55,204 nucleotides of DNA from Kribbella turkmenica (GTDB taxonomy: Bacteria > Actinomycetota > Actinomycetes > Propionibacteriales > Kribbellaceae), in NCBI RefSeq assembly GCF_004348725.1, contig NZ_SMKR01000024.1, positions 1 to 55,204 on the forward strand, written 5' to 3'. The notes under the pieces were generated by a model. That model was not told where the DNA came from, did no database searches, and saw only the letters and a list, made by a program, of their open reading frames with translations. Position numbers and translations under genes: made by a program. Shown here piece after piece: positions 1 to 55,204 of the stretch. Every line of letters starts with the position of its first letter. Within the stretch, counting starts at the first letter, position 1.

Positions 1-722
1 TGGCGGCGCTGTTCGACTCCGGTGTCGCGGCCGGCCGGGCGATCACCGAGATCATCCGCAGCGGGGTGTCGCTGAGTCTGCTCGAGATCATGGACCGGAC
101 CACGATCGCCGCGGTGAACCGGTACAAGCGGATGGACCTGCCGACCGAGGCGGCCGCGATGCTGCTGGCCCAGTCGGACGCAGGCGGCGAGGCCGGGGCG
201 GCCGACGTCGCGACGGTCGCGAAGCTGTGCCGCGACCACGGCGCGATCGAGTGCATCGAGGCGGAGGACCCGGCCGAGGGCGAGCTGCTGCTGGAGGCGC
301 GGCGGGCCGCCCTGATCGCGCTCGACCAGCTCGGTACGACGATGATCGACGACGTCTGCGTGCCCCGGTCCCGGCTGGCGGAGTTCATCGGGATGATCGA
401 GGTGTGCGCGACCGAGCTGGACATCACCGTCGGGGTGCTCGGGCACGCCGGTGACGGCAACATGCACCCGACCGTGGTGTTCGACGCGTCCGACCCCGGC
501 CAGGCCGAGCGGGCGCAGCAGGCGTTCGACCGGATCATGGAGATCGGCCTCGAGCTCGGCGGCACGATCACCGGTGAGCACGGCGTCGGCGTTCTGAAGC
601 GGACCTGGCTGGCCGAGGAGATCGGCCCGGTCGCGATCGACGTCCACCGGGCGATCAAGGCGGCGATGGACCCGAAGAACATCCTCAATCCCGGCAAGGT
701 GGTGGCCGACGAAGCGCTGTGA
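1..722 (+). CDS. glcD: FAD-linked oxidase, glycolate/D-lactate oxidase subunit GlcD type (5'-truncated by window edge)
   Basis: The reading frame is open from base 3 to the stop at 720-722, so the start lies outside the window; about 239 C-terminal residues are present. They correspond to the FAD-oxidase C-terminal domain of GlcD/D-lactate dehydrogenases, which oxidise 2-hydroxy acids: the segment LLEIMDR, then GVLGHAGDGNMHP, then GTITGEHGVGVLKR, then MDPKNILNPGK, all hallmarks of that family. The His in GHAGDGN and in GEHGVG are conserved active-site region residues. The FAD-binding N-terminal half is missing only because of the window edge. The internal GTG at 66 is not the start, since homologous sequence continues upstream. 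Whether the substrate is glycolate, lactate or another 2-hydroxy acid cannot be told. Confidence 0.88.
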   Translation, partial: AALFDSGVAAGRAITEIIRSGVSLSLLEIMDRTTIAAVNRYKRMDLPTEAAAMLLAQSDAGGEAGAADVATVAKLCRDHGAIECIEAEDPAEGELLLEARRAALIALDQLGTTMIDDVCVPRSRLAEFIGMIEVCATELDITVGVLGHAGDGNMHPTVVFDASDPGQAERAQQAFDRIMEIGLELGGTITGEHGVGVLKRTWLAEEIGPVAIDVHRAIKAAMDPKNILNPGKVVADEAL

Positions 723-850
723 CTCAACCGCAACGGAACTGCCGAGGCCATTCGACGTCCATGGCCGTCGAATGTGACGTCCGGCCAGCACTATGGAAGG
801 TAGTTGTCTGAATCTCCGGGGGATCGATGAGGCAGGGTAGGAGGCGCCCT

Positions 851-1498
851 ATGCGCATGCGGCGAATCGGGCGCGCCGTACCCGGTGTGTCCCGTGCGGG
901 CCGCCGTACCCTGCTGCCCGGGCTCGTCACGCTGACCGCCCTGGTCGGCCTGGCCGCCTGCGCGAACGGCGGCGGCCTGCGGGTCGAGGGCGCGGACGCG
1001 CCGGCCACCAGTGCCACGCCGTCCGCCCGGCCGTCGCTGATGGAGGGGGTCGCCCCGGAGCCGAAGCGGACACCCGCGGTGGCCGTCGACCTGCGCCAGG
1101 TCCGGCTGAAACTGCTTGCCGACAAGCACCTGCCGACGTACGCGCGGAACGTGCTGGCGAATTGCACGGTGATTCCGCGTTGCCTCAGCCGGGGTAAGAC
1201 CGTTGATGTATTGCACAGCGGTACACCCCAGCAGATCGTCCTGATCCACACCCTGGACAATTTCGTCTTCGGTTTCTTCCTGATCGCGGTCGAACCCACC
1301 GGCCCGCGGCCGATCTGGAACCTCAAGGCCGATCTGCCGACGGTCAACGCCAGTCCGCAGGGCGACCTGGTGGTCGAGTCGAAGATCTTCACGATCGAGG
1401 ACGCGGTCTGTTGCCCGTCGGGCCGGCGGGTCGAGGTCTACCGTTGGAACGGCCGGCAGATGATCAAGGTGAGCTCGACGGACAACAAGGGAGACTGA
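851..1498 (+). CDS. Putative lipoprotein, CseA-like, in front of a two-component system
   Basis: A 215-residue secreted lipoprotein. The N-terminus has an Arg-rich n-region, a hydrophobic stretch and a lipobox LAAC at about residues 32-35, predicting lipidation of the Cys and anchoring on the outer face of the membrane. I chose ATG 851 because AGGAGG lies at 839-844, six bases upstream; an in-frame ATG at 827 has no comparable site. No catalytic motif is recognisable. The gene is followed seven bases later by a response regulator and then a sensor kinase. In Streptomyces the same order (lipoprotein CseA, regulator CseB, kinase CseC) forms the cell-envelope stress system that controls sigE, and CseA dampens the response. 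A similar role here is inference from order plus the CseB-like regulator; the sequence itself is not diagnostic. Confidence 0.75.
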   Translation: MRMRRIGRAVPGVSRAGRRTLLPGLVTLTALVGLAACANGGGLRVEGADAPATSATPSARPSLMEGVAPEPKRTPAVAVDLRQVRLKLLADKHLPTYARNVLANCTVIPRCLSRGKTVDVLHSGTPQQIVLIHTLDNFVFGFFLIAVEPTGPRPIWNLKADLPTVNASPQGDLVVESKIFTIEDAVCCPSGRRVEVYRWNGRQMIKVSSTDNKGD

Positions 1499-1504
1499 AG
1501 TTCG

Positions 1505-2203
1505 GTGGTACCCGAAGAACCGGCAGCGCGCATCCTCATGGTCGAGGACGACGCGGTGATCCGTGAGGCGACCCAGTTGACCCTCGAGCGGCACGGCTAC
1601 GACGTCACCACGGCCGAGGACGGCCTGGAGGCGATCGAGCGTTTCGAGAAGATCCATCCGGACGTCGTGATGCTCGACATCATGCTCCCCGGGCTGGACG
1701 GCATCTCGGTGTGCCGGCGGATCCGCGAGACCAGCACGGTCCCGATCGTGATGGTGTCCGCGCGCGGCGACGCGCTGGACGTCGTCCTCGGGCTCGAAGC
1801 GGGTGCCGACGACTATGTGACCAAGCCGTTCGACACCCAGGTGCTGGTGGCCCGGCTGCGCGCGGTGATGCGGCGCGCGGTGTCGGACCCGGAGCGCCCG
1901 GCGCCCGCGGCCGGGACCGGGGTGGAGTCCTTCGGCGACCTCGAGCTCGACCGGGAGGCGCTGGAGGTACGCCGGGGCGGCGCGACCGTCCAGCTGACGC
2001 CGACCGAGCTCAAGCTGCTGATCGAGTTCGCCAACAACCCTGGTGTCGTGCTCAGCCGGTCCACCCTGCTGCAGCGGGTCTGGGACTACGAATGGGGCGG
2101 CGACGGCCGGCTCGTCGACGTTCACCTGCAGCGGCTGCGGACCAAGATCGGCGCGGACCGGATCGAAACGGTCCGCGGGTTCGGGTACAAGCTTCGGGCA
2201 TAG
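1505..2203 (+). CDS. OmpR/PhoB-type response regulator, CseB-like
   Basis: A 232-residue cytoplasmic DNA-binding regulator. The receiver domain fills residues 10-125 with the acidic pair D15/D16, phospho-acceptor D58 (in VVMLDIMLPG), conserved S85 and K107 (TKPF). A winged-helix output domain follows (about 140-230; TPTELKLL and RTKIGADRIETVRGFGY). The N-terminal run VIREATQL and the stretch DVVLGLEAGADDYVTKPF are close to what I know of Streptomyces CseB. The start is a GTG six bases after the lipoprotein stop, with GGGAG about ten bases upstream. It should be phosphorylated by the kinase encoded 46 bases downstream. The usual target, an ECF sigma gene, is not adjacent. Confidence 0.9.
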   Translation: MVPEEPAARILMVEDDAVIREATQLTLERHGYDVTTAEDGLEAIERFEKIHPDVVMLDIMLPGLDGISVCRRIRETSTVPIVMVSARGDALDVVLGLEAGADDYVTKPFDTQVLVARLRAVMRRAVSDPERPAPAAGTGVESFGDLELDREALEVRRGGATVQLTPTELKLLIEFANNPGVVLSRSTLLQRVWDYEWGGDGRLVDVHLQRLRTKIGADRIETVRGFGYKLRA

Positions 2204-2248
2204 TGTCCTCCGGAGAAGTGGCACCGACTGCCGACGGAAGGCACTGAC

Positions 2249-3493
2249 GTGGGACTGCGCGGGAAGCTGGGTCTCATCTTCCTGCTGGTCTCCTCGCTCG
2301 CGATCCTGGTGCTCTGCGTCGCGGTCTACACCCAGGCACAGTCGTCCCGGCTGGACCGGACCCGGAGCTTCGCCGACGAACGGATCCAGTTCGCCGCCGA
2401 CAGTTACGACCGCAGCGGCGTCACCGTGTTCGGCTCCCGGCTGGACGATCCGGACCTGCCGCCGCAGCTGCGGGAGGCCGTGCTGCAGGGCAAGCGGGCC
2501 ACGTTCAAGACCGGTTCACCGAACGCGAAGATGTGGGCGGCGGTGATGGTCGAGGACGGCCAGATCCTGTCGATGGTGCAGGACTACGAGACCACCGACG
2601 ACTCGATGAAGGCGCTCCGGCAGGCGCTCGTCCTGGGTGGCATCGGCACCGTCGGCCTGCTCGCGCTGGTCAGCGTGATCCTGGCCGGGAGCCTGTCCAG
2701 ACGGATCGTCGCCGTCGCCGGTACGGCGCGCCGGATCGCCGCCGGCGACTTGGACGCGTCCGCCGCCGAGGCGGTCGGCAAGGGCAAGGACGAGGTGCAG
2801 TCGCTCGCAACCGCCCTGGACACGATGGCCAGCTCGCTGCGCGGTCAGCTCGAGGCCGAACGCCGGTTCACCGCGGACGTCGCGCACGACCTGCGGACGC
2901 CGGTCACGGGCCTGACCACGGCCGCCGAGCTGCTGCCGCCCGGACGTCCGAGCGAACTGGTCCGCGACCGGGCCAAGGTGCTGCGGCGGCTGGTCGAGGA
3001 CCTGCTGGAGATCGCCCGGTTCGACTCGGGGGTGGAGCAGGCCGACCTGGAGCTCGTCGGGCTGGGCGCCTTCGTCGGCTCGGCGGTCGGCCGGCTGCGA
3101 ATGCAGCAGGCGCTGGCCCCGGACAGCGTGGTCGTCCACCGGACCGCGCCGGAAGTGACGGTGTCCACCGATTCGCGCCGGATCGAGCGGATCCTGGCCA
3201 ACCTGATCGTCAACGGGCTGCGCCACGGCAAGCCGCCGATCGACATCACGGTGTCCGGCCGGACCGTCGAGGTGGTTGACCACGGCAACGGTTACCCGGA
3301 GGAGCTGATCGCCGAGGGCCCCCGCCGGTTCCGCTCCGGGATGGCCGAACGCGGTGTCGGCCACGGCCTCGGCCTGACCATCGCCGCCGGCCACGCGAAG
3401 GTCCTCGGCGCCGAACTGACCTTCGGCCAAGCCCCCGGCGGCGGCGCCCTCGCCCGCCTGGTCCTCCCACCCGAGCCCGGGGCGCGGTCGTGA
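2249..3493 (+). CDS. Membrane sensor histidine kinase, CseC-like
   Basis: A 414-residue integral-membrane kinase. It has a first membrane helix at about residues 8-28, an extracytoplasmic sensor of roughly 95 residues, a second helix at about 127-148, a HAMP linker, and a HisKA dimerisation domain with the phospho-accepting H213 followed by D214 (DVAHDLRTP). The ATPase domain is short but complete: N-box LANLIVNGLRHG, G1 box VVDHGNGYP and G2 box GVGHGLGLTIA. It starts at GTG 2249 and is the natural partner of the upstream response regulator. The small extracytoplasmic domain faces the side on which the cotranscribed lipoprotein would be anchored, so the lipoprotein may modulate sensing; that is inference. 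Confidence 0.9.
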   Translation: MGLRGKLGLIFLLVSSLAILVLCVAVYTQAQSSRLDRTRSFADERIQFAADSYDRSGVTVFGSRLDDPDLPPQLREAVLQGKRATFKTGSPNAKMWAAVMVEDGQILSMVQDYETTDDSMKALRQALVLGGIGTVGLLALVSVILAGSLSRRIVAVAGTARRIAAGDLDASAAEAVGKGKDEVQSLATALDTMASSLRGQLEAERRFTADVAHDLRTPVTGLTTAAELLPPGRPSELVRDRAKVLRRLVEDLLEIARFDSGVEQADLELVGLGAFVGSAVGRLRMQQALAPDSVVVHRTAPEVTVSTDSRRIERILANLIVNGLRHGKPPIDITVSGRTVEVVDHGNGYPEELIAEGPRRFRSGMAERGVGHGLGLTIAAGHAKVLGAELTFGQAPGGGALARLVLPPEPGARS

Positions 3494-3520
3494 CACCACC
3501 AGTGGGTGAACCCAGAGACC

Positions 3521-3578
3521 CGGGGCCTTGCACAGGCAATAACGTGTGCAAGGCCTCCAGTTCGTGGTCCAGGCCCCG
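3521..3578. repeat. Structured dispersed element, copy 1 (loop GGCAATAACG)
   Basis: Between the convergent kinase and fahA genes. A perfect 11-bp stem (3524-3534 with 3545-3555) closes a 10-nt loop GGCAATAACG. The 5' arm can instead take part in a longer-range 8-bp stem (3521-3528 with 3571-3578), so the two folds exclude each other. The same loop, with a different stem sequence that still pairs, recurs at 30258-30314. It could serve as a bidirectional terminator, a REP-like repeat or an RNA element. It has no poly-T tract. Confidence 0.6.
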
Positions 3579-3598
3579 TTACCAGGCCCGTTATCTGG

Positions 3599-4795
3599 TC
3601 AGGCGGGGACGATTCTGCCGGTGACCTCGCCCAGGCCGAGGCGGCCGGTGGGCGTGTTCGCCCAGGCGGTGATCGTGAGCACGTCGCCGTCCTCGAGGAA
3701 GGTGCGCTCCTTGCCGTCCAGGACGAGGGGTTCGCGGCCGCCCCAGGTGAGCTCGATGAAGGAGCCGCGCTGGTCCGGCTCCGGGCCGCTGATCGTGCCG
3801 GAGGCGTACAGGTCACCGGTCCGGATCGAGGCGCCGTTGACGGTCAGGTGCGCCAGCATCTGGGCCGGCGACCAGTAGGTCTCCTGGTACTGCGGACTGC
3901 TCACCCGGTGGCCGTTCAGCAGGACCTCGAAGGTGATGTCGTAGTTGGGCAGGTGCTCGCCCGCGAGGTACGGCAGGACCGGCGGGTCCTGCGGGGGCAG
4001 TGGGACGGCGGCGGCGTCGAGGGCGTCGAGGGAGACGACCCAGGGGGAGATCGAGGTGGCGAAGGACTTGCCCAGGAACGGCCCGAGCGGCACGTACTCC
4101 CAGGCCTGGATGTCGCGCGCCGACCAGTCGTTGACGATCACCACGCCGTACACGTGGTCGCGGAAGTCCTCGACCGGGACCGGCCTGCCCAGCGTCGACG
4201 GCGTACCGACGACGTAGCCGAGCTCGACCTCGACGTCGAGGCGCTGTGACGGCCCGAAGACCGGCGCGGCCGCGTCCGGGGGCTTCCGCTGGCCCGACGG
4301 GCGGACGATGTCGGTGCCGCTGGCAACGATCGTGCCGGCCCGGCCGTGGTAGCCGACCGGGAGGTGTTTCCAGTTCGGCAGCAGGGGTTCGGAGTCCGGG
4401 CGGAAGAGCCGCCCGAGGTTGGTCGCGTGGTGCTCGGAGGCGTAGAAGTCGACGTAGTCGCCGACCTCGAACGGAAGCTGCATGGTCACCGCGGACCGCG
4501 GGATCAGGTGCGGCTCGACCACGTCCCGGTCGTTCTCGTTGCGGACCAGGTCGAGCAGCCACTCGCGGGTGGCACGCCAAGCCGGGCGGCCGAGCGCGAG
4601 GAAGTCGTTCAGCGACGGCCGGGCGAACAGTTGGGACCCGTCGAGCATCTGCGCGGACGCGACCGGCGCGAGGTCGATCACCTGGTCACCGATCGCGGCA
4701 CCGACCCGCGGCTCCTCGTCCCCGAGCCGGAACACGCCGAGCGGCAGGCTGTCCGGCCCGAACGGCGAGCCGGCGGGGATGTCGAGCCAGGTCAC
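3599..4795 (-). CDS. fahA: Fumarylacetoacetase
   Basis: A 398-residue cytosolic hydrolase that splits fumarylacetoacetate into fumarate and acetoacetate, the last step of tyrosine/homogentisate degradation. Diagnostic segments are SPFGPDSLPLGVF near the start, DFYASEHHATNLG (catalytic His and metal-site region), LLPNWKHLPVGYHGRA, and the C-terminal FAH core with VNDWSARDIQAWEYVPLGPFLGKSF and a SGTISGPEPDQRGSFIELTW tail. The length is normal for the family. The start is GTG 4795, overlapping the stop of the upstream gene by GTGA, so the two are translationally coupled. A much longer frame continues upstream, but only as a shadow of the neighbouring gene. It belongs functionally with hmgA, transcribed divergently at 5719. 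Confidence 0.95.
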   Translation of the reverse strand: MTWLDIPAGSPFGPDSLPLGVFRLGDEEPRVGAAIGDQVIDLAPVASAQMLDGSQLFARPSLNDFLALGRPAWRATREWLLDLVRNENDRDVVEPHLIPRSAVTMQLPFEVGDYVDFYASEHHATNLGRLFRPDSEPLLPNWKHLPVGYHGRAGTIVASGTDIVRPSGQRKPPDAAAPVFGPSQRLDVEVELGYVVGTPSTLGRPVPVEDFRDHVYGVVIVNDWSARDIQAWEYVPLGPFLGKSFATSISPWVVSLDALDAAAVPLPPQDPPVLPYLAGEHLPNYDITFEVLLNGHRVSSPQYQETYWSPAQMLAHLTVNGASIRTGDLYASGTISGPEPDQRGSFIELTWGGREPLVLDGKERTFLEDGDVLTITAWANTPTGRLGLGEVTGRIVPA

Positions 4796-5646
4796 AGGGC
4801 CTCCAGCAGCTTCAGCGTGGTCAGGTCGTGGCGGGGTTCGTCGATGCTGCAGGAGCCGAACGAGGTGAACCATCGGCGGGTTCCGGCGGCCTGGTCGCCG
4901 GACAGGGCAGCGGCCCGGGCCGCGAGTTGCGAGGCGTCCCGGGACGCCAGGACGGCGGCCACCTCGTCCTGGGCGGCGCCGTCGAGGGACGCCCGGGTGG
5001 CGAGCAGCACGTTGACGAACCCGTGATGCTCGTACCCGGTGTCCGCCGCGGTGTGCCGGACCGCGTTGTGCAGGCCGGCCGTGCACTTGAAGGCGACTTC
5101 GCGGTCCAGGCATGCGGTGATGAAGGCCGCGACCTGGTCCTCCGACGGGAACAGGGCGGCGTCCAGCCCGCCGGTCCGCAGCTTGGCGGCGTACCCGGCG
5201 TCGGCGACCACGTCGAGCGCGCGTTCCCACGCTCCCTCCAGGCCGACCTCGACGAACGCGTTCTCCACGTCCAGGCAGTCGTCGCACGCGCGGACCACCC
5301 GGAGCGCGTTCCGGGACAGGTCGTCCTCGGCGCGCAGCCGGACCTCGACCGCGGTCACCTCGACGTCCGGTGACCGGTCGCCGTAGCGGATCGCGGGCTC
5401 GATGCCGCCGGCGCCGCCGGTGACCACGACGGTGACCGCGAGCGGGTCCGGCCCGGTGCGGGCGGCCTCCGCGGCGACCTTCGTCAGGTCCTCGTCGGTG
5501 CACACGAACGGCCCGACGAGGTCGGCGTACGCGGCCTGGCGATGCGCCCGGTGCGCGGCGACCGCCTCGGCCAGGGGCAGGTTCCCCGGCGGGAAGGTGG
5601 CGGCGTCGTCGACCAGGTGCCGGAACAGGGCAGGGACGGTTGACAT
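4792..5646 (-). CDS. Conserved hypothetical protein coupled to fumarylacetoacetase
   Basis: A 284-residue soluble protein that I do not recognise as a named family. It has no signal peptide or membrane segment. Notable stretches are FPPGNLPLAEAVAAH near the N-terminus, EVGLEGAWERALDVV, YAAKLRTGG (a Lys in a GG context), AFKCTAGLHNAVRH and, at the end, FGSCSIDEP. Alternating strand/helix segments and a repeated KLRTGG / FKCTAGLH pattern suggest a TIM-barrel-like fold, but this is only an impression. It is the first gene of an operon with fahA (4-nt GTGA overlap) and diverges from hmgA across a 72-base spacer. The place between homogentisate dioxygenase and fumarylacetoacetase is where a maleylacetoacetate isomerase is expected, and none is visible in the window. 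A role in that step is a hypothesis only. Confidence 0.85.
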   Translation of the reverse strand: MSTVPALFRHLVDDAATFPPGNLPLAEAVAAHRAHRQAAYADLVGPFVCTDEDLTKVAAEAARTGPDPLAVTVVVTGGAGGIEPAIRYGDRSPDVEVTAVEVRLRAEDDLSRNALRVVRACDDCLDVENAFVEVGLEGAWERALDVVADAGYAAKLRTGGLDAALFPSEDQVAAFITACLDREVAFKCTAGLHNAVRHTAADTGYEHHGFVNVLLATRASLDGAAQDEVAAVLASRDASQLAARAAALSGDQAAGTRRWFTSFGSCSIDEPRHDLTTLKLLEAL

Positions 5647-5677
5647 GGGTCCGAGCCTAACGGATGCTTTCGGTAAG

Positions 5678-5693
5678 CGGACGCATGCGTTCG
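5678..5693. promoter_or_regulatory. Palindromic operator candidate between hmgA and the fahA operon
   Basis: The perfect 10-bp palindrome ACGCATGCGT (5681-5690) extends to 16 bp with one mismatched pair. It lies in the 72-base divergent spacer, about 30 bases from each start codon, so one dimeric regulator could control both directions. No regulator gene is adjacent. Confidence 0.45.
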
Positions 5694-5718
5694 ACTATCG
5701 TACACTGGAGCAGGAGCA

Positions 5719-6912
5719 ATGGCGTTCTACCGGCAGGTCGGGCAGGTTCCACCGAAGCGGCACACTCAATTCCGGAGACCGGACGGCGGACTGTACTACG
5801 AGGAGCTGATGGGGGAGGAGGGGTTCTCGTCGGACTCGTCACTGCTGTACCACGCCGGCGTACCGTCCGCGATCGTCGACTCGCAGGTGTGGGAGCTGCC
5901 CGACCTGTCCACGGTCCCGAACCATCCGCTGACACCGCGGCACCTCAAGCTGCACGACCTGTTCACCGAGACGTCGAAGAGCAACGCCGTGGAGGACCGC
6001 CGGCTCGTACTCGGCAACGGTGACGTCCGGATCTCGTACGTCGTCGCCGAGCAGCCGTCGCCGTACTACCGCAACGCCATCGGTGACGAGTGCGTGTATG
6101 TCGAGAAGGGGTCGGCGACCGTCGAGACCGTGTTCGGCGTGCTGAACGCGGTCGAGGGCGACTACGTGATCATCCCGCGGGCGACCACCCACCGCTGGCT
6201 GCCGGACGGGAACGGCGTGCACGCGTACTGCATCGAGGCGAACTCGCACATCGCGCCGCCGAAGCGCTACCTGTCCCGGTACGGGCAGTTCCTCGAGCAC
6301 TCGCCGTACTGCGAGCGGGACCTGCACTCGGCGGCCGAGCCGTTGGTTGTGGAAGGCGATGACGTCGAGGTGCTGGTGAAGCACCGCGGCAACGGGCCGG
6401 GCGGGATCGTCGGGTCGCGGATGGTCTACGCGACCCATCCGTTCGACGTGGTCGGCTGGGACGGCTGCCTGTACCCGTACACGTTCAACGTCAGCGACTA
6501 CGAGCCGATCACCGGGCGGATCCATCAGCCGCCGCCGGTGCACCAGGTCTTCGAGGGCCACAACTTCGTCGTCTGCAACTTCGTGCCGCGCAAGGTCGAC
6601 TACCACCCGCTGTCGGTGCCGGTGCCGTACTACCACTCGAACGTCGACTCCGACGAGGTGATGTTCTACTGCGGCGGCGACTACGAGGCACGCAAGGGTT
6701 CCGGGATCGGGCTGGGCTCGATCTCCCTGCACCCCGGCGGCTACGCGCACGGGCCGCAGCCGTCCGCGATCGAGGCATCCCTCGGCGCCGAGCGCTTCGA
6801 GGAGCTCGCCGTCATGGTCGACACGTTCCGCCCGCTGGAACTGGGCGAGGCCGGTACGGCGGTCGACGACGGCGTCTACGCGTGGACCTGGGCGGGCCGC
6901 CGCAACTCCTGA
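5719..6912 (+). CDS. hmgA: Homogentisate 1,2-dioxygenase
   Basis: A 397-residue Fe(II) cupin dioxygenase that opens the aromatic ring of homogentisate to maleylacetoacetate. The metal-site region is present: PYYHSNVDSDEVMFY supplies H306 and E313, and HPGGYAHGPQP supplies H338 and H344, matching the family's His-Glu-His facial triad. Other family signatures are RRPDGGLYYEEL near the start and HQVFEGHNFVVCNFVPR in the middle. The start ATG has GGAG/AGGAG just upstream (GGAGCAGGAGCAATG). It diverges from the unknown gene/fahA operon, so the window encodes ring cleavage and final hydrolysis but no recognisable isomerase for the step between. Confidence 0.96.
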   Translation: MAFYRQVGQVPPKRHTQFRRPDGGLYYEELMGEEGFSSDSSLLYHAGVPSAIVDSQVWELPDLSTVPNHPLTPRHLKLHDLFTETSKSNAVEDRRLVLGNGDVRISYVVAEQPSPYYRNAIGDECVYVEKGSATVETVFGVLNAVEGDYVIIPRATTHRWLPDGNGVHAYCIEANSHIAPPKRYLSRYGQFLEHSPYCERDLHSAAEPLVVEGDDVEVLVKHRGNGPGGIVGSRMVYATHPFDVVGWDGCLYPYTFNVSDYEPITGRIHQPPPVHQVFEGHNFVVCNFVPRKVDYHPLSVPVPYYHSNVDSDEVMFYCGGDYEARKGSGIGLGSISLHPGGYAHGPQPSAIEASLGAERFEELAVMVDTFRPLELGEAGTAVDDGVYAWTWAGRRNS

Positions 6913-6931
6913 TCCGCCGCGGCCCGGGATC

Positions 6932-7567
6932 GTGTGGGATTCTTGGGCGGTGAGTGCGGACGGGGCGTTTGTCGTGGGCATCGATCGGGGTGCGGTGCTG
7001 CACCGGCGGGAGATCGTGCGCGCCGTGCAGCGGCGCGGAGCGTGGATCACCCTCGTGCTCGGTGCCGTCGGCATCCTGGCCGCGGTCTACGCGCTGGTCG
7101 CGTTCCGGGGCGCCGGGCTGTGGCCGTTCGCGGTGCTGCTGATCGCGGCGATGGCTCCGCTCGTGGTGAGCACGATGCTCGCGCTCCGGCTGCAGACCGA
7201 GCGGCAGCGCTGGTACGACGCCAACGAGTTGCAACCGATCGCCATGAGGATGACCCCCAAGGCGCTCGAGCTGGCCTGCGAGGGAGCGGCGTACCCGGTG
7301 GTGCTGCCGTGGTCGACCGTCCGCGGGTTCCGGCAGGAGAAACTCTTCGGCCAGTACGCGCTGGAGCTCGAGCTGACGCCGGGCGTGGGCGCCACGACGG
7401 CCGGGGTCCGTGGCCTGGACCAGCCCGCCGTCCGAACGGTCGTGAAGCCGAACCCACTGCTGCGTCCGACCGGGCTCTTCCTGGTCAAGTCGCTCGATCA
7501 GCCGGTGCACGTCATCGACCAGGCGCTCCGGCATTTCTCCGGCGGCACCGCCGGCGTGACCACCTAG
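6932..7567 (+). CDS. Membrane protein with two adjacent helices, YcxB-like
   Basis: A protein of about 205-211 residues with two closely spaced membrane helices (about residues 34-57 and 63-84) flanked by soluble parts; the C-terminal ~120 residues (LPWSTVRGFRQEK, ALELEL) look like the PH-like soluble domain of YcxB-type proteins. No enzyme motif is seen. The start is uncertain: GTG 6932, or the in-frame GTG 6950, which would begin VSADGAF; neither has a clear ribosome-binding site. It stands alone between hmgA and the convergent deacetylase gene. Function unknown. Confidence 0.7.
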   Translation: MWDSWAVSADGAFVVGIDRGAVLHRREIVRAVQRRGAWITLVLGAVGILAAVYALVAFRGAGLWPFAVLLIAAMAPLVVSTMLALRLQTERQRWYDANELQPIAMRMTPKALELACEGAAYPVVLPWSTVRGFRQEKLFGQYALELELTPGVGATTAGVRGLDQPAVRTVVKPNPLLRPTGLFLVKSLDQPVHVIDQALRHFSGGTAGVTT

Positions 7568-7595
7568 TGTCCCGAGTCGGAAGGTCAGCGGGGCA

Positions 7596-8390
7596 CTAGC
7601 AGGGCAGGGCGCGGTAGGTGTAGCCCTGGCGGCTGAGTTCGGTCAGCGCGCTGTCCAGGGCGGAGACGGTCTCGGCGCGGTTGCCGCCGCCGTCGTGCAT
7701 CAAGATGATCGCTCCGGGACGTGCACCCTGCAGGATCGCCTGTTCGACCTTCGCCGTCCCCGGCCTGGACCAGTCCTTGGTGTCGATGTCCCAGAGCACC
7801 TGGCGCTGGTGGTACGCCGCCGCGACCGCCTCGACGTGTGCGTTCGTGTCCCGGAACGGCGGCCGGAAGCACTTCGACCTCACTCCCGTCGAGATCTCGC
7901 GGCGGAGCTCGGCCGGGGCGAGCTTGGTCAGCACCGGGTGGTCCCAGGTGTGGTTGCCGATGCGGTGACCGGCGGCCCGGGTGAGCGCGACCAGGTCGGG
8001 ATGGGCGGCCGCCTCCCGGCCGAGCACGAAGAACGTCGCCTTGGCCCGGTGTTTCGCCAATACCCGCAGGACCTTCGGCGTCCACTCCTGCTGCGGCCCG
8101 TCGTCGAAGGTCAGGTAGAGAACCTTGCCGTGCTTGGTCAGGTTCCAGTCGTCGGCGACGGCGGTGGTCGACGCACGGCGGTGCGGTGGTCGTTGCTGCC
8201 GTTGCTTGCGCGGCGCGGCCCGCACCGGCTGCTGTGTCACCGGGATGCTCAACGGAGCATGGGCCGACGCCTTCACGGCCGGCGCCGCGGCGGTGATCGA
8301 GTGGTCGGCCGGTTCGGCGGCCTGGGCGAGAACGGCACCGCAGAGGAGGGCGGCGACCAACGGCAGAAGCTTGCCGGGCGGCCTGGTCAC
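7596..8390 (-). CDS. Secreted polysaccharide deacetylase (NodB homology domain)
   Basis: A 264-residue exported carbohydrate esterase family 4 enzyme, expected to remove acetyl groups from a cell-wall or extracellular polysaccharide. From the chosen GTG 8390 it begins with a signal peptide (residues 1-25, cleavage near AQAA), then a Lys/Arg/Pro-rich linker and a NodB domain: TFDDGP (D96, D97), NHTWDH (metal-binding H147 and H151), RPPFRDTN, DIDTKDW and ILMHDGGG. The frame is open further upstream to 8540, but that extra part is Arg/Pro-rich, lies over inverted repeats and does not look like protein. The GTG sits in the loop of a 12-bp hairpin (8373-8403), so either initiation is repressed by structure or the start is elsewhere. 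Confidence 0.88.
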   Translation of the reverse strand: MTRPPGKLLPLVAALLCGAVLAQAAEPADHSITAAAPAVKASAHAPLSIPVTQQPVRAAPRKQRQQRPPHRRASTTAVADDWNLTKHGKVLYLTFDDGPQQEWTPKVLRVLAKHRAKATFFVLGREAAAHPDLVALTRAAGHRIGNHTWDHPVLTKLAPAELRREISTGVRSKCFRPPFRDTNAHVEAVAAAYHQRQVLWDIDTKDWSRPGTAKVEQAILQGARPGAIILMHDGGGNRAETVSALDSALTELSRQGYTYRALPC

Positions 8391-8403
8391 GAGGCCGCCC
8401 GGC
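8373..8403. repeat. 12-bp inverted repeat spanning the deacetylase start codon
   Basis: Perfect arms 8373-8384 and 8392-8403 with a 7-nt loop (8385-8391) that contains the GTG start on the minus strand. The neighbouring 8404-8530 holds more inverted repeats (GCGGGT...ACCCGC near 8454-8479, CGCGCC...GGCGCG near 8479-8493) and a purine-rich run of GAGCG/GAAGCG units (about 8409-8447). Together this looks like a small intergenic repeat element rather than coding sequence. Confidence 0.5.
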
Positions 8404-8611
8404 CTGGACTGAGGAGCGGAGGGAGCGAAGCGACTGGAGCGACGAGGGAAGGGCGGGTGCCGAAGCCCCGTGACCCGCCGCGCCGGAGGCGCGCCATGAG
8501 CACGGTCATGACGCGCATCCTCTCGTAACGGGTGGGCCAACCCGGCATCGAAGCGGGGTGTGTCGCCCGTATCGTGTGCGGTCCAGGCAGGCGAGTACGT
8601 GAGGCGGGCGA

Positions 8612-10351
8612 ATGAGCGGTGAGCGGACGGTCCGCCTGACGGTCATGGGCACGACCGACCTGCACGGCAACGTCTTCGACTGGGACTACTTCCGGAACAC
8701 CGAGTACGACGACGCCGCGCACAACGACATCGGCCTGGCCAAGGTCTCCACGCTGGTCACCGCGATCCGGAACCGGATCTCTGCCGACCCCCACGCGCCA
8801 CGGCCGCTGTTGCTGGACGCCGGCGACACGATCCAGGGCACCCCGCTGGCGTACTACTTCGCGAAGATCGAACCGATCACCGGCGGCCGCCCGCACCCGA
8901 TGGCGGTCGCGATGAACGCGATCGGGTACGACGCCGCGGCCCTGGGCAACCACGAGTTCAACTACGGCCTCGACGTCCTGCGCGAGTTCCAGCGGCAACT
9001 CGACTTCCCGCTGCTCGGCGCGAACGCCCAGGACTGGACCACCGGCCTTCCGGTCTTCCCGCCGTACGTGCTGAAGCGGGTGCACGTGCCGGGCGAGGAC
9101 CCGGTCACCGTCGGGATCCTCGGTCTGACCAACCCGGGCATCGCGATCTGGGACAAGGCGGTGGTCGAGAACCGGATCAGGTTCGGCGGCGTCGTCGAAG
9201 TGGCCAAGGCCTGGGTGCCGCGGGTCCGCCGTGCGGGCGCGGACGTGGTGGTCGTCGCCGCGCACTCCGGGATGGATCTGTCCTCGTCGTACGCCGACGC
9301 CCTGCCGGTGCCCGAGAACGCGTCGGCGTTGATGGTCGAGACGGTCCCCGGGATCGACGCGGTTCTCGTCGGGCACGCGCACCAGGAGATCCCCGAACGG
9401 CTGGTGACCAACCAGCAGACCGGTGAGCAGGCCGTGCTGACCGAGCCGCTCAAGTGGGGCATGCGGCTGGCGCTGATCGACCTCGACCTGCGCAAGGAGC
9501 GTGGCCGCTGGAAGGTCGTCGGCCGGCAGGCGCAGGTGCTGAACGCGAACACCGTCGACGCCGACCCGGAGGTGCTCGCCGTCCTGCAGCGGGACCAGGA
9601 CACCGTGATCGAGTACGTGAACTCGAGGATCGGCATGTGCACCCAGGCGATGTCCGCCGCGACCGCGCCGTGGGAGGCCACCACCGCACTCGACTTCGTC
9701 AACTTCGTCCAGGCCGACACGGTCGCGAAGGCGCTCGCCGGTACGCCGGAGGCCGCGCTGCCGGTGCTCGCGATCGCGTCCCCGTTCAACCGGGCGGCCG
9801 CGATCCCGGCCGGCGATGTCTCGATCCGCGACGTGGCCGGGCTGTACGTGTTCGACAACACGCTGCTCGCGGTGACGATGACGGGCGCGCAGGTCGGCGA
9901 GTACCTGGAGTTCTCGGCGCAGTACTTCCAGCAGGTCAGCGGGACCGGCCCGTTCACGCCCGACCAGGTCACGAACGCGCCGACGCCGACCGCGCCGAAC
10001 GGCACGCCGGACTACAACTACGACATGGTCGGCGGACTGACGAAGCCGCTGACCTACCGGATCGACATCGCCAAGCCGCCCGGCTCCCGGATCACCGACC
10101 TCGCGTACGGTGGAACCGCACCGGCGCCGGACCAGCAGTTCGTGGTGGCCCTCAACAACTACCGGCAGGCCGGCAGCGGCAACTTCCCGCACGTCACCAC
10201 CGCGCCGGTCGTCTACAACCGCCAGGTCGAGATCCGCCAGCTGATGATCGACTACGTCATCGCCACCGGCACGGTCGACCCGTCGGCCTTCCGTACCGGA
10301 GCCTGGTCCCTGGTCTCCGGCGGTGCCCCCGTCGTCGTGACGCCCGGGTGA
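8612..10351 (+). CDS. 5'-nucleotidase / 2',3'-cyclic phosphodiesterase family metallophosphoesterase
   Basis: A 579-residue two-domain phosphoesterase of the CpdB/UshA type, which hydrolyses nucleotides or cyclic nucleotides to nucleosides and phosphate. The N-terminal calcineurin-like domain shows the metal motifs TTDLHGN (about residue 14), DAGDTIQG, ALGNHEFNYG, VVVAAHSG and VGHAHQE. The C-terminal 5'-nucleotidase domain has the substrate-binding ASPFNRAAAIPAGD, FDNTLLAVTMTG and VALNNYRQAGSGNF segments. Most relatives are exported, but this one begins directly with MSGERTVRLTVMG and has no signal peptide, so it is probably cytoplasmic. The start ATG 8612 lacks a strong ribosome site. It is divergent from the deacetylase. 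Confidence 0.92.
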   Translation: MSGERTVRLTVMGTTDLHGNVFDWDYFRNTEYDDAAHNDIGLAKVSTLVTAIRNRISADPHAPRPLLLDAGDTIQGTPLAYYFAKIEPITGGRPHPMAVAMNAIGYDAAALGNHEFNYGLDVLREFQRQLDFPLLGANAQDWTTGLPVFPPYVLKRVHVPGEDPVTVGILGLTNPGIAIWDKAVVENRIRFGGVVEVAKAWVPRVRRAGADVVVVAAHSGMDLSSSYADALPVPENASALMVETVPGIDAVLVGHAHQEIPERLVTNQQTGEQAVLTEPLKWGMRLALIDLDLRKERGRWKVVGRQAQVLNANTVDADPEVLAVLQRDQDTVIEYVNSRIGMCTQAMSAATAPWEATTALDFVNFVQADTVAKALAGTPEAALPVLAIASPFNRAAAIPAGDVSIRDVAGLYVFDNTLLAVTMTGAQVGEYLEFSAQYFQQVSGTGPFTPDQVTNAPTPTAPNGTPDYNYDMVGGLTKPLTYRIDIAKPPGSRITDLAYGGTAPAPDQQFVVALNNYRQAGSGNFPHVTTAPVVYNRQVEIRQLMIDYVIATGTVDPSAFRTGAWSLVSGGAPVVVTPG

Positions 10352-10420
10352 GCCATTCGCCGAAGCCGCAGTCGGCACAGCCAGCGGCCACCTGCCTGCG
10401 CGGAACTACGGTCCGAGCCA

Positions 10421-10456
10421 TTGACGTAGGAATGGCTAAGTGATTTAGTCAGTTTG
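10421..10456 (+). promoter_or_regulatory. Promoter and operator candidate for the GntR/creatininase operon
   Basis: TTGACG (10421-10426), a 17-base spacer and TTTAGT (10444-10449) form a sigma-A-like promoter. The expected transcription start coincides with GTG 10456, implying a leaderless mRNA. An imperfect 13-bp palindrome with arms CTAA and TTAG (10436-10448) overlaps the -10 box and could be the autoregulatory GntR site. Confidence 0.5.
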
Positions 10457-11148
10457 TGAGTTACTCAGTAGAGGTTCCGGTGAGTCTGTCCGATCGGTTG
10501 ACCGAGTCGATTCTCGGGATCATCCGAGAGGGCGGGCTGCGGCCTGGCGATGCGATCCCGTCGGCGCGGGAGCTGGCCAAGCGGTTCGCGATCACCACGC
10601 CGACCGTGCGGGAGGCGCTGCGGAAGCTGGAGGCGACCGGGGCGGTGGAGTTCCGGCACGGGTCCGGGACGTACGTCGGGCCGACGATCAACAACGTGGT
10701 CCTGGCGAATCCGCACCGGCCACCGATCACGAAGGAGTCGGTGCTGCAACTGATCGACGCCCGCCTGGTGATCGAGCCGGCCGTTGCCGTGCAGTCCGCG
10801 ACGGCCCGTCAGCCGGAGAATCTCGAGCGGCTGGAGGCGGCGGTCACCAACGCGCTGGTCCCGCCGGGGGGACCGGCCTTCGCCCTCAACTTCCACGTCG
10901 AGCTCGCCGCGGCCGCCGGCAACCCGTTGCTGCAGGAGGTGCTGGCCTCGCTGCTGAAGGTCCGCGTCCGCGAGCAGCAGCGGATCCGCACGCTCTACGA
11001 CAACCGCGAGCGCGACCACGAGGAGCACCAGGCGATCCTGGAGGCGATCCGTTCCCAGGACGCGCCGGCCGCGGAGCGGCTCACCCGCGAGCACCTGGGC
11101 AACATCCGCAGGGCTGTCGAGGCCGCCGACTTCCCGGAGCTGTCGTGA
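10456..11148 (+). CDS. GntR-family transcriptional regulator, FadR subfamily
   Basis: A 230-residue repressor-type protein. The N-terminal winged helix (about residues 10-75) shows the GntR signature LRPGDAIPSARELAKRF and TTPTVREALRKLEATG, followed by the wing HGSGTYVG. The all-helical FadR-type effector domain (about 90-220) carries the metal/ligand region DARLVIEP, FHVELAAAAGN and H in EEHQAILEAI. GTG 10456 is placed exactly where a leaderless transcript would begin. The following gene overlaps by GTGA, so this regulator most likely senses a metabolite handled by the creatininase/esterase/AbgT genes it precedes. Confidence 0.92.
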   Translation: MSYSVEVPVSLSDRLTESILGIIREGGLRPGDAIPSARELAKRFAITTPTVREALRKLEATGAVEFRHGSGTYVGPTINNVVLANPHRPPITKESVLQLIDARLVIEPAVAVQSATARQPENLERLEAAVTNALVPPGGPAFALNFHVELAAAAGNPLLQEVLASLLKVRVREQQRIRTLYDNRERDHEEHQAILEAIRSQDAPAAERLTREHLGNIRRAVEAADFPELS

Positions 11149-11888
11149 AGCTCGCAGAGATGACGACCGACGAGGCCCAGGCGGCGGTACGGCGTTCGCC
11201 GCTGGTCATCATCCCGGTCGGGGCCCAGGAGCAGCATGGCGGCGGGATGGCGATGGCCACCGACACCGTCCGGGCCGTAGGGGTCGCCGATCGGGTGGCC
11301 GAGCGGCTGGCCGGTCGCGCCGTGGTCGCGCCGGTCGTGCCGTACGGCGTCTCGCCACACCACATGGCCTTCGCCGGCACCGTGTCGTTGTCACCGGCAA
11401 CCTTCATGAACGTGCTCCGGGACGTGATCGCCAGCCTGCGGGCGCACGGCTGGCGGCAGTTCCTGGTGCTCACCGGGCACGGCGGCAACAACGCGGCGTT
11501 GTCCGTGCTCGCGCAGGAGTACGTCCGCGAGGAGCTCACCTTCGCCTGGACACCGATCACGTCCGTGGTGTCCGACCTGATCGTGGACGTGAGCGAGGTC
11601 CACGGTCACGCCGGCGAGGCGGAGACCGCGCAGATGCTGTACCTGGCACCGCAGCTCGTCCAGGCCGACCGCCTGGAGCCCGGCGCCACGACGCTCGACG
11701 AACTGACCACACCCGCCCGGCTGTCCCGGCAGGCGCGTGGACCGCGGCTGTCCGTCGGGTTCGACGCGTACCACAAGCGTGGCGTGCTGGGAGATCCCCG
11801 CCGCGCCACCGCCGACGACGGCCGTCTCCTGGTCGAGACGGCCGCCGACCGCATAGCCGCCTTCGCCGACGAACTGCTCTCGGCCTGA
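11145..11888 (+). CDS. Creatininase-family metal-dependent amidohydrolase
   Basis: A 247-residue cytosolic hydrolase of the creatininase family, which cleaves cyclic or linear amide bonds with a two-metal centre; relatives include creatinine amidohydrolase, the FAPy deformylase ArfB and the mycofactocin peptidase MftE. Metal ligands are visible: E and H in AQEQHGGG, D in MATDTVRA, H in LTGHGGNN, and E in HAGEAETAQM. GTG 11145 overlaps the regulator stop (GTGA). There are no mycofactocin or flavin genes around it, so the substrate is open; the neighbouring transporter of the p-aminobenzoyl-glutamate family suggests an amide-linked compound. Confidence 0.9.
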   Translation: MKLAEMTTDEAQAAVRRSPLVIIPVGAQEQHGGGMAMATDTVRAVGVADRVAERLAGRAVVAPVVPYGVSPHHMAFAGTVSLSPATFMNVLRDVIASLRAHGWRQFLVLTGHGGNNAALSVLAQEYVREELTFAWTPITSVVSDLIVDVSEVHGHAGEAETAQMLYLAPQLVQADRLEPGATTLDELTTPARLSRQARGPRLSVGFDAYHKRGVLGDPRRATADDGRLLVETAADRIAAFADELLSA

Positions 11889-11980
11889 CCATTCCCTACC
11901 ATCCCCTTTCCCCACTGGACCCCGCCCGGTCCAGGCGCGAGCCTGCCCGCCCGCAGGCCGTTTGCCCGAGGAGGCACTCG

Positions 11981-12901
11981 ATGAACCTCGCACGCCCGAA
12001 GACCCTCGCCGTGCTGGCGATCACGGCCGGCCTGCTGACCGTTGCGTTGCCATCGGCAACCGCTGCCGCACCGGCCGCTCGCAGTGCCGGTTGTGGCCGG
12101 CAAGCACCGGCCACCGGTGACTACGAGGTGGTCAGTGGCGGGATCACCCGCACCTACCGGCTGCACGTGCCCGAGGAGTACAGCGCCACCGAGGCGTCCC
12201 CGCTGATCGTCGTGTACCACGGCCGGGGCAGGACCGGCGCGCTGACCGAGGCGTTCTCCGACCTGTCGAGACTCGACGCGATCGTTGCCTACCCCAACGG
12301 TGTGGTCGGGGACGAGAACAAGCAGGCCTGGCAGGGAGCGCCGTACTCCGCCGACGGTGTGGACGACGTCAGGTTCACCGCCGACCTGCTGGACAAGCTG
12401 GAGAGCGAGCTCTGCGTCGACACGACCGCGGTCTACGCGACCGGGAAGTCGAACGGCGCCGCGTTCACCGGGATCCTCGCCTGCGAGCTGGCGGACCGGA
12501 TCGCCGCGATCGCTCCGGTGGCGGGCGCGTTCTACCAGCAGGGCAGGCGGTGTGCGCCGAGCCGGCCGGTTCCCGTCCTCGACATCCACGGCACTGGCGA
12601 CACCACGATCCCGTACGACGGCGACGGCCAGCGCGACCTGCCGAGCGTCCAGACCTGGGTCCGCGACTGGTCGGTCCGCAACCACTGCGATCCGGAGCCA
12701 CGGGTGTCCCAGCAGGGCGACGACGTGCTGACGTACACGTACAAGGGCTGCAGGGCCGACGTAGTCCATGTCGCTGTCACCGACGGCGGGCACACCTGGC
12801 CCGGGTCCGACGCCTCCTCCGGGCCGGGCTACGTCACCCAGACGTTCGAGGCGCACGAGCTGATCGGTGCGTTCTTCACGGCACACAAGCTGAGGTCATG
12901 A
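11981..12901 (+). CDS. Secreted alpha/beta-hydrolase esterase (PHB depolymerase / LpqC type)
   Basis: A 306-residue exported serine esterase. A signal peptide covers residues 1-29 (cleavage near ATAAA). The catalytic triad is readable: nucleophile Ser in TGKSNGAAF, Asp in DIHGTGDTTIPY and His in TDGGHTWPG. The oxyanion region VVYHGRG is also present. The family includes poly-hydroxybutyrate depolymerases, feruloyl and acetylxylan esterases, so the ester substrate cannot be fixed. AGGAGG lies seven bases before ATG 11981. It ends one base before the transporter gene, which implies cotranscription: esterase outside, importer in the membrane, amidohydrolase inside. Confidence 0.88.
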   Translation: MNLARPKTLAVLAITAGLLTVALPSATAAAPAARSAGCGRQAPATGDYEVVSGGITRTYRLHVPEEYSATEASPLIVVYHGRGRTGALTEAFSDLSRLDAIVAYPNGVVGDENKQAWQGAPYSADGVDDVRFTADLLDKLESELCVDTTAVYATGKSNGAAFTGILACELADRIAAIAPVAGAFYQQGRRCAPSRPVPVLDIHGTGDTTIPYDGDGQRDLPSVQTWVRDWSVRNHCDPEPRVSQQGDDVLTYTYKGCRADVVHVAVTDGGHTWPGSDASSGPGYVTQTFEAHELIGAFFTAHKLRS

Positions 12902-12902
12902 G

Positions 12903-14438
12903 ATGAGTACGACGACGACCGACGTGAAGGAGCTGCCACGCCTGGTCCGGGCGATGGCCGTGATCGAGAAGGTCGGCAACGCGCTGCCGCACCCCTTCTG
13001 GTTGTTCTGGATCCTGTCCGCGATCCTCGCCGTGGTGAGCGCCGTCCTGGCCGCGCTGGACGTGTCCGTCGTGTCGCCGAAGGACGGCAAGACGGTCGCG
13101 GTGCAGAACCTGCTGTCCGGCGAGGGCCTGCAGATGGCGGTCTCGACGGCGATCTCGAACTTCGCCGAGTTCCCACCGATGGCCACGATCGTGGTCGTCA
13201 TCATGGGCGTCGCGCTGGCGGAGCGCACCGGCTTCCTGCAGGCGCTGATGCGGGTGAGCGTGTCCCGGGTGCCGCAGTCGATGGTGGTCTTCGCGGTCGC
13301 GTTCGCCGGCACGATGGCGCACGTCGCGTCGGCGGCGGCGTACATCATCCTGGTGCCGCTCGGCGGGCTCGCGTTCCGGGCCGTCGGCCGGTCGCCGATC
13401 CTCGGCATCGTGGTCGCGTACACCGCGATCGCGTCCGGGTACGACGCCAGCCCGATCCCGACCCCGAACGACGCGATCTTCGCCGGGATCACCACCGCGG
13501 CGGCGCGGACGGTCGACCCGGACGCGTACGTCTCGCCGCTGTCGAACTGGTTCTTCAACATCGCGTCGTCGGTCCTGCTGGCGCTGGTGATCACGCTGGT
13601 CACCCGGCTCGTGCTGAGCAAGCGGCCCGACCTGGACGCCGACCCGGACGCGCCTGGTGACGATCCGGACCAGTTGAAACTGTCGGACGCCGAGCGCACC
13701 GGCCTGCGCCGGGCCGGGATCGTCTTCCTGCTCGCGGCCGCCGCGATCGTCGCCGTCCTCGGGCCGCACGGCTCGCCGCTGCGTGGCGAGAACGGCAGCA
13801 TCGTCGAGTCGCCGTTCCTGGACGGGATCGCGATGGTGGTGGCGATGCTGTTCGGCCTCGTCGGCATCGCGTACGGCGTGACCGTGAAGGCGATCGGGAC
13901 GGCGGCCGACGTGCCGCGGCTGATGGCCGAGGGGATCAGGCAGATGGCGCCGGTGCTGGTGCTGTTCTTCGCGATCGCGCAGTTCCTGGCGTACTTCTCC
14001 TGGAGCCGGATCGGCGACCTGCTGTCGGCGGAGTCCGCCCGCGTGCTCGGTGACCTGGGCGCGCCGACGATCGTGATCTTCCTCGGCATCCTCGCGTTGC
14101 TGACGCTGATCAACGTGCTGGTGACCAGCGGATCGGCGATGTGGTCGCTGACCGCGCCGATCCTGGTGCCGATGATGCTGCTGCTGAACGTGCCGGCCGA
14201 GACCACGCAGGCGTTGTTCCGGATCGCCGACTCGGGGTCGACCGCGATCACGCCGATGAGCCCGTACTTCGTGATGGCTCTCGGGTTCCTGCAGCGCTAC
14301 CGCAAGGACGCCGGCGTCGGCACGCTCGCGTCGTACACGGTCCCGCTGGCGGTCTCGATGACAATCGCGTGGACGTTGCTCTTCCTGGCATGGTGGGCGC
14401 TGGGGATCCCCCTCGGCCCGGGCGCTCCGATCCGGTGA
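12903..14438 (+). CDS. AbgT-family transporter
   Basis: A 511-residue polytopic membrane protein with about 11-13 hydrophobic segments. It matches the AbgT family by the N-terminal KVGNALPHPFWLFW, the central PPMATIVVVIMGVALAERTGF, the SAAAYIILVPLGG loop, YDASPIPTPNDAIF and the C-terminal RIADSGSTAITPMSPYF. Family members either import p-aminobenzoyl-glutamate (E. coli AbgT) or export sulfonamide antimetabolites (MtrF, YdaH). Here it directly follows a secreted esterase and a cytoplasmic amidohydrolase under a GntR regulator, so uptake of a catabolic substrate is more likely than drug efflux; this is inference. Confidence 0.92.
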   Translation: MSTTTTDVKELPRLVRAMAVIEKVGNALPHPFWLFWILSAILAVVSAVLAALDVSVVSPKDGKTVAVQNLLSGEGLQMAVSTAISNFAEFPPMATIVVVIMGVALAERTGFLQALMRVSVSRVPQSMVVFAVAFAGTMAHVASAAAYIILVPLGGLAFRAVGRSPILGIVVAYTAIASGYDASPIPTPNDAIFAGITTAAARTVDPDAYVSPLSNWFFNIASSVLLALVITLVTRLVLSKRPDLDADPDAPGDDPDQLKLSDAERTGLRRAGIVFLLAAAAIVAVLGPHGSPLRGENGSIVESPFLDGIAMVVAMLFGLVGIAYGVTVKAIGTAADVPRLMAEGIRQMAPVLVLFFAIAQFLAYFSWSRIGDLLSAESARVLGDLGAPTIVIFLGILALLTLINVLVTSGSAMWSLTAPILVPMMLLLNVPAETTQALFRIADSGSTAITPMSPYFVMALGFLQRYRKDAGVGTLASYTVPLAVSMTIAWTLLFLAWWALGIPLGPGAPIR

Positions 14439-14461
14439 CCCCCCGTACGCCGGCCGCCCGG

Positions 14462-15040
14462 TCAGCTCAGGTGGACACCGGCGGCGCGGAGCTCCGACAG
14501 CGCCTGCTCGGTGGTCCCCGGAGCGACTCCCGCGGTCAGCCTCGTCAGCACCGTCGTCCCGAAGCCGGCCTGCTGGGCGTCGAGCGCGGTCGCGCGGACG
14601 CAGTAGTCGGTGGCGATCCCGCACACGTCGACGTCGGTGACGCCCTTGTCCCGCAGCCAGTCGGCGAGTGCGCGCCCGTCCTCGTGGGACTTGCCCTCGA
14701 AACCCGAGTAGGCGGCCGCGTACTCGCCCTTGTCGAAGATCGCGTCGAAGGGCTGCGGGTCCATGTTCGGGTGGAAGCTGACGCCGTCGGTGCCGGCGAC
14801 GCAGTGCCGGGGCCAGGAGTTCACGTAGTCGGGGTCGATGGAGAAGTGGTCGCCCGGGTCGATGTGGTGGTCCCGGGTGGCCACGACGTACTCGTACTTC
14901 TTGTCGGCCGGCTCGGCGTCGTACCACTTGTGCAGCAGTTCACCGATCCGGAAGGCCACGTCCGCACCACCGCTGACGGCCAGGCTCCCGCCCTCGCAGA
15001 AGTCGTTCTGCACGTCGACCACAATCAGTGCCCGGCCCAT
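14462..15040 (-). CDS. pncA: Nicotinamidase
   Basis: A 192-residue cysteine hydrolase that deaminates nicotinamide to nicotinate for NAD salvage. The catalytic triad is visible: D9 (IVVDVQNDF), K104 (FDKGEY) and C147 (GIATDYCVRATAL). Metal ligands lie in TRDHHIDPGDHFS. ATG 15040 has GGAGGAGG seven or so bases upstream, so the longer frame to 15169 is not used. The next enzyme of the pathway, nicotinate phosphoribosyltransferase, is encoded at 27954-29300, not adjacent. It is convergent with the AbgT gene and divergent from the propeller gene. Confidence 0.95.
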   Translation of the reverse strand: MGRALIVVDVQNDFCEGGSLAVSGGADVAFRIGELLHKWYDAEPADKKYEYVVATRDHHIDPGDHFSIDPDYVNSWPRHCVAGTDGVSFHPNMDPQPFDAIFDKGEYAAAYSGFEGKSHEDGRALADWLRDKGVTDVDVCGIATDYCVRATALDAQQAGFGTTVLTRLTAGVAPGTTEQALSELRAAGVHLS

Positions 15041-15169
15041 CGTGACGCTCCTCCTCCAGGGGGTGTCCTGTGCCCACGGTACAAGCGTGACCTCTCCGGC
15101 ACGCCGAGCGCACGCCGCGGGTGCGCTTTCGACGGAATCGACGCGGACGGTTATCGTGTGGTGGCGCAT

Positions 15170-15187
15170 GGTGACAACTCCGTCACC
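15170..15187. promoter_or_regulatory. Inverted repeat GGTGAC-N6-GTCACC
   Basis: Perfect 6-bp arms (15170-15175, 15182-15187) separated by six bases, about 40 bases upstream of the propeller start and 130 from pncA. The geometry suits a dimeric repressor. TTATCGT just upstream (15151-15157) may be part of a promoter. Confidence 0.35.
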
Positions 15188-15225
15188 GCGCCTGTTGAGC
15201 GGGGCGAGTCCCGGGGGATTTGTTG

Positions 15226-16743
15226 ATGAAGAAGGCAGTTCTGGCCGTGGTCACCGCCGCGGCCGTGGCCGCCGCGGCGCTGGTGCCGTCCGGCCGGCCG
15301 GTGGAGGCCGCGACGCCGGGGTTCGGCTCGGCGGTGTCCGCGGTCAAGCAGACGACGTGGCAGACCAACGCCAGCGTGAACGCGCTCGCGATCGCGGGTG
15401 ACACCGTGTTCGCCGGCGGACTGTTCACCCGGATCCGGCAGCCCGGCAAGCCGGTCGGCCAGGGCGACGCTGCCCGGACCTACCTGGCCGCGTTCGACCG
15501 CGCCACGGGTGCGCCGACGAGGTTCGCGCCGAAGCTCAACGGCCCGGTCTGGAGCATCGCCACCAGCCCGGACGGCCGGTGGGTCGTGATCGGCGGGGAC
15601 TTCACCGCGGTCGACGGGCAGCCCCGCAAGCGGATCGCGATGTTCAGCGTGGCCACCGGGCGGCTGGTGGCCGGCTGGCACCCGGCGGTCAACTACCGGG
15701 TCGCCGCGCTGGCGATCTCCGGCACCACCGTGTACCTGGGCGGTGCCTTCGGCCGGGTGGACAACAAGGCCCGCAACCGCCTGGCCGCGGTCGCACTCAC
15801 CACCGGGGCCCTGCAGCCCTGGAACCCGGACGCCGACGACGACGTGCACGCGCTCGAGCTGTCCGCCGACGGCAGCCGAGTCTTCGTCGGCGGCGGGTTC
15901 GAGACCCTGCAGGGCGAGGAGCACCACGCGCTGGCGATGGTGAACACCACGACCGGCGCCGCGTTCCCGATGCCGGCCGCCGCCGCCATCCCGCGGAAGA
16001 CGGACGAGTGCGACAGCCGGGTCAAGGACATCGACGTGCTCGGCGTCAAGGTCTTCGTCGCCAACGCCGGGAGCGGGATCGGCTGCTACGACGGGGTGCT
16101 CGCGGCCGACGCGACGTCCGGGAAGTTGTTGTGGCAGAGCAAGTGCCTGGGCGCGACCGAGGCGGTCAAGGCGATCGGCAACTGGGTCTACAAGGGGTCG
16201 CACGCGCACGACTGCAGCCGGGACGGGGGCTTCCCCGGTAAGACCGGCATGCACCACCTGCTGGTCTACAGCGCTCTCAACGGCAAGCTCGGCCCGTGGT
16301 ACCCGAACACCGACGCGGGCGGTGAGACGCTGGTCGGCCCGCTGGCCTTCGCGTCCGGCGGCAACGACCTGTGGGCGGGCGGCGACTTCACCGAGGTGAA
16401 CGGCGTACCTCAGCAGGGCCTGACACGGTTCACCAACGCGCCCGGCGGTGCCCGGCCGGGTCGGCCGGCGGCGCCCAAGGTCTCCAGCACGCGGGTCCAC
16501 CGGACGACGGTCACGTTCCCCACCGTGGTGGACCCGGACAACATCTCCCTGACCTACTCGCTGTACCGCGGTGGCACGAAGGTCGGGTCGTGGACCCGGA
16601 ACTCCTACTCCTGGACGAAGCCGGTGATCACGACGTTCGCCGACGCCGGCCTGACGAGCGGCCAGCCGGTCGACTACCGGGTTCAGGTGACCGACGGCCG
16701 CAACACCAGGATGAGCGCCAAGGCGACCGTCAAGGTCCGCTAG
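15226..16743 (+). CDS. Secreted beta-propeller protein with C-terminal FN3-like domain
   Basis: A 505-residue exported protein. The signal peptide occupies residues 1-30 (cleavage near VEAA). About seven repeats follow, each ending in a strand of the form VFAGGLFTRI, VVIGGDFTAVDG, VYLGGAFGRVDN, VFVGGGFETLQG or LWAGGDFTEVNG, a hallmark of delta-60/DUF5122-like beta-propellers. Four Cys in the centre (ECDS, IGCYDG, SKCLG, HDCSRD) may form disulphides. The last ~90 residues (PAAPKVSSTRVHRTTVTFPT... to the end) read as a fibronectin-III-like or carbohydrate-binding sandwich. I chose ATG 15226 (GGGGG at 15213-15217) over the TTG at 15220. No catalytic residues are evident; an extracellular binding role is inferred. 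Confidence 0.85.
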   Translation: MKKAVLAVVTAAAVAAAALVPSGRPVEAATPGFGSAVSAVKQTTWQTNASVNALAIAGDTVFAGGLFTRIRQPGKPVGQGDAARTYLAAFDRATGAPTRFAPKLNGPVWSIATSPDGRWVVIGGDFTAVDGQPRKRIAMFSVATGRLVAGWHPAVNYRVAALAISGTTVYLGGAFGRVDNKARNRLAAVALTTGALQPWNPDADDDVHALELSADGSRVFVGGGFETLQGEEHHALAMVNTTTGAAFPMPAAAAIPRKTDECDSRVKDIDVLGVKVFVANAGSGIGCYDGVLAADATSGKLLWQSKCLGATEAVKAIGNWVYKGSHAHDCSRDGGFPGKTGMHHLLVYSALNGKLGPWYPNTDAGGETLVGPLAFASGGNDLWAGGDFTEVNGVPQQGLTRFTNAPGGARPGRPAAPKVSSTRVHRTTVTFPTVVDPDNISLTYSLYRGGTKVGSWTRNSYSWTKPVITTFADAGLTSGQPVDYRVQVTDGRNTRMSAKATVKVR

Positions 16744-16757
16744 GCCGTGTCTGACAC

Positions 16758-17537
16758 CTAGTCCGGCAGCAGGTGGCCGCCGGTGACGCGGAGGATCTCA
16801 CCCTGGATCGCGGTCGTCCGGGGTGAGGTCAGGAACAGGATCGCGGCGGCGAGGTCCGCGGTGTCCGGGAGTTTGCGCGCGCTGAACCTGGTCGCGAGCT
16901 GATCGGTCGCGGCCTTCGGGATCACCCGGTGCTCGCCGTTCTCGAGCGTGATCCCGGGCATCACCACGTTGACCAGTACGCCGTCCCTGCCCAGGTCGTG
17001 CTGGAGACTCGCGACCAGGCCGTGCAGCCCGGCCTTGGCGGCGCTGTACGGCCACGAGCCGGGCAGGCCGCGCTCGGCCAGGTCTGTCGAGAGCAGCACC
17101 AGGCGGCCGTGCTCCGACCGGCGAAGCGACGCAGCGGCCTGCTGCACCAGGTGGAAGTTGCCCTCGAGGTTCGCGCGCAGCACCGGCACCCACCACTCCA
17201 GTTTCGCGTCCTCGATGTTCACCGGCCGGTCGTGGAACCCGGCGCTGCCCCAGTCGACCGCGTTCCCGACGACCACGTCGAGCCCGTCCCATCGGCGTAC
17301 GGTCGCCGCCACCGCGGCCGCGATCGTCTCCGGCGCGTTCAGGTCCAGCGGTACGACGTACGCCGTACCGCCGGCCGCCTCGATCTCCTCGGCCACCACC
17401 TCGGCCGCGTCCTTGCGGGAGTTGTACGTGATCGCGACCCTTGCACCCTCCCGCCCGAACGCGATCGCTGTCTCCCGGCCGATGCCCGACGACCCGCCCG
17501 TGACCAGCACCGCCGCGCCTCGCAACCCCAGATCCAT
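16758..17537 (-). CDS. Short-chain dehydrogenase/reductase
   Basis: A 259-residue classical SDR oxidoreductase. It has the cofactor motif TGGSSGIGR at about residues 13-21, YNSRKD after beta-2 (suggesting NADPH preference), a conserved Ser in LLSTDL, the catalytic YSAAKAG and a C-terminal VTGGHLLPD. The NNAG motif is replaced by GNAVDWGSAGF, which is unusual. The substrate cannot be predicted. ATG 17537 has AAGGG six bases upstream. A pair of palindromic operators (17553-17591) sits directly over its promoter region, so it is probably tightly repressed. Confidence 0.92.
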   Translation of the reverse strand: MDLGLRGAAVLVTGGSSGIGRETAIAFGREGARVAITYNSRKDAAEVVAEEIEAAGGTAYVVPLDLNAPETIAAAVAATVRRWDGLDVVVGNAVDWGSAGFHDRPVNIEDAKLEWWVPVLRANLEGNFHLVQQAAASLRRSEHGRLVLLSTDLAERGLPGSWPYSAAKAGLHGLVASLQHDLGRDGVLVNVVMPGITLENGEHRVIPKAATDQLATRFSARKLPDTADLAAAILFLTSPRTTAIQGEILRVTGGHLLPD

Positions 17538-17552
17538 GGCGTACCCTTCATG

Positions 17553-17591
17553 TAGTTAGTCGGCTAACCACAAAAATTAGCCGACTAACTA
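17553..17591. promoter_or_regulatory. Duplicated palindromic operator in front of the SDR gene
   Basis: A perfect 15-bp inverted repeat (17553-17567 and 17577-17591) with a 9-base AT-rich spacer. Each arm is itself a near-palindrome TTAGYCGRCTAA (17556-17567 and 17577-17588), so there are two sites with centres 21 bp apart, two helical turns. This looks like a tandem binding site for a TetR-like dimer. It lies 16 bases upstream of the SDR start and 44 bases downstream of the SARP gene stop. Confidence 0.7.
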
Positions 17592-17634
17592 ACCCGGCGC
17601 AAGCCTGGAACCGTCATCGCATCGGCCGGCCGGG

Positions 17635-20625
17635 TCAGTGGGATTCTTCGGCCCGGCCGTTGAGCTCGGCGAGGCGGTTGCGGATGATCGGCGAGCGGGG
17701 CGGCGCGAACTCGTCGGTGAGGGCGACGGCCTGTTCGAGGTAGTCGACCGCCTGCGCGGCCTGACCGGTCGCCAGGGCGTGGTCCGCGAGCCCTTCGAGC
17801 GCCGAGACCAGGTAGAGGTGGTCCTTGTCGCCGCTCGCGCCGCTGGCCACCAGTTCGAACGAGTGCCGGGCGCCGTCGGTGTCGCCCATCGCCAGCAGCG
17901 TCTCGCCGAGCGCGAGCCGGATCGTCCACTGGGACGGCAGTTGGCCGATCTTGTCGGCCGCTGCGAGTGCCTGTCGTTGCAGGTCGACGGCCTTGTCCAG
18001 ATTGCCGCGCAGCCGGTGGACCCGGCCCAGTTGCGCCAGGGCGTAGGGAAGGCTGAAGACGCTGTCCAGCTCGGCCGCGGTCCGGTGCGCCTCGGTCGCC
18101 GTACCCACGGCGTCGTCGAGCCGGTCGAGCCCGAGATAGCAGGTCGTCAGCCCGCTCAGCGCGTCGGCCATCAGGCCGGAGGGCCCGTGGCGCCGGAGCA
18201 GCGTCAAGGCTTCCTGATACGCCCGTACGGCGGCGTCGTAGTCGCGCGAGTTGCCGTGGGCGATCCCGGTGAAGACCAGCGCGCGGGCCAGGAGTCTGTC
18301 GTCGTTCAGCTCACGGGCGATGTCGCTGGCGCGCTGGAGGGTGGGCAGCGCCTCGCCGTACGGATCGATGGTCTGCAGGCAGATGCCGAGCGTCGAGTAC
18401 AGCTGCGAGCGGACCCGCGGATCTCCGTCGCCGGGGAGTCGTTCGAGGGCTCGATGGAGGACGTCGACCGCGGCCCGCGCGCCGTGTTGCCCGCGAACGA
18501 GGCGTGCCGTCGCGTGCAGGATCCGGGCCTCGGCGCTGCGATCGCCGAGCTGTTCGGTGGCCGCCGACGCGAGCTCGAGGACCGTGGTGTGCTGCTGGAT
18601 CTTGCCGCGCTGCTGGAGCAGCACGCTGCAACCGAGTGCAAGCATCCAGACGTACTGAAGCCGGTCGTCGGTAGCCGCCTGCTCCACGGCGGCCACGAGG
18701 TTGGTCGCCTCGGCGCCCGCCCAGAGGTTCGACTCCCGGATTGTGGCCAGCGTGGGTACGGCGACGGCCGGGCGGTCGCCGAGCTCGAGGAAGTCCGGGC
18801 TCGCCTGCTGCAGGAGTGGGTGCGAGCACGCCTGCAGGTAGTACTCGAGCAGGCGGTTGCCGGCCGCGTCGAGGTCGGCCGCGGAGTCGGTCGTCCGGGC
18901 GAGTTCGGCCGCGTAGTCACGGATGAGGTCGTGGAACTGGTACCGCCCGGGTGCCGGTTGCAGGAGCAGGTTGGCGTCGACCAGCGACTCGGCCAGGTCG
19001 GCGGCGTCGTCCGGCGTGCGGTCGGTCAGCGCGGCAGCGCCGTACTGGTCGAGGTCGCGGCCGGGCAGGAGGCTGAGCAGGCGGAACGCCCGTTGCTGCT
19101 CGGGACTCAACTGGGCGTAGGAGAGCTGGAAGGCGGCCGCGATCCCGAGGCCGTCGGCGGTCAGCTCGGTGAGTCGGCGGCCGACGCGGTCGAGGCGCTG
19201 ATTGATGTGGGCCACCGTCCAGCTGGGACGGTGCCGGAGCCGGGCACCGGCGATCCGGAGTGCGAGCGGGAGGTTCCCGCAGCGCTCGATCAATCCGTTG
19301 CTAGCGGCAACGTCTGCCGCCGCGCGATCGGCACCGACGAGTTGTGCCAGCAGCGCGGACGCGTCGGCGGCGGCCAGCAGTTCGAGGTGCAGGCGTTCGC
19401 GGACGTCCAGTCCGGTGAGCTGGTTGCGACTGGTGATCAGCACGCCGCACGTCGGCGATCCGGGCAGCAGCGGCTCGACCGTCGTGCTGTCCGGGGCGTT
19501 GTCCAGGACGACGAGCAGCCGTCGGCCGGCGACCGTCGTACGCCAGAGGGTCCGGGCTTCCTCGAGCGTGTGCGGGATTGTCAGCCCCGGTAAGCCGACA
19601 CCGACCAGCAGGTGGTCCAGGGCCGCCTTGGTGTCGAGGGGAGCACGACCGGGAGTGTGGCCGTGCAGGTCGACGAAGAGGAGACCGTCGGGGTAGCGGG
19701 CCGCGAGCTGGCGGGCGGTGTTGACCGCGAGGGCGGTCTTGCCGACACCGGCCATGCCGTCGATCGCGACGATCGGAGGAGCGGCCGCGGTCGAGTTGCC
19801 CAGGGCCGCGACGAGCCGGCCGAGCTCGGTACTGCGGCCGACGAACGTGGAGCCCGCGTAGGGAAGTTCGTCGCGGGTGCGGAGCGGGGACTCGTTGCGG
19901 AGGATCGTCTGGTGGAGGTCGCGAAGCGCCGGTCCCGGCTCGACTCCCAGTTGGTCGACGAGGATCTCGCGGGCACGGGCGTAGACATCGAGGGCGTCGG
20001 CCTGGCGGCCATCGGCGGAGAGGGCAAGCATGAGCTGACCGGCGAGGTGCTCGTCGAAGGGCTTCGCGGCCACGGCCGGAGCGAGCTCGGCGATCAGTTC
20101 GGCGTGCCGGCCGCGATCGAGATCGACGTCCACGCGGTCGGCGAACACCTTGTCCCGGCGCTCGGTCAGGCGAAGCCGTTGCGCGGCCAGGTACTGCCCG
20201 GGCAGGCCGGATAGTGGTTCACCGCGGAACAGGGCGAGGGCCTGCTGGTAAGCGCCGGCGGCGGCGTCGAGATCGCCGGACTCGCGGTGCCGGCCCGCTG
20301 CCTGAACCGCTGTCTCGAAGGCCGTGGTGTCGAGAGCGTCCTCCGGCAGCCGCAGCACGTAGCCGTCCGGCGTCCGATCGAGCACTTCCGCCGGCAGCGT
20401 CCGCCGCAGCCGGTAGATGTACGGCGGCAAGACCTTGAGTCCGGTCCCCGGCGGGTTGTCGTGCCAGACGAGATCGAGCAGCTCCTCCGGGGTGCAGACC
20501 TGGTTCACTCGCAGCGCCAGCACCGCCAGCAGGGCCTGCTGCCGGTGCGGACCGGGCGCGACCGTCCGGCCCTGCCACACGATCCGGAGCGGCCCCAGCA
20601 ACTCGATCCGAAGTGGGCGGTTCAC
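17635..20625 (-). CDS. SARP/AfsR-family regulator with BTAD, NB-ARC and TPR domains
   Basis: A 996-residue regulator of the AfsR type, usually controlling secondary metabolism or stress responses. In order: an OmpR-like winged helix at about 1-95 (IELLGPLRIVW to YIYRLRRTL), a bacterial transcriptional activation domain at about 100-245 (DTTAFETAV... LGVEPGPALRDLH), an NB-ARC ATPase from about 258 with Walker A GMAGVGKT (290-297), Walker B LLVVLDNA and the GVLITSRNQL sensor, and about ten C-terminal TPR-like helices (700-990). No biosynthetic cluster is next to it. The SDR gene lies 97 bases downstream on the same strand but has its own operator. Confidence 0.93.
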   Translation of the reverse strand: MNRPLRIELLGPLRIVWQGRTVAPGPHRQQALLAVLALRVNQVCTPEELLDLVWHDNPPGTGLKVLPPYIYRLRRTLPAEVLDRTPDGYVLRLPEDALDTTAFETAVQAAGRHRESGDLDAAAGAYQQALALFRGEPLSGLPGQYLAAQRLRLTERRDKVFADRVDVDLDRGRHAELIAELAPAVAAKPFDEHLAGQLMLALSADGRQADALDVYARAREILVDQLGVEPGPALRDLHQTILRNESPLRTRDELPYAGSTFVGRSTELGRLVAALGNSTAAAPPIVAIDGMAGVGKTALAVNTARQLAARYPDGLLFVDLHGHTPGRAPLDTKAALDHLLVGVGLPGLTIPHTLEEARTLWRTTVAGRRLLVVLDNAPDSTTVEPLLPGSPTCGVLITSRNQLTGLDVRERLHLELLAAADASALLAQLVGADRAAADVAASNGLIERCGNLPLALRIAGARLRHRPSWTVAHINQRLDRVGRRLTELTADGLGIAAAFQLSYAQLSPEQQRAFRLLSLLPGRDLDQYGAAALTDRTPDDAADLAESLVDANLLLQPAPGRYQFHDLIRDYAAELARTTDSAADLDAAGNRLLEYYLQACSHPLLQQASPDFLELGDRPAVAVPTLATIRESNLWAGAEATNLVAAVEQAATDDRLQYVWMLALGCSVLLQQRGKIQQHTTVLELASAATEQLGDRSAEARILHATARLVRGQHGARAAVDVLHRALERLPGDGDPRVRSQLYSTLGICLQTIDPYGEALPTLQRASDIARELNDDRLLARALVFTGIAHGNSRDYDAAVRAYQEALTLLRRHGPSGLMADALSGLTTCYLGLDRLDDAVGTATEAHRTAAELDSVFSLPYALAQLGRVHRLRGNLDKAVDLQRQALAAADKIGQLPSQWTIRLALGETLLAMGDTDGARHSFELVASGASGDKDHLYLVSALEGLADHALATGQAAQAVDYLEQAVALTDEFAPPRSPIIRNRLAELNGRAEESH

Positions 20626-20670
20626 TTCTCGCAGTCTGCCAAGCAGGAGGTTCAGGCATCAACGCACATC

Positions 20671-22026
20671 TCACCGGCTGAGGCGGGCCGCACACTCGGC
20701 GGCGACCGCCTGGCACAGCGACTGGGCGGTGTCGGCGTCGTGTTCCGGGACGACGTGCTGCACGGTGCCGACGGCCTGCAACGCCGCGGCGGTGATCCGC
20801 TGGGAAGCAGCCATCACCGGTGCGTGCGCGGTGTCGCGGTACATGATCGCGCTCGCGCCCTCGGGCGGCAGCGGCGCGAGCCAGGCGTGTTCGGTGGCGA
20901 GCACTGTGGTTGCCGGAAGCAACGCCAGGGCGCCGCCACCGGTTCCCTGCCCGAGCAGCACCGACAACGTCGGGACGGTGAGGGTTGCCATCGTCGCGAT
21001 GCACTGGGCGATCTCACCGGCCAGCCCGCCCTCCTCGGCCGACGGCGACAGCTCGGCTCCCGGTGTGTCGATCACGGTCACGAGCGGGAGGCCGAGCGCC
21101 TCCGCGAGGTTCATCCCGCGCCGTGCCTGCCGCAGCGCCGCCGGACCCATCGCCTTGACCTGCGAGCGATCCTGGCCGACCAGCACGCACGGCTGCCCGT
21201 CCAACCGTGTCAGTGCGACCAGCACGCTCGCGTCCGACTCGGTCAGTCGCACCGTTCCGGCCGCGCCGTACCTCAGCAGCTCCCGTACGCCGGGCCGATC
21301 GGCTCGACGTGTTCGCAGTACCGACTCCCAGGCATCGGCTTCCCCGAGCGATCCGGTACGCCGGGGAAGCGCCGGAGCGACCGGTGGATCGACCAGAACG
21401 CCGAGTGCCCGGTCGAGGAGGTAGGACAGGTCGGCGGTCTCGACGACGCCGTCGATCACGCCGTGGGCAGCGAGGTTCTCGGCCGTCTGCACACCCGGCG
21501 GGAACGGTTCGCCGTGCAACGCCTGGTAGACCTTGGGCCCGAGGAAGCCGATCAGCGCACCGGGCTCGGCGACGGTGACATGGCCGAGCGAGCCCCAGGA
21601 CGCGAACACGCCGCCGGTCGTCGGGTGCCGGAGGTGGACGAGATAGGGGAGACCGGCCGCCTTGTGGTCCATCAGCGCTCTGGAGATGGTGATCATCTCG
21701 AGGAACGCCGGGGCACCTTCCTGCATCCGGGTGCCGCCGGACGCGGTGGACGCCACGATCGGCAGCCGCTCCGCGGTCGCCCGCCGGACGGCGGACGTGA
21801 TCCGCTCGGCGGCGACCCGGCCGATCGACCCGGCCAGGAAGGCGAACTCACTCACCAGCACCGCGACCGCGCGACCCCGGACGAGCCCGCGGCCGGTGAG
21901 CACGGCCTCGTCGGTGCCGGCTCGTTCGGCGGCCTCGAGCAGATAGCGCGAGTCCAGCGCGGCCGGTCGGTCCCAGGACGTGAACGAACCGGGGTCGAGG
22001 ACCGCATCGATCAACGCCGTGCTCAC
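20671..22026 (-). CDS. Fused AccD-AccA-like carboxyltransferase (possible biotin-independent malonyl-CoA decarboxylase)
   Basis: A 451-residue protein in which a carboxyltransferase beta-like half (about 1-220: ASGGTRMQEGAPAF, HPTTGGVFASWGSLG, AEPGALIGFLGPKV) is joined to an alpha-like half (about 270-451: VTVIDTPGAELSPSAEEGGLAGEIA, GQGTGGGALALLP, PLPPEGASAIMYRD). The AccD zinc ribbon is absent. Its start GTG 22026 overlaps the CoA-transferase stop by GTGA. No biotin carboxylase or BCCP gene is nearby. Such paired beta/alpha folds form acetyl-CoA carboxylase, but also the MdcD/MdcE decarboxylase of biotin-independent malonate decarboxylase. Next to a MatC-type carrier and a dicarboxylate CoA-transferase, decarboxylation of malonyl-CoA is the more economical reading; it remains inference. 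Confidence 0.85.
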   Translation of the reverse strand: MSTALIDAVLDPGSFTSWDRPAALDSRYLLEAAERAGTDEAVLTGRGLVRGRAVAVLVSEFAFLAGSIGRVAAERITSAVRRATAERLPIVASTASGGTRMQEGAPAFLEMITISRALMDHKAAGLPYLVHLRHPTTGGVFASWGSLGHVTVAEPGALIGFLGPKVYQALHGEPFPPGVQTAENLAAHGVIDGVVETADLSYLLDRALGVLVDPPVAPALPRRTGSLGEADAWESVLRTRRADRPGVRELLRYGAAGTVRLTESDASVLVALTRLDGQPCVLVGQDRSQVKAMGPAALRQARRGMNLAEALGLPLVTVIDTPGAELSPSAEEGGLAGEIAQCIATMATLTVPTLSVLLGQGTGGGALALLPATTVLATEHAWLAPLPPEGASAIMYRDTAHAPVMAASQRITAAALQAVGTVQHVVPEHDADTAQSLCQAVAAECAARLSR

Positions 22027-23180
22027 GTGTCCAGCCAGTCGCGGACGGCCGCGCCGTGCTCGTCGAGCGCCGGCGGCGGGCGATGGGCCCGTGGAGTCGT
22101 CTCCTGGTCGCCGGTGAAGAAACGCAGTGGCGGGCCGGGCAGCCGGAGCGGGCCGAGGGTCGGGTGCTCGACGTCGACCAGGAGTCCCTGGCTGGCCGTC
22201 TGGTCCCACGCGTACACCTCGTCGAGCGTCCGCACCTTTCCCGCCGGTACGCCGGCCTCCGCCAGCCTGGCCAGCAGCTCGGCACCCGTCAGCCCGGCGA
22301 ACGCGCTCTCCACCACCTCGATCAGCCGATCCCGGTGCGCGACCCGGTGGGCGTTGGTCGTCAACCCGTCCGGATCGATGCCGAAGGCAGCGCAGAACCG
22401 TTGCCACAGGCTCTCGCTTCCGACCGCGATCTGGACCGCGCCGTCCGCGCAGTGGAACAACCCGTACGGCGCGATCGACGGGTGATGGTTGCCCTGCGCC
22501 CGCCCCACCTCGCCGGCGACGGTGAACCGGGTGCCCTGGAAGGCGTGGACGCCGACGATTGCCGCAAGCAACGACGTACGGACGACACTGCCCACCCCGG
22601 TCGTCGCGCGTTCGTGCAGGGCGGCCAGGACGCCGTACGCGCCGTACATCCCGGCGAGGAGATCGCCGATCGGCACGCCCGCCCGCTGCGGGTCGTCGGG
22701 CCCCGAACCGGTGAGTGACATCAGCCCGGCCTCGCCCTGGGCGATCTGGTCGTACCCGGCCCGTCCACCCTCGGGACCGTCGTGGCCGAACCCCGTGATC
22801 GACAGCACGACCAGCCGGGGATTGCGTTCCCGGAGGACGTCGATGCCGAGACCGAGCCGCTCGAGCACGCCGGTGCGGAAGTTCTCCACCAGCACGTCCG
22901 CGCGGTCGACCAGCCGGAGCAGCACGTCGCGATCCGTCGCGTCCTTGAGGTCGAGAGCGATCGACTCCTTGTTCCGGTTCGCCGACAGGAAGTACGTCGA
23001 CTCGCCGCCGACGAACGGCGGACCCCAGCCGCGGGTGTCGTCGCCGCGGCCCGGCGCCTCGACCTTGATCACCCGCGCACCGAGGTCGCCGAGCATCATC
23101 GTCGCCTGCGGGCCGGCCAGCGCCCGGGACAGGTCGACGACCAGGACGTCGCCGAGCGGTCCGGGCATCCTCGTCACCAT
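22023..23180 (-). CDS. CaiB/BaiF-family (class III) dicarboxylate CoA-transferase
   Basis: A 385-residue enzyme of class III CoA-transferases. The N-terminal DLSRALAGPQATMMLGDLGA, the substrate-site GRGDDTRGWGPPFV, ESTYFLSANRNKESI and the catalytic Asp at D173 (VPIGDLLAG) are present, as is the C-terminal HPTLGPLRLPGPPLRF. The GDDTRxWGPPF / ESTYFLSxNRNK pair is typical of succinyl-CoA:glutarate (SUGCT-type) transferases, so a short dicarboxylic acid is the expected acceptor. I chose ATG 23180 with GGTGA five bases upstream; GTG 23189, which overlaps the transporter stop by GTGA, is the alternative. It is followed by the AccDA-like gene with a 4-nt overlap. Confidence 0.9.
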   Translation of the reverse strand: MVTRMPGPLGDVLVVDLSRALAGPQATMMLGDLGARVIKVEAPGRGDDTRGWGPPFVGGESTYFLSANRNKESIALDLKDATDRDVLLRLVDRADVLVENFRTGVLERLGLGIDVLRERNPRLVVLSITGFGHDGPEGGRAGYDQIAQGEAGLMSLTGSGPDDPQRAGVPIGDLLAGMYGAYGVLAALHERATTGVGSVVRTSLLAAIVGVHAFQGTRFTVAGEVGRAQGNHHPSIAPYGLFHCADGAVQIAVGSESLWQRFCAAFGIDPDGLTTNAHRVAHRDRLIEVVESAFAGLTGAELLARLAEAGVPAGKVRTLDEVYAWDQTASQGLLVDVEHPTLGPLRLPGPPLRFFTGDQETTPRAHRPPPALDEHGAAVRDWLDT

Positions 23181-23185
23181 CGCGG

Positions 23186-24505
23186 TCACCAGCCGGGGAC
23201 CACGAGCGCGGCCCAGACCAGCAGCGGCCCGGCGGCGACCACGATCATGCTGTAGGTGAGGATCTGCTTGTAGTACACCGGTTCGGTGACCGTGTCCGGC
23301 CGGTTCGCCAGCATCAGCGCGCCATTGGTGGAGAACGGGCTGACGTCGACGATCGTCGACGCGATCGCGAGCGCGGCGACGAACAGGCCGGCGTTGATCC
23401 CGCCGTTCGCGACCAGCGGGACCGCGATCGGGATGATCACCGGCAGCAGCGCGGTCGACGACGCGAACGCCGACACCACCCCGCCGACGTAGCAGAGCAC
23501 CAGCGCGCCGATCACGGCCGCGCCCAGGCCGGCGGCCCAGTTGCCGACGAACTCGGGCGACCCGGCCTCGGTGAGCACCGCGGCGTACGTGCTGACGCCG
23601 GCGACCAGCAGAACGGTCGGCCAGGCGACCTGCTTGATCGCGTCCCGGTGCTGCTGCGGCGAGAGGGTCGCGAGCAGGACCGCGGCCGTGATCGACACGA
23701 AACCGATGTTCTTGTCGAAGGCCAGCGCGATCACCGCCACCCCGAGGAACGCCACCAGGGTCAGCACCTGGTCCCGGCGTACGCCGGTCGCCTGGGTGCT
23801 GGTCGACGTCGAGGTCCCGGTGCCGCGTGCGGTCACCGGCGGGCCGCCCCTGTGCAGGTCGTCGGTGATCGTGTCCGGCTCGTTCGGGTCGATCCGCTGC
23901 TTCATCAGCCGGCGGCCGCCGAGCAGGACGAACAGGATCGCCGCCATCACCAGGTTGACGGCCAGGCTGGCCAGGAACACAGTCAGTTCGGACGACGGCA
24001 GGTTGTTCTGCTCCATCACCGAGTTCGTGATCGTGCCGTAGATGCTGATCGGCGAGAAGCCGCCGCCCTGCGCACCGTGGACGACGAACATGCCCATCAT
24101 CAGCGGGTTGATCCTGTACCGGCCGGCGAAGCCGAGGGCGATCGGGCCGATGATCGCGCAGGCGGCCGGGCTGGCCGCGCCGATCGCGGTCAGCAGCGCG
24201 GTCACCGCGAACATCACCCACGGGATCAGCGCGACCCGGCCGCCGACGGCTCTGACCGCGCTGGCGACTATCAGGTCCACGGTGCCGTTGTTCTTGGCGA
24301 TCGCGAACAGATAGGTGACACCGATCAGGGTGAGGACGAGATCGCCGCTCACGCCGGCCAGGATCTCCCGCTCACTCAGGTGCAGCGAGAACATGCCGAC
24401 CAGCCACGCCGCGACGTACGCGAGCGCACCCATGTTGATCGGCAGCACGGTGCCCATGACGAACAGCGCGACGAGCGCCAGGATCGCGACCCACTCTGGT
24501 CCCAT
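23186..24505 (-). CDS. MatC-type malonate/dicarboxylate transporter
   Basis: A 439-residue polytopic membrane protein with about 12 hydrophobic segments. The N-terminal half (PINMGALAYVAAW, GDLVLTLIGVTYLFAIAKNNGT, PLMMGMFVVHGAQGGGFSPISIYGTITN) closely follows the MatC N-terminal domain of rhizobial malonate carriers; the C-terminal half contains STALLPVIIPIAVPL and DVSPFSTNGALMLAN, the transport-site features of this ion-transporter superfamily. A Thr/Ser-rich cytoplasmic loop lies at about 225-245. It is the first gene of the minus-strand operon, has AAGGA before ATG 24505, and is divergent from a GntR gene, as matC is from the GntR regulator matR in rhizobia. Confidence 0.88.
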   Translation of the reverse strand: MGPEWVAILALVALFVMGTVLPINMGALAYVAAWLVGMFSLHLSEREILAGVSGDLVLTLIGVTYLFAIAKNNGTVDLIVASAVRAVGGRVALIPWVMFAVTALLTAIGAASPAACAIIGPIALGFAGRYRINPLMMGMFVVHGAQGGGFSPISIYGTITNSVMEQNNLPSSELTVFLASLAVNLVMAAILFVLLGGRRLMKQRIDPNEPDTITDDLHRGGPPVTARGTGTSTSTSTQATGVRRDQVLTLVAFLGVAVIALAFDKNIGFVSITAAVLLATLSPQQHRDAIKQVAWPTVLLVAGVSTYAAVLTEAGSPEFVGNWAAGLGAAVIGALVLCYVGGVVSAFASSTALLPVIIPIAVPLVANGGINAGLFVAALAIASTIVDVSPFSTNGALMLANRPDTVTEPVYYKQILTYSMIVVAAGPLLVWAALVVPGW

Positions 24506-24545
24506 GACGGTTCCTTCTTCCGGGGCTGGACGTTACTCACCGGTT

Positions 24546-24588
24546 TGGCTCAGTGGCCTAGCCAATAGGCCAATGAGCCAGTTGTCAA
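24546..24588. promoter_or_regulatory. Divergent promoter region with a 35-bp inverted-repeat operator
   Basis: Arms 24546-24560 and 24566-24580 match at 14 of 15 positions around a 5-base spacer. On the minus strand a perfect TTGACA (24588-24583), 17-base spacer and TTGGCT (24565-24560) point toward the matC-like gene, with the operator filling the spacer and -10. On the plus strand TAAGCT (24589-24594) lies 7 bases before ATG 24602, predicting a leaderless GntR transcript. One bound regulator could therefore repress both directions. Confidence 0.68.
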
Positions 24589-24601
24589 TAAGCTGGGTCG
24601 C

Positions 24602-25303
24602 ATGGACTCGCCACGGTTCCCCCGTCCAGTACTGCGGTCACGCCTCTACGAGCAGGTCGCGGACCAGATCTCCACCTGGATCGCGGAGAACGGCCTCCTG
24701 CCCGGCGACCGGCTGCCGCCCGAGCGGGAGCTGGCACAGCGGCTCGGGGTGAGCCGGGCGACGCTCAGCCAGGCGCTGGTCGCGCTCGAGGTGATCGGAG
24801 TGGTCGTGGTTCGGCACGGCGACGGGACGGTGCTGACCGAGCGGGCCCGGACCGGTGCGGTGATCGAGGCGATCCGGGCGCACGCCGACCGGCTCCCGGA
24901 GATCATCGAGGCCCGCGACGCGCTGGAGTCGAAACTGGCCGCGCTCGCCGCGATCCGCCGTACCGACGCCGACCTGGCCGCGATCCGGGCGGCGCTCGAG
25001 GAGATGGAACGCGACATCGAGGCCGGCGGACGCGGCGTGGACGCGGACGAGCAGTTCCACGGCGCGATCACCGCGGCCGCCCGGTCGGAGTTGCTCACAC
25101 AGATGATGGCAGCGATCCACGACCTGATCCGGGAGACCCGGCTGGAGTCGTTGTCGCAGCCCGGGCGGCCGCGGGAGTCGCTGGCCGGGCACCGGAGGGT
25201 GGCCGACGCGATCGCCGCCGGCGACCCGGCCGCGGCCGCGGCGGCCATGCACGAGCACGTCATGCTCGTCTCGGACGTCGCGCTGCTCCGCGAGCAGCCG
25301 TGA
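24602..25303 (+). CDS. GntR-family regulator, FadR subfamily (MatR-like by position)
   Basis: A 233-residue regulator. The N-terminal winged helix (about residues 12-80) carries LLPGDRLPPERELAQRLGVS and RATLSQALVALEVIG with the wing HGDGTVL; the helical effector domain (about 90-225) has the ligand residues of the FadR group in EARDALESKLAAL, DEQFHGAI and GHRRVADAI. The divergent MatC-like transporter gene and the strong inverted repeat between them make it the likely local repressor, with a malonate-type acid or its CoA ester as a plausible inducer (inference). Its stop overlaps the TauE gene start (GTGA). Confidence 0.92.
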   Translation: MDSPRFPRPVLRSRLYEQVADQISTWIAENGLLPGDRLPPERELAQRLGVSRATLSQALVALEVIGVVVVRHGDGTVLTERARTGAVIEAIRAHADRLPEIIEARDALESKLAALAAIRRTDADLAAIRAALEEMERDIEAGGRGVDADEQFHGAITAAARSELLTQMMAAIHDLIRETRLESLSQPGRPRESLAGHRRVADAIAAGDPAAAAAAMHEHVMLVSDVALLREQP

Positions 25304-26064
25304 CCGGGCCGGAACATGTCGCCGTCATCGCTGCCGGGCTCGGCGCCGGCATCCTGACGTCGACGGTCGGGGTGGCGTCGCTGCTCAGCTTCCCGGTCCT
25401 GATCGCGCTCGGCATCCCGCCCGTGGTCGCGAACGCGTCGAACACGCTCGGCCTCCTGCCGGCCGCGATGAGCGGGTCGTTCGGCTACCGCCGCGAGTTG
25501 CGCGAGGTACGCCGCCCGACCACGGTCGCCGTGATCCTGACCTGCGCGATCGGGGCGATCGGTGGTGCCGCGCTGCTGCTCGCGCTGCCGCCGGGCGTCT
25601 TCGCCTCGCTGGCACCCTGGCTGATCCTGTTCACCTGCCTGATCGTCGGCGTCCAGCCGTGGATCACCAGGTGGCTGAGGTCGCGGCACGAGCACCCGCA
25701 GGGCGAGCGGACCACGATGACCCCGGCGACCACGTTCTTCGCGGCGCTGACCGGGGTGTACGGCGGCTACTTCGGCGCCGGCGCGGGAGTGATGATGATG
25801 GCGGTCCTCGGTTTCGGGCTCGATCTCGACCTGCGGATCGTCAACGCGCTCAAGACCCTCGCCCTGCTCGCCGCGAACCTGGTCGCCGGCTTCATCTTCG
25901 TCCTGGTCGCCGACCTCGACCTGACCGCGGCCGGGCTGCTCGCGATCGGCTCGGTCGTCGGCGGGTACGTCGGCTCCCACATCGGCCGCCGCCTCCCGGC
26001 CGCCCTGCTGCGCGTCCTGATCGTGATCGCCGGCGTCGTCGCCGCGGTGCTGATGCTCCGCTAG
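25300..26064 (+). CDS. TauE/SafE-family anion permease
   Basis: A 254-residue membrane protein with about eight helices in two similar halves: GAGILTSTVGVASLLSFPVLIALG in the first and TGVYGGYFGAGAGVMMMAVL in the second, followed by NALKTLALLAANLVAGFIF and GSVVGGYVGSHIGRRL, all typical of TauE/SafE (DUF81). The family moves sulfite, sulfoacetate and some organic acids across the membrane. GTG 25300 overlaps the GntR stop. Being cotranscribed with the regulator of a presumed malonate operon, it may export an end product or overflow acid; the substrate is unknown. Confidence 0.9.
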   Translation: MTGPEHVAVIAAGLGAGILTSTVGVASLLSFPVLIALGIPPVVANASNTLGLLPAAMSGSFGYRRELREVRRPTTVAVILTCAIGAIGGAALLLALPPGVFASLAPWLILFTCLIVGVQPWITRWLRSRHEHPQGERTTMTPATTFFAALTGVYGGYFGAGAGVMMMAVLGFGLDLDLRIVNALKTLALLAANLVAGFIFVLVADLDLTAAGLLAIGSVVGGYVGSHIGRRLPAALLRVLIVIAGVVAAVLMLR

Positions 26065-26230
26065 AGGCACCGGAGGTTCCGGCCGGGATTGGTTGCCTTC
26101 GTCACCCTCATGGGCCGGGCGCCGGGGTGCTCGAAATTTACGGTGGTCTCCAAGGGGTAAGACCCGGCTGCCCGGGAGCGGGCGATGTGTCAGAGTCGGG
26201 GGCGGAAGTGCCGGGAGAAGGGGCGGAACG

Positions 26231-27466
26231 ATGGCCGGATTGACCAACTGGGCCGGGAACATCAGCTTCGCGGGTCCGCTCGAACGCCCGTCGTCGGTGC
26301 CGGAGCTGCAGGAGCTCGTCGGCCGCAGTGAGAAGGTCCGCGTGCTCGGCACCGGGCACTCGTTCAACCGGATCGCCGACAGCACCGGGACGCTCGTCAG
26401 CGTCGCCGGCCTGCCGAAGGTGATCGACGTCGGCGACGGCGGGGTGACGGTCTCGGCCGGTCTCCGGTACGGCGAGATCACCGCGGCGCTGCAGGCCCGC
26501 GGACTCGCGTTGCACAACCTCGGCTCGCTGCCGCACATCTCCGTGGCCGGGGCATGCTCGACCGGCACCCACGGCTCCGGCGACACCAACGGCCCGCTCG
26601 CCGACGCGGTCAACGCGATCACGTTCGTCGACGCCGAGGGCGACCTGGTCACGGTGACCCGCGACCACCCCGACTTCGCCGGCTCGGTCATCTCGCTGGG
26701 CGCGCTCGGCGTGACCGTCAGCCTGACGCTCGACGTCCAGCCGTCGTACGAGATCAGCCAGGTGGTGTACGACGGACTGCCGGTGGACCGGCTCGGCAGC
26801 GACTTCGCCGAGGTGATGGGGAGCGCGTACAGCGTCAGCGCGTTCACCGACTGGGTCGACCCGGACGTGATGGTGTGGCGCAAGCAGCGCGCCGGCGCGC
26901 CGATCGAGAACGAGTGGCTCGGCGCCCGCGTCGCCGACGGAGCCCGGCACCCGATCAAGTCGATGCCGGCCGACTACGCGACCCAGCAGGGCGGCGTACC
27001 GGGTCCGTGGAACGAGCGGCTGCCGCACTTCCGGCTGGAGTTCACCCCGAGCAACGGCGACGAGCTGCAGTCGGAGTACTTCGTGCCGCGGGCGAAGGCG
27101 GCCGAGGCGTTCGAGGTACTGCGGGCCCTGGGCAACCAGTTGGCGCCGGCGATCCAGGTGTCCGAGGTCAGGACGATCGCCGCCGACGAGCTCTGGCTGA
27201 GCCCGAGCCAGGGGCGCGACACCGTGGCCCTGCACTTCACCTGGATCCAGGACGAGGCCGCCGTACGTCCGGTGGTCGCGGCCCTCGAGGACCGGCTCAA
27301 CCCGCTCGGGGCCCGGCCGCACTGGGGCAAGGTGTTCGCCGCCGACGCGGCGTACCTGCGGTCGTGCTACCCGAAGGTGCCCGAGTTCGTCGACCTGGCC
27401 GCGAAGTACGACCCGGACGGCAAGTTCCGCAACCCCTACCTGGACACGTACCTGGGTCGTGCCTAG
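26231..27466 (+). CDS. FAD-dependent alditol/xylitol oxidase
   Basis: A 411-residue flavoprotein oxidase of the AldO/xylitol-oxidase group (vanillyl-alcohol-oxidase superfamily), expected to oxidise a terminal hydroxyl of polyols to the aldehyde with release of peroxide. The N-terminal FAD domain shows VRVLGTGHSFNRIAD, where H43 corresponds to the covalently flavinylated His of AldO, and LGSLPHISVAGACSTGTHGSG. The C-terminal domain has SEVRTIAADELWLSP and ends HWGKVF...YDPDGKFRNPYL, as in that group. ATG 26231 is preceded by GGGAG/GGGG. The 166 bases before it show no recognised element. Its stop overlaps the convergent MarR stop by CTAG. Confidence 0.92.
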   Translation: MAGLTNWAGNISFAGPLERPSSVPELQELVGRSEKVRVLGTGHSFNRIADSTGTLVSVAGLPKVIDVGDGGVTVSAGLRYGEITAALQARGLALHNLGSLPHISVAGACSTGTHGSGDTNGPLADAVNAITFVDAEGDLVTVTRDHPDFAGSVISLGALGVTVSLTLDVQPSYEISQVVYDGLPVDRLGSDFAEVMGSAYSVSAFTDWVDPDVMVWRKQRAGAPIENEWLGARVADGARHPIKSMPADYATQQGGVPGPWNERLPHFRLEFTPSNGDELQSEYFVPRAKAAEAFEVLRALGNQLAPAIQVSEVRTIAADELWLSPSQGRDTVALHFTWIQDEAAVRPVVAALEDRLNPLGARPHWGKVFAADAAYLRSCYPKVPEFVDLAAKYDPDGKFRNPYLDTYLGRA

Positions 27467-27957
27467 TGCGATGAGATCGGCTCCAGGGTCGTGGTGATGG
27501 TCCAGAGCAGGTTGCGCAGGACGCGGCGGTCTTCGGGACTCAGCTGAGCGAGGGCGCGGCGACCCGCGCGGTCGTAGACCTCCTGGACGGTGTGCGCGAG
27601 CTCGACACCGCGGTCGGTGAGCTCGATGCTGACCTGGCGGGCGTCGGCGGAGTTCTTCACCCGGCGGACCAGACCCGCGGTCTCCATCCGCTGGGTGGTC
27701 TTCGTCGCCGTCGGCACCTCGACGTCCAGGACCTTCGCGAGCTGGGCGACCGGCAGCGAGCCGTGGTGCAGGAGCTTGGCGAGCACCAGCTCCTGGCCGG
27801 TGTGCAGGCCGGTCCCGGCCAGTTCCTCGCTGACCGCCTTCCGGGCCGCCCGGTCGGCGAACCGCAGCGCGATCAGCACGTCCGCCCCACTCGCGGGTGC
27901 CTCCGGCGGCCACTCGGCCGCGGTCCGCGGCCGGTCCTCGGCCTGCTCGGTGCTCAC
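27463..27957 (-). CDS. MarR-family transcriptional regulator
   Basis: A 164-residue dimeric winged-helix regulator. After about 25 non-conserved residues, the MarR fold is readable: LHTGQELVLAKLLHHGSLPVAQLAKVL, VEVPTATKTTQRMETAGLVRRV (recognition helix) and the wing SADARQVSIELTDRG. It is the second gene after pncB with a GTGA overlap (start GTG 27957), so it probably regulates, or is regulated with, nicotinate salvage or an unlinked target. Its effector is not predictable. Confidence 0.92.
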   Translation of the reverse strand: MSTEQAEDRPRTAAEWPPEAPASGADVLIALRFADRAARKAVSEELAGTGLHTGQELVLAKLLHHGSLPVAQLAKVLDVEVPTATKTTQRMETAGLVRRVKNSADARQVSIELTDRGVELAHTVQEVYDRAGRRALAQLSPEDRRVLRNLLWTITTTLEPISSH

Positions 27958-29300
27958 GTGTGGCTCCGCGGCATGAACGGGTTCCGCGCGTCGTAGTCGC
28001 CGATGTACTCGGTCGGGATCGCGGGCTCGCCGCGGCTCAGCTGGCTGGCGTAGCGTGGGAGCTCGTCACGGACCTTGAGGTGGTGGGCCCGCGCCTCGTC
28101 CGGCGTACTGTGGCCGACGATCTCGCCGCCCTCGACCAGCGGCTTCAGCAGCTCGCGGTCGTCGCCGTCGTCCACCGGCTGCTCACCCACGCCGATCAAC
28201 TCGACCTCGGCGACGCCGGTGGCCGACCGCCGGCGCAGCGCCCACTTGCGGCCGCCGATGGAGATCTTGTCCACACTCTTCTTCGCGACCGGCTCCAGCG
28301 TCCCGTCCGCGTCCTCGCGGGCGACCAGCTTGTAGACGAACCCGCAGGTCGGGTAGCCGCTCCCGGTGACCAGTGAGGTGCCCACGCCGTACCCGTCGAC
28401 CGGCGCCGGGGCCAGCGCGGCGATCTGGAACTCGTCCAGGTCGCTGGTGACGATGATCCGGGTCCTGGTCGCGCCGAGCGCGTCCAGCTGCTCGCGGACC
28501 TGGCCGGCCAGCGACGGCAGGTCGCCGGAGTCCAGCCGGACCGCGCCCAGCTCGGGCCCGGTGATGTCGATCGCGGTGCGGATCGCCTCGGCCACGTCGT
28601 AGGTGTCGACCAGCAGCGTCGTTCCCTTGCCCAGGGCATCCACCTGGGAGGTGAACGCGTCCCGCTCCCGGTCGTGCAGCAGGGTGAACGAGTGCGCCGC
28701 CGTACCGGTGCTCGGGATGCCGAACCGGCGGGCGGCGGCCAGGTTGGAGGTGGCGGTGAACCCGCCGATGTACGCCGCCAGCGCGGAGGCGACCGCGGCC
28801 TCCTCATGGGTGCGCCGCGAGCCCATCTCGATGCATGGCCGGCCGCCGGCCCACCAGGTCATCCGGGAGGCGGCCGAGGCGACCGCGGAGTCATGGTTCA
28901 GGATCGATAGGAAAACGGTTTCCAACAGGACGGCCTCGGCGAAGCTGGACTCGACCACCAGTACCGGTGAGCCGGGGAAGAAGATCTCGCCGTCGGCATA
29001 CCCGGAGATGTCGCCACTGAACCGGTACGCCGCCAGCCAGTCCCGGGTAGCCTGGTCGACGACACCCCGATCGGCCAGGAAGGCGATCGTCTGCTCGTCG
29101 AAGCGGAACCGCTCCAGCGCGTCGAGCAGCCGGTTCACGCCGGCCACCACGCCGTACCGGCGGCCGTCCGGCAACCGCCGGGCGAACAGCTCGAAGACCG
29201 ATCGGCGGTGCGCCGTGCCGTCGGCCAGACTGGCCTGCAGCATGGTCAGCTCGTAGTGGTCGGTCAGGAGCGCGGTGGAGTCCGTCACTGCGTGGGTCAC
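27954..29300 (-). CDS. pncB: Nicotinate phosphoribosyltransferase
   Basis: A 448-residue cytosolic enzyme that makes nicotinate mononucleotide from nicotinate and PRPP for NAD salvage. Family features: [13 protein letters not shown] at the N-terminus, [19 protein letters not shown] (catalytic His), [23 protein letters not shown] and GVGTSLVTG for the PRPP and ring-binding loops. The C-terminus contains [13 protein letters not shown]. Overlap note: although drawn on the minus strand, its 3' end meets the GTG of the MarR gene (27957). GTG 29300 follows TAGGCT (29312-29307) by six bases, suggesting a leaderless mRNA. Together with PncA at 14.5 kb it completes conversion of nicotinamide to nicotinate mononucleotide. 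Confidence 0.95.
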
Positions 29301-29306
29301 AAGGGC

Positions 29307-29343
29307 AGCCTATTGCGAACCAGGAACCGATGATGGAGAGAAT
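29307..29343. promoter_or_regulatory. Divergent promoters for pncB (minus) and clpS (plus)
   Basis: Minus strand: TAGGCT at 29312-29307, six bases before GTG 29300. Plus strand: TTGCGA (29313-29318) and GAGAAT (29338-29343), six bases before GTG 29350. Both starts would give leaderless mRNAs, and the two transcription units share a 49-base spacer. Confidence 0.45.
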
Positions 29344-29349
29344 GGACCG

Positions 29350-29637
29350 GTGAGCACCGCACCAAGCGAACTCGAGAGCCCCGAGGTCGACGAGGCGATC
29401 GAGCTGAGCCCACCGTGGGTGACGATCGTCTGGAACGATCCGGTCAACCTGATGGACTACGTCACCTTCGTCTTCCAGACCTACTTCGGCTACTCCAAGC
29501 AGAAGGCCGAGAAACTGATGATGCAGGTGCACACCGACGGCAAGTCCGCGGTGTCGAACGGGAACCGCGAGGCGATGGAACGCGACGTCGAGGCGATGCA
29601 CTCCTACGGCCTGTGGGCCACCTGCGAGAAGTCGTGA
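29350..29637 (+). CDS. clpS: ATP-dependent Clp protease adaptor ClpS
   Basis: A 95-residue adaptor that delivers N-degron substrates to ClpAP/ClpCP. The core [20 protein letters not shown] supplies the NDPVN motif and the N-degron pocket; [29 protein letters not shown] matches the helical remainder. The N-terminal extension (about 20 acidic residues) is normal. I use GTG 29350 rather than the longer frame, which would run into the pncB promoter. It begins the conserved actinobacterial clpS-DUF2017 block; the next start overlaps its stop (GTGA). Confidence 0.93.
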
Positions 29638-30185
29638 CGCGGTTCCGCAAGCGCCGCAAGACCGTGGTCGTCAGTTTCGCCGAACACGAGGCCGACATCC
29701 TGGCGAATCTGCTCCGCAACCTGGTCGAGCTGCTGTACGACGGGATGCCGCCGCGCGCCACCGAGTCGTCGGACCCGTTGGCCGCGCTGCTCGACAGCGA
29801 CGGACCGACGTCGCCGCCGGAGGACGTCGTTCTGCAGCGGCTGCTGCCGGACGCGTACAAGGAGGACGACATGGCGTCCGCCGAGTTCCGGCGGTTCACC
29901 GAGCGCGGGCTGCGCGACGGGAAGATCGGGGACGCCAAGCGGGTGCTGTCCGCCCTCGAGGACTCCGGCGCCGACGAGATCGCGCTGGAGCCGGACGAGC
30001 AGCTGTCCTGGCTGCGGGCGCTCAACGACCTCCGCCTGGCGATCGGGACCCGGCTGGACATCAAGGAAGAGGACGACTACGCCACCTGGGAGAAACTCCC
30101 GGACGACGACCCCCGGCGCCTCACCTACGACCTGTACGACTGGCTCGGCTACCTGCAGTCCGCCCTCCTCCACAACATGCGCTGA
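29634..30185 (+). CDS. DUF2017 domain protein
   Basis: A 183-residue soluble acidic protein with no known activity, recognised by sequence ([32 protein letters not shown] at the start, [44 protein letters not shown]) and by its position after clpS, as in mycobacteria and streptomycetes. GTG 29634 overlaps the clpS stop. In those genomes mec, cysO and cysM follow soon after; here a 4.3-kb insertion with ileS and an aldo/keto reductase intervenes. Confidence 0.88.
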
Positions 30186-30257
30186 GCGGGTGCGGCAGGT
30201 GCCCAGAGCCCGGCGCGCGCCAGGTGCGTAGCGGCGCCGGGGCCTTGACCAGCAAAC

Positions 30258-30314
30258 GGGGAGCTCGGACAGGCAATAACGTGTTCGAAGGCACCAAGTG
30301 GTGTCCGAGCCCCC
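30258..30314. repeat. Structured dispersed element, copy 2 (loop GGCAATAACG)
   Basis: Lies in the 198-base gap between DUF2017 and ileS. A local 7-bp stem with one G-T wobble (30265-30271 with 30282-30288) closes the same 10-nt loop GGCAATAACG as at 3535-3544; 16 bases, ACA through TGT, are identical. The 5' arm alternatively pairs over a longer range: 30263-30271 with 30302-30310, plus GGGG 30258-30261 with CCCC 30311-30314 around a bulged A. A small hairpin CACC-AAGT-GGTG (30292-30303) lies inside. The stems differ from copy 1 yet pair, i.e. compensatory change. Confidence 0.6.
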
Positions 30315-30370
30315 GTCAGACGGCGGCGAGCGATCCGCACATGGGGGACGCGTCGGCGCGGGCCCTCGCC

Positions 30371-33473
<3,103 letters not shown>

Positions 33474-33483
33474 GGTTGCCCTC

Positions 33484-34461
33484 ATGGAGACACGGAGGCT
33501 GGGCCGGACCGGCCGGGATGTGGGCGTGGTCGGACTCGGAGCGTGGCAGCTGGGCGCCGACTGGGGCTCGGTGGACGAGAGCGACGCACTCGCCGTGCTG
33601 CGGACCGCGGTCGAGGGCGGCGTCACCTTCATCGACACCGCCGACGTGTACGGCGACGGGCGCAGCGAGCGCCTGATCGGTCAGGTGCTGGCGGAGTACG
33701 ACGGTCTGACCGTGGCCACCAAGATGGGCCGCCGGGCTGATCAGGTCCCGGAGAACTACTCACCGGCCAACTTCCGCGCCTGGAACGACCGATCCCGGCA
33801 GAACCTCGGGGTCGACACCATCGACCTGGTCCAGCTGCACTGTCCGCCGACCCCGGTGTACTCGACCGGCGCGGTGTTCGACGCGCTCGACGCGATGGTG
33901 GCCGAGGGCAGGATCGCGTCGTACGGCGTGAGCGTGGAGACCTGCGCGGAGGCGCTCACCGCGATCGCCCGGCCGAACGTCGCCTCCGTGCAGATCATCC
34001 TGAACGCGTTCCGGCTGAAGCCGCTCGACGAGGTGCTGCCCGCGGCCCGCGAGGCGGGCATCGGCATCATCGCCCGGGTCCCGCTCGCCAGCGGCCTGCT
34101 GTCCGGCAAGTACGACGAGAACACCGTCTTCGACGCCGACGACCACCGCACCTACAACCGCCACGGCGAGGCCTTCGACGTCGGCGAGACCTTCTCCGGT
34201 GTCGACTTCACCACCGGCCTGGAGGCCGTCCGCCGGCTGATGCCCTGGCTGCCGGCCGGCGCGACGATGGCCCAGTTCGCGCTCCGCTGGATCATCGACC
34301 AGCCCGGTGTGACGGTCGTCATCCCCGGCGCCCGGAATCCGGCCCAGGTGGCCGGCAACCTCGCCGCCGCCCAGCTCTCCCCGCTCGGCGCCGACCAGCT
34401 CGCCGCCGTCCGGGAGACGTACGACGCCCTGATCCGCCCGCACCTCCACGACCGCTGGTAG
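33484..34461 (+). CDS. Aldo/keto reductase
   Basis: A 325-residue NADPH-dependent TIM-barrel oxidoreductase. The catalytic tetrad is visible: Asp and Tyr in FIDTADVYGDGRSE, Lys in VATKMG and His in DLVQLHCPP; the cofactor-binding tail VVIPGARNPAQVAGNL is intact. The sequence best fits the L-glyceraldehyde-3-phosphate/pyridoxal-reductase-like AKR groups, substrate open. I chose ATG 33484 because TAGGGT (33471-33476, overlapping the ileS stop) lies seven bases upstream as a leaderless-type promoter, rather than the longer frame starting within ileS. Confidence 0.92.
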   Translation: METRRLGRTGRDVGVVGLGAWQLGADWGSVDESDALAVLRTAVEGGVTFIDTADVYGDGRSERLIGQVLAEYDGLTVATKMGRRADQVPENYSPANFRAWNDRSRQNLGVDTIDLVQLHCPPTPVYSTGAVFDALDAMVAEGRIASYGVSVETCAEALTAIARPNVASVQIILNAFRLKPLDEVLPAAREAGIGIIARVPLASGLLSGKYDENTVFDADDHRTYNRHGEAFDVGETFSGVDFTTGLEAVRRLMPWLPAGATMAQFALRWIIDQPGVTVVIPGARNPAQVAGNLAAAQLSPLGADQLAAVRETYDALIRPHLHDRW

Positions 34462-34533
34462 CCCCACTGTCCGCATGCTGGACCGACTGCCGGGTTGGCA
34501 GGACGCGTCCGGCGGTCCCCGTACCGTGGAGTC

Positions 34534-34989
34534 GTGCTGATCATCGAGAGGGCGACGCACGACGCGATCGTCGCGCACGCCCGCCGGGACCACCCGGACG
34601 AGGCGTGCGGCGTGGTCGCGGGGCCGGTGGGCTCCGACCGGGCGGTGCGGTTCGTCCCGATGCTCAACGCGGCGATGTCGCCGACGTTCTACGAGTTCGA
34701 CTCCGGCGATCTGCTCCGGCTGTACAAGGAGATGGACGAGCGCGACGAGGAACCGGTGGTGATCTACCACTCACACACCGCGACCGAGGCGTACCCGTCG
34801 CGGACGGACATCAACCTCGCGCAGGAGCCCGGCGCGCACTACGTGCTGGTGTCGACCCGCGACGGCGCGGACTCCCCGGCGTACGACGGTCCGGTCGAGT
34901 TCCGGTCGTACCGGATCATCGACGGCGAGGTCGTGGAAGAAGAAGTGCGCGTGGTTGGTTCCTATACAGAAACCGAAGGAGAGAACTGA
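34534..34989 (+). CDS. mec: CysO-cysteine peptidase Mec (JAMM/MPN+ metalloprotease)
   Basis: A 151-residue zinc peptidase that releases cysteine from the C-terminus of the sulfur-carrier protein CysO. The JAMM motif is complete: E23 (PDEACGV), H79-S-H81 (VVIYHSHTATEA) and D92 (PSRTDI). The start is GTG 34534, six bases after TACCGT (34522-34527); the longer frame from 34495 lies in the promoter. It is followed at once by cysO and cysM, the same order as Rv1334-Rv1336 in M. tuberculosis, giving the thiocarboxylate-dependent, oxidation-resistant cysteine pathway. Confidence 0.93.
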   Translation: MLIIERATHDAIVAHARRDHPDEACGVVAGPVGSDRAVRFVPMLNAAMSPTFYEFDSGDLLRLYKEMDERDEEPVVIYHSHTATEAYPSRTDINLAQEPGAHYVLVSTRDGADSPAYDGPVEFRSYRIIDGEVVEEEVRVVGSYTETEGEN

Positions 34990-34992
34990 GAT

Positions 34993-36221
<1,229 letters not shown>

Positions 36222-36234
36222 TTCCCAACCCCTC

Positions 36235-36249
36235 GGGACGCTTCGTCCC
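36235..36249 (+). terminator. Short hairpin after cysM
   Basis: GGGACG (36235-36240), loop CTT, CGTCCC (36244-36249), 13 bases after the cysM stop. There is no T-tract, so termination would be weak. Confidence 0.35.
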
Positions 36250-36274
36250 TGGTGGGTGGGACGCCGGGACGCCC

Positions 36275-36301
36275 AAGGTCGAGACATTCCGTTTCGACTT
36301 T
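36275..36301. promoter_or_regulatory. Inverted repeat upstream of the membrane-protein gene
   Basis: Two 11-bp arms (36275-36285, 36291-36301) match at 9 of 11 positions around ATTCC. The end is 11 bases before ATG 36313 and partly overlaps its ribosome site. It may be a site for the LuxR regulator encoded at 39019 (inference). Confidence 0.35.
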
Positions 36302-36312
36302 GGGAGGGGACC

Positions 36313-36996
36313 ATGTCCACCACGAGCACCGGTTCACCGGCGCTGACCATCACCGACGGCCGGCAGCTCAGCCGGGCCGGCCGGCTGCTGATCGGTTCGT
36401 TCATCGGCTTCGTCGTCTTCGTCGCCACGATGATCGCGACCACCAACGGGTACGACGCCGCACTGAGCGCGGCCGCCGAGCAACGCGGCGTTTCGCTGAA
36501 CGACCTGCCGGCCGAGGCGGTCGCGCCGATCAACCACGAATACAACCAGATCTGGCAGGGCGTCCTGCTGCTCGTTCTGGTCATGCTCACGCTCGGTATC
36601 TACATCGCGGGCGTCCGCCTTGCGACGTACGGAGTCCTCGGCCGCGCGAGCGTTTTCGCCGGCGCCGTGATGCCGCTGTGCTGGCTTGCCGTCTTCGCCC
36701 TCGACTACGCCCTCGGCACCGACAACCCGGACGGCTGGTTCGGCGCTTACGACGCGGTGTACAACCGGGCTATCACGCTCAGCACGGTGGCTGGTTCGCT
36801 CGCTCTGCTCGGAATGCTGGTGTTGCTGCGCCGGGCCGGCGTGGCTCGTCGTACTGGAGTGGTGGTCGCGGCGCTCGCCGTACTGACGGTGGTGACCGCC
36901 GTCGCGTTCGGCGCTCCGCCGGTCGTGCCGTTGCTGTTGGCAGCGATTGTCGGCATCGTGATGGTCAGGACCGCACGTTCCGTCACGGCAGGCTGA
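36313..36996 (+). CDS. Multi-spanning membrane protein of unknown function
   Basis: A 227-residue protein with about six membrane helices (residues ~26-45, 76-98, 108-130, 147-165, 178-196, 199-215) and a soluble first loop with NHEYNQIWQG. I recognise no family motif. GGGAGGGG lies four bases before ATG 36313, a strong ribosome site. It is followed 36 bases downstream by a sensor-kinase gene on the same strand and sits where mycobacteria carry a rhomboid gene between cysM and murI, but it has no rhomboid Ser-His motif. Confidence 0.75.
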   Translation: MSTTSTGSPALTITDGRQLSRAGRLLIGSFIGFVVFVATMIATTNGYDAALSAAAEQRGVSLNDLPAEAVAPINHEYNQIWQGVLLLVLVMLTLGIYIAGVRLATYGVLGRASVFAGAVMPLCWLAVFALDYALGTDNPDGWFGAYDAVYNRAITLSTVAGSLALLGMLVLLRRAGVARRTGVVVAALAVLTVVTAVAFGAPPVVPLLLAAIVGIVMVRTARSVTAG

Positions 36997-37032
36997 CCGG
37001 CTGCCGAGGCGGACCGCGAGGGGGAGTTCGCG

Positions 37033-39022
37033 TTGGCGCAGATCCGGTGGGCCCGGGCCGTCGCCGTGGGCGTCACCTTGGTGGCGCTCACGACGGCGGT
37101 CCTCGGCACGCCCGGGGTGCATCGCCGGATCCTCGAGCCCTGTGACCGCGGTATCTGCCTCCCGTTCGAGCGGCCCACGGCTCCGTCCTTGGAAGTGCTG
37201 GCCGCCCTCCGCCTGTCCGTGAGCGCCTACGCCGCCGTGATCACGGTCGTCAGCTGGGCCCTTCTGTTGCTGGCGTTGGGTGTGAGCGTTGTGCTCGTAT
37301 GGCGCCGCCCATCCCTGGTGGCAATGGTGACCGCCATACAGCTCGGTGGTGTGTTCGTCGGTCCCTTCGCTGACGCCTTGGCCGAGCAAGGCGGCGCTGC
37401 CGTCGTACTGCGGACCGTCCTGATCGCGTCGATCCAGCTGACGATGCCGCTGCTGATGGGACTGTTCCCGGACGGCCGCTGGCATCCTCGGTGGTTCCGC
37501 TGGGCCTGGCCGGTCGTCGGGTTGATCGGTGCGGGTCTGGTTGTCGGCAACCAGCTCGACTACGTCCAGCCGGACTCCGCGCCGCAAGGGCTGTACGACT
37601 TGCTGTCGGTGATCCTGCTAGCCGGCATCCAGATCCACCGCTACGTGCGAGTGTCGGACTGGACGGCCCGGCAGCAGGCGAAGTGGTTCGTACTCGGCTT
37701 CGTTCTGCTGGCCGGCAACGTCGTGGTGGCCAACGTGCTCTCGATCGTGGACCTGGTCGAGCACTGGCAGCTGGGCCTGGTCACCACGGCATACCTCGCG
37801 TTCGTCGCGATGATCCTCGGCATCTGCTTCGCTCTGCTGCGCTATCGCTTGTACGACGTGAGCCTCGTGCTACGCCGTACCGTCCTCTACGCCGGTGCGG
37901 TCATCCTGCTGCTCGCGGCGTACGTCGGTCTCGTCGCCCTCGCGAGCCTGTCGATGGCACGGGCGTCCGCATCGGTGGTGGGCGCTGCGGTGGTCGCGGC
38001 GCTGGCGTTGGCCGGCGGCCTGCTCCTGGCCCGGGCGGGTGGCTGGTTCCTCGACCGGCTGTTGGGGCCCGGCGGTCGCCCGGGTGGAATCGCGGCGCTG
38101 CTCGCCCACGGCATCGCCGGCAGCGACGGTCGCCCGGCCAACCTCGCCGAGACCATCGCGGCCGCCCTCGTCCTGCCGTACGTCAAGGTCCTCGACGCCG
38201 ACGGCGAGACCTCTGTGGGTGCACGGTGATCCGCCGGCCGAGGCACACCGCGAGAGCGTGGTCGACGGTGCCGGTACGACGCTTGGCGCACTGCTCGTCG
38301 CATCGACAGAGGGGCCTCGGCTGTCGCGCCGGGATCGGCGGGCTCTGCGCGAGGTGCTGCCGTTCGTCGTACTCGTGCTCCGGGCGCAGCGTGAGGCCGG
38401 CGAGTTGCGGACGGCTCGGGCGTTCGCCACGACTGCGCGCGAGGACGAGCGGAGGCGGTTACGCCGCGACCTCCACGACGGAGTCGGACCATTGCTCGCC
38501 GGACAGTTGCTGACGGTGGACTCGCTGCGGCTCGCGGCTGAGCGTGGTGCGCGACCCGAGGATCTGCTCGCCCATCTGGAAGGGCAGGCGCGCGCCGCGA
38601 TCACCGAGGTCCGGCGCATCAGCCGGGACCTCCAGCCGGCTGCGCTGGATGCCGGGCTCGGGCCTGCGCTGGACTCGGAAGTCGAGAGGTTCCGGACCGC
38701 TGGGCTGGACGTTCGGCTGCGACACCAGTTGCCGGTCGAGCCGATGCCTGCCGCGGTCGAGGTCGCCGTACTGCGGATCGTCTCGGAGTCGCTGGCCAAC
38801 GTCGTCCGGCATACCGCGGCGAGGTCCGCGACCGTTGACGTGGCGGTGACGGACGACGGGATCGAGGTCCGAGTAGCCGACGATGGCCACGGCTTCGACG
38901 ACGGTGCCGCGGAGGGAGTGGGGCTGGTGTCGGTGCGGGAACGGGCCGAGGCGTTGGGTGGCGGGCTCGAGGTCGAGTCCGGCCCGGCCGGGACCCGGGT
39001 GTGCGGGAGGATCCCGCTGTGA
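37033..39022 (+). pseudogene. Membrane sensor histidine kinase (HPK7/NarX type) split by a +1 frameshift near 38215
   Basis: Two frames together make one kinase of about 660 residues. The first frame (37033-38229, TTG start with GGGGGAG seven bases upstream) encodes about eight membrane helices and a cytoplasmic linker, and ends prematurely after LPYVKVLDADGETS. Skipping one base at 38215 restores WVHGDPPAEAHRE in the next frame, which runs to 39022 and contains a GAF-like end, the phospho-acceptor box RRRLRRDLHDGVGPLLAG, the N-box SESLANVVRHTAA and ATP lid VADDGHGFDDG...GLVSVRERAEALGG. The stop overlaps the LuxR gene (GTGA). A real mutation, a sequencing error or programmed shifting are all possible; the perfectly kept downstream frame favours a recent event or an error. 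Confidence 0.8.
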
Positions 39023-39678
39023 ACGCCGAACCGGTCGACGTGGTGCTGGTCGAGGACCACCCGATGTTCCGGCTCGGGTTGCGGACCCGGATCGAGTTGG
39101 AACCGGACCTGGCCGTCGTCGGTGAGGCCGGGTCTGGGCCGGAAGCGGTCGAGTTGGTGGAACGGCTCGCGCCGGATGTGGTCGTCGTCGACCTCAACCT
39201 GCCCGGGATGGGCGGTGTCGAGGTGATCCGGCGGCTCGGTGTCAGCGCGCCGCGGGTGGCGCCGCTGGTGCTGACGATGGTGGACGACGAGTCGGTGTTC
39301 GGGGCGGTCCGGGCCGGGGCCCGCGGCTACCTGCTGAAGGACGCCGAGCCGGAGCGCATCGTGGCGGCGATCCGGGCGGTCGCGGCCGGCGAGGTGGTGT
39401 TCTCCGGAGCCGTCGCGGCGCGGTTGATCGCGCTGGCGGATCAGCCGCCGGGGCCACGGGCACCGGTCTTCCCGGAGTTGCCCGAGCGTGAGCACGAGAT
39501 CCTGTCGCTGGTCGCGAACGGACTCGGCAACGTTGCGATCGGGCAGCGGCTCGGGCTGCGCCCCAAGACGGTCCGCAACTACGTGTCCAACGTGCTGACC
39601 AAGATCCAGGCCGCCGACCGCGCCGACGCCGTACTGCGGGCTCGTTCCGCAGGTCTGGGTGACACTGCGCAGCACTGA
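39019..39678 (+). CDS. NarL/FixJ (LuxR-type) response regulator
   Basis: A 219-residue regulator: receiver domain 5-120 with acidic D13 (VEDHPMF), phospho-acceptor D58 (VVVVDLNLPGMGG), T/S at TMVDDE and K at GYLLKDAEPE; LuxR helix-turn-helix at about 148-210 (LPEREHEILSLVANGLGNVAIGQRLGL, KTVRNYVSNVLTKI). GTG 39019 overlaps the kinase stop. It depends on the kinase directly upstream, whose frame is broken in this sequence, so signalling may be lost unless the shift is an error. Confidence 0.92.
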   Translation: MNAEPVDVVLVEDHPMFRLGLRTRIELEPDLAVVGEAGSGPEAVELVERLAPDVVVVDLNLPGMGGVEVIRRLGVSAPRVAPLVLTMVDDESVFGAVRAGARGYLLKDAEPERIVAAIRAVAAGEVVFSGAVAARLIALADQPPGPRAPVFPELPEREHEILSLVANGLGNVAIGQRLGLRPKTVRNYVSNVLTKIQAADRADAVLRARSAGLGDTAQH

Positions 39679-39828
39679 ACCGAGCGGCGACATGCCGTCG
39701 TCGTGCCGGGCCCGGCGGGGCGAGCCGTCGGGGTGAGGAGTCACCGGGTGGGGCTGGCGGAGTGCCCGGCCCGGCGCGCGTGCCTGATCGTTGCCACAGG
39801 CACCTGATGGTGGTTACGTCATTGCCGC

Positions 39829-40200
39829 CTACGGTTGTTTGAAGAGGATCCTGCGTCCGATCCGGGGGTGGACGCCGCGGCCCTTGCAGCTGGTGCAGGG
39901 GCGTTGGGCGTAGCTGAACAGCGCGCCGCGATGCCGTCCGGCGCCCTTGCACCGGTGGCACTTGGCGTTCGGGTGCAGCGACAGCGAGACGACGTAGAAA
40001 GCGAACGCCGCCATGGCCAGCACGAGCATCGTCCCGGTCGGCCCGAGGGTCGCCGCGATGTCCGCCATCGTGCTGTTCGTGTCCGCAGCCTGACCGGTGG
40101 CCTGCCCTGCGGCCGTGGCGTTCTCCGGTTGCGGATTCGGTGCGGCGGTGGTGCCCAGCACCACCGCGATGTGGTGCGCCATGTTCATGCCACAGCTCAT
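39829..40200 (-). CDS. Small membrane protein with paired CxxCxGxG zinc-ribbon motifs
   Basis: A 123-residue protein: a short N-terminal part, one membrane helix at about residues 57-76 and a basic C-terminal tail with CHRCKGAGRHRG and CTSCKGRGVHPR. The two CxxCxGxG motifs, 20 residues apart, form half of a DnaJ-type zinc finger. It should be single-spanning with a cytoplasmic zinc ribbon that could bind unfolded protein or nucleic acid. Met5 (40188) and Met7 are alternative starts, without a clear ribosome site for any. It is divergent from murI; similar small zinc-ribbon genes are common in actinobacteria but unnamed. Confidence 0.65.
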   Translation of the reverse strand: MSCGMNMAHHIAVVLGTTAAPNPQPENATAAGQATGQAADTNSTMADIAATLGPTGTMLVLAMAAFAFYVVSLSLHPNAKCHRCKGAGRHRGALFSYAQRPCTSCKGRGVHPRIGRRILFKQP

Positions 40201-40280
40201 GGCTTCACGAGGGGCGGTCGAGCAAACATCGCTCCAGAGTGGCGCGCATCACCCGAAAAGGCAATTCCGCAGGGTAAAGA

Positions 40281-40359
40281 TGTGGATAAGTCCGGCGTGT
40301 CGGTGGTGAACCTCAGGCGGGGCTGACCTGAGCACTGCCCGATCCCGGGCCCGTCCACA
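40281..40359. other. Two DnaA-box-like sequences upstream of murI
   Basis: TGTGGATAA at 40281-40289 is the exact complement of TTATCCACA. CCGTCCACA at 40351-40359 fits the relaxed actinobacterial box. They lie in the 203-base spacer before murI. No replication genes are near, so this is not an origin; chance or DnaA-linked regulation are both possible. Confidence 0.3.
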
Positions 40360-40403
40360 GGTGCCAGCACCGGCGTTCCGCCGCCCCGGCTAAGCTTTCC
40401 GGC

Positions 40404-41207
40404 GTGGCAGACGCACCGGTGGGGATCTTCGACTCAGGCTTCGGGGGACTCACGGTCGCCCGCGCGGTGCTCGACCAGTTGCCGCACGAGCCGATCCTCT
40501 ACCTGGGTGACACCGCCCGCCAGCCGTACGGGCCGAAGCCGATCGCCGAGGTTCGCGAGTACGCGCTGGAGTGTCTCGACCACCTGGTCGAGGCCGGCGT
40601 CAAGATGCTCGTGATCGCCTGCAACTCGGCCAGTGCCGCGATGCTCCGGGACGCCCGCGAGCGGTACGACGTACCGGTGGTCGAGGTGATCCTTCCGGCC
40701 GCCCGCCGCGCGGTCGCCGCCACCCGGAACCAGCGCGTCGGCGTGATCTGCACGCGCGCCACCGCGGCGTCGCTGGCCTATGAGGACGGCTTCGCCGCCG
40801 CGCCGCAGGTCGAGCTGTTCACCCGGGCGTGCCCGAGGTTCGTCGACTTCGTGGAGTCCGGCGTGACGTCCGGTCCCGAGCTTCTGGAGGCCGCGCACGA
40901 GTACCTCGACCCCCTGGTCGAGGCCGGTGTCGACACCCTCATCCTCGGCTGCACGCACTACCCGTTGCTGACCGGCGTCATCTCGTACGTGATGGGCGAC
41001 AACGTCACCCTCGTCAGCAGCGCCGAGGAGTGCGCCAAGGACGTGTACGGCGTGCTGACCAAGACCGGCCTGCTCCGGCCGGATCACCTGCCCGAGCCGC
41101 GGCACCGGTTCGTCACCACCGGCAGCCCCGCCGAGTTCGCCGCCATCGGCTCCCGCTTCCTCGGTCCGGTACTGTCCGGCGTCGACCAGTTCGCCTGGAT
41201 CCGTTGA
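40404..41207 (+). CDS. murI: Glutamate racemase
   Basis: A 267-residue cofactor-independent racemase that supplies D-glutamate for peptidoglycan. The N-terminal [15 protein letters not shown], first catalytic Cys in [13 protein letters not shown], and second catalytic Cys in [11 protein letters not shown] with the adjacent His are all present; [14 protein letters not shown] is the family loop. GTG 40404 lies seven bases after TAAGCT (40391-40396), suggesting a leaderless mRNA. It continues the conserved block interrupted after cysM. Confidence 0.96.
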
Positions 41208-41225
41208 ATCTTCGAGCGCCTCGCT

Positions 41226-41420
41226 GTGGACAGCGCCCTGGACAGCGCCTTGACCGCGGACCCGTTCGTCGCGGGTGTGACGGGTCTCGCACCGGATGTT
41301 GTCCATGGCACCGGATCGGCCGCCGACGTGCGTGAAATCGCCGCCAGGCAACCGGATCTGCTGTGCGCCGGCATCGTGGGCGCCACCGGCTTCTCTGCGA
41401 AGGCGGCAACCCGCCGGTAA
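41226..41420 (+). CDS. Possible small protein (64 aa) between murI and the MBL-fold gene
   Basis: An open frame from GTG 41226 to TAA that fills most of the 224-base spacer. The composition (VDSALDSAL, PDVVHGTGSAADVREIAARQPDLL, ATGFSAKAATRR) is compatible with coding and has high third-position GC, but there is no ribosome site, no recognised family, and it covers the promoter of the next gene. It could be a remnant or chance. Confidence 0.3.
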   Translation: MDSALDSALTADPFVAGVTGLAPDVVHGTGSAADVREIAARQPDLLCAGIVGATGFSAKAATRR

Positions 41421-41431
41421 TGTTCAAGTCA

Positions 41432-42177
41432 TGAAGCTCACCGTGCTCGGCTGCTCCGGGTCCGTCCCCGGGCCGGACTCGGCCGCCTCGAGCTATCTGG
41501 TCACCGCCGAGGGGTTCAACCTGGTCCTCGACCTCGGCAGTGGCGCCCTCGGCTCGCTCCAGCGGCATCTCGCCATTCCGGAGATCGGTGCGATCGGCCT
41601 GTCCCACCTGCATCCTGACCACTGCATGGACCTGTGCGGCCTGTACGTCTCGGCCAAGTACGCACCGGGTGCGCCGATCCCGCGGATCCCGGTCTACGGC
41701 CCGCCCGGGGCGGCGTACCGGATGGCGCTGGCGTACGACCTGCCGCTTGACCCCGGGATGGAGGAGGAGCTGGAGTTCCACGCCTGGCAGAGCGTTCAGC
41801 AGATCGGACCGTTCACCGTCCGGACCGCTGAGATGGTGCACCCGGTGCCGGCGTACGCGATCCGGGTTGAGCACGGCAACAAATCGCTGGTCTACACCGG
41901 CGACACCGGGCCGAACGATGCGCTGGTCGAGCTCGCCCGCGGCGCCGACCTGCTGCTGTCCGAGGCAGCGCTGCCGGACAACGACCCGAAGAACCCGACG
42001 GACCTGCACCTCACACCGGCCGACGCCGGCGAACAGGCCGAGAAGGCCGCCGTCAAACGGCTGGTGATCACCCACGTGCCGCCCTGGTACGACCGCGAGA
42101 CCCAGGCCGAGAACGCACGCAAGACGTATCCCGGTCCGGTCGAGCTCGCCACCCCGCATGCCGTTTTCGACATCTGA
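41432..42177 (+). CDS. MBL-fold hydrolase, probable cyclic-nucleotide phosphodiesterase (Rv1339-like)
   Basis: A 248-residue metallo-beta-lactamase-fold protein. The metal motif is LSHLHPDHCMD (HxHxDH), with further ligands in MVHPVPAYAI, YTGDTGPND and ITHVPPW. By sequence and position (murI - MBL - rph) it corresponds to M. tuberculosis Rv1339, described as an atypical class II cAMP phosphodiesterase; substrate here is inferred. ATG 41432 follows TAATGT (41419-41424) by seven bases, a leaderless-type promoter. The next gene begins 20 bases before its stop. Confidence 0.88.
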
Positions 42178-42991
42178 CGGCGTTCGGTTGTGGACCGCAA
42201 CGACCGGCACGGCGACCTCCGCCGTACCGGTCGTCATCCTGCACGGCGGTCCGGGGTTGTGGGACGACCACGCCGCTCTCGCGCAGATGCTCGACGACCT
42301 GACCGTCGTGCATCGGTTCGACCAGCGGGGATGCGGTCGCTCGGGACCGTCGGACGCACTGTCCATGCGCCGGCTGGCGCAGGACATCGACGAGCTTCGC
42401 GTGTACTGGGGCCACGAGCGGATCATCGTGCTCGGTCACTCCTTCGGCGCGACGCTCGCGCTGTTCTACGCGGCCTCCTACCCGGACCACGTCGCCGGCG
42501 TGGTCTACCTCGACGGGGTCGGCATCGGCGACTGGCGGACGCCGTACCACGACGAGCACCTCCGCCGGACGACGCCGGCGCAACGGGAACGCCTGGCCGC
42601 GCTGGAGGTGGCGGATCGCACCGCCGACGAGGAGGTCGAGTTCCGCGTCCTGTCCTGGTTCACCGACCACGCCGACCGGTCGATGGCGATGACCTGGGCG
42701 CGGGAGAGCGCGTCGGTCGACCTGCCGATCAACTTCGCCGCGAACCGGGCCCTCGGCACGGAGATCACGTCCTGGCCGCCCGGCTACGTTTCCGGCCTCG
42801 CTGCCGCGTTGCCGATGCGGGTGACCTACATCCACGGCGCCGGCGATCCGCGTCCGGCCTCCGCCGTGCGGGAGCTGGCCGCGCACACCCCGCACCACAC
42901 GTTCCAGGTGATTCCGGACGCCGGGCACTCGCCGTGGCTCGAGCAGCCGGAGGCCGTGCGGAAGCTGCTGCGGGACATCGTGACGTCCTGA
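42158..42991 (+). CDS. Alpha/beta hydrolase, proline-iminopeptidase-like
   Basis: A 277-residue serine hydrolase: oxyanion loop VVILHGGPGLWDDH, FDQRGCGRSGPSD, nucleophile Ser in VLGHSFGATLALFYA, Asp in HGAGDPRPAS and His in DAGHSPWLEQP. HGGPG and DQRGCGRS are characteristic of prolyl aminopeptidase-like enzymes, but cytosolic esterases share them. ATG 42158 lies inside the preceding gene (20-nt overlap), implying cotranscription. It is not part of the conserved murI-rph block elsewhere and so marks an insertion. Confidence 0.88.
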   Translation: MPFSTSDGVRLWTATTGTATSAVPVVILHGGPGLWDDHAALAQMLDDLTVVHRFDQRGCGRSGPSDALSMRRLAQDIDELRVYWGHERIIVLGHSFGATLALFYAASYPDHVAGVVYLDGVGIGDWRTPYHDEHLRRTTPAQRERLAALEVADRTADEEVEFRVLSWFTDHADRSMAMTWARESASVDLPINFAANRALGTEITSWPPGYVSGLAAALPMRVTYIHGAGDPRPASAVRELAAHTPHHTFQVIPDAGHSPWLEQPEAVRKLLRDIVTS

Positions 42992-43031
42992 CCCTCGTCA
43001 GGGTCGAACGACGCCGGCGCTGCCGTCGACG

Positions 43032-43121
43032 GTGACGTACTTGGACTCCTGCCACCGGGTCTGGTTCGAGCTCGACGAGGACCTGCCGGCCACGCTCAAC
43101 CTCGACCGCGGCGACGACTAG
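43032..43121 (+). CDS. Short orphan reading frame (29 aa), possible gene remnant
   Basis: From GTG 43032 to TAG 43119-43121 the frame reads MTYLDSCHRVWFELDEDL then PATLNLDRGDD. It has a convincing protein-like composition and high GC3, and its stop overlaps the convergent ASCH gene stop by CTAG. There is no ribosome site; the frame is open back to 42984. It reads like the C-terminus of a lost gene. Confidence 0.3.
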   Translation: MTYLDSCHRVWFELDEDLPATLNLDRGDD

Positions 43122-43705
43122 TTGCCGATGGCCTCTAAGTACGCCGCGCCGCGGGGGCTCAGCTCGTAGCCGGTCTCGAGGCTGTGGGTGAGACCGAGGT
43201 TCTTCAGCTTGCGGACGTCCAGCTTGAAGCCGGCGGTCTCGCGGCCGAGCTCGGCGGCCAGGTCGGCGGCCCGGGTGGCCGGCTTGGACCGGATCAGGCG
43301 GAGGGTGTCCGTGGTCCAGGGCCCTTGTCTGCCGTCGTCGAAGCGGGCCAGGCGGGTCCGGAGCTCGGCCAGGTCCTCGGCTGTCAGGGTGGACTGGGCG
43401 GCGAGCTGATCGCGCGGGTCCGGGCCCTCGACCAGGTGGAACTTGATCAGGAACGTCGGCCAGTCCTCGTTGCCGCGGAGGCGGCGGCGGACGTCCTTGG
43501 CGTTGCGGCGGTCCGCGGCGGCGACGTCGGCGTCGTTGTCCGCGATCAGGTCCGGGTTGATCTCGCGGACACTGTCGATCTCGATCCGGCCGGCGTTCGT
43601 GCGGTAGATCCGCCCCTCGACCACGCGCGGCTCGGCCCAGCGCCGGTACGCCGTGGTGATCCTGCCGTCCGCGACGCCGTCGCGATCCGATCCGGCGAAC
43701 AACAT
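43118..43705 (-). CDS. ASCH-domain protein with C-terminal winged-helix-like region
   Basis: A 195-residue soluble protein. Residues ~25-100 have the ASCH (PUA-like, RNA-binding) pattern: GRIYRTNAGRIEIDSVREINPDLIADNDADVAAADRR and WPTFLIKFHLVEGPDPRDQL. The C-terminal ~80 residues (TRAADLAAELGRETAGFKLDVRKLKNLGLTHSLETGYELSPRG) read as a winged helix. GGAGGG precedes ATG 43705. It starts five bases after rdgB, so it is the third gene of rph-rdgB-ASCH; an RNA-related role fits but is inference. Confidence 0.8.
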   Translation of the reverse strand: MLFAGSDRDGVADGRITTAYRRWAEPRVVEGRIYRTNAGRIEIDSVREINPDLIADNDADVAAADRRNAKDVRRRLRGNEDWPTFLIKFHLVEGPDPRDQLAAQSTLTAEDLAELRTRLARFDDGRQGPWTTDTLRLIRSKPATRAADLAAELGRETAGFKLDVRKLKNLGLTHSLETGYELSPRGAAYLEAIGN

Positions 43706-43710
43706 GAGCC

Positions 43711-44316
43711 CTACCCTCCGAGTGCTTTCGCGACGATCGGGGCGAGCGCACGGAGCGCCTTGCCCCGGTGGCTGATCGCGTCCTTCTCCTCGACCGACAG
43801 CTCGGCCGTGGTCCGGTCGTACCCCTCTGCGGCGAACAGGACGTCGTACCCGAAACCGCCGGTGCCGCGGAGCTCGCGGATCACCGAGCCGCGCATCTCG
43901 CCGATCACGATCTCGTCCTCCGCGTGCGGCCGGACGAACGCGACCGCGGCCACGAACGACGCGCCGCGGCGCTCGTCCGGGACGTCCGCCAACTGCCCGA
44001 GCAGCAGGAGGTTGTTCGCGTGGTTGTCCTTGGCCGGCCCGGCCCAGCGCGCCGACAGCACACCCGGCATCCCGTTCAGCGCGTCCACGCAGATCCCGCT
44101 GTCGTCCGCGATCGACGGCAGCCCGGTGGCCGCCATCGCCGCGTGCGCCTTCAGCAGCGCGTTGCCCTCGAACGTCGGCTCGGTCTCGGCCGGCTCGTCG
44201 TACGGCGGTACGTCGCCCAGCCCGAGCACCTCGATCCCGGGCACGATCGGGGTCAGGATCCGGCGCAGCTCCTCGAGCTTCTTCTGGTTGTTCGAGGCGA
44301 GCAGAACACGACTCAC
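43711..44316 (-). CDS. rdgB: dITP/XTP pyrophosphatase (RdgB/HAM1 family)
   Basis: A 201-residue house-cleaning enzyme that hydrolyses non-canonical purine triphosphates. Features: [13 protein letters not shown] at the N-terminus, [13 protein letters not shown], catalytic region [35 protein letters not shown] and [11 protein letters not shown] 44316 overlaps the rph stop (GTGA). It follows rph as in other actinobacteria, but the pair is on the strand opposite to murI. Confidence 0.95.
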
Positions 44317-45029
44317 GCGAGCGCCTCCTGCTGCAGCTTGGTCAGCTCGGCGCAACCCGCCGTACCGATCTCCAGCAGGCTGTCGAGCTCGTTGCGGTCG
44401 AACGGCGCGCCCTCGGCCGTGCCCTGCACCTCGATGAACCTGCCGTCGCCGGTCATCACCAGGTTCATGTCCGTCTCCGCCCGGACGTCCTCCTCGTAGC
44501 AGAGGTCGAGCATCGGGGCGCCGTCGATGATGCCGACCGAGACCGCGGCCACCGAGCCGGTCAGCGGCTCGCTCTTCAGCAGCTTGCGGTCGCGCAGGTA
44601 CGACACCGCGTCGGCGAGGGCGACGTACGCGCCGGTGATCGCGGCCGTCCGGGTGCCGCCGTCGGCCTGCAGGACGTCGCAGTCGAGCAGGATCGTGTTC
44701 TCGCCGAGCGCCTTGTAGTCGATCACGGCCCGCAGCGAACGCCCGATCAGCCGGGAGATCTCGTGCGTCCGGCCGCCGATCCGGCCCTTCACCGACTCGC
44801 GGTCCGAGCGGGTGTTCGTCGACCGCGGCAGCATCGCGTACTCCGCGCTGACCCAGCCGAGCCCGGAACCCTTCCGCCACCGCGGCACGCCCTCGGTCAC
44901 GCTCGCCGCGCACAGCACCCGGGTCCGGCCGAACTCGACGAGCACCGAGCCCTCCGCATGGTCGAGCCACTTCCGGGTCAGGGCCACGGGCCGCAGCTGA
45001 TCCGGAGTACGTCCATCGATACGTGCCAT
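44313..45029 (-). CDS. rph: Ribonuclease PH
   Basis: A 238-residue phosphorolytic 3'-5' exoribonuclease that trims tRNA 3' ends. Features: [32 protein letters not shown], the phosphate-binding [48 protein letters not shown] and [14 protein letters not shown] 45029 lies seven bases after TAGGGT (45042-45037), so it may be leaderless; the SGNH gene ends ten bases upstream on the same strand, so read-through is also possible. Confidence 0.96.
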
Positions 45030-45039
45030 GCCTCAGACC

Positions 45040-45867
45040 CTATGCCTCCAGGCGCCGGACCTCCGAACGCACCGGGGCACGGAACTGGTTGACGGCCATC
45101 CGCGCGGCCCACGGCGTCAGGTCCCCGGCCCGCCGCCCGAGCCACGGAACGCCCTCCCGGACGAGCCAGACGGCGTCCGCCCACTTGCTCGGCGGCCTGG
45201 ACGCACAGTCCAGCTCGGGCGGTACGTCGATCCGCAGCCCGCGCCGGGCCAGCTCGTCGGCGAACCCACGGGCCAGCCGCCGGTGACCGCGCTCACCGGG
45301 ATGCAGCCGGTCGATGCTCCAGAAGTCCCGGCGGTACACCTCGGGGTAGTCGGCCATGTCCAGCCGGATCCCGCCGTACCTGGCGTGCAGGTCGTCGTAC
45401 ACGAGGTTGACCTGCTCGATCCGCTGCCACAGCGGGCGGCGCAGCCAGGCCGGCAGCCCGAACACCTGCCCGTGGTCGTGGAACCGGACGGTGAGCAGCA
45501 GGGCGCCGCGTGCGGTCAGTTGCTCGGCGCAGTGGTGCAGGCAGTCGCGGATCCGGCCGGCGTCGAAGGAGGACCGCAGCGTGTCGTTGACCCCGACGAT
45601 CAGCGAGGCGAGGTCGACCGGGCCGCTGCCGGTCTCGGGCAGTTGCTCGGTCGCGACCATCGGCGCGGTGGCGCCGCTGGTCGCGAAGTTGGCGAACGTC
45701 ACACGGTGGGAGCTGGCCAGGGCGTCGGCGAGCAGCGAGGCCCAGCCTCGCCACCCTTCGCCCGGGCGCGCGCCGGCACCGGAAAGGTCGGTCGTACTGC
45801 TGCCGTTCAACGGGTCCCCGACACCCACGGTGGTCGAGTCCCCCAGTGCCACATAGTGGAGGCTCAC
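45040..45867 (-). CDS. SGNH/GDSL-family hydrolase
   Basis: A 275-residue esterase/lipase-type protein without a signal peptide. Block I is YVALGDSTTVGVGD (nucleophile Ser), block II has ATSGATAP (Gly), block III is IVGVNDT (Asn) and block V is DRLHPGERGH (catalytic Asp and His). The extended C-terminal part (about 200-275) with WLVREGVPWLGRR is shared with actinobacterial relatives of unknown substrate. It uses GTG 45867 and is divergent from the Gfo/Idh gene. Confidence 0.9.
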   Translation of the reverse strand: MSLHYVALGDSTTVGVGDPLNGSSTTDLSGAGARPGEGWRGWASLLADALASSHRVTFANFATSGATAPMVATEQLPETGSGPVDLASLIVGVNDTLRSSFDAGRIRDCLHHCAEQLTARGALLLTVRFHDHGQVFGLPAWLRRPLWQRIEQVNLVYDDLHARYGGIRLDMADYPEVYRRDFWSIDRLHPGERGHRRLARGFADELARRGLRIDVPPELDCASRPPSKWADAVWLVREGVPWLGRRAGDLTPWAARMAVNQFRAPVRSEVRRLEA

Positions 45868-45950
45868 ATTCCGTCATGGTGGCGTCACCGGTCGAGCCCG
45901 CGGTGTTTCCTGGATGACGTCTGGGGCAATTCCAGCTGGAGGACCGGTGA

Positions 45951-45980
45951 TTGAAGGACGGAAGTGCGCGGAGCTAGGCT
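45951..45980 (+). promoter_or_regulatory. Promoter of the Gfo/Idh/MocA gene
   Basis: TTGAAG (45951-45956), 18-base spacer, TAGGCT (45975-45980). The predicted transcript would carry a leader of roughly 25 bases with AGGAG at 46000-46004, so this gene is not leaderless. Confidence 0.45.
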
Positions 45981-46014
45981 GCTGCAATCAACTATGTGCA
46001 GGAGTTGCTTGGTG

Positions 46015-47187
46015 ATGACTGATCTTCGGTTCGGCGTGGTGGGTCTCGGTGCCCGGAGCCGCATCGCGCAGTACGCCCACCGGCCCGGCGAGGGTTCGGA
46101 GGTCGTCGCCCTCGCCGACCCGGCCGCCGCCCAGCGGGACGCTGCGCAGGCGCAGTACCCGGACGCCACCACCCACTCCGACCACACCGAGCTGCTCGAC
46201 CAGAAGCTCGACGGGGTCTTCCTGACCACGCCGGACGACCTGCACGAGGACCCGGCGATCGACTTCCTCCGGGCCGGGGTGTCGGTCTTCGTGGAGAAGC
46301 CGCTGGCGATCACGACGTCCGGGTGCGACCGCGTGCTGCAGGCGGCGTACGAGAGCGGAGCCCGGCTGTACGTCGGCCACAACATGCGGCACATGCCTGT
46401 CGTCCTGACGATGCGGGAGCTCGTCCAGTCCGGTGCGATCGGCGAGGTGAAGGCGATCTGGTGCCGGCACTTCGTCGGCCACGGCGGCGACTACTACTTC
46501 AAGGACTGGCACGCCGACCGTCGCCGGACCACCGGGCTGCTGCTGCAGAAAGGTGCCCACGACATCGATGTGATGCACTGGCTGGCCGACGGCTACACCA
46601 CCCGTGTCAACGCGATGGGCGGACTCACCCTGTACGGCGGCATCGAGGACCGGCTCGACCGGTCGGACCAGCGCTTCGGCGACTTCGTCTCGTCGGACCA
46701 CTGGCCGCCGTTGTCGCAGAAGGGCCTGGCGCCGGTGATGGACGTCGAGGACATCTCGATGGCGAACCTCCTGCTGGACAACGGAGTTTTCCTCACCTAC
46801 CAGCAGTGCCACTACACGCCCGACTACTGGCGCAACTACACCGTGATCGGCACGGCGGGGCGGATGGAGAACTTCGGCGACAGCCCGGGCGGCGTCGTGA
46901 AGGTGTGGAACAGCAGGCGGTCCGAGTACCGCGAGGACGCCGACCTCGTGGTCGACATCCCGGACGCCGAGGGCGGTCACGCCGGCGCGGACCCCCGGCT
47001 GGTCGGCGAGTACATCCGGTTCGTCCGTGAGGGCGGCGCGACGCTCACCTCACCCGTCGCGGCCCGCGCCGCGGTCGCCGCCGGGTACGCCGCGACCACG
47101 TCCCTCCGCGACAACGGCACCCCGATCGACATCCCGCCCCTGGACCCGGCGCTGGTCACCTACTTCGACAACGGTCAGAGCCGCTAG
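46015..47187 (+). CDS. Gfo/Idh/MocA-family oxidoreductase
   Basis: A 390-residue NAD(P)-dependent sugar or cyclitol dehydrogenase-like protein. The Rossmann start FGVVGLGARSRIAQYA, ALADP, the family motif FVEKPLAITTSGCD and the catalytic-region Lys/His pattern QKGAHDIDVMHWLADG are present. The C-terminal domain (about 130-390) carries VEDISMANLLLDNG. ATG 46015 or GTG 46012 share the AGGAG site. It is monocistronic: its own promoter lies upstream and a hairpin follows four bases after the stop. Substrate unknown. Confidence 0.92.
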   Translation: MTDLRFGVVGLGARSRIAQYAHRPGEGSEVVALADPAAAQRDAAQAQYPDATTHSDHTELLDQKLDGVFLTTPDDLHEDPAIDFLRAGVSVFVEKPLAITTSGCDRVLQAAYESGARLYVGHNMRHMPVVLTMRELVQSGAIGEVKAIWCRHFVGHGGDYYFKDWHADRRRTTGLLLQKGAHDIDVMHWLADGYTTRVNAMGGLTLYGGIEDRLDRSDQRFGDFVSSDHWPPLSQKGLAPVMDVEDISMANLLLDNGVFLTYQQCHYTPDYWRNYTVIGTAGRMENFGDSPGGVVKVWNSRRSEYREDADLVVDIPDAEGGHAGADPRLVGEYIRFVREGGATLTSPVAARAAVAAGYAATTSLRDNGTPIDIPPLDPALVTYFDNGQSR

Positions 47188-47191
47188 GGGG

Positions 47192-47233
47192 ACGTCTCCC
47201 ATTCCCTGCAGCACGCAGAGAATGGTGAGACGT
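47192..47233 (+). terminator. Long hairpin directly after the Gfo/Idh gene
   Basis: Arms ACGTCTC-CCATTC-CTGC (47192-47209) and GCAG-GAATGG-GAGACGT (47215-47233) form a 17-bp stem with one mismatch and one bulge around loop AGCAC. It begins four bases after the stop, the position of a terminator; no T-tract follows. Confidence 0.5.
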
Positions 47234-47240
47234 GCGCTGG

Positions 47241-47307
47241 TACCATCCGTGTCGTGACCACGTACGCCGCCATGCGAATGCTGAGCCCTCGATGCGGAGG
47301 ACTCTAG
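47241..47307 (+). CDS. Leader-peptide ORF (17 aa, coding 47254-47307) with its -10 box
   Basis: TACCAT (47241-47246) lies seven bases before GTG 47254, which opens a 17-codon frame reading MTTYAAMRMLSPRCGGL and ending TAG (47305-47307). A strong intrinsic terminator follows 26 bases later and the DUF62-like gene 92 bases later. Promoter, short translated leader and terminator in front of a gene is the classic arrangement of ribosome-dependent attenuation; the trigger (Met, Cys, Arg or a translation inhibitor) is not evident. It is too short for homology evidence. Confidence 0.4.
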
Positions 47308-47333
47308 CGGCGCGTGCACTGACGCTTGCAGCC

Positions 47334-47367
47334 AGAGAGGTCCCCGACGTCGGGGGCCTCTCTTTTT
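47334..47367 (+). terminator. Intrinsic terminator in the leader of the DUF62-like gene
   Basis: AGAGAGGTCCCCG (47334-47346) pairs with CGGGGGCCTCTCT (47351-47363) over 13 bp with one T-G wobble, tetraloop ACGT, followed by a run of five T including the last stem base. This is an unusually canonical terminator for a GC-rich genome and lies 33 bases before ATG 47400, so the coding sequence must start after it. Confidence 0.75.
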
Positions 47368-47399
47368 CGTCCCAGCTGCGAACATCTCCAGGAGCACGC

Positions 47400-48248
47400 A
47401 TGTACCCGATCACCTACCTCACCGACTGTTCCGACGGGAACGCCCAAGCCCGGCTGAGCACCCGCGTCGGCGCGCTGTTCGGCCAGTCGCCGGCCATCGT
47501 GGCGGTCGACGGCTCCGACCCCGAGGCCTTCGCCGCCCTCACCTTGCTCGACTGTCTGAGATCCACGGAGTCCCTGGGCGAGGACGGTCATCCGACCATC
47601 ACCCTGCTGAACATCGCGCCCCGCGACGGCGTGTGGCCGAACGGCGTACCGTTCTGCTACTTCTGGTTCGGGCAGCACCTCGTCGCGAGCACTTTCAATC
47701 CGCGCGCGCTTCACCTGGTACGGCGTGAGCTCGACGTCCAGAAGGTGTTCGTCACCGACATCCGCGAGGTCCTCGCGTCGGCGTCCTGGTCGAACCTGAC
47801 GCCGGCCGAGGTGGACAGGATCGCGGACACCCAGTTCCGCAGCCTCTGGTACCTGCCGCTGCTCGCCAGGTGGATCGCCGACGACCGCCCGGTCCCGTCG
47901 ACGCCGACCGTCGTACCCCTGACTCCCGACGAGCCGCCGACCGTTAGCGTCGTCGACAACTTCGGCAACTGCAAACTCAACTGCTCCCCGGACTCAGCCG
48001 GCTTCGCCCTGGGTGCCGAACTCCCCGTCACCCACCGCACCCCGGCCGGCGAAACCGCCGTCACGAACGTCCGCTGCTACCCCCACCTGACAGCCGTCCC
48101 GCGCAACGCCCCCGGCCTGATCCCAGGCTCCTCCGGCACCAACTACCTCGAACTGGTCATCCGCGGAGGATCAGCCGCAGCCCACTTCGGCCTGCACCCG
48201 GGAGACGCGCCGCTGCCCGGCGCGAGAGGTGCCAGAGGCGGGATTTGA
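47400..48248 (+). CDS. SAM-hydroxide adenosyltransferase-like (DUF62) protein, divergent
   Basis: A 282-residue soluble protein. The start YPITYLTDCSDGNAQAR resembles the DUF62/fluorinase opening (normally TDFG...D), and TVSVVDNFGNCKLN matches its DxFGNxxxN segment; SSGTNYLELVIRGGSAAAHFGLHPGD fits the family's C-terminal NSxGYLELA...G end. DUF62 enzymes hydrolyse S-adenosylmethionine to adenosine and methionine. The N-terminal motif is changed and a FCYFWFGQHLVAST region replaces the usual middle, so activity is uncertain. ATG 47400 has AGGAG five bases upstream. The last 19 bases overlap the 3' end of tRNA-Leu on the other strand; the GARGARGG tail is therefore tRNA complement. Confidence 0.6.
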   Translation: MYPITYLTDCSDGNAQARLSTRVGALFGQSPAIVAVDGSDPEAFAALTLLDCLRSTESLGEDGHPTITLLNIAPRDGVWPNGVPFCYFWFGQHLVASTFNPRALHLVRRELDVQKVFVTDIREVLASASWSNLTPAEVDRIADTQFRSLWYLPLLARWIADDRPVPSTPTVVPLTPDEPPTVSVVDNFGNCKLNCSPDSAGFALGAELPVTHRTPAGETAVTNVRCYPHLTAVPRNAPGLIPGSSGTNYLELVIRGGSAAAHFGLHPGDAPLPGARGARGGI

Positions 48249-48310
48249 ACCCGCACGCCCGGGGGCACCGGCACCTAAAGCCGGCGTGTCTGCCGTTCCA
48301 CCACTCTGGC
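48230..48310 (-). tRNA. tRNA-Leu (anticodon UAG)
   Basis: On the minus strand the sequence folds as a class II tRNA: acceptor GCCAGAG/CTCTGGC, D-arm with GGTGGAACGGCAGAC, anticodon stem CCGGC/GCCGG with loop TTTAGGT (anticodon TAG), a long variable arm (TGCCCCCGGGCG) and T-arm GCGGG-TTCAAAT-CCCGC, discriminator A. CCA is not encoded. The long variable arm and the anticodon both indicate leucine (reads CUA/CUN). Confidence 0.95.
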
Positions 48311-48317
48311 TGGGGAA

Positions 48318-48355
48318 GTCGCCTCCCCTTGGGAGGACATCCTAGGGGAGGCGAC
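48318..48355 (-). terminator. Terminator hairpin between the VWA gene and tRNA-Leu
   Basis: A perfect 12-bp stem (48318-48329 with 48344-48355) and 14-base loop, starting six bases after the VWA stop on the minus strand and ending seven bases before the tRNA 5' end. There is no T-tract beyond TT. Confidence 0.6.
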
Positions 48356-48361
48356 CAGGGG

Positions 48362-50017
48362 TCAGCGGCTCTGCAGGGCGTCGACGAAGACCTGGCGGAG
48401 GTCGGACGGGTTGCGGGCGACGTAGCTCTGGCCGCCGGTCGCCTTGGCGAGCGCGCGGAGCTCGTCGGCGTTCGCCTCCGGGCCCATGCCGAGGGCGATG
48501 ATCCGGACCGGGCGGGCCGGGTCCTTCAGGCCCTCGAGGGTCCGGACGGTTTCCTCCAGCGTCGGGCTGCCCGGGTCGTCGTTCTTGCCGTCGGTGAACA
48601 GCAGGATCGAGTTGACCGCCTTGGAGTCGTACTGCTGCCGGACCGCGCGGACCGCGGCGATCGCGGTGTCGTACAGGCCGGTGCTGCCGTTCGGGATCGG
48701 GCGCTGGACCTTCAGGTTGTCCAGGATCTTCGTGCGCTGCCGGTCGGACAGCGGCGCGATCGGGACGAGCTCCTTGTAGTCCGCCCCGAGCTCGCCGATC
48801 TTGGTCGAGAACGTCCACAGCCCGAGCGAGGCGCTGTTCGGGAAGAGTGACAGACCGCCCGCGGCCGCCTCGATGGTCAACTGCATGCGGGTCTTCTTGC
48901 CGACCACCTCGGCCATCGAGCCGGAGATGTCGATCACTGCCAGGGAGTGCGTGGACAGCGACAGCCGGGTCCAGTTCAGCAGCGTCTTGTCGATCGTCTC
49001 GCCGTTCGGCTTGGGCAGCTGCGTCAGGTCACCGACGCCGCGGCCACCGCTGAGCGGGCTGAACAACGCGTCCCGGAAGCCGGCCTCGTCCCGTGCCTGG
49101 GCGGCGCCGTCGGTGAGCAGTTCGGCCGCGAGCGACTTGGCGGCGTCGGTGGCCTGCTCGACGTCCGACTTGGCGGTGACCACGACCGGGTAGTCCAGCG
49201 TGAGCGTGCCGGTGGCCGGCACGACCGCTTTCAGCTGGGCGTCCGGGTGGTCCTCCTGGTACTTCACGAAGCTCTGCTCCGACGCCGGTACGACGACCCG
49301 GCTGCCGTCCTGGTCTGCCCGGCCGAACAACGCTACCGGGTCGGTGTACGGCTTGGCCATCGAGCCGAGCCGCTGGGCCAGCGGCACGACCACGGTGGCG
49401 ACCTGAGTCTCGGACGCCGACGTCCGCTGCCGCTCCGACTGGACGGCGAGCAGCGCGAGCGCGCCCGGCGACGTGTTCAGCGGATCGAGCAGCGCGGGCT
49501 CGGCGGCTCCGAACGCGCGCAGCCAGGACGAGGTGTCCGCGAAGTTGGTGTTCCGCCCGACCAGCACCAGCGGCGACGAGGCGATGGACGGCACGGCGAC
49601 CGCCGGGACGCTCTCGCCGTCGTCGGCCTGGGCCACCCAGAGCGAGGAGTCCGGGATCCACAGGTCGGGACGGTTGTCGGTGCTGTTGGCGAGTTCCTGG
49701 GCGACCTTCGCCGAGGGAGCCGCGGTGATGGTGAACTGCAGACACGGAGTACCGTCGTCGCCGCCCTTGGTGGCCAGCGACTTCGCCGCCGACTCCAGCG
49801 AGGGCTGCATCTCGGGCGTGGCGCTCAACGACACCTGCGTGGGGTCGTCGCACGACTGGCCGGCTCCGCTGAGGAAGCCGTCGGCGCCCGCCTCGGACCC
49901 GAAGGACCGGACCACGAACACGGCGCCCAGCGAGATCACCAGAAGCCCGACCGCGGTGATGTACACCGAACGGCGGTTGTTGTTACTTCGCGTCACCGCA
50001 GAGGAATGTTTTCCCAT
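48362..50017 (-). CDS. Membrane-anchored solute-binding-like protein with von Willebrand A domain
   Basis: A 551-residue protein. An N-terminal membrane helix (about residues 17-37) after a basic start anchors it with the bulk outside. Residues ~55-330 read like a type II substrate-binding protein (TPEMQPSLESAAKSLA, RPDLWIPDSSLWV, ASSPLVLVGRN, YPVVVTA). A von Willebrand A domain follows (about 355-551) with an intact MIDAS start DISGSM (363-368), a conserved Thr in STGLYDTAIAAV and FTDGKND. GGGAGGGAGGGA lies upstream of ATG 50017. Such VWA/SBP fusions are found in actinobacteria without assigned function; metal-dependent binding at the cell surface is inferred. A CRP-type site lies about 210 bases upstream. 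Confidence 0.88.
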   Translation of the reverse strand: MGKHSSAVTRSNNNRRSVYITAVGLLVISLGAVFVVRSFGSEAGADGFLSGAGQSCDDPTQVSLSATPEMQPSLESAAKSLATKGGDDGTPCLQFTITAAPSAKVAQELANSTDNRPDLWIPDSSLWVAQADDGESVPAVAVPSIASSPLVLVGRNTNFADTSSWLRAFGAAEPALLDPLNTSPGALALLAVQSERQRTSASETQVATVVVPLAQRLGSMAKPYTDPVALFGRADQDGSRVVVPASEQSFVKYQEDHPDAQLKAVVPATGTLTLDYPVVVTAKSDVEQATDAAKSLAAELLTDGAAQARDEAGFRDALFSPLSGGRGVGDLTQLPKPNGETIDKTLLNWTRLSLSTHSLAVIDISGSMAEVVGKKTRMQLTIEAAAGGLSLFPNSASLGLWTFSTKIGELGADYKELVPIAPLSDRQRTKILDNLKVQRPIPNGSTGLYDTAIAAVRAVRQQYDSKAVNSILLFTDGKNDDPGSPTLEETVRTLEGLKDPARPVRIIALGMGPEANADELRALAKATGGQSYVARNPSDLRQVFVDALQSR

Positions 50018-50224
50018 CGCGGCAGGTCCCTCCCTCCCAGAGGCTGACTGCGCGCGCAGATTACCCGGTTTCGGCTGGTCAGGGCCAAGGTCACCGTGGT
50101 TCCGCACCCACCCGGTCGATGACCGCAACCGAACGCCGACCGGCCTGGGAGTACCGCTCTTTCGTAGGAACGCTCAAAAACTCACGGAGCGTAGTCCTCC
50201 GGCTGCGATGCGGTGAGATTGTCG

Positions 50225-50240
50225 TGTGATCCAAATCACA
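50225..50240. promoter_or_regulatory. CRP/GlxR-type binding site
   Basis: TGTGA-TCCAAA-TCACA: both half-sites are perfect matches to the TGTGA-N6-TCACA consensus of cAMP receptor proteins. It lies 208 bases upstream of the VWA start and 104 bases past the bcp stop, so the VWA gene is the likely target. Confidence 0.65.
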
Positions 50241-50258
50241 TTAGATCCTCCACTCAAA

Positions 50259-50293
50259 CGACCGTTCCATGGACCACCCGCGTGAAACGGTCG
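50259..50293 (-). terminator. Inverted repeat downstream of bcp
   Basis: CGACCGTT (50259-50266) and AACGGTCG (50286-50293) form an 8-bp stem with a 19-base loop, about 50 bases past the bcp stop; on the minus strand it is followed by TTT. A weak terminator or an operator. Confidence 0.35.
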
Positions 50294-50343
50294 AAGGTTT
50301 TCCTCCACCGCGGGACCCGGACCGGTAGGTCAGTCACCGTGGC

Positions 50344-50811
50344 TCAGAGGCCCAGGTCGCGCCGCAGCTTGGCCACGTGGCCGGTCGCCTTGACGTTGTA
50401 CTGCGCGACCGCGATCTTCCCGTCCGGGTCGACGACGAACGTGGACCGTATGACCCCGGCGACCTTCTTGCCGTACATCGTCTTCTCGCCGAAGGCGCCG
50501 TACGCGGTCAGCACCTGCTTGTCCGGGTCGCTGAGCAGCGGGAACGTGACCGCGTCGCGCTCGCGGAACTTGGCCAGCTTCTCCGGCCTGTCCGGGGAGA
50601 TGCCGAGAACGGTGTACCCGGCGGCCTGCAGGGAGTCGAGCGAGTCGCGGAAGTCGCAGGCCTGCTTGGTGCAGCCCGGGGTCATCGCGGCCGGGTAGAA
50701 GTAGACGATCACGTTCTTCCCGCGCAGGTCCTGCAGTGCCACCTTGTTGCCGTCGGCATCGGAAAGGGTGAAATCCGGTGCGGTGTCACCGACGGTCAGA
50801 CGTTCGCTCAT
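50344..50811 (-). CDS. bcp: Thioredoxin-dependent peroxiredoxin Bcp
   Basis: A 155-residue peroxiredoxin of the Bcp/PrxQ group that reduces hydroperoxides. The start GDTAPDFTLSDADGNKV, the peroxidatic Cys in MTPGCTKQACDF with the resolving Cys five residues later, and VLGISPDRPEKLAKF are diagnostic. The usual PKANTPGCT is PAAMTPGCT here. ATG 50811 has GGAAGGG upstream. TACCAT about 40 bases before the start on the minus strand could be its -10. Confidence 0.94.
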   Translation of the reverse strand: MSERLTVGDTAPDFTLSDADGNKVALQDLRGKNVIVYFYPAAMTPGCTKQACDFRDSLDSLQAAGYTVLGISPDRPEKLAKFRERDAVTFPLLSDPDKQVLTAYGAFGEKTMYGKKVAGVIRSTFVVDPDGKIAVAQYNVKATGHVAKLRRDLGL

Positions 50812-50916
50812 CAGGGGCCCTTCCACGATCGATCGACTGACCGCAATGGTACGGGTGGCCGCTCCGGCCGAGCGCGGCGAGTTGCGTGCGCGGGTGTCGC
50901 AGGGTGGAGTGGACTC

Positions 50917-51960
50917 ATGCGGGCGATGACGGTGACGACGGGGAAAGCTGATTCTGCCGCGGTAGGAGAGGTCGAGGAGCCGCCGCTGACCGACGGCTCG
51001 ATCCTGGTCGAGGGGCTGCTGACCGGGATCTGCGGGACCGACGTGGAGCTGGTGACCGGCGCGTTCGGCACCGGCAGACCGGGGTCCGACCACCTCGTCA
51101 TCGGCCACGAGTCGCTCGGTCGCGTCCTGGAGGCGCCGGAGGGCTCAGGCTTCACCGAGGGCGACCTGGTGGCCGGCGTGGTCCGCCGGCCCGACCCCGA
51201 GCCCTGTCCGGCGTGTGCGCGCGGCGAGTGGGACTTCTGCCGCAACGGGCGGTACACCGAGCGCGGCATCAAGGAGATGGACGGGTACGGCGCCGAGCGG
51301 TGGCGCGTGGATCCGTACTTCGCCGCGCCGGTCCCAAAGCAGCTCGGGCGCCTCGGCGTCCTCGTGGAGCCGGCCAGCATCCTGGCCAAGGCATGGGAGC
51401 AGGTCGACCGGGTCGCGTCCCGGTCGTGGTTCGGGCCGGAGCACGTGCTCGTCACCGGCGCCGGTCCGATCGGTCTGCTGGCCGCTCTGATCGCCACCCG
51501 GCGCGGGTACGCCGTACACGTCCTGGACCGGGCCGAGGACGGGCCGAAGCCCGAGCTGGTGCGTTCACTCGGCGGGAGCTATCTCACCGACCTGGCGGAC
51601 CTGACTGTCGCACCGGACGTCGTGATCGAGGCCACCGGCGCCGGTCAGGTGGTGTTCGACTGCGCCAAGCTGCTCGCGCCTGCCGGAGTCATGTGCCTGA
51701 CCGGCATCTCGCCCGGTCCGGCGACTCTCGACGTACAGCTGGACGCACTCAACCGTCAGCTGGTCGTGCGCAACGCTGCTCTGGTGGGGTCGGTGAACGC
51801 GGCCAAACGGCACTACGCGGACGCGGTCGACATCCTCACCGCGACCGACAGGGCGTGGCTGGAGCGCTTGATCACGCGGACGGTGCCACTGTCCGACTGG
51901 CCGTCCGCGGTGGTCCGGGAACCGGACGACATCAAGGTGGTCGTCGACCTGCGGGCGTGA
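50917..51960 (+). CDS. Zinc-dependent glucose-1-dehydrogenase-like oxidoreductase
   Basis: A 347-residue medium-chain dehydrogenase. The catalytic zinc ligands are in GICGTD (C39) and GHESLG; the structural-zinc loop is PEPCPACARGEWDFC. VLVTGAGPIGLLAALIATRRG is the NAD(P)-binding motif. The YTERGIKEMDGYGAERW loop and the C-terminal domain (VVFDCAKLLAPAGVMCLTGIS, LVGSVNAAKRHY) match glucose 1-dehydrogenases of the archaeal/actinobacterial type. I chose ATG 50917 with GGAG eight bases upstream. The frame is open further upstream over the bcp gene but is not coding there. The real sugar or alcohol substrate is unproven. Confidence 0.88.
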   Translation: MRAMTVTTGKADSAAVGEVEEPPLTDGSILVEGLLTGICGTDVELVTGAFGTGRPGSDHLVIGHESLGRVLEAPEGSGFTEGDLVAGVVRRPDPEPCPACARGEWDFCRNGRYTERGIKEMDGYGAERWRVDPYFAAPVPKQLGRLGVLVEPASILAKAWEQVDRVASRSWFGPEHVLVTGAGPIGLLAALIATRRGYAVHVLDRAEDGPKPELVRSLGGSYLTDLADLTVAPDVVIEATGAGQVVFDCAKLLAPAGVMCLTGISPGPATLDVQLDALNRQLVVRNAALVGSVNAAKRHYADAVDILTATDRAWLERLITRTVPLSDWPSAVVREPDDIKVVVDLRA

Positions 51961-52035
51961 CCTGCAAGGATGGAGCCAGCATTGCAGGCCCGGCCATCCC
52001 GGGGCAGCCCCGAGGAACGAAGGGAGTGTCGACAG

Positions 52036-52299
52036 GTGTCGGACACGAAGGCTCGGACCGCCGAGCAGATCGAGGCGGACATCGAGGCCACCCGCGTGCG
52101 ACTGGCCTCGACCGTGGACGAGCTGGTCGACCGGGCGCACCCGAAGAACGTGGCCAAGCGGCAGGTCGAGCAGGCGAAGGCGCAGGTCTTCGACGAGCGC
52201 GGCCAGTTGCGCACCCAGAAGATCGTCGCGGTCGGCGGTGCCGCGGTCGGCGTCCTCGCCGTCCTGCTGCTGATCCGCCGGCTGGTGGGTCGCCGGTGA
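52036..52299 (+). CDS. DUF3618 small membrane protein
   Basis: An 87-residue protein: the N-terminal TAEQIEADIEATRVRLASTVDELVDRAHPKNVAKR is the DUF3618 signature and predicts an amphipathic helix; one membrane helix lies at about residues 64-81. GTG 52036 with GGGAG at 52022-52026 is preferred over the longer frame from 51970. The GroES-like gene overlaps its stop (GTGA), a pairing seen in many actinobacteria whose meaning is unknown. Confidence 0.88.
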   Translation: MSDTKARTAEQIEADIEATRVRLASTVDELVDRAHPKNVAKRQVEQAKAQVFDERGQLRTQKIVAVGGAAVGVLAVLLLIRRLVGRR

Positions 52300-52634
52300 C
52301 TCCTCGCAAGCGGCTCTCCGACGACAAACTGCCGATCCGGATGCTGCACGACCGGGTCCTGGTCTCGCTCGAGCAGGAGGGCGAGCGGAAGTCCTCGGCG
52401 GGCATCCTGATCCCGGCGACCGCGCAGATGGGCCGCCGGCTCGCCTGGGCGAAGGTGGTCGCGATCGGCGCCAACGTCCGTACGGTCGAGGTGGACGACC
52501 GGGTGCTGTTCGACCCGGAGGATCGGGCCGAGGTCGAGGTCCGCGGCGACGACTACATCCTGCTCCGCGAGCGCGACCTGCACGCGGTGGCGGCCGGCCG
52601 CCTCGAGGACGGCCAGACCGGCCTCTATCTCTGA
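52296..52634 (+). CDS. GroES-like co-chaperonin
   Basis: A 112-residue protein with the Cpn10 core: IRMLHDRVLVSLEQEGERKSSAGILIPATAQ at the start (mobile-loop region after Leu-His-Asp-Arg), AKVVAIGANVRTVEVDDRVLF and DDYILLRERDLHAV. The mobile loop KSSAGILIP keeps the hydrophobic IL pair that binds GroEL. No groEL is nearby, so this is a second, orphan Cpn10 rather than the main groES (inference). The end overlaps the convergent gene by 10 bases. Confidence 0.88.
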   Translation: MTPRKRLSDDKLPIRMLHDRVLVSLEQEGERKSSAGILIPATAQMGRRLAWAKVVAIGANVRTVEVDDRVLFDPEDRAEVEVRGDDYILLRERDLHAVAAGRLEDGQTGLYL

Positions 52635-53224
52635 CGGGCGCGGCTAGGGGGCCTGAGCTGGAACGGGACCTCGCGATCGCCCTCGTTGAACTTGATTCTC
52701 AGCACCGCCGTCCGGGTGGTGTCGGGGATGACGAACAGGACCTCGCCGACCTTCGTGGAGTCGCCGCTGACGAGTTCGTTGAGCCCGCCGGAGGCTGGAT
52801 AGGTGTCCCGCCCGACGATCACGCGGAAGTTGGCGTCCCAGAAGTTGGCGTCGTACCGGCTGTAGCTGATCATGCGGACGGACAGGCTGAGCGCCAGCTT
52901 GCCGTCCGCGTCCGGCCTGGTCGTGGCGCTCACCAGTTCGTAGGCGACCTCGCCGACGCGGATCGGCTGCCCGTACGGAAGTGCCACCTTCAACTGGCCG
53001 CCGGGTGCGATGGACGACCCAGGCCCGGAACTCGGCCCAGGCGGCACCGGGGACGAAGACTGTTGCGGGGTTGTTGTCGCAGGCAAGTCTGTCGCCGACT
53101 CACCCAGCACGCCGACCTGGTTCAGGCCCAGCAAGAGGCCCGTGCCCGCGGTGATCAGGGCGGCCAGCGCAGTCAGCATCCCTGGCATGGTCGTCCACCA
53201 ACTCGCCGGCTTGTCATCGGCCAT
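52625..53224 (-). CDS. Single-pass membrane protein with extracytoplasmic beta domain
   Basis: A 199-residue protein. One membrane helix (about residues 13-34), a Ser/Pro/Gly-rich linker (46-75) and an extracytoplasmic domain of about 125 residues (VGEVAYELVSATTRPDADGKLALSLSVRMI, FRVIVGRDTYPASGG, EVLFVIPDTTRTAVLRI) that resembles the immunoglobulin-like DUF4352 domain. No catalytic motif. The gene overlaps the GroES-like gene tail to tail. Confidence 0.75.
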   Translation of the reverse strand: MADDKPASWWTTMPGMLTALAALITAGTGLLLGLNQVGVLGESATDLPATTTPQQSSSPVPPGPSSGPGSSIAPGGQLKVALPYGQPIRVGEVAYELVSATTRPDADGKLALSLSVRMISYSRYDANFWDANFRVIVGRDTYPASGGLNELVSGDSTKVGEVLFVIPDTTRTAVLRIKFNEGDREVPFQLRPPSRARQR

Positions 53225-53297
53225 GAGCGCCCCCTACCAGAACTGTTGTTCTCCGGAGCGCGGTAGTCAACGGGTGACTACCGTCCGCTCATGCGGA

Positions 53298-54395
53298 TCA
53301 GCTCAGCCGGTAGAGGCGTACGGCGTTGTCTCGGCCCCACATCGTTGCCCCGCGGGCGGCGTCGTCGGGTGACCAGTCACCCTGGTCCACGAAGCTGCCG
53401 AGCACCGAGGTCACCGCTCGCCGCCACACGGTGGCGCCGAGGTAGTGCAGCTCGGCCGGTCCCCACGCGTCGGAGGAGTAGAGCAGTTTGGCGAACGGCG
53501 CCAGCTCCAGTCCCTCCGCGAGTACGGCGGCCGCCCGCGCGCCGACGTACATGGTGGTGAGCCCGAGGTCCAGGTGGACGTGCGGGAACACGTGGGCGAG
53601 ATAGCCGGCCTCACGGTGGTAGGGGTAGCAGTGCAGCAACACCACTTGGGTGCCGAGTGGTTCGACCAGACGCAACCACTCGGTCAGCAGCGCTGGATTG
53701 ACCTTGTGCAGCTGAAGGTCGGTGTCGCCGAGGCCAGCGTGCAACTGCAACGGCAGGCCGCGCCGCGCACCGGTCCACAGCAACCAGCGCAAGAGCACGG
53801 GGTCAGCGACCCGCTTCGCGCCGGTCGCGTACCACCGATCCAGAGCACTCAGTACGTCGGCCGGACTCGGCTCAGCCGGGTCGAAGTCGAACCCGTACCG
53901 GTACGCCACGATGCTCTTGAGTCCGACCGCCCCAGCTGTCCGCTCCTCCAGTCGCCGTACCAGCGCGTCAGGTACGGCGGCCGCGGTGGACTCCTGCGTG
54001 GCCACGTACTCGAGCTCGGCCTCCAAGCGCACCACCTCGTGCGTGCGGCAGCCGCTCAGCTTCGCCAACTCGCCGACGTCGGTCAGGGAATCGGCCAGAT
54101 GCCCGGTGTCGACCAGGTAGTCGCTCACCCCGGCCGCACCGAGGAAGATCCGATTCGCGTCCTGCCGAGAACGCGCGGCCAGGTAGTCGTCGGGCGAAGC
54201 GTGCGGCTCCAGGCCCAGCAGCGGAGCGCAGTACTTACGGACCGCAAACCCCAGCTGCGAGTCGAACGTCGACATCCACGGCGGGACCGGGCGGTCGGAC
54301 TCGGTGATCAGCTTCTCGAAGCCGGCCCGGTCGAGTGGTTCCTTCATCGCGCCGTGCACGTGGTGGTCAACCAGCCGCAGGTTCTGAAGGTCCAT
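53298..54395 (-). CDS. Amidohydrolase-family metal-dependent hydrolase
   Basis: A 365-residue TIM-barrel hydrolase of the amidohydrolase-2 type. Metal/active-site residues: HHVH near residues 11-14 (LVDHHVHGA), a conserved Lys (GLKSIVAYRYG), His in GLPLQLHAGLGDTD, His in VVLLHCYPYH and Asp in LLYSSDAWG. The sequence resembles the N-terminal hydrolase part of FluG-type proteins. ATG 54395 has a GGGGGG site. It is divergent from a TetR gene across 175 bases, which may regulate it. Substrate unknown. Confidence 0.88.
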   Translation of the reverse strand: MDLQNLRLVDHHVHGAMKEPLDRAGFEKLITESDRPVPPWMSTFDSQLGFAVRKYCAPLLGLEPHASPDDYLAARSRQDANRIFLGAAGVSDYLVDTGHLADSLTDVGELAKLSGCRTHEVVRLEAELEYVATQESTAAAVPDALVRRLEERTAGAVGLKSIVAYRYGFDFDPAEPSPADVLSALDRWYATGAKRVADPVLLRWLLWTGARRGLPLQLHAGLGDTDLQLHKVNPALLTEWLRLVEPLGTQVVLLHCYPYHREAGYLAHVFPHVHLDLGLTTMYVGARAAAVLAEGLELAPFAKLLYSSDAWGPAELHYLGATVWRRAVTSVLGSFVDQGDWSPDDAARGATMWGRDNAVRLYRLS

Positions 54396-54534
54396 CGCTA
54401 GCCCCCCGAATGGCTGCTGCGGCCACGCGTGCCGGCGCCGAGGCCGGCCGGTGCGACGTCGTACATCTCCCACCCCTTCACCCGGTCCTGGTTACAGCTT
54501 TCCACTCCTTGCCGGCGGGAGCGCGCGAAATCCG

Positions 54535-54564
54535 TTGCCAAAAGGCGAACGGTCGTGCTTTTAT
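54535..54564 (+). promoter_or_regulatory. Promoter of the TetR gene
   Basis: TTGCCA (54535-54540), 18-base spacer and TTTTAT (54559-54564), six bases before GTG 54571, predicting a leaderless mRNA. Confidence 0.45.
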
Positions 54565-54570
54565 TGGAGG

Positions 54571-55167
54571 GTGGGTAAGGGTGAAGAGACGCGGGCCGCG
54601 GTGCTCGACGAGGCTGCGCGAGTCGTGAGCACAGCCGGCTTGAACGGGCTGACCATCGGGCTGCTGGCCGATCGGATGCAGCTGTCGAAGAGCGGCCTGT
54701 TCGCCCACTTCCGGTCCAAGGAGCAGTTGCAGGTCGCGGTGGTCGAGCGGGCCGCCGAGCTGTTCGCCGAACGGGTCGTGCGACCGGCGCTCCAGGCGCC
54801 GCGTGGCGAGCCGCGGCTGCGGGAGCTCTTCGACCGCAAGCTCCGCTGGGACAACGGCGACCTGGCGCTTCCCGGTGGGTGCTTCTTCGCCAGTGTCTCC
54901 GCCGAGCTCGACGACGCCCCGCCGGGTCGGGTCCGCGACCGCGTGGTGAGCGCTGAACGCGACTACGGCGACCTGCTCGCCAACATCTTCCGGACCGGTA
55001 TCAGCGAGGGGCATTTCCGGCCGGACGCCGACCCCGAGCAGTACGCCTTCGACATCAGGGGCGTTCTCCTGTCGTACCACCACGCCAGCCGGCTGCTGGC
55101 CGACCCCAAAGCCGAGGATCGAGCGCGCACCGCCTTCGAGGCGCTCCTCCGGGCGGCTCGCATCTGA
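54571..55167 (+). CDS. TetR-family transcriptional regulator
   Basis: A 198-residue regulator. The N-terminal helix-turn-helix (residues 5-52) shows ETRAAVLDEAARVV, LTIGLLADRMQLSKSGLFAHFRSKEQL; the C-terminal domain (about 80-195) has the TetR_C_16/YcdC-like pattern LPGGCFFASVSAELDDAPPGRVRD. The start is GTG 54571, placed by the promoter; upstream in-frame sequence to 54451 is non-coding in character. It ends 20 bases before the adapter at the contig end. The divergent amidohydrolase is its most likely target. Confidence 0.92.
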   Translation: MGKGEETRAAVLDEAARVVSTAGLNGLTIGLLADRMQLSKSGLFAHFRSKEQLQVAVVERAAELFAERVVRPALQAPRGEPRLRELFDRKLRWDNGDLALPGGCFFASVSAELDDAPPGRVRDRVVSAERDYGDLLANIFRTGISEGHFRPDADPEQYAFDIRGVLLSYHHASRLLADPKAEDRARTAFEALLRAARI

Positions 55168-55187
55168 CCCTTCGTCCAGATCTGGAG

Positions 55188-55203
55188 CTGTCTCTTATAC
55201 ACA
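55188..55203. other. Nextera/Tn5 mosaic-end adapter remnant at the contig end
   Basis: CTGTCTCTTATACACA is identical to the first 16 bases of the Nextera transposase mosaic end. It is library-preparation sequence, not genome; read backwards it encodes the artefact peptide MYKRQ. The genomic sequence ends at about 55187. Confidence 0.95.
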
Positions 55204-55204
55204 G

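Follow-up and report, generated by a model that had tools for sequence, protein, structure and literature searches.

The DUF62-like gene of Kribbella turkmenica considered here is probably under ribosome-mediated transcription attenuation, with the supply of methionyl-tRNA as the signal. The gene lies in a stretch of 55,204 nucleotides (contig NZ_SMKR01000024.1, forward strand; hereafter the window). The case is built on the anatomy of the locus, on its conservation in five groups of actinomycetes, on leaders with methionine runs and matching antiterminators in Patescibacteria-type loci, and on predicted switching. From these we infer that the leader is translated, that transcription terminates, that the attenuator responds to Met-tRNA and that the gene plays a part in the economy of methionine and S-adenosylmethionine (SAM). 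The first-pass annotation had proposed ribosome-dependent attenuation of this gene, and the conservation of the short ORF, the alternative pairings and the position of the conserved codons lend support to that proposal. A more daring reading, to which we attach slightly less than even credence, is that a Met attenuator is common to Actinomycetota and Patescibacteria, by common descent or by transfer with the gene. On this reading the gene product would be a methionine-starvation enzyme, and its attenuator the mark of a third branch of the SAM-cleaving fold that is distinct from the classical hydrolases and from the halogenases.

The elements of the locus follow each other on the forward strand. 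A -10 box of the TANNNT type, TACCAT (47241..47246), lies 7 nt upstream of a GTG codon, and 7 nt is the usual spacing between a -10 box and the transcription start. The transcript therefore most likely starts with this GTG (around 47254), which would make the leader ORF leaderless. The ORF, VTTYAAMRMLSPRCGGL-stop, occupies 47254..47307 and has 17 codons plus TAG. Its presumed sensing core, ATG CGA ATG CTG (M-R-M-L; 47272..47283), is delimited by sequence conservation and by the ribosome occlusion scans described below. Both the minimum free energy and the centroid fold of the window leader contain a hairpin 1:2 (47280..47308), which would sequester the antiterminator strand as long as its 5' side is free of a ribosome. 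The 5' strand of the predicted antiterminator, segment 2 (47290..47305), starts about 9 nt past the last Met codon. Its partner, segment 3 (47336..47352), is at the same time the 5' arm and loop of the terminator; the computed duplex of the two has an energy of -19.7 kcal/mol, and the occlusion scans delimit both strands as well. The intrinsic terminator (47334..47367) consists of a hairpin of 13 pairs with a 4-nt loop (47334-47363; -26.1 kcal/mol) and a run of T's up to 47367. The Shine-Dalgarno sequence AGGAG (47390..47394) and the ATG of the regulated gene at 47400 (47400..48248; 282 amino acids) complete the arrangement. The -10 box, the GTG-initiated ORF ending at 47307, the 13-bp terminator and the AGGAG-ATG start had all been read from the sequence in the first-pass annotation, and all of them lie where it had put them.

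The RNA from leader to terminator folds better than 198 of 200 shuffles. A simple terminator scan of 40000-55204 found 3 sites, of which the leader terminator alone exceeds 5 pairs. Shuffled sequences gave 4.3 such sites, i.e., there is no excess, and the significance of the terminator thus rests on its conservation. Some further features of the locus may be mentioned. An inverted repeat (GACGTCTC-CCATTC ... GAATGG-TGAGACGTG) is seen by eye at 47190-47234, where it separates the upstream stop codon from the -10 box; none was seen in the neighbouring sequence of L002, and the repeat may end transcription of the upstream gene or serve as an operator. TTGCAGC (47326-47332) and GCTGCGA (47375-47381) flank the terminator and are able to pair around it. 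By eye, GCTGCAA or something similar is retained across many Kribbella leaders and is not seen in Streptomyces. A tRNA gene on the minus strand (48230-48310) runs into the 3' end of the DUF62-like ORF, which stops at 48248, and shares 19 bases with it.

In the proposed mechanism, RNA polymerase would start at the leader GTG, and a 70S ribosome would translate the leaderless ORF behind it. With ample Met-tRNA, the ribosome would reach the stop codon at 47305 and cover segment 2; the terminator hairpin would fold and transcription would stop. When Met-tRNA is scarce, the ribosome would pause before decoding AUG: this codon would stand in the A site, and CGA, or the codon before it, in the P site. 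The waiting ribosome would cover the 5' half of hairpin 1:2 and leave segment 2 free to pair with the 5' arm of the terminator, and transcription would continue into the gene. If no ribosome is present at all, hairpin 1:2 would hide segment 2 and the terminator would form.

The leader ORF, the promoter spacing and the terminator precede the gene at all 67 actinomycete loci examined, with 61 distinct leaders from Kribbella, Jiangella, Catellatospora, Actinospica and Streptomycetaceae, counts that are not independent, as leaders within one genus are related. The first-pass annotation had made its case depend on the conservation of the short ORF, and on this point it has held. The loci comprise 24 from Kribbella, 31 from other genera (Jiangella, Catellatospora, Actinospica, Streptomyces, Kitasatospora and Streptacidiphilus) and 12 strong class-level matches, six of which have leaders identical to members of the other-genus set and probably stem from the same genomes. 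The set of relatives was 80 kept of 91. Repeats of Kribbella loci (L048-L062) were excluded from the counts, and in L024 the gene is split, L026 being its second piece. Weak matches (L025, L027) and the class matches restricted to the C-terminal domain (L141, L142) were kept outside the leader comparison; L096, with a frameshifted leader tail, was excluded from the ribosome scans.

The core CGA ATG [A/C]TG is found in 61/61 distinct leaders, preceded by ATG in 57 and by CTG in 4, which gives a conserved peptide core R-M-[M/L], usually with a Met before the R. In 59/61 leaders a TANNNT box lies exactly 7 nt upstream of an in-frame leaderless start, and in the remaining two the distance is 6 or 8 nt. 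Starts with TANNNT at 7 nt in either of the other frames relative to the core amount to 0/61. The distance from start to core is 18, 21, 24, 27, 30 or 33 nt. A terminator hairpin, judged by a lenient criterion, is present in all 61. Examples of leaders are MQHTATLAMMRMMPPPPEALR from Streptomyces, VTHGQAMMRMLHSMCGRSMLA from Jiangella, MTAGFAMMMRMMPRSPEALR from Actinospica and VTSPEPQPSLRMMRPVGRETAGA from Catellatospora. Two Streptomyces loci, L096 and L107, have broken matches to the DUF62-like protein, by decay or sequencing error; in L096 the leader is frameshifted too.

Within Kribbella, 24 of the 38 genomes of the genus have a clear orthologue; a 25th match, weak and partial, was excluded. 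All 24 orthologues have a leader of the form V-[TI]-x-[YN]-...-[ML]-R-M-L-S-P-R-[CYFS] and a terminator. Three of them have L-R-M-L as core, the C-terminal tail of the peptide varies (e.g., GGL or GRTSAA), and there are one or two internal Met codons only. Hairpin 1:2 is kept, by eye, in most of the variant sequences and is weaker in L017. An order-wide search at E 1e-10 found the gene in 24 of 293 genomes, all of this one genus, and none elsewhere in the order. The pattern ATGATGCGAATGMTG is rare: among 394 class genomes it has 15 matches, 11 of them before the DUF62-like gene. The 4 matches elsewhere lack the leader anatomy by eye. A search of 58 relatives for the exact core pattern gave 20 matches, exclusively in genomes that carry the gene. 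A use of the leader for other genes was rejected on these grounds. Curated leader-peptide families gave no match for the four Met leaders tried. Phage and plasmid collections contained no homologue, and an origin from either was dismissed for this reason.

Switching was predicted from the energy with which upstream RNA can sequester the 5' arm of the terminator before the 3' arm is made, calculated for each ribosome position. The ribosome was assumed to occlude the RNA up to +16 of the P site, a limit taken from general toeprint knowledge. In the window, sequestration amounts to -12.4 kcal/mol with CGA in the P site and to -11.2 kcal/mol with AUG there, against -3.1 kcal/mol at the stop codon and -4.6 kcal/mol without a ribosome. 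It weakens only to -7.7 kcal/mol when the P site holds the third core codon, and the stall codon is thus not sharply defined in the window; in Kribbella at large, too, much of the pairing survives a ribosome at that codon. Stalling is favoured in the scans at the positions where CGA or AUG occupies the P site. A contrast of more than 3 kcal/mol between CGA and the stop codon or no ribosome was calculated for 60/60 testable leaders, as compared with 6-13% of shuffles depending on the clade, by a measure that was adopted after the results of a cruder base count had been seen. The contrast of the window itself was equalled by 1 of 100 shuffles.

The cruder count of paired nucleotides saw a clean switch in 39/60 leaders versus 8-21% of shuffles by clade (Kribbella 12/24, Jiangella 3/11, Catellatospora 1/1, Actinospica 2/2, Streptomycetaceae 21/22); for the window leader it found no clean switch. 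At the CGA position, 35-78% of shuffles reach 6 nt of pairing by base count, and the paired-base count per sequence proved to be a weak statistic in GC-rich RNA. The duplex energy is modestly better than that of mononucleotide shuffles in Jiangella and Kribbella and no better in Catellatospora. When the strands were swapped between clades, the cognate partner was clearly favoured in Kribbella and Jiangella and slightly in Streptomycetaceae. Actinospica showed no cognate preference and paired best with strands of Streptomycetaceae; Catellatospora showed none either, its own strand being the weakest of the five. In Kribbella, Jiangella and Streptomycetaceae leaders, the antiterminator pairing starts about 9-11 nt past the last Met codon.

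A second line of evidence comes from 34 homologous loci of metagenome-assembled genomes, most of which belong by title to groups of Patescibacteria. In 12 of them a short upstream ORF has at least four Met in six residues, examples being MMAMM, MMMGMM, MMMEMM and MMMMMMRMM; the strict criterion leaves out the other 22 and was fixed after a first list of leaders had been seen. Controls gave 0/1111 windows of 350 nt (from both strands of the same loci, coding sequence included) and 0/1700 shuffles. With at least three Met in six residues, the count is 15/34 loci versus 13/1111 control windows. The antiterminator was examined in 15 Met-rich leaders, i.e., the 12 mentioned and three picked by eye. 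In 11 of these, at most 6 of 500 shuffles paired as well as the stretch behind the Met run does with the 5' arm of the terminator, and this pairing sets in some 9-13 nt past the final Met codon. The duplexes of L100, L102, L119 and L125 fell short of this limit of 6 in 500. Over all 15 leaders, cognate duplexes average -18.4 kcal/mol versus -11.6 kcal/mol for swapped ones, which was reached in 0 of 20000 permutations. A terminator is present in 15/15, although a weak one (-3.1 to -5.7 kcal/mol) in L127, L125 and L116.

A second draw of 379 genomes from one phylum added seven homologues, all distinct from the first 34. The strict criterion selects one of the seven, and at least three Met in six residues occur in 3/7 versus 0/122 control windows. 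L168 has MMMAMMM with, by eye, a leaderless-type start, L162 and L163 have MMM, and L165 and L167 show M-x-M-R by eye. Upstream of L164 and L166 neither MMM nor M-x-M-R was found. The L166 homologue, where no Met leader was found, reads through 12 in-frame TGA, 1 TAG and 2 TAA codons, which suggests recoding of TGA or decay.

The regulated protein had been called DUF62-like from the start, and the name has proved apt for what appears to be a divergent member of the family. The only Pfam domain matched by its 282 residues is SAM_HAT_C (PF20257; 34.4 bits, cutoff 25.5). The N-terminal domain PF01887 has no match in the protein, in five homologues or in its own genome. An AlphaFold2 model built from 40 homologues (pLDDT 91.3) matches structures of DUF62 proteins, fluorinase and chlorinase over nearly the full length in Foldseek. 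VIA-align superimposes it on these structures with Z 15.5-20.1 and an rmsd of 3.2-3.9 over 221-245 residues, and the next unrelated row has Z 6.4. By its fold, the N-terminal half thus also matches the SAM hydrolase family despite the missing PF01887 match, and the model assigns the SAM hydrolase/fluorinase fold to the product. A single-sequence search found no relative among solved structures, and a profile search found solved relatives for essentially the C-terminal domain only. The catalytic triad of the family, D68-R75-H127, and its motifs are given in PMC4859513. We placed this numbering on the sequence by motif. In an hhalign alignment to a classical member, which has a probability of only 50%, Ala73 and Phe146 lie opposite D68 and H127, and Arg75 is unplaced; Ala73 and Phe146 are invariant in 40 sequences. 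This weak alignment would tell against the hydrolase triad. Binding of SAM seems plausible; its hydrolysis by the known mechanism seems doubtful.

The genes next door fit a role in sulfur amino acid or SAM metabolism without proving it. In Catellatospora (one locus, L065:4003-5175), metK (TIGR01034) follows downstream on the same strand. In Streptomycetaceae, 21/22 loci have an amino-acid ABC transporter behind the DUF62-like gene, again on the same strand, with genes for a family 3 solute-binding protein (SBP_bac_3), a permease and an ATPase (e.g., L075:3905-6409). The same transporter genes come next in one of two Actinospica loci; the other stops at the end of the contig. Neither metK nor the transporter genes were found in the Kribbella and Jiangella loci examined. 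At least two Streptomyces loci (L077, L069) have a Cys-containing short ORF between the DUF62-like gene and the transporter. The one in L077, MSGTLLLVRRRHVDNVRCAADLCR, resembles the Cys-type leader NF042934 with 14 bits at a cutoff of 27, which suggests a second attenuator in the same locus.

The supply of methionyl-tRNA is the most likely signal, as the codons of the leaders indicate. Met accounts for 192 of 1142 non-start residues in 60 actinomycete leaders. In the Patescibacteria-type leaders, the Met runs are retained and the residue between them varies (A, G, E, H, N, R); since the neighbouring residue varies and Met stays between the phyla, the Met codons are the common feature. Met and Cys codons had both been suspected at the outset. 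Of this pair, Met has persisted as part of the conserved core; the position of the Cys codon reads C, Y, F or S within Kribbella, and sensing of Cys, being therefore unlikely, was abandoned. An antibiotic sensor had been rated equally likely, a parity that has vanished with the finding of Met runs common to actinomycete and Patescibacteria-type leaders. A sensor of the whiB7/erm kind, in which a translation inhibitor would induce the gene by halting the ribosome on the nascent peptide R-M-[M/L], could explain why the core peptide including its Arg is strictly conserved in Actinobacteria. It would be served by the anatomy, which suits any stall at a core codon, and the host actinomycetes are rich in antibiotics. 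It is nevertheless unlikely: a variable residue between retained Met runs is easier to reconcile with a codon signal than with an arrest peptide, the sole Pfam match of the product is a SAM hydrolase-type domain and not a resistance or WhiB7-type family, and the genes nearby in other genera suggest SAM or amino-acid metabolism. The Met codons of Kribbella, however, are few for a starvation sensor, which is a point against Met sensing, and the CGA, as constant in Actinobacteria as the Met codon, is unexplained by it.

CGA makes up only 24 of 600 Arg codons in sampled homologous gene bodies, yet 61/61 in the leaders, and the predicted stall places it in the P site. One might suppose that this rare codon is itself what is sensed, the switch being set by inosine-adenine wobble in the P site or by tRNA-Arg(ICG) that is scarce or damaged. 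Yeast offers a parallel, in that CGA wobble in the P site is considered to impede elongation at the codon that follows (PMC6301793). Still, the core CGAATG[AC]TG is found upstream in 0/34 Patescibacteria-type loci, where Met runs recur, and in Streptomyces and Jiangella leaders CGAA can, by eye, pair with UUCG, a structural reason for its retention there; we regard sensing of CGA as very improbable. By analogy, the yeast case suggests, without proof, that CGA wobble in the P site may sharpen the pause at the Met codon. A riboswitch for SAM or another metabolite, with the short ORF being incidental, has but a slender chance. Nucleotides from ORF to terminator are highly conserved within Kribbella, and SAM riboswitches are known in Streptomyces (PMC8079986), but between genera this stretch is not conserved, while the frame and core of the ORF are. 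At gathering score, the sole Rfam match in the whole window was a tRNA, and five homologous loci gave none, the weak matches being far below, and a riboswitch was rejected as a candidate on this account. That the hairpin merely serves as terminator for the oxidoreductase gene upstream, with the short ORF being there by chance, has a practically negligible probability. The hairpin does sit between two genes of the same strand, but this reading is already contradicted by the comparison of genera: the upstream sequence varies, whereas leader, terminator and downstream gene stay together and the ORF and promoter spacing are conserved. Moreover, another inverted repeat is seen by eye nearer the upstream stop codon.

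Control of methionine supply is usually ascribed to riboswitches, T-boxes or repressors. With a Met-run leader and its full alternative hairpins, methionine would join the amino acids known to be sensed by attenuation, and the uncharacterised family linked to this leader acquires a testable role in methionine or SAM economy. If the more daring reading is true, Patescibacteria with their minimal genomes would use ribosome-mediated attenuation. In these organisms, which have very small genomes and few described regulators, coupled transcription and translation would then be seen to sense amino acids. No report of ribosome-mediated attenuation in Patescibacteria was found in the open-access literature searched. 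The kind of mechanism is known; the methionine specificity, the gene and the second phylum appear to be new within that literature.

How does the system compare with established ones? In whiB7 and erm leaders, the position of a ribosome on a short ORF chooses between alternative hairpins and sets expression. The present leader would work by the same principle; unlike those, it seems to respond to the Met codon, and its target gene looks like a metabolic one. With the SAM hydroxide adenosyltransferases (DUF62), fluorinases and chlorinases, the product shares the overall fold, the C-terminal domain and the positions of D, PxNG and DxFGN (motifs from PMC4859513); it differs by Ala73 and Phe146 opposite D68 and H127, as far as the weak alignment goes, and by having no PF01887 match. 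A predicted leaderless, Met-containing peptide has also been described as the metL leader of metNIQ in Streptomyces lividans, yet that peptide is without a Met run and belongs to another gene, and PMC8079986 reports no typical intrinsic terminator there. The closest relatives in design are the actinobacterial attenuators of trp, trpS, leuS and ilvB, in which a short ORF with regulatory codons, often leaderless, precedes alternative antiterminator and terminator hairpins (PMC1262725, PMC8079986). Codon runs in a short ORF recur here as a Met run in most actinomycete clades, in a conserved in-frame ORF that is predicted to be translated; a terminator between ORF and gene and an antiterminator that depends on the position of the ribosome are both predicted from the sequence. 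In contrast to the trp-type systems, it is the Met codon that is enriched, the gene is DUF62-like and neither biosynthetic nor a tRNA synthetase gene, and the design stands before the same gene in a second phylum.
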